Below, piece after piece: positions 1 through 26,965 of a stretch of DNA of 26,965 nucleotides. Each line of letters begins with the position of its first letter. Position 1 is the first letter of the stretch. Source of the DNA: a virus; the IMG/VR virus record IMGVR_UViG_3300002231_000649, positions 15,247-42,211 of that record; one strand, written 5' to 3'. The translations under genes and the position numbers were made by a program. The notes under the pieces are model-generated. The model made no database searches. It was not told the DNA's origin and saw nothing but the letters and a program-made list of their open reading frames with translations.

Positions 1-2
1 CA

Positions 3-956
3 ATGCAAGCAATGTTAGGTGTGGGCTTTTGTGCTGTGTCAAGAGTTATATCGTCCTCTCAAGTTTTACTCAAACTCCAACAATATAAAAACGAAAAGTT
101 ATCAGACTTGCCACCTGCAGGGTTGCTCTTGCTTAATAATATCCTGCCGCGCCAGTGGGATGACGCAAGGCAGGATAACAAGCAGGGCAGGCGCAGATTA
201 GGCCAAGAGCTATGGGCCAGTGTAATGACGCTCTTCGGCCTTGACCCGGCACAACCAACAACAGCAGAGTTTTTATCTTTTGCTGATTTACCAGAGCACT
301 TTGACGAATTAACAAGCGTTAATATTTATGTTAATATTCTTGCTTTGGCTTTTGGTGTTGATGTCAGAGAGTTTTGGCCTTTGTCGGGCGGTTCACTTGG
401 TACTGCTACTGAATCTCAGGTAATGCACCAAAAGGCTAAAGGTAAAGGGCCGGGTGAAATTTATAGCAGTCTTGAGCGGGTAATCAATTGGAAGATATTA
501 CCACCAACGGCTACATTCTCGTTTGATTACAAAGATGACGAAGAGGATCAGCTAAGAGCTAATATTGAGGATACCAAAACAAAAACTATTATGAGCATGT
601 GGAATGTTCGCACTCCTACTGGAGGTTCAAGAAGCAACGAGCCACCTGTAAGCCGTTTGGAAATCCGGCAAATGTTAGCTGATAATGTTAGCTATTTCTC
701 AGAAGAGTTTTTAACTATTGATGTGACTGAGGAGATAGAAGTAACAGACACGGACAGGAAGAAGGCGATTGGTAAGCCGGTAACAATCAATCACAAAGGT
801 ATTATCAAAAGGCCAAGAAAGAAAAAGTTATCCGGCAATCCAGATACCGTTTGGGAATTGGTGCAAGAAAATTATAAACAAGGAGATATTGATTTTGATA
901 CTATGATGGAATTTAGAGAAGGTCAGTTAACAGATGAGTATCAATCAATATCGTAA
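3..956 (+). CDS. Phage portal protein, 3' part (5' end outside window)
   Basis: The portal forms the dodecameric ring at the capsid vertex through which DNA is packaged and to which the neck binds. The reading frame is open to the window edge, so the ATG at 3 is probably internal and about the last 317 residues are seen. The middle has the portal-like stretch with NIYVNILALAFGVDVREFWP near residues 105-125, followed by a Gly/Ser/Thr loop and AKGKGPGEIY. The C-terminal tail is charged (IKRPRKKKLSG). Its position directly before a MuF-like gene, which overlaps its end by 23 bases, fits portal order in HK97/Mu-type head modules. The subfamily cannot be fixed without the N-terminus. The family call rests on the pattern of this segment and on gene order. 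Confidence 0.75.
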   Translation: MQAMLGVGFCAVSRVISSSQVLLKLQQYKNEKLSDLPPAGLLLLNNILPRQWDDARQDNKQGRRRLGQELWASVMTLFGLDPAQPTTAEFLSFADLPEHFDELTSVNIYVNILALAFGVDVREFWPLSGGSLGTATESQVMHQKAKGKGPGEIYSSLERVINWKILPPTATFSFDYKDDEEDQLRANIEDTKTKTIMSMWNVRTPTGGSRSNEPPVSRLEIRQMLADNVSYFSEEFLTIDVTEEIEVTDTDRKKAIGKPVTINHKGIIKRPRKKKLSGNPDTVWELVQENYKQGDIDFDTMMEFREGQLTDEYQSIS

Positions 957-1521
957 AGGGTTACGTTCTGCTACTCGCGGATTGTGGAATGGTTCATTAG
1001 ACCGGCGACAATTCAGAAGTGCAATGAATGGAGTTATTGACCGGCGATTATTTCAAGCATGGCTTGAAGGTGCGGCAGAGTGTGGCATTGATGCCGCAGA
1101 TTTAACAGTAGATGAACAAGCGGATTTAGCCAAAGCGATCAGAGAAGAGCAATCTAATGTCCCGGCTTTTGCTGACAGAATACAAGAAAATAGCAAGGTC
1201 AACAAAGGTAAACTAATACCGTTGCTCGACAGAATAAATAACCTTTGGGTTAATCGCTATAGAGATTTACGCAACCAAGCAAAGACAATAGCTTGCAAAG
1301 ACAAAAAGTTCATTTGGAAACTTGGCGCAACAGAAGTTCATTGTTCAACGTGCCCAAAACTAGATGGCAAAGTCAAACGCGGCAGCGTATGGACCAAAGC
1401 CGGTATACGTCCGCAAAATCCACCTAACAGCGCAATAGAATGTGGTGGCTGGAATTGTTTGTGTGAGTTGTTACCAACAAATAAGCCTGTATCAAAAGGC
1501 CCGTTGCCAAGATTTAGATAG
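934..1521 (+). CDS. MuF-like minor head (head morphogenesis) protein
   Basis: This 195-residue protein is likely a minor capsid component that sits inside the head near the portal, like Mu gpF and SPP1 gp7. The C-terminal half holds the family's metal-binding-like cluster: HCSTCPKLDGKV near residues 133-144, then GSVWTKAGIRPQNPPN, then CGGWNCLCEL near 172-181. The spacing of Cys pairs followed by the P-rich turn and a C-x-C end is the characteristic MuF C-terminal pattern. The N-terminal half is helical and Arg/Asp-rich, with a repeated LDRRQF/IDRRLF element. The protein is shorter than SPP1 gp7. The ATG at 934 lies inside the portal gene, and translation is probably coupled to it. Confidence 0.75.
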   Translation: MSINQYRKGLRSATRGLWNGSLDRRQFRSAMNGVIDRRLFQAWLEGAAECGIDAADLTVDEQADLAKAIREEQSNVPAFADRIQENSKVNKGKLIPLLDRINNLWVNRYRDLRNQAKTIACKDKKFIWKLGATEVHCSTCPKLDGKVKRGSVWTKAGIRPQNPPNSAIECGGWNCLCELLPTNKPVSKGPLPRFR

Positions 1522-1529
1522 GAGATATT

Positions 1530-1760
1530 ATGGCACAACCAGAAGCAAGAAAACATTTTCAACTGGTGCTTGATGCGCCATATATGACAGTAAATGATCA
1601 CACTCGATTAGATGTTGATCCGTCTGGTGATTTTATAGCTAAACCAGTATGGGCTGCTGGGCAATTAGAAGCTACACATTTACAGATGCAAGCATTGACG
1701 CAGAATATCAGGTATACGATTGATGGTACACAAGCAACTGCTACTATATTTCAAAGTTGA
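1530..1760 (+). CDS. Small head-region protein, N-terminal part (frame breaks at the end)
   Basis: This is a 76-residue product of unknown function with a good Shine-Dalgarno (AGGAG) a few bases before the ATG. It contains IRYTIDGTQATATIF near the end, a short beta-rich motif I associate with small structural proteins encoded beside phage head genes. The frame stops at TGA 1758-1760, but the +1 frame immediately continues as VDGPAIVKVEATGN and so on to a TAG at 1849-1851, directly before the next gene's Shine-Dalgarno. The natural product is therefore probably about 107 residues. An extra base near 1752-1758 or +1 frameshifting would explain the break. A head decoration or stabilising role is a guess from position only. 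Confidence 0.6.
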   Translation: MAQPEARKHFQLVLDAPYMTVNDHTRLDVDPSGDFIAKPVWAAGQLEATHLQMQALTQNIRYTIDGTQATATIFQS

Positions 1761-1851
1761 TGGGCCGGCAATTGTAAAAGTAGAAGCTACTGGAAATTCC
1801 AATGATATTGAAGCATCAGCCGGGTTTGATGGGATATTAGTCACAAATTAG
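1756..1851 (+). pseudogene. C-terminal continuation of the small head-region protein, in the +1 frame
   Basis: There is no start codon of its own. Read from GTT 1756 this frame gives 31 residues rich in Val, Ala and Ile (VDGPAIVKVEATGN at the start, AGFDGILVTN at the end) and stops at TAG 1849-1851, 10 bases before the next ATG. The composition matches a beta-strand continuation of the preceding IRYTIDGT motif, and it fills the otherwise empty gap between 1760 and 1862. It is listed separately because it is read only if one base is skipped or if the sequence has one base too many. Confidence 0.55.
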
Positions 1852-1861
1852 AGAGGCAATT

Positions 1862-3850
1862 ATGAATTATCTAAATTTACCTTATCCGCATGGTTTTTTA
1901 ATCTGGCGCGGCAAACAAACAGCAATCGCTAACAATGAATTATTAGAAGGTAATAAATATCTTATTGTCACCGATGACGATGCGTTTGGTGAAGCAACAC
2001 TCGGAAAGCCGTCAGCTATGACAATCGAGAAATTTGAACAAGAGGAAAGCCATTGTATCAAATCCTTTGAGCGTCGATTGTTGTGGCCTGATGCTAAGTC
2101 ATTATATATTTATCCCATTAAATCATTCAAAGGATTTGAAGAGCCGGTATTGTTCCGGGACGGTGAAATTGCTAATTATCAACCATCACCGGAAGAACAA
2201 AAGATGATTGATGTCGCCAGTGAATTGCCAAAGACTATTGTGATTGATAATGAAGCGGTATGTATTGGCAATAATGGATTTAACATCTCTGAAGCCGTTA
2301 AAAAAAATAGTAGCCTTAAACAGATATTAGAAGCATTTTATCAGAAAGAAATATTAGAATGCAATGGTGATAAATCATTGCCTATCTATCAATTGGCATT
2401 AGTAAGAAGTCCCAAGCTAATTGTCAAAAAAAAAGAAGTAGATGATGGAGGGAATATGCCCTGGGAAATCAGAGAAGAATTTGAGGATTGCACCGGCTTT
2501 GCAGTTGTTAAAATAGATGACGATTCAATTGCTGGTTGTCATGAAACAATGGAAGAGGCAGAAGCTCAATTGACAGCACTGGTATTGTCAGAAGCCGATG
2601 AAGAGGAAAGTGCAAATGATGATGAAATGTCAGAAGAGGATGAGGGCAAACAAGAGGAAGGATTAGAGATAGCAGAGGGGTTTGCTATCATCAATGTTGA
2701 ATCCGGTGAAGTTGTCTCTTGTCATCCTACCCAAGAGCAAGCAGAAGAACAATTAGAACAATTACTTACTGAGGCAGAAGAAGACGAATCGACTATAGAA
2801 GAAAAGGCCGGAAAGCGTCTTAATTCTAAAATGCTCAAACGCCTTAAAGAAGCTTGGCAAACTCTTAAAGACTTAATGGCCTGGGGCGAATACAAAGAAG
2901 AGAAACAATTATTTGATACTGATTATGGTATGGGCATTAAAAATGTCAACGGCGAACTATGGCATTTTACCTGGAGTACAAACGCCTTTGAAGATAGACA
3001 AGAGGAGCTATTTACCACAAAAGCATTAGAGAACTATGTGCTAGAAAGCAGCCAGAAGAACGACAGAGGATTCTTTAATTTCTGGCATATACCCGGCACT
3101 GACTTTGCAGAAAAGCAATTTCAAGAAGTAGTCGGTAGATTTTTGGTAGAAGCCGGCCCATACCTGGATACAGCAGCAGGGCGCAGAGCTAAAGAATTTT
3201 TTATGAAACATAAGGATAGTCATCCTGAAATTGCACCAGAAGGGTGGGGATGCAGTCCTGAATTTAAGTTCTTGCCAGAAGAGCGAGGCATCGGCGAGTT
3301 TAATTGGATTTGGATAACACGCACTAGCACATTGCCCAAATCAGCAGCCGCTAATATTTGGACAGAAACAAGTCAGGAGGTAAAAATGAGTACACTGACA
3401 GGTGAAAGAAAAGAAGCTGCTATCGCTTTATTTGGTAAGGATTTTGTATCTAATCTTGAGCAAGAGGGCGAAAAGCGCACTGAGCAATTAGAGGATGCCG
3501 GGATTGCTCACAAGGAAGAGAATCAAGAGAAGAAAGTAGAAGACTTTACTCTTGATGATATTGTTAATGCAATGGCTGAAAAAATGGAAGTTGACTTGAA
3601 GCCGATTGCAGAAGTATTGGTAACTATGTCAGAAGAACAAAAAGCTCTTAAAGTTGAATTAGATCAACTTAAGAAGCAAGAAGAAATTAAAAGCGAAACT
3701 GAAACACCACGTTGGTTGTTCCAGGTTCAACGGGCTAGTGAAGCTGATAAGACCAAAGTTGCAGATGATGACAAACTAACAGAACAAAAGCCAAAAGAAA
3801 CGAATAAGCAAGAAGTGTCAGTAGCCGGGCATTTCTTCACGGGAGGTTAG
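1862..3850 (+). CDS. Composite capsid maturation protease and scaffold protein
   Basis: This 662-residue protein reads as several modules. Residues 1-195 are a domain with YPHGFLIWRGKQTAIA, LGKPSAMT, LWPDAKSLYIYPIKSF, recalling modules attached to phage head proteases. Residues 199-245 and about 268-310 are two copies of a short domain (GFAVVKIDDDSIAGCHET; GFAIINVESGEVVSCHPT) typical of the N-terminus of prohead proteases. Residues about 365-500 may be the protease, with H409 in WHIPGT and S465 in GWGCSPEFKF as candidate catalytic residues; this assignment is inference. Residues 509-662 are Glu/Lys-rich and helical, like a scaffold. Internal starts with Shine-Dalgarno sequences lie at 2456 and 3386. 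Its place just before the major capsid gene supports the head maturation role. No exact homolog is claimed. Confidence 0.6.
   Translation: MNYLNLPYPHGFLIWRGKQTAIANNELLEGNKYLIVTDDDAFGEATLGKPSAMTIEKFEQEESHCIKSFERRLLWPDAKSLYIYPIKSFKGFEEPVLFRDGEIANYQPSPEEQKMIDVASELPKTIVIDNEAVCIGNNGFNISEAVKKNSSLKQILEAFYQKEILECNGDKSLPIYQLALVRSPKLIVKKKEVDDGGNMPWEIREEFEDCTGFAVVKIDDDSIAGCHETMEEAEAQLTALVLSEADEEESANDDEMSEEDEGKQEEGLEIAEGFAIINVESGEVVSCHPTQEQAEEQLEQLLTEAEEDESTIEEKAGKRLNSKMLKRLKEAWQTLKDLMAWGEYKEEKQLFDTDYGMGIKNVNGELWHFTWSTNAFEDRQEELFTTKALENYVLESSQKNDRGFFNFWHIPGTDFAEKQFQEVVGRFLVEAGPYLDTAAGRRAKEFFMKHKDSHPEIAPEGWGCSPEFKFLPEERGIGEFNWIWITRTSTLPKSAAANIWTETSQEVKMSTLTGERKEAAIALFGKDFVSNLEQEGEKRTEQLEDAGIAHKEENQEKKVEDFTLDDIVNAMAEKMEVDLKPIAEVLVTMSEEQKALKVELDQLKKQEEIKSETETPRWLFQVQRASEADKTKVADDDKLTEQKPKETNKQEVSVAGHFFTGG
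2447..2458 (+). promoter_or_regulatory. Internal Shine-Dalgarno and ATG inside the maturation gene
   Basis: GGAGGG at 2447-2452 is followed by ATG at 2456-2458, in frame at residue 199 (MPWEIREEFEDC). In many phages this kind of domain (MPW/MPY followed by an acidic stretch and Cys) is the very N-terminus of the prohead protease, so this may be a second translation start or the scar of a gene fusion. The spacing is slightly short. Confidence 0.4.
3375..3388 (+). promoter_or_regulatory. Internal Shine-Dalgarno and ATG for the nested scaffold
   Basis: AGGAGGT at 3375-3381 with ATG at 3386 is among the strongest ribosome binding sites in the window, although it lies in the middle of a coding frame. 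The four-base gap is on the short side of usual. It decides the start of the nested scaffold product. Confidence 0.55.
3386..3850 (+). CDS. Putative nested scaffold protein from an internal start
   Basis: The ATG at 3386-3388 is in frame with the long gene and is preceded by a near-perfect Shine-Dalgarno, AGGAGGT at 3375-3381, four bases upstream. Starting there gives 154 residues: MSTLTGERKEAAIALFGKDF, then a Glu/Lys/Gln-rich helical segment (EQKALKVELDQLKKQ) that is probably a coiled coil, and a Gly-rich end. This composition and length fit capsid scaffolding proteins. In phage lambda the scaffold Nu3 is made from an internal start in the protease gene C, so the arrangement has precedent. 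Expression of the short form has not been shown here. Confidence 0.55.
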   Translation: MSTLTGERKEAAIALFGKDFVSNLEQEGEKRTEQLEDAGIAHKEENQEKKVEDFTLDDIVNAMAEKMEVDLKPIAEVLVTMSEEQKALKVELDQLKKQEEIKSETETPRWLFQVQRASEADKTKVADDDKLTEQKPKETNKQEVSVAGHFFTGG

Positions 3851-3851
3851 A

Positions 3852-5297
3852 ATGTCTGAAATTCTGCAAATGTTGGCAAAAGAAATTAGCGACATTCAGG
3901 AGCGGCAAAAGGCTATGCCGTTTGGATTAGCTAATGGCTTTGGTAATAATGGTAACATGGGTTATAAAGCTGATGGTGTAGTGAGTGAAACTGCCTACAT
4001 CTATGAAACCGGCGGCTTGTTTGGTCGCTGCGATGGACCAGCGACACTTATCAATGCTCTTGTTGCGCCTATTGGATTTGAAAAGGTGTTACAGTGGGTG
4101 GGGACCAATACGGAGCGTGAGTTTGTCGAAGCCTGGACCTCGATAGGCACAAGTGGAAACGAGCAGTCTACTGTTTGTGGCGACTGTATTAGTCCTACTT
4201 TGTCAGTCTGTAGCCAGCACTATTGTTTTGGCCGGTTCTGTCGTCAAACTCAGGAAATGCAGTTTGATCGGTTAGGCGTAATGGCTAATGAAAATGTGCC
4301 GGTTAAAGTTCTGTTTGGTAATATAACCGATGCTGCTGGTAATGTGCTACTTCGTCAAGGTGATGTAATTCGAGATGGTTTCATTCTGCAATCACGAGCG
4401 GCGGCACATCTTATCCGACTACGTAATAGCCAGATGATCTGGAATGGTAATCCGATCAACAATAATGGCCGGGTATACATGGAATTTAACGGCTTTGATC
4501 AGATTATCAATACTGGTAAAGTTGATGATAAAACTCAGATTGCTTGCGATGGCCTTGATAGCTTCTTGCTTAATTACGCTAACAATAATCCTCAGTCAGA
4601 CGATGCATTAGCTATTACCAACTATTTCCGGCGAATTGTTAACCAGCTTGCAACACGTGCTGATAGGGCCGGACTCGATTGGGATAGTAGTACAATGTAC
4701 ATTGTAATGACACCTAACACTTGGGATTGTGTAGCACGTGCTTATGCTTGTCAAGGCATTGATTTATGCACTACTAACAGCGCAACGATGAATGCTGATA
4801 ATACGCAAGCTCAAGCACGATACGAAGAGTACTTAAATCGTATGGCTTTACCAGTTAATGGCCGGTGGTATCCTGTGGTTTTAGATAATAATATCACTCA
4901 AACGACTGGACAAACCAATGGTATCTGTAGTGATATTTACTTTATCACCACAGATATTAACGGGGAGACTGTAACATTTGGACAGTATCAAGACTTCAAC
5001 AAAACCTACGGTGCAATTCGCAATGAGCTTGTATCAATGTTTGGCTCAGATGATATTGCGATTACGGACAATGGGCGTTTTGCTCTAGTTCGTGATAATA
5101 GCCGGGGCTGCTTTGATGTTCAGATTTACATCAAGCCTCGTTTAGTGGCAATGATGCCATTCCTGTTAGGACGATTGCAGAATGTTTGCTGCAACGTTCT
5201 GGGCGAACCATTCCCTGACCCGTCAGGCAGTGGACGAACCTACGAGAAGGGCGGCGGGCGCACGACTTCACCCATACCTACTCTTTACGGTTGTTAA
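3852..5297 (+). CDS. Major capsid protein, cysteine-rich
   Basis: The 481-residue product fits the size and position of an HK97-fold capsid protein after the protease/scaffold gene. The start is supported by GGGAGGT just before the ATG. The N-terminal 35 residues are helical and polar (EILQMLAKEISDIQERQKAM) and could be a short scaffold-like delta segment. Capsid-like features are the central strand/helix mix, MTPNTWDCVARAYA near residue 287, and a C-terminal segment VQIYIKPRLVAMMPFLLGRL near 425-445. I count 15 cysteines (for example CGDC, CSQHYCFGRFC, ACQGIDLC, VCCN), an unusually high number for a cytoplasmically assembled shell. Disulfide or metal stabilisation is possible. The identification relies on size, order and general fold features. 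Confidence 0.8.
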   Translation: MSEILQMLAKEISDIQERQKAMPFGLANGFGNNGNMGYKADGVVSETAYIYETGGLFGRCDGPATLINALVAPIGFEKVLQWVGTNTEREFVEAWTSIGTSGNEQSTVCGDCISPTLSVCSQHYCFGRFCRQTQEMQFDRLGVMANENVPVKVLFGNITDAAGNVLLRQGDVIRDGFILQSRAAAHLIRLRNSQMIWNGNPINNNGRVYMEFNGFDQIINTGKVDDKTQIACDGLDSFLLNYANNNPQSDDALAITNYFRRIVNQLATRADRAGLDWDSSTMYIVMTPNTWDCVARAYACQGIDLCTTNSATMNADNTQAQARYEEYLNRMALPVNGRWYPVVLDNNITQTTGQTNGICSDIYFITTDINGETVTFGQYQDFNKTYGAIRNELVSMFGSDDIAITDNGRFALVRDNSRGCFDVQIYIKPRLVAMMPFLLGRLQNVCCNVLGEPFPDPSGSGRTYEKGGGRTTSPIPTLYGC

Positions 5298-5313
5298 CTT
5301 TAAGTTTTATTTT

Positions 5314-5334
5314 AGGGGGTACGATGTACCCCCT
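5314..5334 (+). terminator. Strong hairpin after the capsid gene (terminator or attenuator)
   Basis: A perfect 9-bp stem, AGGGGGTAC at 5314-5322 pairing with GTACCCCCT at 5326-5334, closes a 3-base loop 17 bases after the capsid stop codon. The downstream bases are A+T-rich but there is no immediate U-tract, so it may act as a weak terminator, an mRNA-end stabiliser or a processing site instead of a classical intrinsic terminator. It sits exactly between the capsid gene and the promoter of the cassette. Confidence 0.6.
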
Positions 5335-5335
5335 A

Positions 5336-5364
5336 TTGCAATCATTTTATTTTTATGGTATGAT
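5336..5364 (+). promoter_or_regulatory. Sigma70-type extended -10 promoter upstream of the glycosylation cassette
   Basis: TTGCAA at 5336-5341 and TATGAT at 5359-5364 are separated by exactly 17 bases, and TGG directly before the -10 box makes an extended -10 (TGGTATGAT). The expected start of transcription is near 5371, about 17 bases before the first glycosyltransferase ATG. It is the clearest promoter I can see in the window. Confidence 0.55.
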
Positions 5365-5387
5365 ATTTACGAAAGGCAGATGACCTA

Positions 5388-6137
5388 ATGAACATTCAAT
5401 CGTACACAATAGTGCATTACGGGAAAGATTATATAGCGTGGGCCTTGCGTTCTATTTTTCCATTTGTAGAACAGGCTCACGTTTTTTATACCCCTCATCC
5501 CTCGCATGGTCATTCCTCAAATATTCGTCCAATCGAAACTGCCTCAGAAATAGCAGAAGAAGCTCAACAGTTTAATTATCAAGATAAACTTGTATGGCAT
5601 AATCAATCTGGTATTAGATATGAAGGTAATCAGAGAGATGACGCTGTAAAAGTCTGTAAAGATTCCGGCGCTGATATTATCATTGTTTTAGATGTAGATG
5701 AAATATGGCATAGCAATGTTTTAGAGGAATCTTTGGACATTGTTATAAATGGCAATGCTCGCAATTGGTTGATTAACTTTACTCACTTGTGGCGATCATT
5801 TAATCATTGCTGTCGTGATCAAGGTTGGCCGGTAAGGTTCATTGATTTGAGACAAGACAACGATAGCGTTGGGTATATTCCAAAAGAGCTTGGGGATATT
5901 TACCATTTTGGTTATGCTGTTACTGATAAGGTGATGGAATACAAATGGAATATACACGGCCATAAAAATGAACTTAGAAGTGGATGGTTGCATAATCAAT
6001 GGCTTTCTATTCTACCAGTAGAGGATTGTCACCCGACTAACGAGCGCGGTTTTTGGAATACTGAACCGTTTGATAAAAATGAGTTACCGCATTTTATGAG
6101 ACAGCATCCGTTTTTTCATTTGGATAGGATTGAATGA
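5388..6137 (+). CDS. Glycosyltransferase, family 2-like (GT-A fold)
   Basis: The protein would transfer a sugar from a nucleotide donor in the cytoplasm. The 249-residue sequence begins with SYTIVHYGKDYIAWALRSIF, followed by VEQAHVFYTPHPSHGHSS, a start I associate with a GT2-like group. The metal-binding DVD is at residues 102-104 (IIIVLDVDEIWH), after a hydrophobic strand as in GT-A enzymes. The C-terminal part is rich in His and Trp (WNIHGHKNE). It is the first gene after the cassette promoter and ends in an ATGA overlap with the next gene, which suggests coupled translation. Donor and acceptor cannot be read from the sequence. Confidence 0.7.
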   Translation: MNIQSYTIVHYGKDYIAWALRSIFPFVEQAHVFYTPHPSHGHSSNIRPIETASEIAEEAQQFNYQDKLVWHNQSGIRYEGNQRDDAVKVCKDSGADIIIVLDVDEIWHSNVLEESLDIVINGNARNWLINFTHLWRSFNHCCRDQGWPVRFIDLRQDNDSVGYIPKELGDIYHFGYAVTDKVMEYKWNIHGHKNELRSGWLHNQWLSILPVEDCHPTNERGFWNTEPFDKNELPHFMRQHPFFHLDRIE

Positions 6138-6955
6138 TAACATTTGTTAAAACCCGGCATTTCTACCAAAGCTATATTGATTTCTATCGACTAGTTGAAT
6201 TGTCTAACTTCCCAACCATTTATGTTGATGAATTGGATGTATCCAAAGATGGCGTATACATTACATCACCAATGAATGGTGAATGGCGACCTCATTTAGA
6301 TAATCAAGATAACAAAGCTCGCAATGCTCATTTGATATTGTGGAATTTAGAACGTCCGTCAGGTAGTGCCGGTTCAGTAGGGCAATACGCTAAAGCCAAT
6401 CGCAAATTGCAATACGAGAGATACATTGATGAAATATGGCACTCTGACAGGCGATTGGCTCAAGAGACAGAGCAGCGTTTTGTGGTCTTAGGCTCAGATG
6501 AAAAACTAGCAGTATCAGGTTCATATGAAAAGAAATACAATTTCTGCCATATGAGTTACCAGATCGGCAGGCGGCAATCTATTTACAAGCACTTTGACAA
6601 CATTGGCCCCAACTGCTGGCCGCCAGAACGTGATGACATCTTACGCAAGAGCCGGTTTGCCTTGAATGTTCACCAAGATAATCACCCATTCCAGGAGCCA
6701 CTACGTTTTGCCTTATTTGCTGCTTATGGACTGCCAATTCTATCTGAGGCAATCTATGATAGCTATCCATTCTCAGATGAATTTATGGTCACAGCAGACT
6801 ATGATGATTTAGTACGTAGAATGAATGAGATATTAGGCGATCCATATTCACATTGGCAACAGATAGGGCAGAGGGCAAAAGAGAGAATGTGCCACGAATT
6901 TAACTTCAAGCGAATGGTGGAGCAAGCTGTAAGTGAGAGTGTAGGATGGAGATAA
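6134..6955 (+). CDS. Glycosyltransferase, GT-B / CgeB-like
   Basis: This 273-residue protein looks like a GT-B enzyme of the CgeB/Glyco_trans_1_2 type. The diagnostic part is C-terminal: RFALNVHQDNHPFQEPLRFA near residues 175-195, then LFAAYGLPILSEAIYDSYPF, the donor-binding segment with an acidic residue (E) followed by a Gly-Leu-Pro turn. A Rossmann-like start with LILWNLERPSGS is near residue 68. It overlaps the previous gene by four bases (ATGA) and the next by ten. The function as a sugar transferase is likely, while the sugar is unknown. It is compact for a two-domain GT-B, so the N-terminal domain is probably reduced. Confidence 0.65.
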   Translation: MITFVKTRHFYQSYIDFYRLVELSNFPTIYVDELDVSKDGVYITSPMNGEWRPHLDNQDNKARNAHLILWNLERPSGSAGSVGQYAKANRKLQYERYIDEIWHSDRRLAQETEQRFVVLGSDEKLAVSGSYEKKYNFCHMSYQIGRRQSIYKHFDNIGPNCWPPERDDILRKSRFALNVHQDNHPFQEPLRFALFAAYGLPILSEAIYDSYPFSDEFMVTADYDDLVRRMNEILGDPYSHWQQIGQRAKERMCHEFNFKRMVEQAVSESVGWR

Positions 6956-7719
6956 ACGGCTTTTCATTCGTCCATAATGCCATCGAATCCGGTTATCCAA
7001 TCATAGAAGCAATTGAATCTGTAATGTTTTGGGTAGATGATTTGTATGTTGTAGATATGCAATCGACAGATACAACCCGGCAAGTCCTATCTAAAATGGG
7101 TGTCAATATCATTGATGGTAAATGGGGTAATATGGCCGGCGAGACATTAGCAGAAGCACACAAACTTCACTGCTTCTGCTCTGGTGATATTATCATCCAC
7201 TTTGAAGCTGACGAAGTCTATCCTGAGAAGTTGTTATCTGAAATTGTTTATCAAATAGATCAAGGCAAATATAATCAAGCTGTCTGGCGATTGCAACTTG
7301 AACAAAACTTTCAACGTTGTAGATGGTATCCTGAAAAAGTGCATAGAGTGTACCCAAAAGGTACTGTAAGAAAAGTTGGACATACAACAGATTTACACAA
7401 GCAAGGTAGTAAGCTGTATGTTGTTCCTCAAGAGTACGGCTATCTTTGGGATATTACAAACTGCTTTAGAGACAATTGGCTTAATCGGGTTTACAAACAA
7501 GCTGAATTGTGGAACGAGCAACCAAAATACAGAAAAGTATCTAAACACAACTCAGGTGTAAAAGAATTACCCGATGGATTGACAGGATCATTCTTGAGCC
7601 AATCTCACTGGACTTGGCAAGATACACCATTTGATTTACCGGCTAACTTGAAGCCATTGGTTGGAGTGACAAAATATTCCGAAAGTGAAGCCTATAGGAG
7701 ATTGATAAATGAAAGTTGA
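6946..7719 (+). CDS. Glycosyltransferase, family 2-like
   Basis: The 257 residues begin as a GT2 enzyme: NGFSFVHNAIESGYPIIEAI, then VDDLYVVDMQSTDTT near residues 30-44, where the DxxSTD pattern matches the nucleotide-binding loop. The acidic motif is FEADEVYP at 86-93. Two later stretches, WRLQLEQNFQRCRWYP and DTPFDLPANLKPLVGVTKY, are closely echoed in the broken gene at 9284-10188 (NFQQLKWFP; SPFDLPHILKGLVGETKY), so the two are paralogs. The start overlaps the previous gene by ten bases. This copy is intact. The sugar and acceptor are unknown. Confidence 0.7.
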   Translation: MEINGFSFVHNAIESGYPIIEAIESVMFWVDDLYVVDMQSTDTTRQVLSKMGVNIIDGKWGNMAGETLAEAHKLHCFCSGDIIIHFEADEVYPEKLLSEIVYQIDQGKYNQAVWRLQLEQNFQRCRWYPEKVHRVYPKGTVRKVGHTTDLHKQGSKLYVVPQEYGYLWDITNCFRDNWLNRVYKQAELWNEQPKYRKVSKHNSGVKELPDGLTGSFLSQSHWTWQDTPFDLPANLKPLVGVTKYSESEAYRRLINES

Positions 7720-8434
7720 TTTCGCAACCTTCTGTTATTCCGGCGATGCTCACAGGTTGCACCATCCTGGACAATTACAAAAGCAAGTTGATAGTAACAA
7801 TTATCCATTCGATAATGTAATAATAGTCTATCAAGATTTAGTGCCGGGTGATTATGAACTTGAAGACATTAACTATCCGATTATTAGAATGCCTATCTCA
7901 GATTTTGACAGATTGTTAACTCATTTTGATATTAACCTAACAGGACAATATCAATCATCAACTGATAAGCATCATAATTGGAAACATCATGTAATCAATC
8001 ACTTGGCAGCAATCTTAGCTACTGGTGCTGATTATATTGTTTTTGCTGACAATGATTGTTGGATGGTTAATCAGCCGGAAGGATTATCTTGGGTGCAAGC
8101 CGGCATTGATATACTGAGAGAAAATCCTCACGTTTTTATTGTATCGCCTAATGACGGTGAAGAAGCAAGGCTTACACAGCGAATGAGTCAACAAATGTTT
8201 CTGGTTAATGTTGATAATTTCAGAAGTATGGATTTTAATCAACCGGGCTTTGATTTTGAAGTAACTAATCATCCTGAAATGCCTGAGTACCATGCTATGC
8301 TTGAGGGGAGAATACATTATCATTGCGTGACTGCAAATAGATTTAGATATGTGTTGCCTCCTGAATATCGCTATTGGCATCATAACCGATTAACTAAAGA
8401 AGGATTATTTGAAGTTGACTACTCAAAATATTAA
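7709..8434 (+). CDS. Glycosyltransferase-like protein with DND motif
   Basis: The 241-residue product starts with VDFATFCYSGDAHRLHHPGQ, then FDNVIIVYQDL, a GT-A style first strand. The acidic motif is DND at residues 114-116 (YIVFADNDCWMV), in the position of the DxD that binds the metal and sugar nucleotide. The C-terminal half is rich in His (HYHCVTANRFRY; YRYWHHNRL). AGGAG lies just before the ATG, which overlaps the previous gene by 11 bases. I read it as a transferase of the same pathway, but it is more diverged than its neighbours and the family is less sure. Confidence 0.55.
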   Translation: MKVDFATFCYSGDAHRLHHPGQLQKQVDSNNYPFDNVIIVYQDLVPGDYELEDINYPIIRMPISDFDRLLTHFDINLTGQYQSSTDKHHNWKHHVINHLAAILATGADYIVFADNDCWMVNQPEGLSWVQAGIDILRENPHVFIVSPNDGEEARLTQRMSQQMFLVNVDNFRSMDFNQPGFDFEVTNHPEMPEYHAMLEGRIHYHCVTANRFRYVLPPEYRYWHHNRLTKEGLFEVDYSKY

Positions 8435-9287
8435 AGTTCTAATAACCGGCGCAACCGGCTTACTTGGTAAACATCTACTAGAGGTCATTCCAAACTCAAT
8501 CGGCACTTGGTTCACTAATTCACATTTCTCAAAGCCACTTTACCAAATGGATATTAGCAATAAATCACAATGCAGATATGTAATAGACATTGTTAAGCCA
8601 AATGTAATTATCCATTGTGCCGGCATAGGTAGTGTTGAATATGCCGAAACTCATTATACTGAAGTATCAAATATTAATGTTGATGCTACAAAGAACTTGC
8701 ATAAAATTGCAAGAGATTATAAAGCTCAGTTTGTGTACATTTCAAGCAATGCGGTTTTTGATGGTGATAATCCTCCATACTCAGAAACATCAAAACGTGA
8801 CCCGGTTAATTGCTATGGGAAGATTAAAAAACGCGCAGAGCAAGAGGTAATGGCCGGCAGAGATTGGCTTGTTATTCGTCCGTTTATGCTATACGGTTAT
8901 CCGTATCCGCAAGGTAGAAAGAACTGGTATAATCTGGTATATCATAAATTGATTAGTCAAGAGCAAGTAAAGTTAGTCAATGATGTTTATTGGCAACCAA
9001 CAAGTGTAATGGACGCTGCAAAAGTTATCTGGAAATTGATACAAGAATCTGAGACAGAACAGGTGTATAATATTGCGCCGGATAAAAAGCCGATGACTCT
9101 ATATAAATTTGGTCGAAAAGTTGCTAAATGTTGGGGATTGAATAAGGACTTACTTGAGCCGGTATCAAGTGATTACTTTGAGAGTATCGCCAAACGTCCA
9201 ATCAATACTCAATATGATGTGAGTAAGATTACTGAGATGGGAATTAAAATGATGACGGTTAAGGAAGGATTAAAGGCGATGCAATGA
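8409..9287 (+). CDS. NAD(P)-dependent sugar reductase/epimerase, RmlD-like
   Basis: This is an extended short-chain dehydrogenase of 292 residues, closest in layout to dTDP-4-dehydrorhamnose reductase. The nucleotide-binding loop is TGATGLLG at 13-20. The active site has Ser in YISSN near 110-114 and YxxxK at Y136/K140. VFDGDNPPYSE just after the Ser is typical of RmlD. The likely role is making a 6-deoxy sugar nucleotide for the surrounding transferases; the exact substrate is open. The start is TTG at 8409 with GAAGG at 8399-8403, inside the previous gene by 26 bases. It ends with an ATGA overlap into the next frame. The rest of a rhamnose pathway (RmlABC) is not in the window. Confidence 0.75.
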   Translation: MKLTTQNIKVLITGATGLLGKHLLEVIPNSIGTWFTNSHFSKPLYQMDISNKSQCRYVIDIVKPNVIIHCAGIGSVEYAETHYTEVSNINVDATKNLHKIARDYKAQFVYISSNAVFDGDNPPYSETSKRDPVNCYGKIKKRAEQEVMAGRDWLVIRPFMLYGYPYPQGRKNWYNLVYHKLISQEQVKLVNDVYWQPTSVMDAAKVIWKLIQESETEQVYNIAPDKKPMTLYKFGRKVAKCWGLNKDLLEPVSSDYFESIAKRPINTQYDVSKITEMGIKMMTVKEGLKAMQ

Positions 9288-10188
9288 CATATCCAATATC
9301 AGACTTGTGTCTTCATCAAAAACAACTATCAAGGCGCTTTTTGCCTTTGGGAAAGTATGGCGAGTTTATTGCCTTTTGTCTCAGAGTTTATCGTAATGGA
9401 CTTGGGAAGCACTGACGGCACACTCGAAACATTGCAAGACATTGCTCGTTATAATCCAAAAGTACAACTTATCCAACGTGATGACGTTTCCATTTCAAGA
9501 TGCAAATGTTTTTGCAGTATTGGCAAATGATTTAATCAGAATGTGTAAATATGATAATGTGCTTTATTATCAAGCCGATGAGATATGGCATCAAAAGTTG
9601 CTTTACCAAATGGAACTAAAATTTCAACAAGGTGAATTTGATTTGTCATTCTGGCGGGTTCAATTCCGTGATAACTTTCAACAGCTTAAATGGTTTCCGC
9701 ATATAGTACATCGGTGTGGTCCAAAGGATGATTTTAACTTTGTCGGCGACGGTATGAACTCAGATCGGTATATGGATGCAAAGCTGTGCTATAATGAATA
9801 TAGCGGTGGATGGTTTACCCGGTGGGGGGCAGAGTTTGATTTTGGCGGTAACGCTAAACCTGATGCACGAAAAGAAGATACTCCCGACAAGATGCCGATT
9901 TATGAAATGATAACAGACATTTCTTTAGTCGGCGGGTTTAGAGATAATATCATTCAGCGCAGAGGCTTTCATGCCCCATTATGGCATGAAGAAAGTACTA
10001 TCGAAAATCAACCGGCTGATATTTGGTTTATAAACGCTTTGAATAATGCAGATTGGATTAAAAAAGAAAGTCCATTTGATTTACCACATATTCTTAAAGG
10101 ATTAGTTGGCGAGACAAAATATTATTTACGTCCTGAATTGTTGGAAGCATTAAGGGTAGATGAAACAAGAGGACTATTAGGGATATGA
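9284..10188 (+). pseudogene. Glycosyltransferase family 2-like gene broken by two +1 frame changes
   Basis: The ATG at 9284 overlaps the previous stop as ATGA and reads MTYPISDL. The recognisable GT2 start then continues one frame over from about 9309 (VFIKNNYQGAFCLWESMASL, then FIVMDLGSTDGT). A second +1 change near 9487-9490 moves to the frame that runs to 10188, containing YYQADEIWH (the DxD equivalent) and SPFDLPHILKGLVGETKY. Removing T9308 and one T of 9487-9489 restores a single protein of about 300 residues. It is the paralog of the intact gene at 6946. The breaks are either real decay or assembly insertions. They do not sit at stop codons, so programmed shifting is unlikely. Confidence 0.7.
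9442..10188 (+). CDS. Open C-terminal fragment of the broken glycosyltransferase
   Basis: This is the longest uninterrupted part of the broken gene, 248 codons from an ATG that is probably not a real start: the first 15 or so residues are out of frame relative to the family, and the true sequence resumes near FQDANVFAVLANDLIRM. It holds the acidic QADEIWH motif and the C-terminal signature shared with the gene at 6946. It lacks the N-terminal nucleotide-binding strand, so on its own it is unlikely to be active. It ends in an ATGA overlap with the zinc ribbon gene. Confidence 0.55.
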   Translation: MLVIIQKYNLSNVMTFPFQDANVFAVLANDLIRMCKYDNVLYYQADEIWHQKLLYQMELKFQQGEFDLSFWRVQFRDNFQQLKWFPHIVHRCGPKDDFNFVGDGMNSDRYMDAKLCYNEYSGGWFTRWGAEFDFGGNAKPDARKEDTPDKMPIYEMITDISLVGGFRDNIIQRRGFHAPLWHEESTIENQPADIWFINALNNADWIKKESPFDLPHILKGLVGETKYYLRPELLEALRVDETRGLLGI

Positions 10189-10397
10189 GTATGATGACTT
10201 GCGGATATTGCGAAACTCAAAATCGAAAAGATAACCAATGCTGTATAGCTTGTGGTGGATCGTTGGTTGATGAGATTTCTCGGAAAGCAAACCCTGGAAC
10301 TCACTCAAAATCACCGGTTTCGCGTTCGGGAATTAGACAAATGTTTGGCCTAACTGTTAATGAAGCTCACGATTCATTAAGACAGGTCTTTGGATGA
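10185..10397 (+). CDS. Small zinc ribbon protein
   Basis: The 70-residue product has a CGYC pair at residues 6-9 and a second pair in CCIACGG at 19-25, spaced like a one-zinc ribbon (C6, C9, C20, C23). The remainder is polar, with FGLTVNEAHDSLRQVFG at the end. It overlaps both neighbours by four bases (ATGA), so it is translated as part of the cassette. No enzyme motif is seen. A protein- or nucleic-acid-binding adaptor is possible, but the role is unknown. A second start, ATG at 10191, is equally usable. Confidence 0.6.
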   Translation: MSMMTCGYCETQNRKDNQCCIACGGSLVDEISRKANPGTHSKSPVSRSGIRQMFGLTVNEAHDSLRQVFG

Positions 10398-10699
10398 TCC
10401 GACTAATCTTAGCCATACTCGCAACATACCGCTTAAGCCAATTAGTAGCCTGGGACAATGGGCCAGGCTTTATATTCTATAAACTCAGAAGTTGGACTAA
10501 ATTTCAATATGACACACAATCAGGCGCATGGGAAAATGTGGATGAAGCAATCAATTGTCCATATTGTTTAGGCGTTTGGTTCGCGGCACTGACAATGATA
10601 CTTTACAAATTGCCATCAAGAGTAGGTGACTTTTTCTTATTATGGCTTGGTATAGCGGGAGGCCAGGCTTTTTTACAAGGTATTACGAAGGGAAGATAA
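10394..10699 (+). CDS. DUF1360-like small membrane protein
   Basis: This 101-residue protein has three hydrophobic segments (about 2-18, 60-72 and 80-97) and the signature CPYCLGVWFAAL at 55-66, preceded by an early TYRLSQL motif. Both are hallmarks of DUF1360, found in phages and sporulating bacteria with no settled function. It sits in the membrane by prediction. ATGA overlap with the zinc ribbon gene places it in the same transcript. Why a membrane protein lies in this cassette is unclear. Anchoring or handling a lipid-linked sugar is only a guess. Confidence 0.65.
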   Translation: MIRLILAILATYRLSQLVAWDNGPGFIFYKLRSWTKFQYDTQSGAWENVDEAINCPYCLGVWFAALTMILYKLPSRVGDFFLLWLGIAGGQAFLQGITKGR

Positions 10700-10700
10700 A

Positions 10701-10739
10701 ATGAAATTCACACTACCGAAACTTAAAAAGCTAAATTGA
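10701..10739 (+). CDS. 12-residue micro-ORF, coupled to the methyltransferase start
   Basis: ATG 10701 follows a purine-rich GAAGGGAAG and encodes MKFTLPKLKKLN, ending at TGA 10737-10739. Its stop overlaps the TTG start (10736) of the next gene as TTGA. Such a frame could act as a re-initiation device for the methyltransferase, or be a cationic peptide. It is too short to test by composition. Confidence 0.35.
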   Translation: MKFTLPKLKKLN

Positions 10740-11197
10740 GCAAATCACTTACAATGGGTGACATCGGTCATCCGTTGATGGACACTTATTACAATTGGTA
10801 TTCTATGCTGACACAACACGAGAATCCATACTACAGATTATTCTATCTGATTGCTAAGGAATTTAAGCCGGGTTTTGTGGTCGAACTCGGTTCTTATCGT
10901 GCCGGTGGGTCTGGGCATTTTGCAATCGGTAATCCTAACACATTAGTTGCAACAGTGGATTGGCATAAAGATATGCCGCAACAAGCGGATGATAAAGCCG
11001 CCTGCTTGAAACATGCCAGAATGATACCTAATTTATTTTATATCAATAAATGCTCAATTGATATGTTTGATGGTTATGAGTGCGCTTTTGAAGATATTAA
11101 GGCACACAATAAACCAATTGATATTTTATTTATTGATGCCTGGCATGATGAAAAATATGTTAAACGAGAATGGGGAATTATACTCACCATTATTTAG
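10736..11197 (+). CDS. Class I methyltransferase-like protein, N-terminal part
   Basis: This is a SAM-dependent methyltransferase of the Methyltransf_24/CmcI-like type. The SAM-binding loop is FVVELGSYRAGGSGHF near residues 47-62, and IDILFIDAWHDEKYV near 131-145 is the acidic post-strand motif of the family. The frame ends at 11197 in ILTII after it has already lost register: from 11173 the -1 frame continues GNYTHHYLADEALVICDDVL, which is the expected next part. A missing G in the run 11172-11175 would join the two. TTG at 10736 is the best start. The substrate is probably a sugar or glycan of the pathway. Confidence 0.6.
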   Translation: MSKSLTMGDIGHPLMDTYYNWYSMLTQHENPYYRLFYLIAKEFKPGFVVELGSYRAGGSGHFAIGNPNTLVATVDWHKDMPQQADDKAACLKHARMIPNLFYINKCSIDMFDGYECAFEDIKAHNKPIDILFIDAWHDEKYVKREWGIILTII

Positions 11198-11436
11198 CGG
11201 ATGAAGCACTTGTAATCTGCGATGATGTACTTAATAATGCTGGTGCTTTTGATCGAATGGTCGAATGGTGGGATAGTTTTAAGTATCAGAAGTTTTTGAA
11301 TAAAGAAGTGCATCCTGGAATTCCGATGGGGTTTATGAAATATGAGAGACGAAAGACTGCGGCAAGCCAAATTAGTACGGCACAAAAAAAGACGCAAGCA
11401 AAGAAACCTAGAACTACAAAAGCAAAAAAATCTTAG
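11170..11436 (+). CDS. Class I methyltransferase-like protein, C-terminal part (other frame)
   Basis: The 88 codons read from ATG 11170 are the C-terminal half of the methyltransferase begun at 10736: HYLADEALVICDDVL matches the last strand pair of the fold, and HPGIPMGFMKYE ends the domain. A Lys/Ala/Thr-rich tail of about 30 residues follows (KKTQAKKPRTTKAKKS). The ATG lies inside the preceding frame and is probably incidental. As it stands the fragment has no SAM-binding loop. Confidence 0.55.
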   Translation: MGNYTHHYLADEALVICDDVLNNAGAFDRMVEWWDSFKYQKFLNKEVHPGIPMGFMKYERRKTAASQISTAQKKTQAKKPRTTKAKKS

Positions 11437-11447
11437 AGCTTGAATGA

Positions 11448-12026
11448 ATGGCAGAAGGCGTAAAATTGAACGAATCCATTCTTAAACAATGGCAAGCACA
11501 AGCATTAGGTATGAAGCCCTATCATAATAAGAACTTCCCCCCTTCACCCTATTACCGATTTCTTAAAATCCTTGCTCAAAACATACACCCAAGACTGTCA
11601 ATTGAATTAGGCGTATGTGGCGGCGGTGGAAGCTTGCATTTAGCTATGGGCTGGCAGCAAGGCATTGTGGTGGGAGTTGATAATCAGGACGATCATAGAG
11701 AGAATATCAATTACATCCTGAACAAGTATCAGAACTTTAGATTTTGGATAGGTGATAGTGTAAATGATGCCCGATCAATTGCGGACTATCACGGCAAGGT
11801 TGACATACTCTTTATTGATACGGTTCATACTTATGAGCGTACAATGTTAGAGTACGAGACTTGGCTTGAATTTATGGCAGATGATTATATAATTTGCTTT
11901 GATGATTTATTTAGACCAGGAATGTCTCAATTATGGAGTGAGTTGCCTAATCCCAAATTGAGACTTGATTATTTGCACGATGGCGCTGGGAATGGTGGGG
12001 GATTTGGGGTAATTTGGAATGGTTGA
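11448..12026 (+). CDS. Class I methyltransferase-like protein, intact
   Basis: The 192 residues form a complete small methyltransferase related to its upstream neighbour. The SAM loop is LSIELGVCGGGGSLHL at 50-65. VVGVDNQDDH near 73-84 carries the acidic residue that binds the ribose, and VDILFIDTVHTYERTMLEYE follows near 123-142. DYIICFDDLFRPG is the post-SAM strand. The substrate is not evident; O-methylation of a sugar fits the neighbours. Only a weak Shine-Dalgarno is seen, 11 bases separate it from the previous stop, and its end overlaps the next gene by eight bases. Confidence 0.65.
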   Translation: MAEGVKLNESILKQWQAQALGMKPYHNKNFPPSPYYRFLKILAQNIHPRLSIELGVCGGGGSLHLAMGWQQGIVVGVDNQDDHRENINYILNKYQNFRFWIGDSVNDARSIADYHGKVDILFIDTVHTYERTMLEYETWLEFMADDYIICFDDLFRPGMSQLWSELPNPKLRLDYLHDGAGNGGGFGVIWNG

Positions 12027-13767
12027 TGTCAGTATTGTAACCGGCTCTTACAATAGAATATCCTGTCTCAAAGAAATGGTTACAAGTGCCAGACAATCAT
12101 TCACAAATTGCTATGGCCTGAAACACGAATTTGTAATTGTTGACGGTAATTCACAAGATGGCACACAAGATTGGTGTAATTCTCAAGATGACATTAGGCT
12201 TATTCAGCATATTAGTCTTTTGGGTGCTGTTAAGGCTTTTAATGACGGCGCTTATGCTGCAAATGGTCAATATGTCATTCTGGCTAATGATGACATTACC
12301 TTTGTCGGAGAGAGTATATTATTAGCCTGGGTATATATGCAAGAGAATAAATCTTGCGGCATAGGTTGCTTTTATCAGGATAGAAATAATAGAGATTGGC
12401 ACATAGAAGAAATGCCGGTTGTAATTGATAATAAACAAGCAACTGCTCCGTATGGTCAAGTGTGCATTATTCCCAAATGGCTGGGTGATCAAGTTGGATG
12501 GTGGGGAGATTATCTGCATACCTATGGCGGCGATAATGAAATATCATCAAGAGTTTATGAGCTAGGTTTTCAAGTATCCCCAATTCCCGGTGCAAAAATA
12601 CACGATCTTGAAGCCGATGATGATCTAAGAAAAATGAATAACATATCAGGGCATAAAGACCCAAGAGCAGTAGTTATACGCGGGGCAGGTCATCACCCTG
12701 ACAGCGTAGCCTGGGGTAGAAAATGGTCAAAAAAAGGATTAACAGGGCCAGTAATTAGATATGGTGCAATGGATGATATAAGCAGAAAAGAGCGAATATT
12801 ATACCTGCCAATCTATGAGCAAGGTTGGGATATTCAAAAGCAGCAAAAACGAGGACTGAGAGAAGCATTAGCTAAAGTTGCTTTAGTAATCGAATATGAT
12901 TATGTTCAAAAGTTTAGTGAATTAGGCTCAATTGGAATGTTATCAGAATTATTTGATATTTGTCATCAAATTCATCCTACTTTAATCCTCACTCAAATTC
13001 ACAATGCTGATCAAGTTGATGATGAATTTATAAGACGATTACGACAAACGAATCCAATTGCTAAAATGGTAAACTGGAATGGTGATTTTTGGCCTGATAA
13101 TCTTCTTTCAAGCAGTGGTATACAGTTGGCTAAAGCTTTTGATTGGCAATTGATAATCAATCGAGAAGTGTTGCAAAAGTATAGGGAAATGGGTGTCAAT
13201 ACTGAGTATTGGCAGATCGGTTATGAGCCAGATGGATATGGGCATAAGCCGGATGTTAATTATTATGATGTTGTTTTTTTAGCTAATGGATATTCAAAAA
13301 AGCGGCAGCAATTTGTCAAAAAGCTTAGAGAATTGAATCTTAATTTTGGCTTGTATGGGTCAGGCTGGCCTAAAGACTGGGCCGATGGTCAATGCACTTA
13401 TGATTTTATTACCGGCTGTAAAGTAATGCAAGGTAGTAAAATTTCAATAGGTGATAGCCAATGGCCGGAAACTGGCTTTGTTTCCAATCGAGTGTTTCAG
13501 GCTCTTGTTGCCGGCGGCGCGGCCCTGGCTCATCAATGGTTCAAGGATATGGATCAGCTTGGTTTGATTGATGGCGAAACTTGTATAATCTGGAAAGATT
13601 TTAATGAGCTAAAACAAAAGATTAAACATTACCTTGACAATGAAGATGAAAGAAAAGCCATAGCAGAAGCCGGACAAAAATTAGCTCTTGATCATCATTC
13701 ATTTGATAATCGAGTTATGGAATTATTTGAATTGATAAACGAGAAACAAGATCATTGGCGACTTTAG
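12019..13767 (+). CDS. Two-domain glycosyltransferase (GT2 plus CgeB-like GT-B)
   Basis: At 582 residues this is the largest gene in the cassette. The first domain, 1-230, is GT2: VSIVTGSYNRISCLKEM at 4-20, FVIVDGNSQDGTQDW at 38-52, and NDD at 90-92 (YVILANDDITF). The second domain, about 260-575, is GT-B like the gene at 6134: it carries RILYLPIYEQGWDIQ at its start, DVVFLANGYSKKRQ, LYGSGWPKDWADG and FVSNRVFQALVAGGAALAHQ near the C-terminus, the acceptor/donor cleft segment. A single polypeptide therefore could add two sugars in sequence. The donor sugars are unknown. The ATG at 12019 overlaps the previous stop by eight bases. Confidence 0.7.
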   Translation: MVDVSIVTGSYNRISCLKEMVTSARQSFTNCYGLKHEFVIVDGNSQDGTQDWCNSQDDIRLIQHISLLGAVKAFNDGAYAANGQYVILANDDITFVGESILLAWVYMQENKSCGIGCFYQDRNNRDWHIEEMPVVIDNKQATAPYGQVCIIPKWLGDQVGWWGDYLHTYGGDNEISSRVYELGFQVSPIPGAKIHDLEADDDLRKMNNISGHKDPRAVVIRGAGHHPDSVAWGRKWSKKGLTGPVIRYGAMDDISRKERILYLPIYEQGWDIQKQQKRGLREALAKVALVIEYDYVQKFSELGSIGMLSELFDICHQIHPTLILTQIHNADQVDDEFIRRLRQTNPIAKMVNWNGDFWPDNLLSSSGIQLAKAFDWQLIINREVLQKYREMGVNTEYWQIGYEPDGYGHKPDVNYYDVVFLANGYSKKRQQFVKKLRELNLNFGLYGSGWPKDWADGQCTYDFITGCKVMQGSKISIGDSQWPETGFVSNRVFQALVAGGAALAHQWFKDMDQLGLIDGETCIIWKDFNELKQKIKHYLDNEDERKAIAEAGQKLALDHHSFDNRVMELFELINEKQDHWRL

Positions 13768-13928
13768 AACTTGAAACCAAGAGATTGTTAATCTCAGTAG
13801 TTAGTAAAAATAAACAAATCGGGCATCCTGTCTATGTCGAGAAGTCGGTATTAAGACAGGTTTGGGAGATGATTTTACCTTTTTTGCTGGTAGGTTTTGG
13901 AATAGCCATAGGAGTTATTTTTGAATAA
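13755..13928 (+). CDS. Small single-pass membrane protein (57 residues)
   Basis: A TTG at 13755 opens a frame that fills the gap between the two-domain transferase and the fucose synthase and overlaps both (13 and 8 bases). The product begins LATLELETKRLLISVV, has a charged middle, and ends with one hydrophobic helix, MILPFLLVGFGIAIGVIF. The frame is open through a region with no other gene. The Shine-Dalgarno is weak, so expression would depend on coupling. No family is recognised; membrane tethering of the transferase complex is a guess. Confidence 0.5.
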   Translation: MATLELETKRLLISVVSKNKQIGHPVYVEKSVLRQVWEMILPFLLVGFGIAIGVIFE

Positions 13929-14811
13929 GATAATTGTAACTGGCGGCACTGGGTTTCTAGGCAAACATACAACAAAAGAATTACAAGACAAAGGTTATAA
14001 TCCAATCGCTCTTGGTTCAAATGATTATGATTTAACATTGCCAGTTCAAACTCAGGCAATGTTTGAAGATTTACAACCCGGTTACGTTTTTCATCTTGCT
14101 GCCTCTGTCGGTGGTATAGGCGCTAACAAAAACCATCCTGGCTCATTTTTCTATAACAATATGACTATGGGTCTTAATGTCATTCATCAAGCAATGAGGT
14201 ACAACGTTAAAAAGATTATCTTTGTTGGGACTACTTGCTCATATCCTAAATTCGCTCCTACGCCATTCAATGAGCATAGCCTTTATGACGGCTACCCGGA
14301 AGGTACAAACGCGCCATACGGCATAGCAAAAAGAGCATTACTAACGATGCTCAAAGCATATCAAGATGAGTACAATTTAAGATATGCTTATCTCATTCCT
14401 ACAAATATGTATGGGCCGGGTGACAACTTCAACCCTGAAACATCACACGTCATCCCGGCACTAATCAAGAAGTGCTTGTCAGGACAAGATGAAATAGAAG
14501 TATGGGGGACCGGCAAGGCTACGAGAGATTTTATCTATGTTTCCGATGTAGCAAAAGCATTGGTTTTAGCAATGGGAAACTATGATCGTCCTGAGCCGTT
14601 GAATATTGGTAGCAGTAATGAGATAAAAATTGATACGCTTTTACATTGGGTGATGCAAAAAACTGGTTTTTGTGGTAAAATAAAGTATGATACTTCAAAA
14701 CCAGACGGGCAACCAAGAAGAGTGTTGAATACCAAAGCGATTAAAAGTGCATTTAATTGGCAACCAGAAGTTGATTTACAAGAAGGATTACAAAAGACAA
14801 TAGATTGGTAA
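13921..14811 (+). CDS. fcl: GDP-L-fucose synthase
   Basis: This enzyme converts GDP-4-keto-6-deoxymannose to GDP-L-fucose by epimerisation and NADPH reduction. The 296-residue sequence is a clear Fcl/WcaG member: nucleotide loop GGTGFLG at 8-14, AASVGGIGANKNHPGSFFYN at 60-79, the Ser of VGTTCSYP at 107, and YxxxK at Y133/K137 in APYGIAKRAL. LIPTNMYGPGDNFNPETSHV follows. The length is slightly below the usual 310-320 residues. The start is TTG 13921 with AGGAG at 13910-13914. The GDP-mannose 4,6-dehydratase (Gmd) that makes its substrate is not in the window, so the substrate must come from the host or from elsewhere in the phage. Confidence 0.88.
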   Translation: MNKIIVTGGTGFLGKHTTKELQDKGYNPIALGSNDYDLTLPVQTQAMFEDLQPGYVFHLAASVGGIGANKNHPGSFFYNNMTMGLNVIHQAMRYNVKKIIFVGTTCSYPKFAPTPFNEHSLYDGYPEGTNAPYGIAKRALLTMLKAYQDEYNLRYAYLIPTNMYGPGDNFNPETSHVIPALIKKCLSGQDEIEVWGTGKATRDFIYVSDVAKALVLAMGNYDRPEPLNIGSSNEIKIDTLLHWVMQKTGFCGKIKYDTSKPDGQPRRVLNTKAIKSAFNWQPEVDLQEGLQKTIDW

Positions 14812-14850
14812 CAAAAAGTCAATAATTAAATAACTACAATTCGCCAGAGG

Positions 14851-14899
14851 AGCGATGATTAACATCTATCAAGGTGTTATCATCGCTTTTTTTGTTTTT
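14851..14899 (+). terminator. Intrinsic terminator-like hairpin with T-tract
   Basis: AGCGATGAT at 14851-14859 pairs with ATCATCGCT at 14879-14887, and AACA/TGTT extends the stem past one bulged T. Thirteen bases of TTTTTTTGTTTTT follow. This is a textbook rho-independent terminator downstream of the fucose synthase gene. It lies inside a possible 18-codon frame (see next entry), so it could be an attenuator controlled by translation. Confidence 0.65.
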
Positions 14900-14911
14900 G
14901 GAGGCATATGA
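14855..14911 (+). CDS. 18-residue hydrophobic micro-ORF overlapping the terminator
   Basis: ATG 14855 is preceded by AGAGGAG at 14846-14852 and encodes MINIYQGVIIAFFVFGGI, stopping at TGA 14909-14911, which overlaps the next ATG (14908) as ATGA. A ribosome on this frame would cross both arms of the hairpin. This is the layout of a leader peptide that would prevent termination, or of a tiny membrane peptide. It could equally be chance. Confidence 0.4.
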   Translation: MINIYQGVIIAFFVFGGI

Positions 14912-15690
14912 CCCAAGTTTCAATAATTACACCAGCATACATTGATACTTACGATAAACTGGACTGGTTTGAAGAAATGCTCAAATCAGTTGAAAATCAA
15001 TCTTTTACAGATTGGGAAGTTGTCATAATTGATGACAAAAGCATAATTGATTTAACTGTTCTAAATAATCAATTCAAGTCACCCAAGTTTCGATGGTTCA
15101 AAACTGCTGAAAGAAGTGGTCCGGCAACTTGTCGAAACACGGCAGTTGAATTAGCACAATCAGAAGCTATTTTACCGCTTGATGCCGATGATATATTAGC
15201 CAATGAAAATGTGCTTAATATTCTTTTTACTGAATGGTCTAATGATAAGTCTAAATTTTATTATGGCAACTTGCGACGTCTTAAAAAGATCGATGGTGAA
15301 TTTCAAAAAGATGATAAAACATTCAGGTTGGCAGAGTACACATTTAAGGACAGTCTAAATAAAAATGGACTTATGCCTGTGTCCTGCATCTTTTCTTATG
15401 ATTGTTGGCAAAAGGCTGGCGGTTGGTCAAGTGAATTAGAAGCCGGTAGAGAAGATGTTGAATTCTGGATTAAAATGGGTAAAGTTGGCTGTTGCGGGCA
15501 AAAAATAAATGAAGAGACTTTAATTTATAGACAACATGAAACATCAAGAGATTATGCATTGCGCCGTGTTAATCGACGTGAAAGCGAGATGATTAACAAA
15601 ATACGTTTAATGCACTCAGATGTTTACGAAGGGAAATATCCAATGGGGTGTTGCGGTGGTGGGAAGGGTTATATCCCCTCCCCAGAATGA
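14908..15690 (+). CDS. Glycosyltransferase family 2, end runs into a virion-type protein
   Basis: This is a canonical GT2: VSIITPAYIDTYDKLDWFEE at 4-23, WEVVIIDDKSI at 36-46, GPATCRNTAVELAQ at 71-84, and DADD at 92-95 (LPLDADDILA). GREDVEFWIKMGKVG near 180 is the late acidic motif of the family. GGAGG directly before the ATG supports the start. After residue 245 the frame enters MGCCGGGKGYIPSPE and stops at 15690; that piece looks like the start of the next protein and not like a transferase end. The next protein resumes in the +1 frame. Confidence 0.75.
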   Translation: MTQVSIITPAYIDTYDKLDWFEEMLKSVENQSFTDWEVVIIDDKSIIDLTVLNNQFKSPKFRWFKTAERSGPATCRNTAVELAQSEAILPLDADDILANENVLNILFTEWSNDKSKFYYGNLRRLKKIDGEFQKDDKTFRLAEYTFKDSLNKNGLMPVSCIFSYDCWQKAGGWSSELEAGREDVEFWIKMGKVGCCGQKINEETLIYRQHETSRDYALRRVNRRESEMINKIRLMHSDVYEGKYPMGCCGGGKGYIPSPE

Positions 15691-16009
15691 GCAAACAAAA
15701 TCTGCTCCAAGTACACTTGAAGATTACTCAGAACAGGAAAAGGTATGGGTAGAGTACACTGGTAATCGTCAAGGTGGATTTGGAGTAAACGGTTCATTTA
15801 CCTCGTACAATTATAGAGTAAATGGGCCGGGACATAAATTACAAGTACATATAAATGATTTACCAAGATTTAGGATGGCCGGCAGAGGGCAAGATTTTAT
15901 TGTTGGTGCATCTCCACCAGATAACTACGAGCAACCGGGTGAAAAGAAGCCTGAAAAATATATAGCATCTGAACCAGTGCTGGCAATGATTGAAAATTTG
16001 ATGATATAG
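15620..16009 (+). CDS. Small virion-associated protein (probable), in the +1 frame
   Basis: The supported part, from about 15684, reads NEQTKSAPSTLED, then KVWVEYTGNRQGGFGVNGSF, HKLQVHINDLPRF and GQDFIVGASPP. A short domain beginning VEYTG and including a later aromatic-rich strand is something I associate with small proteins between the capsid and connector genes of several phages. Its natural start is probably ATG 15643 in the frame of the previous gene (MGCCGGGKG, with AAGGGA upstream), with a +1 change before 15690. The ATG at 15620 is therefore probably not the real start. The function is unknown; a neck or head-joining role is inferred from position. Confidence 0.5.
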   Translation: MFTKGNIQWGVAVVGRVISPPQNEQTKSAPSTLEDYSEQEKVWVEYTGNRQGGFGVNGSFTSYNYRVNGPGHKLQVHINDLPRFRMAGRGQDFIVGASPPDNYEQPGEKKPEKYIASEPVLAMIENLMI

Positions 16010-16021
16010 CGGTGGCGCAAA

Positions 16022-17212
16022 ATGGGTAGGGCTGAAACTGTAACGTTATTGCCTCTTGATCGGTATGCTGAAATAATGCGAATCCCATTAACGCATTTTA
16101 ACCAGTTAAATGGAGCATTGGCTCCCCTATTAAAAGGCTGTGGCGGTACAATTTGGGATCAGGATGCAAGAGAAGATTTAGCTTGGACAATGGCTGAAGC
16201 CGAAGAGATGATTGCTCAAGAATTAGGCTTTTGGCCTGTGCCAACATTTATTACCGATGAGCAACAATCACTTGGTTTAACTGGCATAATGGCTAATGAT
16301 TGGCGTAACGCTGAGGCTCAAGTTGATTGGAAATATGTACAAGCATATGGAACTGAACAATTAACGCTTAAACAAGCCGATGCTGGCGTACAATATACCG
16401 ATGCTGATAATGATCCATTAGGTAGACCAGAATTAGCCACTATAGGCACTGCTATTTATGCTGATTTACCAGCTTGTGATGATCCTTGTGAAGTAGCTGT
16501 TTTTTTTAGAGTAGCAGATGGCGCTGAGGATGCCGCCGATCCACGTTGGGAAATCAAGCCGATTAAAGTGGATATTGATGGTGCTACAATGCGGATTACG
16601 GCTGAAAGTTCATTATTCGTTAGACCTGAATTATGGACTTTAACAGAAGCCGATTGTAAAGGCTCAGATGACGCTAATAAATGGCAATGGAATTGGCAAA
16701 CTGCCAATTTGGTGTCAATGGTAGATGTGTATTGTCGAACTGTAAATACAACTTTGCCATTAACATTGCGTTGGGATAATGTTTGTGGTTGCTCTACTGC
16801 AATATGTGAACACGTCACTCAAGCCGCTTGCGCTTATAGAACGGATAATCGACGCGGGTATTTTATTGCACGTCCTGCAAGTGGTGCAAACGTAGAGGCA
16901 ACACCACAATACTTGCAACCACCTGAAAGTGTGCTTGTGAATTATCGGGCTGGCTATCCAATCAATAGCCGCACTTGCAGAATGAACCCGCAATTAGAAC
17001 GAGCTATTGTCAAGTTAACCAATGCTCTCTTGCCTGAACCACCTTGCGGGTTTTGTGATGCGGCTCAAACAAGATGGAAGCAAGACAGAACTAATGTTGA
17101 CCCATTAACGCCGGAAGCGGCAAGCTTACCGTGGGATTTGTATACTCAAGGCGCTTTGGAAGCGTGGCGAATAGTCAAGAAATTCGCAAGAGGTCGGGGT
17201 GGCAAAATGTAA
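16022..17212 (+). CDS. Head-tail connector / adaptor-like structural protein
   Basis: The 396-residue product has the layout of a phage neck adaptor. Its N-terminus LPLDRYAEIMRIPLTHFNQL is followed by AREDLAWTMAEAEEMIAQEL, the helical bundle typical of connector proteins that bind under the portal. The long remainder contains many Cys (I count 12; for example CGCSTAIC and CGFC) and a C-terminal helix EAWRIVKKFARGRGGK. It is longer than classical gp6/gp15 adaptors, so it may carry an extra beta domain. The weak ribosome site (GGTGGC) suggests coupling to the previous gene, and its stop overlaps the next ATG as TAATG. Confidence 0.6.
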   Translation: MGRAETVTLLPLDRYAEIMRIPLTHFNQLNGALAPLLKGCGGTIWDQDAREDLAWTMAEAEEMIAQELGFWPVPTFITDEQQSLGLTGIMANDWRNAEAQVDWKYVQAYGTEQLTLKQADAGVQYTDADNDPLGRPELATIGTAIYADLPACDDPCEVAVFFRVADGAEDAADPRWEIKPIKVDIDGATMRITAESSLFVRPELWTLTEADCKGSDDANKWQWNWQTANLVSMVDVYCRTVNTTLPLTLRWDNVCGCSTAICEHVTQAACAYRTDNRRGYFIARPASGANVEATPQYLQPPESVLVNYRAGYPINSRTCRMNPQLERAIVKLTNALLPEPPCGFCDAAQTRWKQDRTNVDPLTPEAASLPWDLYTQGALEAWRIVKKFARGRGGKM

Positions 17213-17739
17213 TGCCTTTACTTTTCTGTAATGTGCGAGGTTCAAAACGAAAAGCAGCAATTCAAGAATTAAACTCGATTGCTCGGAAAGAAATTAACAA
17301 AGCATTAGACGCTCAAGTCAAACCAGCTCTTGTCAAGTCTCACAATTTAGTTGTAGCCAATTGGAGAAATAAACCAAAATTTAATACCAGAAAAACGATT
17401 AAGCCTGATAAAATCTTTATGACTGTTTTCCCAACTGGTGAAAATAAAAAGATTTGGATATTTGTCGATAAGGGTACAAAGCCACATGTTATCAAAGCAA
17501 AAAATGTACCAACATTAAAATTTAGAACTGGGTATCAACCTAAAACATTAGCACGTCCCGCCAGGACTGTACCAGGTGGTGGTAAATCAACAGGACCATT
17601 TATATCAAAAGTGCAAGTTAATCACCCTGGCTCAGAAGCCAGAAATTTTACAAAACAAATTGCAGAGGACATCAAACCAGATTTTAAGCGAGTTATTGAA
17701 AACGCTTTTAAGCGTACAAGTAAAGCTATAGAGGAGTAA
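17212..17739 (+). CDS. Tail completion / neck protein, HK97 gp10-like
   Basis: These proteins sit at the head-tail joint and stop tail assembly. The 175-residue product has the gp10-family core WIFVDKGTKPHVIKAKNVPT near residues 81-100, and FISKVQVNHPGSEARNFTKQ further on, where HPGSEA is a family hallmark (the glycine-rich turn before the last helix). The N-terminus is Lys-rich and helical. I place the start at ATG 17212, which overlaps the connector stop by one base (TAATG); the same frame is open further upstream at 17131, but that extension is out of the family's range. Confidence 0.75.
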   Translation: MPLLFCNVRGSKRKAAIQELNSIARKEINKALDAQVKPALVKSHNLVVANWRNKPKFNTRKTIKPDKIFMTVFPTGENKKIWIFVDKGTKPHVIKAKNVPTLKFRTGYQPKTLARPARTVPGGGKSTGPFISKVQVNHPGSEARNFTKQIAEDIKPDFKRVIENAFKRTSKAIEE

Positions 17740-17743
17740 TAAA

Positions 17744-18856
17744 ATGGCAGATGAAGTTCTTGTATTAAAAGGTGAAGGTAATGTTGATGTCCAGGTTGGA
17801 GGTGCCGGCAACAATTGGGATTATCTTAGTGCTTGCGCTTCTATGAGTGGCCCAACTGTGCCGAGTGGTAGTACTGAAATCAGATGGTGTCAAGACCCGA
17901 CCAAAGCAAATGGTTTTAAGATTAGTAGTCAATTTAAGACAGCGCCAGATCAAGTGAGCGCAGATTTAATGACTAAATTGGGCAAGATTGATTATCTAAA
18001 TAATCTCAATTGTCCATTTGCTTTACGAGCGCGTTATGCCAAATGCGGCGAGAGAGAAGACCCATCAAATTATGATCCAATTATGCTTACATATTGTTCA
18101 GCGCAATTGCAAGAGCATAGCTATGATGATTTAGTTGTCACTGATCCAGGTGATCAAGATGAAATTTTAGTAACTGCACCCTGGCAAGCGTCTTATGAAT
18201 ATCGAATTAAAAAGATAACTCCGGCCCGTATAGGCACAGCAGCCTTGTTAGGCGATCAGGCCATTAACGATATTGAGTACTGTGATGAATTTACTTGTGG
18301 TGGATACTGCGGTGATGCTACTGACGGCTGCTCAGTTATTTATGGGGCTACTGACGCTGATACCACGCCATACGCAGCGCCTAATCTAATTAAAGGATTA
18401 AAGAATTCTAAAACTAATTTTATCACCTGGAGTGCTACTCCGGTTTTAGGATTAAACAATAATCTTGAAGGTGTAGAATGCGCTGGTAATAGAGTGATTG
18501 TATCAAGCAATGGTGATAGTGCTATTGCGTATTCTGATACGCCAACAGATCAAGATACCTGGAATGTAGTTGCAATTACCAATGCTCCAACTGCCAATCC
18601 TAATGCTCTTTTTGCACGGACTGCAAGAGAGACATGGCTTGGTGCTAATAATGGATTTATCTATAAATCTATAGATGGTGGAGCAACCTGGAGTGCTGTA
18701 CACCAAGCTGAAATCACCACACAAAATATCAATGCTGTCTGGGCGCATGATAAAGATTTAGCTTATGCTGTTGGCGATGCTGGCATAATTTTACGCACTA
18801 AAGACGGCGGGCAAACTTGGGAGAATGTAACCGAAACTAGCACGACCGGCGCTTAA
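17744..18856 (+). CDS. Major tail protein with beta-propeller, first part
   Basis: The N-terminal 180 residues are a tail-tube type domain (LVLKGEGNVDVQVGGAGNNW at the start; WQASYEYRIKKITPARIG near 145-162), and the position after the gp10-like gene fits the major tail protein. From about residue 210 it becomes a repeat-rich propeller: SIDGGATW near 307 and TKDGGQTW near 351 are BNR/Asp-box repeats like those of sialidases and Ycf48. The frame stops at TAA 18854-18856 after TETSTTGA, but the +1 frame carries on at once with more blades. GAGGAG before the ATG supports the start. Cys-rich patches (CDEFTCGGYCGDATDGC) lie between the two domains. Confidence 0.6.
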   Translation: MADEVLVLKGEGNVDVQVGGAGNNWDYLSACASMSGPTVPSGSTEIRWCQDPTKANGFKISSQFKTAPDQVSADLMTKLGKIDYLNNLNCPFALRARYAKCGEREDPSNYDPIMLTYCSAQLQEHSYDDLVVTDPGDQDEILVTAPWQASYEYRIKKITPARIGTAALLGDQAINDIEYCDEFTCGGYCGDATDGCSVIYGATDADTTPYAAPNLIKGLKNSKTNFITWSATPVLGLNNNLEGVECAGNRVIVSSNGDSAIAYSDTPTDQDTWNVVAITNAPTANPNALFARTARETWLGANNGFIYKSIDGGATWSAVHQAEITTQNINAVWAHDKDLAYAVGDAGIILRTKDGGQTWENVTETSTTGA

Positions 18857-18857
18857 T

Positions 18858-19268
18858 TTGCTTGTTGTGACTGTGCCGCCTGATAGGCCAAAAGATGTGT
18901 ATATTGGCACCAATGACGGTATGATTTATCGCTCTACCAATGAAGGTGGAACATTTGCTGCTACTGGTGATTTTACGGCTGTTACTTTTGATGGACAAGG
19001 CGTAGGTACTGTAGATGATTTAGCATGGTGTGGCCCTTGTGGGAGTAATGTAATGTATATTCTTCACAATGATGGCGGTCCACGCGGTAGAATCTTACGC
19101 GACTTATCAGGCGGCGCTGGTGGCGCTGACATTGAAGTTGTTTCTGATTATACACAAGTTATCCAGGCAGGCATTGATCTTAATGCTCTTGCTTGCTGTG
19201 ATGTCAATGAAGTAATTGCCGGAGGAGAACTGAACAATAGCTTCCCGGTAGTAATTAAAGTTTCTTAA
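18858..19268 (+). CDS. Propeller continuation of the major tail protein (+1 frame)
   Basis: This frame has no ribosome binding site and its TTG lies directly after the preceding stop. It encodes 136 residues that continue the BNR propeller without a gap: LLVVTVPPDRPKDVYIGTND, then IYRSTNEGGTF, a third Asp-box type repeat, and CGPCG and LACCD cysteine pairs. Skipping T18854 gives TETSTTGANLLVVTVPPD. It is either the missing C-terminus of the tail protein or a programmed +1 extension carried by only a fraction of subunits. Confidence 0.6.
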   Translation: MLVVTVPPDRPKDVYIGTNDGMIYRSTNEGGTFAATGDFTAVTFDGQGVGTVDDLAWCGPCGSNVMYILHNDGGPRGRILRDLSGGAGGADIEVVSDYTQVIQAGIDLNALACCDVNEVIAGGELNNSFPVVIKVS

Positions 19269-19280
19269 CAGGAGTAATAT

Positions 19281-19847
19281 ATGCCAGAGGAGTATGGACA
19301 AAAGTATACATTTTCAAGTGGTATAGAAGCTGTTATCTTACCATTTCCTTCTTTAAGATTTGAGAAATTTGTTAAACAGTCTAAAAAGAAATATCCAGTA
19401 CCAAAACCGCCAAAGAAAACAATCAAAGTTGTTGACGGTACTGAAAAAGTAGATGATTTAACAGATGAGAAATATCTTGATAAAAAAGAAGCAGCAGAAG
19501 AAAAGCAATCACGCTGGTTGTCTGAGAAGATATTAAAAATATGCCTGCGTGATTGTATCGAATTGGATATTTCCGGCTACGAGCATGTTATTGTCTTGCT
19601 TGAAGAGGACAATGAAGAAAAATATCCTGATAATCCACTTGAAAGAAAAGTGCAATTTCTTACCGATTATGTAATACGTTCTGCTGTTGACTTTCAAGCC
19701 TTAACACAGATTGCAACCAATCTAATGCGTGTTGATGACGAGGAGGTAAGCGATCAGCTAGATAGCTTTCCAGATCACGTGGAAGGGACAGCCGATAACG
19801 GGACTGAAACATCCGGCCTTGATGAAATCGAGCGGGTGGAAGTATAA
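19281..19847 (+). CDS. Tail assembly chaperone (G-like)
   Basis: The gene between the major tail protein and the tape measure encodes a chaperone that holds the tape measure during tail assembly. The 188-residue product is acidic and helical in its second half (KVQFLTDYVIRSAVDFQALT near residues 128-147), preceded by a Pro/Lys linker (VPKPPKKTIKVVDG). AGGAG lies just before the ATG. Its last 10 codons (DEIERVEV) overlap the next frame, the usual setting for a G-to-GT frameshift. The identification is from position and pattern. Confidence 0.6.
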   Translation: MPEEYGQKYTFSSGIEAVILPFPSLRFEKFVKQSKKKYPVPKPPKKTIKVVDGTEKVDDLTDEKYLDKKEAAEEKQSRWLSEKILKICLRDCIELDISGYEHVIVLLEEDNEEKYPDNPLERKVQFLTDYVIRSAVDFQALTQIATNLMRVDDEEVSDQLDSFPDHVEGTADNGTETSGLDEIERVEV

Positions 19848-20043
19848 TCAATCCTTAAGAGAGATTTTAGCTGCTAAATGGTGGGGATGTCCTTCTATAG
19901 AATATTTTTTTAATCTCGATAAGGAAGAGCGTATTTGGATTTTGGCAGCGTATGAGGCCGATTGGCGAATTAAGGCTATAAATAATTATGAGCAACAACA
20001 GGAAGCTGAAAGAAAAGCTAAACAGGCTAGGAAAAAGCGATAA
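19819..20043 (+). CDS. Tail assembly chaperone T-like domain (overlapping frame)
   Basis: In the +1 (equivalently -2) frame relative to the G-like gene, 74 codons read MKSSGWKYNQSLREILAAKW, then WGCPSIEYFFNLDKEERIWI and a charged helical end (EAERKAKQARKKR). The WGCP-(x)n-F-N-L pattern is common in the C-terminal part of tail chaperones. No good Shine-Dalgarno precedes the TTG 19819/ATG 19822, so it is probably made as a fusion with the upstream product by frameshifting within 19822-19847. Its end overlaps the tape measure start by one base. Confidence 0.6.
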   Translation: MMKSSGWKYNQSLREILAAKWWGCPSIEYFFNLDKEERIWILAAYEADWRIKAINNYEQQQEAERKAKQARKKR

Positions 20044-23000
20044 TGGCTAATCTGCCTGAAGTTGGCTTGAATGCTGTTATTGAAAATTTAGCTAACTTTC
20101 AAAAAGGGGCTGATAGCATAGCTAAAGCCTATGATGAAATTAATGCCGGTGCTGATAGTATTGAATCTACAACAGGATTAGCTACTGGTGCTATTTCTGG
20201 ATTAGGCGGCGTTGCTGCCACTGTTGCTACTGGTGGTATGGCTTTACTTGCGGAGGCTGTTGCAGCTGTTGGCGCGGTGGCTGCTGCTACTGTTGCTGGT
20301 ATAGGCTTACTCTCTAAAGAAGCCTTTGATCTTGCCTCAGAAGTAGAAGCATCCTCTAAAAAGATACAATCCCAATTAGGTGTTACAGCAGAAGAGGCTG
20401 AAAATTTAGGAGAAGTAGCTCGTGATGTTTGGGCTAATAATTTTGCTGGTAGCGTAATTGAAGCTGCTGAGGCTCTTGTAACTGTTAGACAACAAATGAA
20501 GGGTCTTAGCAGCGAAGAATTGCAAGATGCCACTGAGAATGCGATTAGACTTAGTGATGCTTTTGGTATTGATATTGTTGAAAGTACAAATGCTGCTAAT
20601 GTCTTGATGAAAGATTTTGGTTTAAGTCAACAACAGGCATTTGATTTTATCACAGAAGGATTCCAAAGAGGATTAAATAGTTCAGATGACTTTTTAGATA
20701 GTGTATCTGAATATGGCAGTTTATTCGGTCAAGCTGGCGGTGATGCCGGACAATTTTTTAGTTTACTTGAAACTGGATTGCAGGGTGGAGTACTTGGAAC
20801 TGATAAAGCAGCAGATGCTTTCAAAGAATTCTCCATTAGAATAGTTGATGGCAGTGACACAACCGAAGATGCCCTAAATGATCTATTTCTTGCTGTTGAT
20901 GGTGTTGGTGGTGAAGTCGCAGAATTAGAAAAAGATTATGAAGACACTACAAAAGCATTGGAAGATAACGCCAAAGCCCTGGAGGAATCAGAAAGTGCTT
21001 TTGAGGCTACAAAGCAAGTGGTTGCAGCATTAGAAAAAGAATTGGGTGATGCACGGCGCGAGTTGGATGATCTATCAAGACCAAATTTGGCCGGGATGCA
21101 AGAATTTGATAATCAACTTTTTGCTTTAGAACAACAGTCAAATCAAGTAAAACTTGCTATGCTTGATATGACACCAGACAGTAAACAATTTGAAGCTGCT
21201 CAAGAGCAATTGGATGCTATCAACAAAGAAATGGACAAGGTTGCTCTTGAGCGCGATATACAATTCGAGCCTCAATTACGAGCAATTGAAAAAGCAACAG
21301 AAGATGGTACTGAGCCATTACAAACTTTTGATCAAGTAATGGCAGCTATAGGGGAAAAGAAATCAGAGATAGCAGAATTAGAAGGCGCTTTCAATTCTGC
21401 TAATGGAGAATTAAGAAGAAATGCCAAAGCGGTAAGCGCGGCAGAAACAGAACAAGAACGGCTAGTTGCTCAAATCGCATTTTTAGAAACTGCTATGGAA
21501 AATGCGTCAAGTCCTGCTCAAGAATTCTTGGATGGGTTTTTAGATGGCAGCTTAAATGGTGTAGAGGCATTTCAAAAAGTGATTGATAAATTGGGTGATG
21601 TTAAAGACCCACTTTTAAGAGATCAACTTGCTATTGAATTGTTCGGTACTCAGTTTGAAGATTTAGGGGTAGAGGCAGGATTAGCAATCGACTTAACCAA
21701 AACCTCTTTAGACGAATTATCAGGCGCAACCGAAACCCTAAACGCACAATATAACACCCTCCCCCAAGCGTTTGAAGGTGTCAAACGCCAATTACTCGTT
21801 GCAATTCAGCCGATTGGTGATGCTCTACTCAAAGCCGCTAATGAAGTAATGCCATTATTATTTGACGCCATAGAAGACTTAAAACCACAATTAGAAGATT
21901 TGGCTGTACTTATAGGTGATGCTATAACAAAAGCAGTAAAGCAATTTATCCCCTGGGTGCAGAAGAAACTTATCCCGGCACTTAAAGATATGTGGAAGTT
22001 TATTAAAAAGAACGTCATCCCAATTATTGAAGATTTGTGGGATTTATTTGTTGAATCTAAAAAAACGGGTAAAGAAGTTGAAAAGTCCTTTGAAAAAATG
22101 ATGGACGTTATCAATCCATTTATCAAAAAAACAATGGCTAACTTGCTTGATATTTGGGAGACATTAAAAAAGTGGGTTGATAAAAACTGGCCTCTAATCC
22201 AAAAAACAATAGAAACTGTAATGAATGCGATTAAAAGCGTCATTAAAAAAACAACAGCCGATATACAAAAGTTCTGGGAAAAATGGGGCGATGAGATAAT
22301 GGCCGTTGTTACATTTGTTTTTGATACTAATTTCAAAATCATCAAAGCGGTTATGGAGGATATTTTAGATATTATTACGGCTGCTATGCAAGTGATAACC
22401 GGCGATTGGGAAGGGGCATGGGAAACAATGCTTGGCATTTTAAAACGTCATACTGATTTAATGGAAAATATTATTAAATCAGGATTTAATACAATTAAAG
22501 ATGTAGGCTCTTCTATACTGGAATCAATGGCAACAAAGATTGATTCTATTTGGCAAGGTATTAAGAATTCTGCCTCTAATGCCATGAGCAATATGATTAG
22601 CGCGGTAACATCAAAAGCCAATCAGCTAAAAAACGCCTTAATTAGTGCTGTGTCCAATGCGGTATCATCATTATTAAATAGTATATCAGGCGGTGCTATT
22701 TCAAGCACATTAAGAAGTATAGGTCAACAAATAATCAATAAAATTGTTGGTGGAATTCAATCAATAGGCACTTTAGCTAGTGGTTTAATCTCAAAAGTTG
22801 CCAGTGCTGCTAGTTCATTATTTAGCAATATTGTTAGTTCTGCAAGCACTATTGGATCATTGCTAATAAATTCCGGTAAACAAATGTTAAATAAAATTGT
22901 TAACGGTATTGCTGGTAAAGTCTTTGATTTGATAGATGGGTTAGTTGGTACTGTTACTGCTGCTGTTAATAGTTTGGTAGGTAGCATTAGTGGTGGTTCA

Positions 23001-23333
23001 ATTTTATGGAAATTACTTGATGCTGGTAAAAAAGCGATAGATAAAGTGATTTCTGGATTATGGCAAAAATTCAACCAGTTAAAATCGGCTATAATCGATA
23101 TATTAATAAATGCTATAGCTGGTGCTTTTAGTTCGCTTGGTCTTGGTAGTTTATCATTTCAGCAGCAGTCTAATTTTACTGCTCCATCTCAAGTATCAGC
23201 ACCAGCATTAGGGGCAAGCAACTCAACTATTAACAACAATACTTTCAATATTGGTGGCAATAACATTTCATCCAATATGGACGCGGCAGTTTTTGAAGCA
23301 AGAGTACTGCGAGTTATCAGACAGAATTTATGA
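20043..23333 (+). CDS. Tape measure protein
   Basis: This protein is extended through the growing tail and sets its length. At 1096 residues the family rule of about 1.5 angstrom per residue predicts a tail near 160 nm. Residues 40-95 are Ala/Gly/Val-rich and hydrophobic, and 270-480 are a long acidic coiled coil (EKDYEDTTKALEDNAKALEE; LEQQSNQVKLAML). The central part has Lys/Trp-rich amphipathic helices (WVQKKLIPALKDMWKFIKKN), and the C-terminal 250 residues are Ser/Ala/Ile repeats typical of these proteins. No peptidase or lysozyme domain is obvious. The start overlaps the chaperone stop as TAATG, and the stop overlaps the next ATG as ATGA. The rank order confirms a siphovirus tail. Confidence 0.9.
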   Translation: MANLPEVGLNAVIENLANFQKGADSIAKAYDEINAGADSIESTTGLATGAISGLGGVAATVATGGMALLAEAVAAVGAVAAATVAGIGLLSKEAFDLASEVEASSKKIQSQLGVTAEEAENLGEVARDVWANNFAGSVIEAAEALVTVRQQMKGLSSEELQDATENAIRLSDAFGIDIVESTNAANVLMKDFGLSQQQAFDFITEGFQRGLNSSDDFLDSVSEYGSLFGQAGGDAGQFFSLLETGLQGGVLGTDKAADAFKEFSIRIVDGSDTTEDALNDLFLAVDGVGGEVAELEKDYEDTTKALEDNAKALEESESAFEATKQVVAALEKELGDARRELDDLSRPNLAGMQEFDNQLFALEQQSNQVKLAMLDMTPDSKQFEAAQEQLDAINKEMDKVALERDIQFEPQLRAIEKATEDGTEPLQTFDQVMAAIGEKKSEIAELEGAFNSANGELRRNAKAVSAAETEQERLVAQIAFLETAMENASSPAQEFLDGFLDGSLNGVEAFQKVIDKLGDVKDPLLRDQLAIELFGTQFEDLGVEAGLAIDLTKTSLDELSGATETLNAQYNTLPQAFEGVKRQLLVAIQPIGDALLKAANEVMPLLFDAIEDLKPQLEDLAVLIGDAITKAVKQFIPWVQKKLIPALKDMWKFIKKNVIPIIEDLWDLFVESKKTGKEVEKSFEKMMDVINPFIKKTMANLLDIWETLKKWVDKNWPLIQKTIETVMNAIKSVIKKTTADIQKFWEKWGDEIMAVVTFVFDTNFKIIKAVMEDILDIITAAMQVITGDWEGAWETMLGILKRHTDLMENIIKSGFNTIKDVGSSILESMATKIDSIWQGIKNSASNAMSNMISAVTSKANQLKNALISAVSNAVSSLLNSISGGAISSTLRSIGQQIINKIVGGIQSIGTLASGLISKVASAASSLFSNIVSSASTIGSLLINSGKQMLNKIVNGIAGKVFDLIDGLVGTVTAAVNSLVGSISGGSILWKLLDAGKKAIDKVISGLWQKFNQLKSAIIDILINAIAGAFSSLGLGSLSFQQQSNFTAPSQVSAPALGASNSTINNNTFNIGGNNISSNMDAAVFEARVLRVIRQNL

Positions 23334-24631
23334 AAAAGATTTTATTATGCTTTTTATTTTTATTTTTTACAGTCTCAGCCAATGCACAAGAGACTATTTT
23401 TTTACCGATAATCCTTAAGGATAGCAATCCTATGGCAGCAACACCAAGATTAGTCATCACAGACGGCACAACAGAGATTGATTTATTAGGTCCAGATTCA
23501 GGTTGGAAATTAGCTGATCCATACTGGAATCCTCAAATAGCATCATACAAAGGCGGTGGATCATTTGTTAATGCTCAATTGGCAGAAGGACAGAGATTAG
23601 TACATAAAGAGTATGGCAATGTTACCGAATCTATACCATTGTCTTTATCAGGACTTAATCAGAATAAGGCAATGCAAACAGCGCATGAAGCATTAGAATT
23701 ATTAAGACAAGCCGGTGATTACTGGGTTGAACCTTATGAATATGATGACGTATGGGTAGAAGCCAAATTAGCCTGTAATGATTGCTTGACAGGATACAGC
23801 CGGATTATCAAAGGCGATATACCGGAACTCACAAACCCATACGGGCAACCATTTTTTAGCTCATACGACAAGCCAGTTATGGAAGGCATCACCCTTGTTT
23901 TTGAACGTGAACCGTTTTGGCGTGGCACAAAACCGGGAACGATTATAGGACCGCTTTACAATCTAATCGACAATCCTGATTTTGAATTGTGGAATTTTGG
24001 AGTAACTGACAGTCAACCGGATAGTTGGGATGATATTGAAACCACGCATATTGTTGGACAAAATAGCAGAGATCAAGCATTGCCTAAATTTGGTAACAAT
24101 GATTTGAAAATTAGAGTATCAGGTTCCACTTTGGCCGGCGCAAGTAAAGGTGTTACTCAAGTAATAAATGATACTGATGATAGCACAGAATATACCATCA
24201 TAGCTTGGGTACGCTCAGAAGGTGTATCAAATGGCGTTGGACGCATTCTAATCACCTATTCAAATCAATTAGAATTATACCGGGAAAGTGATAGTCACGG
24301 TTGGACTCTATACACTGGTAAAATTACAACTGGTATTAGTGATGTGGTGGCTATCCATTGTGAGATTTTGACAACAGCAGCGAATACTGATGGCACTATT
24401 TATATTGATAGTTTGATGTTTATCAAAGGCGATTATGAAACAGAAGCTAAAAATGGAGTATTGCCATATCTATCAGGTAGTCACATTGTTAATAATTTAG
24501 AATTGGCAGATGATTTAGTAAAAAGTGCTGGTACTATAAATTTTCTGGATGTGTGGAATATACCCGGCAATGTTGATAGTTTAATCAGGTTGGAGTTAAC
24601 TAACAACACATCACCGGCTGACAGTACCTAA
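23330..24631 (+). CDS. Distal tail protein with signal-peptide-like N-terminus and CBM-like domain, first part
   Basis: The gene directly after the tape measure is normally the distal tail protein (Dit). Residues 35-200 (PRLVITDGTTEIDLLGPDSG; VFEREPFWRGTKPG) fit a Dit-like core. From about residue 210, LIDNPDFELWNFGV begins a jelly-roll domain resembling carbohydrate-binding modules. The first 20 residues are a signal-peptide-like sequence, MKKILLCFLFLFFTV ending SANAQ, followed by FLPIILK. A second possible start, ATG 23432, has AAGGA upstream and would give MAATPRL. The frame stops at 24629-24631 and the same protein resumes in +1. The ATGA overlap with the tape measure favours the longer start. 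Confidence 0.6.
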   Translation: MKKILLCFLFLFFTVSANAQETIFLPIILKDSNPMAATPRLVITDGTTEIDLLGPDSGWKLADPYWNPQIASYKGGGSFVNAQLAEGQRLVHKEYGNVTESIPLSLSGLNQNKAMQTAHEALELLRQAGDYWVEPYEYDDVWVEAKLACNDCLTGYSRIIKGDIPELTNPYGQPFFSSYDKPVMEGITLVFEREPFWRGTKPGTIIGPLYNLIDNPDFELWNFGVTDSQPDSWDDIETTHIVGQNSRDQALPKFGNNDLKIRVSGSTLAGASKGVTQVINDTDDSTEYTIIAWVRSEGVSNGVGRILITYSNQLELYRESDSHGWTLYTGKITTGISDVVAIHCEILTTAANTDGTIYIDSLMFIKGDYETEAKNGVLPYLSGSHIVNNLELADDLVKSAGTINFLDVWNIPGNVDSLIRLELTNNTSPADST

Positions 24632-24653
24632 TCCTGTAGAAATTTATAACAAA

Positions 24654-26330
24654 ATGAGAATTGGCTTAAGACGTACTGGCACTGTATCCAATTTTGATTA
24701 CTTTAGGAATTTTGCCGGAACTAATGATGCTACTGCCAGTGGTGGTGGATATGCCGAAACTGATAATTTAGGCACTGATAAAATAGAGGCCGGTTCTGAA
24801 ATTATAGAAGAAAATACACTTGATAACGCTGGTCGATTTAGAGCGTATGCTAGAATTTATGATCCGGCTGGTACTGCTGGTAATTTGCAAACTAGAATAG
24901 AATATTATAAAGATAATGCAGAACAATTAAAAATTCTTGACGCTGTAAAATCTAATATTGTTTCAAATTGGCAGATTGTAGATTTAACAGATAAAAAAGC
25001 TGTTATTTGGGATGCTAAATTTCAACCTAATATACCATCTCAATTTGGATACAATATTGACATGAATAGATTGACTGGCAGTGATAAAGCCAGATTAGAT
25101 TATTCTTTACTTATGCCTACTGATGGCGGATTTGTTGAGATTACCGCAAGTCCTCCATTGAATTATAAAGCACTTGTGACTGTTGACAATACAGAAGGTC
25201 AGTTATTTGTAAGTGGTATCAATAAGCCAGCGTCAAGTGGATGGGTGCAAGATGCCGAAGTGCCTGGGACTAGCACAACTTTAATACATGAATTTATTAG
25301 TTTTAGAGGACTTTTATTTGCTGTTGGAACTGATACCCCAGCAGCAGCACAAGAGCAAGTATGGCGATTAAGAGATGGAAAATGGACTAAAGTTTTTACA
25401 GGCGTTACGCCGGGAACGTTGGACGCTGCTGCAATTTATAATGGTGAGTTATTTGCTGGCGGTAGAGATGGTAGAATATTAAAATCATCAGATGGTTTAA
25501 CCTGGGGATTAGTATCAACTTCTTTTGCTGGAGATGATGATACATTTGTAATAACAGTTTATAATTCACTTTTATTTGTTGCTGTTGGTAATAATGGTTC
25601 AGATTCTAATCAAAGTGATATTTATTATTATAATGGTTCGAGTTGGACATCTGATAATCCTGGTTTATTCTTAGAAGATATGAAATCATATGCTGGCAAT
25701 CTTTATGGTGTTCAAAGTTCAATTTGGAAACGAGACAGTGCTGGTGCCTGGACAGAAGAAAAACAACTGAATGTTGATTTTAATATAACTGGAAAAAAAC
25801 TAATTGTATTCAGGGGGAAATTAGTTATATTATGTTCTGATACACTTTTTCCTTCGGTCAATAAAGGACAAGTTGTTATTTTTGATGGGTCTACTTACGA
25901 ATTAAAAGAGCCATTGTCGGAGATTGCAATTTTTCAAGATGGCATTGTTTTTAATGACAAACTTTATACCTCTACAACCAATGACGATAATGATATTATA
26001 AAAGTTTGGAGTACATCAGATTTAGAAACTTGGACATTAGAAAATCAGGTTAATGTTGCCTTTGCGAGTAGTAATAATAATTTCGGTAAAAACAAAAACA
26101 ATTTATATTTAGCTGCTGGGACTGATGCTCAAACTCAATCTTCTTCACAATCTAGTGCCGCATGGCGCGTTTTAGATTTTGAAGGAACTGGCTTTCTTGC
26201 TCCCCCAGAAAAGCGACACAGATATATCTTCTCGTATGATCGCGAGAACTTCATCAATAATATAAACGATAAAGCTTTGATTGGCATTGGTTTTGTGCCA
26301 AGATATTTAACCCTAAGAGGCAAAAACTAA
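24654..26330 (+). CDS. Continuation of the distal tail protein: propeller fibre part (+1 frame)
   Basis: The frame is open from about 24630 (NPVEIYNKMRIGLRRTG) with no ribosome binding site at ATG 24654, and the domain begun upstream continues (FRAYARIYDPAGTAG; LDYSLLMPTDGGFVEIT). From about residue 165 of this part repeated blades follow: GLLFAVGTD, IYNGELFAGGRDGRILKSSD, LFVAVGNNGSDSN, LVILCSDTLF, LYLAAGTDAQTQ. Motifs such as KSSDGLTWG and STSDLETWT recall sialidase-type Asp-boxes. A receptor-binding or sugar-binding role on the host surface is likely for such an extended baseplate protein. The end ALIGIGFVPRYLTLRGK is typical of a baseplate domain. It is read together with the previous entry as one protein of about 1000 residues. 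Confidence 0.55.
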   Translation: MRIGLRRTGTVSNFDYFRNFAGTNDATASGGGYAETDNLGTDKIEAGSEIIEENTLDNAGRFRAYARIYDPAGTAGNLQTRIEYYKDNAEQLKILDAVKSNIVSNWQIVDLTDKKAVIWDAKFQPNIPSQFGYNIDMNRLTGSDKARLDYSLLMPTDGGFVEITASPPLNYKALVTVDNTEGQLFVSGINKPASSGWVQDAEVPGTSTTLIHEFISFRGLLFAVGTDTPAAAQEQVWRLRDGKWTKVFTGVTPGTLDAAAIYNGELFAGGRDGRILKSSDGLTWGLVSTSFAGDDDTFVITVYNSLLFVAVGNNGSDSNQSDIYYYNGSSWTSDNPGLFLEDMKSYAGNLYGVQSSIWKRDSAGAWTEEKQLNVDFNITGKKLIVFRGKLVILCSDTLFPSVNKGQVVIFDGSTYELKEPLSEIAIFQDGIVFNDKLYTSTTNDDNDIIKVWSTSDLETWTLENQVNVAFASSNNNFGKNKNNLYLAAGTDAQTQSSSQSSAAWRVLDFEGTGFLAPPEKRHRYIFSYDRENFINNINDKALIGIGFVPRYLTLRGKN

Positions 26331-26340
26331 ATGCCTCTTA
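26314..26340 (+). promoter_or_regulatory. Inverted repeat covering the next gene's ribosome site and start
   Basis: TAAGAGGCA at 26314-26322 pairs perfectly (9 bp) with TGCCTCTTA at 26332-26340 around a 9-base loop. The left arm holds the likely Shine-Dalgarno AGAGG, and the right arm contains the first codons after ATG 26331. In mRNA this would hide the start until a ribosome finishes the upstream gene, whose stop is at 26328-26330. Confidence 0.45.
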
Positions 26341-26965
26341 CCATTATTGCTTATGAGCCATTATCAGAACAAGGATTATATGCAAGAGGCTTTATTCAGG
26401 ACATTACACCAAATATTGAAGGATACAATCACATTATTTCAGCCGTTGGTGGATTTGATACAGCCGGATTTACACTCAAAGGAACAAGAGATGAATTAGA
26501 TGATTGGTTTGATGACGGTTTAATGCGCCGTGTTGCAGTTCACAACCCAGAAGGAATACAAGTTTGGGAAGGATATGTGTCTCGTATGCGGTATGTCGTT
26601 GGAACACTAGTTAAAACAAAAACGATTGACAATCTCTATAATCGTATTGTGATGAGATACGCACCATTGGACTTTTCAGTATTTCCACCAATAGCCGGTG
26701 CGCCGGTAACGCATACTTTTAATGATGTGGCAAGCCAACAAGATTTTGGTGTTAAAGCACTTGTAATCAGTGCTGGCGAGAGAACAGATAGCACTGCTTA
26801 CGATTGGGCCAGAACAGTATTAAAAGACAGAAAAGATATTCAGATCGGTGAAAATGTTAATACTGCCGGTCAGGACGCTTTATCAATCGAGATTGAATGT
26901 AGAGGGTATTGGCATACATTAAAATGGCTACCATATGAAAACTCTAAAACTGGAACAATCCAAGC
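26331..26965 (+). CDS. Baseplate hub / tail-associated protein, 5' part (cut by window end)
   Basis: This frame opens one base after the previous stop and is uninterrupted to the window edge, giving 211 residues. It begins MPLTIIAYEPLSEQGLYARG, then AVGGFDTAGFTLKGTRDELD, VAVHNPEGIQVWEGYVSRMR, the strand pattern of phage baseplate hub proteins (Gp37/Tal-like), which form the ring and tip after Dit. EIECRGYWHTLKW is near the visible end. The order tape measure, distal tail, hub is the standard one. The C-terminal part, where a peptidase or lysin domain might be, lies outside. Confidence 0.6.
   Translation, partial: MPLTIIAYEPLSEQGLYARGFIQDITPNIEGYNHIISAVGGFDTAGFTLKGTRDELDDWFDDGLMRRVAVHNPEGIQVWEGYVSRMRYVVGTLVKTKTIDNLYNRIVMRYAPLDFSVFPPIAGAPVTHTFNDVASQQDFGVKALVISAGERTDSTAYDWARTVLKDRKDIQIGENVNTAGQDALSIEIECRGYWHTLKWLPYENSKTGTIQ

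What the first reader, a model, noticed from the sequence alone, without database searches (positions are those of the whole stretch)
5388..16009. A glycan-building cassette inserted between the capsid and connector genes
Seven glycosyltransferase genes (two folds, one bifunctional), an RmlD-like reductase, a GDP-L-fucose synthase, two methyltransferases and small membrane proteins form one same-strand, overlapping block of about 10.6 kb inside the late morphogenesis operon. Late timing and the place beside the capsid gene favour modification of the virion itself over modification of host envelope or DNA. Some mycobacteriophages are known to glycosylate capsid and tail proteins; a multi-sugar, possibly fucosylated and methylated glycan of this size would go beyond simple decoration.
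Basis: partly seen in the sequence, partly recalled or inferred. Interest (0 to 1): 0.8.

Follow-up and report, generated by a model that had tools for sequence, protein, structure and literature searches.

The report
Capsid-linked sugar-building gene cassette in phages
This uncultured tailed phage, like about 20 related viral contigs, keeps a block of sugar-attaching, sugar-making and methylating enzyme genes among its head genes, most likely to coat its own particle with a methylated sugar chain; this is known for a few mycobacteriophages but not at this size or in this lineage.

Summary
Window 5388-16009 is a co-directional, 97% coding block between the major capsid gene (3852-5297, assigned by position) and the head-tail connector (16022). 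It holds seven glycosyltransferase (GT) genes (one bifunctional, one weakly supported), an RmlD-like reductase, a GDP-fucose-synthase-like enzyme, two methyltransferases and a DUF1360 membrane protein. Three genes are split by frameshifts that relatives lack, probably sequencing errors.

It is not a recent insertion. About 20 related viral contigs carry the block or its core in the head module, with capsid proteins down to about 21% identity; the bifunctional GT lies between capsid and connector in 13 of 15 contigs with both flanks known. Core GT trees track the capsid tree (r 0.87-0.92). The last GT is fused, in all 16 relatives that show it, to a C-terminal cysteine/beta module with no recognised relative.

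No TET dioxygenase or integrase was found, the GTs lack predicted membrane segments, and no lipid-carrier or export genes were seen. Cytosolic glycosylation of the phage's own virion proteins is therefore favoured over DNA or host-envelope modification, but glycosylation and acceptor are unproven. Closest precedent: the Corndog methyltransferase/GT genes. The fucose gene is an optional accessory.

The parts
3852..5297 (+). putative major capsid protein (flank and proposed acceptor)
   Evidence: gene order after protease/scaffold 1862; conserved in 19 of 22 related records; fold not confirmed
5313..5335 (+). strong RNA hairpin after the capsid stop codon
   Evidence: -16.4 kcal/mol; region z-score -2.84; a strong hairpin at this place is the best or among the best of compared gene ends, first in 13 of 19 contigs
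5388..6137 (+). probable glycosyltransferase, no Pfam family
   Evidence: profile match to the 6946/9442 GT family; conserved in 18 records
6134..6955 (+). glycosyltransferase, Glyco_trans_1_2
   Evidence: 1.6e-7
6946..7719 (+). glycosyltransferase family 2
   Evidence: 1.3e-5
7709..8434 (+). probable glycosyltransferase family 2 (weak)
   Evidence: E 0.048; relatives 33-60% identical
8409..9287 (+). RmlD-like nucleotide-sugar reductase
   Evidence: Pfam 3.5e-50; NCBIfam rmlD 1e-45, below the equivalog cut-off; S/T..YxxxK motif kept
9288..10188 (+). glycosyltransferase family 2, frameshifted in this contig
   Evidence: full-length 306-aa relative is GT2 1.1e-7; window pieces align to it
10394..10699 (+). 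DUF1360 small membrane protein
   Evidence: 1.1e-10; one predicted membrane segment
10736..11436 (+). methyltransferase, frameshifted in this contig
   Evidence: 234-aa relative Methyltransf_24 2.3e-10, RMNT_CmcI 4e-5
11448..12026 (+). methyltransferase, Methyltransf_24
   Evidence: 6.1e-12
12019..13767 (+). bifunctional glycosyltransferase (GT2 + Glyco_trans_1_2)
   Evidence: 8.6e-15 and 7.5e-20; 40-63% identical in 15 related loci
13921..14811 (+). GDP-L-fucose-synthase-like enzyme (accessory)
   Evidence: found only in G000, G004, G013
14908..16009 (+). glycosyltransferase family 2 fused to a cysteine/beta C-terminal module; frameshifted near 15670 in this contig
   Evidence: single ORF in 15 relatives and L066; GT-A fold
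16022..17212 (+). putative head-tail connector (right flank)
   Evidence: gene order; neck gene 17131 follows; conserved in relatives

Best explanation
The block is a virion-glycosylation cassette inherited with the head genes. During late infection, cytosolic phage glycosyltransferases use nucleotide sugars from the host, finished by the phage RmlC/RmlD-like enzymes (probably a 6-deoxyhexose such as rhamnose) and in some phages by the fucose-synthase-like enzyme. They build a short multi-sugar chain on a phage structural protein, most likely the capsid protein, and methyltransferases methylate it. The last GT carries a C-terminal module that I propose docks it to the head or its assembly intermediates; a hairpin after the capsid gene would keep enzyme levels below capsid levels. 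Shown here: gene content, order, conservation, fusion, co-evolution, hairpin. Inferred: glycosylation itself, acceptor, sugar identity, docking, timing.
For: Core kept in the head module across about 20 contigs, capsid identity down to about 21%. Bifunctional GT between capsid and connector in 13 of 15 contigs with both flanks known. Distances of core GTs track the capsid (r 0.87-0.92). GT fused to a C-terminal module in 16 relatives, with DxD-type and other GT residues invariant and a GT-A fold. Low dN/dS. GTs without predicted membrane segments. Methyltransferases and GTs in the head operon are the same logic as Corndog gp35-38 (PMC4351075), reported to modify capsid and tail tube (PMC11600133, PMC12363180). 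G001 has three more GT2 genes in its tail module.
Against: No experiment; acceptor unknown. Capsid protein identified by position only. No homology by tblastn to the known glycosylating mycobacteriophages. Distance of GT to capsid alone is not significant. Related sequences inflate the distance correlation.
Confidence: 0.65

Rival explanations
1. The cassette modifies host surface glycans (superinfection exclusion or receptor change) and only happens to lie in the head operon.
For: Phage GTs of the GtrB/TarP type act on host glycans; weak PHROG and structural similarity to GtrB and TarP. DUF1360 membrane protein present.
Against: No flippase, initiating lipid transferase, polymerase or ligase among cassette families; GTs lack predicted membrane segments; no tyrosine integrase found in three genomes, though these are fragments; head-module position conserved over wide divergence.
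Confidence: 0.15
2. The cassette glycosylates phage DNA (hypermodified bases) as protection against host nucleases.
For: Two C5-cytosine methylase genes in the window's genome; phage GTs are known to act on DNA.
Against: No TET/JBP dioxygenase in the three genomes; methylases absent from G001 and G002 although the cassette is there; GTs sit with head genes, not with replication genes.
Confidence: 0.07
3. The enzymes make a polysaccharide or other small glycan not covalently tied to the virion, or the region is a hot spot of unrelated sugar genes without one product.
For: Accessory genes come and go (fucose synthase, extra methyltransferases, NUDIX, DUF5662); block length varies from 10.7 to about 26.6 kb.
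Against: Core genes keep their order and evolve under low dN/dS; no polymerase or export genes seen.
Confidence: 0.1

Closest known systems
Mycobacteriophage virion glycosylation genes: Corndog gp35-gp38 (cluster O), Che8 gp110, Myrna
   Same: An O-methyltransferase and several glycosyltransferases inside the virion structural operon (PMC4351075); reported to modify capsid and tail tube (PMC11600133, PMC12363180).
   Different: Corndog has four genes between portal and protease; here 10.7-26.6 kb between capsid and connector, with nucleotide-sugar enzymes and a GT fused to a C-terminal module; no tblastn homology; no experimental proof here.
Late dTDP-rhamnose and GDP-fucose pathway enzymes (RmlC, RmlD, Fcl)
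   Same: Family membership and, for RmlD and Fcl, catalytic motifs; RmlC-like and RmlD-like genes adjacent in G021.
   Different: RmlC, RmlD and Fcl matches are below NCBIfam equivalog cut-offs; the RmlC-like cupin is short and lacks the usual lysine; no RmlA and no separate RmlB or Gmd found, so the host would supply precursors.
GtrB-type and TarP phage glycosyltransferases (host glycan conversion)
   Same: GT2/GT-A domain similarity.
   Different: Encoded in the head operon, no membrane segments, several GTs, no flippase.

Membership tests
Phage virion glycosylation cassette (Corndog/Che8 type) | GT and methyltransferase genes inside the virion structural operon | tested here: met
Phage virion glycosylation cassette (Corndog/Che8 type) | Glycans demonstrated on capsid or tail tube protein | not testable with these tools
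   needs virions and mass spectrometry
Phage virion glycosylation cassette (Corndog/Che8 type) | Sequence homology to the known mycobacteriophage GTs | tested here: not met
   tblastn of six cassette proteins against 50,697 phage records gave no mycobacteriophage hit; so no claim of descent, only of like function
DNA hypermodification by TET plus GT | TET/JBP dioxygenase encoded with the GTs | tested here: not met
   PF12851 absent from G000, G001, G002; records may be incomplete
Gtr-type O-antigen conversion | flippase GtrA and membrane GTs in a temperate phage | tested here: not met
   no GtrA family in the cassette, no membrane segments in the GTs, no tyrosine integrase
dTDP-L-rhamnose pathway | RmlC and RmlD equivalog scores and catalytic residues | tested here: inconclusive
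   families match but both below equivalog cut-offs; RmlC lysine not kept
GDP-L-fucose synthase | family score and catalytic motifs | tested here: inconclusive
   best model 277 bits against a cut-off of 500; Cys, YxxxK and His motifs kept

The most novel reading that the evidence does not exclude
A capsid-tethered glycan assembly line: one GT is permanently fused to a lineage-specific head-binding module that brings glycan synthesis to the assembling head, so that a multi-sugar methylated chain (with rhamnose or fucose) is built on the capsid of a widespread uncultured phage lineage, with exchangeable accessory enzymes that vary the outer sugars.
Probability: 0.3. Interest if true: 0.8.

Novelty: new variant of a known kind. 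Interest (0 to 1): 0.62.

Why it matters
In the papers read here, phage virion glycosylation has been demonstrated only for a few mycobacteriophages. This work points to a separate, old lineage of environmental phages that keeps a far larger glycan toolkit with its capsid genes, including a GT with a dedicated C-terminal module. If the virions are coated, it opens a testable question, what a glycan coat does for a phage in the environment (protection, adhesion, stability), and it would supply a natural cytosolic protein-glycosylation system to study.

Tried and rejected
Recent insertion: rejected; position conserved in many relatives, GC only slightly lower (38.4% against 41.5% and 41.2%). Decay of the cassette from its frameshifts: not favoured, since a tail gene is broken in the same way and relatives are intact. 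Programmed frameshift for the GT fusion: not favoured, relatives encode it in one frame. AlphaFold of the capsid protein: uninformative; profile search against PDB gave nothing relevant. Standalone relatives of the C-terminal module: none in phages, PHROGs or Pfam; my recollection of similar small head-module proteins is a lead from memory only. Host from two genome-contig scans: nothing. Distance of capsid to bifunctional GT: not significant (combined p 0.07), so gene order and co-evolution are used instead. Promoter and terminator scans: promoters near chance. The original virion-glycosylation paper (PMC10527164) is not held.

Full report
WHAT IS THERE. The window is bases 15,247-42,211 of a 53,708-bp uncultured virus record. 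Gene order is that of a long-tailed phage: terminase, RmlC-like cupin, portal, a small protein, a putative protease/scaffold (1862), a putative major capsid protein (3852), the block 5388-16009, connector (16022), neck (17131, phrog_5), tail protein (17744/18858), tape measure (20043, phrog_1272 4e-66). The block is 97% coding on one strand.

FRAMESHIFTS. Three genes of the block are broken in the window (near 9480, 11174 and 15670) but whole in relatives; the tail gene 17744/18858 is broken too and whole in relatives. The record also contains ambiguous bases. Sequencing error is the simplest reading.

RELATIVES. No match by DNA or capsid protein in 50,697 phage records, and none for capsid or bifunctional GT in 84,980 prokaryote species genomes, so the host is unknown and the lineage uncultured. 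Scans of IMG/VR gave two long relatives and then about 20 contigs. The capsid profile was found in 19 of 22 records searched; the three misses are two short fragments and a contig that starts inside the cassette. In a near group (capsid about 58-67% identical) the order is capsid, 5388, 6134, 6946, 7709, RmlD, 9442, DUF1360, methyltransferases, bifunctional GT, (Fcl), fused GT, connector; in a far group (about 21-32%) the core is capsid, 6134/5388, methyltransferase, bifunctional GT, fused GT, DUF1360, connector, with most of the full set again in G008 and G021. In G015 and G016 the 5388-like gene lies upstream of the capsid gene, and in G017 and G019 the bifunctional GT does. The capsid-to-connector interval is 10.7 kb here, 13.6 in G012, about 18 in G001 and G002, 24.6 in G004 and 26.6 in G013. 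The Fcl-like gene was found only in G000, G004 and G013. Accessory genes in relatives include NUDIX, DUF5662 and more methyltransferases.

CO-EVOLUTION AND SELECTION. Tree distances of the capsid protein correlate with those of the bifunctional GT (0.87), the 5388 family (0.91), the fused GT (0.92), the connector (0.94) and the protease (0.95); the 6134 family (0.68), the methyltransferase (0.62) and 6946 (0.29) less so. The core thus travels with the head genes while other enzymes are exchanged or duplicated. Paralogy, two deep clades and small numbers limit this test. Between G001 and G002, dN/dS is 0.03-0.15 wherever it could be estimated, but dS is near saturation.

THE FUSED GT. In all 15 relatives where the gene was read, and in L066 (found by the C-terminal module alone), the GT2 domain continues into MGCCG-like cysteines, a 60-residue probably beta module, a linker, and in several an end that weakly matches helix-hairpin-helix. 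AlphaFold gives a confident GT-A domain and a moderately confident strand-rich module; Foldseek places the GT domain with the fucosyltransferase WrtF, the rhamnosyltransferase RmlT and TarP. The module has no recognised relative. Its place near the connector suggests, but does not show, docking to the head.

MECHANISM. The simplest reading is cytosolic, stepwise glycosylation of a phage structural protein. The GTs have no predicted membrane segments, and no initiating lipid transferase, flippase, polymerase or oligosaccharyltransferase was seen among the cassette proteins scanned; only late nucleotide-sugar steps are phage-encoded (no RmlA). The capsid tail GSGRxYExGGGRTxTPxPTLY of the near group is a candidate acceptor, by analogy with C-terminal glycans on mycobacteriophage capsids (reported in PMC12619734); it is a guess. 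A strong hairpin follows the capsid stop codon in nearly every contig and is the strongest of the gene ends compared in 13 of 19, fitting abundant capsid and scarce enzymes. G001 carries three further GT2 genes in its tail module, as if the tail were treated too.

ALTERNATIVES. DNA glycosylation lacks the expected dioxygenase, and the C5-methylases are not linked to the cassette. Host-envelope modification lacks export machinery and a tyrosine integrase but cannot be excluded. A glycan not bound to the virion is possible.

COMPARISON. Corndog-type mycobacteriophages have an O-methyltransferase and three GT genes between portal and protease, detected in infected cells and proposed, later reported, to modify capsid and tail tube (PMC4351075; PMC11600133; PMC12363180). 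The primary paper (Freeman et al. 2023) is not in the library and is cited second-hand. The present system works like it in gene logic, shows no homology by tblastn, and is larger. I class it as a new variant of a known kind.

Noticed in passing
window 17744-19268: Tail protein with a C-terminal BNR/YCF48-like beta-propeller (PSII_BNR 1.7e-9), one 502-aa ORF in relatives; an unusual sugar-binding-like domain on a putative tail tube protein.
   Followed up: partly
window 3852-5297: Capsid protein with many cysteines conserved among four relatives, possibly disulfide- or metal-stabilised.
   Followed up: no
window 5313-5364: Hairpin after the capsid gene followed by a promoter-like site with extended -10 (5336-5364); could give the cassette its own transcript.
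   Followed up: partly
L004 3563-4297: GIY-YIG-like homing endonuclease ORF between capsid gene and cassette in one relative (read from its sequence).
   Followed up: no
G001 57949-59775 (L016): Three further GT2 genes within the tail module of a relative.
   Followed up: no
L002 7453-9352: Two C5-cytosine methylase genes in the early region of the window's genome, absent from G001 and G002.
   Followed up: partly
L003 1886-4708: 940-aa ORF that reads like an SNF2-type helicase joined to a DNA methyltransferase.
   Followed up: no
L003 9240-11605: A hydrophobic-segment ORF and an ATPase-like ORF (GPAESGKSE P-loop) reminiscent of plasmid transfer genes near the end of the record; DUF2637 was among the families seen in this gene set.
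   Followed up: no
window 19281-20043: Two overlapping ORFs just before the tape measure gene, the usual place of tail assembly chaperones expressed by frameshift.
   Followed up: no

Follow-up and report, generated by a model that had tools for sequence, protein, structure and literature searches.

The stretch of DNA analysed here, called the window in the following, is 26,965 nt long and covers positions 15,247 to 42,211 of the IMG/VR record IMGVR_UViG_3300002231_000649, a virus record of 53.7 kb. The features which concern us lie in its tail operon:

20043..23333, + strand: tail tape-measure protein gene (PHROG tape-measure families, best E 4e-66; PF10145)
23330..23386, + strand: Sec signal peptide MKKILLCFLFLFFTVSANA, predicted cleavage after A19 (sequence and rule-based scan; conserved in the relative L003)
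23393..23419, + strand: TIFLPIILK tag of the Anaerolineae exported-protein type (TIFLPIVWK in L003; motif survey)
23416..23421, + strand: TAAGGA, Shine-Dalgarno-like, serving the internal start (duplex energy -5.9 kcal/mol)
23432..24631, + strand: tail protein at the Dit position, in its short form which begins at the internal start as MAATP... (alignment; gap analysis)
24654..26330, + strand: C-terminal part, joined to the preceding segment in L002 and L003, where both make up one ORF of ~1000 aa
26331..26965, + strand: 5' part of the next tail/baseplate gene, which continues beyond the window end (alignment A2)

The long ORF covers 23330-24631, and the stop codon of the tape-measure gene overlaps its ATG as ATGA (23330-23333). 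The order tape measure, Dit-position gene, next baseplate gene is found in the window, in the two viral relatives L002 and L003 and in prophage loci, and the next tail gene is ~57% identical among the three phages (alignment A2). The label Dit for ORF 23330-24631 is given by position, from gene order and neighbours. The AlphaFold models were too weak to use (pLDDT 32 and 44), and the Foldseek matches are not meaningful. No match to the Dit-position protein was found among PDB profiles, no Pfam or PHROG domain was recognised in its N-terminal 433 aa, and Pfam recognised no sugar-binding domain in the gene; the long C-terminal part of the protein in relatives received no assignment.

In L002 and L003 the gene is a single ORF of ~1000 aa, long and modular. 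In the window it is split at 24600-24660, where a stop codon (24629-24631) ends the ORF and the frame goes on as NPVEIYNKMRIG after a shift by one base, the cause being a single-base frame change near 24627. The split is likely an assembly error, but it may be a programmed frameshift. Because the relatives are without the frame change, the full product of the window gene is probably also ~1000 aa. Other genes of the window show similar breaks: a single-base frame change at 18840-18870 splits a BNR/Ycf48-like tail gene (17744-19268) which is one ORF in L002 and L003, and a glycosyltransferase (9357-9530 / 9442-10188) looks broken in the same way. The gene at 17744-19268 occupies the tail-tube position and carries YCF48/BNR-type repeats (PF14870, E 1.7e-9), which is an unusual fusion. 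Many glycosyltransferase, epimerase/reductase and methyltransferase-like genes lie at 5388-15690, with capsid-like genes on one side and head-tail genes on the other, which is a large sugar-modifying load given the size of the phage; for an epimerase-type gene among them (13921-14811) relatives at the DNA level are found in many genomes of the HGW-Chloroflexi-10 class.

The long form of the Dit-position protein has an N-terminus which reads MKKILLCFLFLFFTVSANAQETIFLPIILKDSNPMAATPRLVITDG... It begins with MKKILLCFLFLFFTVSANA, which after the predicted cleavage site is followed by QETIFLPIILKDSNP and then MAATP... The signal peptide consists of an MKK start, the uncharged core ILLCFLFLFFTV and an AxA-type end, S-A-N-A before Q; after the cleavage site come E, TIFLPIILK and DSNP, and then the second in-frame ATG at 23432. 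The TAAGGA sequence falls within the K-D codons just after the tag. The coordinates, the core length, the SANAQ end and the second start given in the original prediction are all correct. To score signal peptides we used a rule demanding a positive start, an 11-residue uncharged hydrophobic core and an [AVST]xA end. Among the 63 ORFs of the virus record that reach 100 aa (19 in L008, 30 in the window and 14 in L009, with small overlaps between the pieces), only ORF 23330-24631 passed it. By this rule-based prediction both the window protein (A-N-A before Q) and L003 (MRR, VLFAVLLFLLVA and S-Q-A before Q) have a Sec signal of the signal peptidase I type. The lipobox cysteine is absent at the cleavage site of the window protein, where C7 sits inside the core, and the L003 signal peptide is without any Cys.

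Queries in IMG/VR found two relatives of ORF 23330-24631, L003 (58% in the best segment) and L002 (62%); further queries gave the same two again, or nothing. Among named phages neither this protein nor the product of the next tail gene has a match, and a profile of the protein has none in the genome contig collection or in 400 Chloroflexota genomes. L003 reads MQMRRVLFAVLLFLLVAIPSQAQGPGTTIFLPIVWKGGGMASTSDAILRITDG at its N-terminus and has the module as MRRVLFAVLLFLLVAIPSQA, cleavage, QGPGTTIFLPIVWKGGG-MASTS, that is a signal peptide, the AQ end, TIFLPI, K and then an internal Met at nearly the same distance from the tag as in the window. The tag codons are ACT ATT TTT TTA CCG ATA ATC CTT AAG in the window and ACA ATT TTT CTG CCG ATA GTC TGG AAG in L003. 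The module is more than chance, because the independent, ~57%-identical L003 keeps the charge, the core, the AxA end before Q and TIFLPI; the signal peptide followed by FLPIILK that had been predicted is thus borne out. A frame error creating the signal peptide and a chimeric assembly as source of the module were both considered and are ruled out, since L003 has the same module in frame.

The gene in L002 begins MGLPNPILRFSDG, 4 nt past the tape-measure stop, and is without the module. In six prophage loci of the HGW-Chloroflexi-10 class (L257, L259, L261, L266, L268 and L272) the gene between the tape measure and the A2 homologue has its start at -4 to +3 nt relative to the tape-measure stop. 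Its first residues are MA-, MI-, MS- or MT-, immediately ahead of the first core strand, and its start aligns with the internal Met of the window. L261 matches the window protein family at 6.6e-10, L259 and L266 do so marginally (0.01 and 0.12), and the remaining loci were placed by gene order. The distance from the tape-measure stop to the start of the core is 98 nt in the window and 132 nt in L003; in L002 and the six prophage loci it is within 5 nt. The original prediction had named, as evidence against it, relatives that start at MAATP and have no frame ahead of it. Such starts are found in L002 and the prophage homologues, whereas L003 keeps the whole module, and because L003 does so the module is seen as an addition to the family rather than as spurious. 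By this comparison the segment looks translated and constrained in two lineages, and a third is without it. Since the relatives begin at the internal Met, near the tape-measure stop, the module appears as extra sequence before an intact, probably ancestral start; so ~100-130 bp would have been added, or kept, in front of it. The carriers are two phages only, the window phage and L003. With three phages compared the module may have been gained once or lost in L002, and since L002 is without it, it is dispensable.

Each of the two in-frame starts has a translation signal. In L003 these are ribosome-binding sites at both, -10.7 kcal/mol at the upstream ATG (5926) and -11.3 at the internal ATG (6037), within the best 1-1.4% of ATGs in the locus, the internal one in the best 1%. 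In the window TAAGGA stands before the internal ATG (23432), which its -5.9 kcal/mol with the anti-Shine-Dalgarno sequence places in the best 6% of window ATGs; the second start which had been predicted thus has its own ribosome-binding site. The first start of the window (23330) is without a good one (-2.5) and would rely on coupling to the tape-measure stop through ATGA.

The tag was defined as [IV][FY]LP, three hydrophobic residues, K/R and N/D, located in an exported protein either at its C-terminus or after its signal peptide. IFLPIILKD of the window fits at every position; IFLPIVWKG of L003 differs from the host motif in two, with W for a hydrophobic residue and G for N/D. With a wider motif, 19 matches were found in the phylum (4 of 151 genomes) and ~199 in the HGW-Chloroflexi-10 class (73 of 199 genomes), where the reversed pattern gave 4, an enrichment of ~50-fold; the Bacteroidota control gave 5 matches versus 5 reversed. 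The context was recorded for 49 matches from phylum and class: 38 are C-terminal, 4 stand just behind a signal peptide, 6 are internal and 1 was unplaced. A signal-peptide-like N-terminus is present in 15 of the 18 ORFs with a visible start, and the host carriers of the tag are mostly surface and secreted proteins. The closest host layout is that of L172, with the tag directly behind the signal peptide (...NTVYAQEEPPNLVYLPLVLKNYP). The likeness to Chloroflexota of a signal peptide followed by FLP, as originally proposed, is therefore seen again as an Anaerolineae-type motif of exported proteins. The variant [IV][FY]LPLV[LM][KR]N is frequent at the C-terminus of exported proteins in the Chloroflexota class searched (L143-L196). 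A codon-restricted, insensitive pattern found no C-terminal tag in viral contigs, and a description of the exported-protein tag was not found in open-licence PMC papers.

A host link which is independent of the tag motif comes from the next tail gene. Its A2 profile matches 18 of 396 genomes of the HGW-Chloroflexi-10 class (best E 5e-42), 1 of 168 Bacteroidota control genomes, weakly (6e-3), and 3 of 169 in the control phylum of a Clostridia genome, also weakly (best 1.4e-4). These prophage relatives strengthen the earlier hint at a Chloroflexota host. It should be noted that NCBI lists HGW-Chloroflexi-10 only as unclassified Chloroflexota, and that the assignment of its class to Anaerolineae is our reading, loosely supported by a match of the same motif in a contig named Anaerolineae (L022). 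In a search for CRISPR spacers the 24-38-nt matches in the 396 genomes were at about chance level, none of the seven match sites checked lies in a repeat array, and a spacer link to the host was not found. Taken together, the original interpretation is partly supported, in its signal peptide, its tag, its host link and its second start; a host gene as the source of the piece, in the exon-like manner proposed, would be a further prediction.

We propose a dual-start tail-tip gene in a siphophage of Anaerolineae-type Chloroflexota, in which the short form would go into the virion and the long form would be exported, and we hold this reading, made from sequence, to be somewhat better than an even bet (about 55%). 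The old start at 23432, served by a ribosome-binding site of its own, would give a cytoplasmic short form for the virion, as suggested by relatives which begin at that start. Between the tape-measure stop and the old start, ~100-130 bp code for a predicted export module of host style, made up of a Sec signal and an IFLPxxxK tag. The start at 23330, which is coupled in the window and whose L003 counterpart has a strong ribosome-binding site, would give the long form, which is predicted to be exported and cleaved before QETIFLPIILK; QGPGTTIFLPIVWK would be the matching N-terminus in L003. The exported copy, on or outside the host cell, would bind the phage's own receptor and hinder re-adsorption or superinfection, a step which by itself is speculative and to which we give rather poor odds. 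The same low odds apply to the full hypothesis, that a host surface-protein export tag has been grafted onto a tail-tip adhesin with the old start kept, giving a virion adhesin and an exported copy which masks the receptor or excludes kin phages, the tag being portable.

The exported long form might instead have another role, as a surface adhesin by which the host is altered (through lysogenic conversion or aggregation) or as an aid at lysis which is secreted and binds glycans. Tags found mostly on host surface and secreted proteins, and the length and modularity of the full gene, would suit such a role, which we consider unlikely but the best of the alternatives. A little less probable is that the upstream start is little used, the segment being a coupling or leader region, so that only the product from 23432 matters. 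The poor upstream site of the window would agree with this, as would the L002 and prophage homologues, which manage without the segment; two diverged phages, however, keep the frame, the signal-peptide features and TIFLPI, and the upstream start of L003 has a strong site.

It is also improbable that the likeness to the Chloroflexota tag is a coincidence, with only a signal peptide and a short beta strand behind it. The motif is short, L003 deviates from it as described, and TIFLPI[IV]xK occurs in 40 stretches of viral contigs, mostly in unrelated contexts; but among these IMG/VR stretches the peptide stands right behind a signal peptide only in L003. When GTDB species were scanned for IFLP[ILVM]{3}KN (80 loci among the matches listed), three of the four Chloroflexota matches listed (L022, L046 and L065) were at the protein end or after a signal peptide, and the other matches listed were mostly out of context: by a loose automatic rule an exported-protein context was found for 3/4 Chloroflexota matches versus 5/76 others among those listed (Fisher p 0.003). 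The host link, moreover, does not depend on the motif. Least probable of all is that the long form is the sole product and serves as the virion protein, its hydrophobic N-terminus or FLP segment being used in the particle, e.g. for membrane contact at entry: some tail proteins do interact with membranes and both phages carry the module on a tail-tip protein, but a 12-residue core with an AxA end is signal-peptide-like and short of a full membrane span, the conserved internal start with its ribosome-binding site would be pointless, and the module is absent from relatives.

Should both products exist, one structural gene would also supply an exported effector, simply through an added host-type export module, and if the hypothesis is true the module shows that the IFLPxxxK tag of Anaerolineae is portable. 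The analysis further provides a link from uncultured Anaerolineae phages to their hosts that is based on sequence, and it draws attention to a tag which is widespread on proteins exported by Anaerolineae and apparently undescribed.

Dual-start genes are found in phages, e.g. as holin/antiholin pairs, and the gene resembles them in having two in-frame starts ~100 nt apart with separate translation signals. To our knowledge the known pairs are mostly lysis or scaffold genes, and we know of no tail protein among them of which one form bears an export signal. The same short tag is found on exported proteins of Anaerolineae, in a minority of them directly behind the signal peptide, e.g. L172 (...VYAQEEPPNLVYLPLVLKN), whereas in host proteins it is mostly C-terminal. 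In lactococcal skunaviruses evolved Dits with sugar-binding insertions promote adsorption (PMC10688798). The present gene is like these in its place in the tail operon (tape measure, Dit, baseplate gene), its enlarged tail-tip protein and its siphophage setting, but they have internal carbohydrate-binding insertions (PMC10688798) and the module here is an N-terminal one for export. Surface lipoproteins of the Ltp type, from phage TP-J34 and its kin, are involved in superinfection exclusion (PMC3952083). Like Ltp, the long form is a phage-encoded protein expected, here by prediction from sequence, at the host cell surface; unlike Ltp, which has a dedicated lipoprotein gene, it would carry its export signal on a structural gene, with no lipobox. 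Speculatively, the gene would join the ideas of the evolved Dit and of Ltp.
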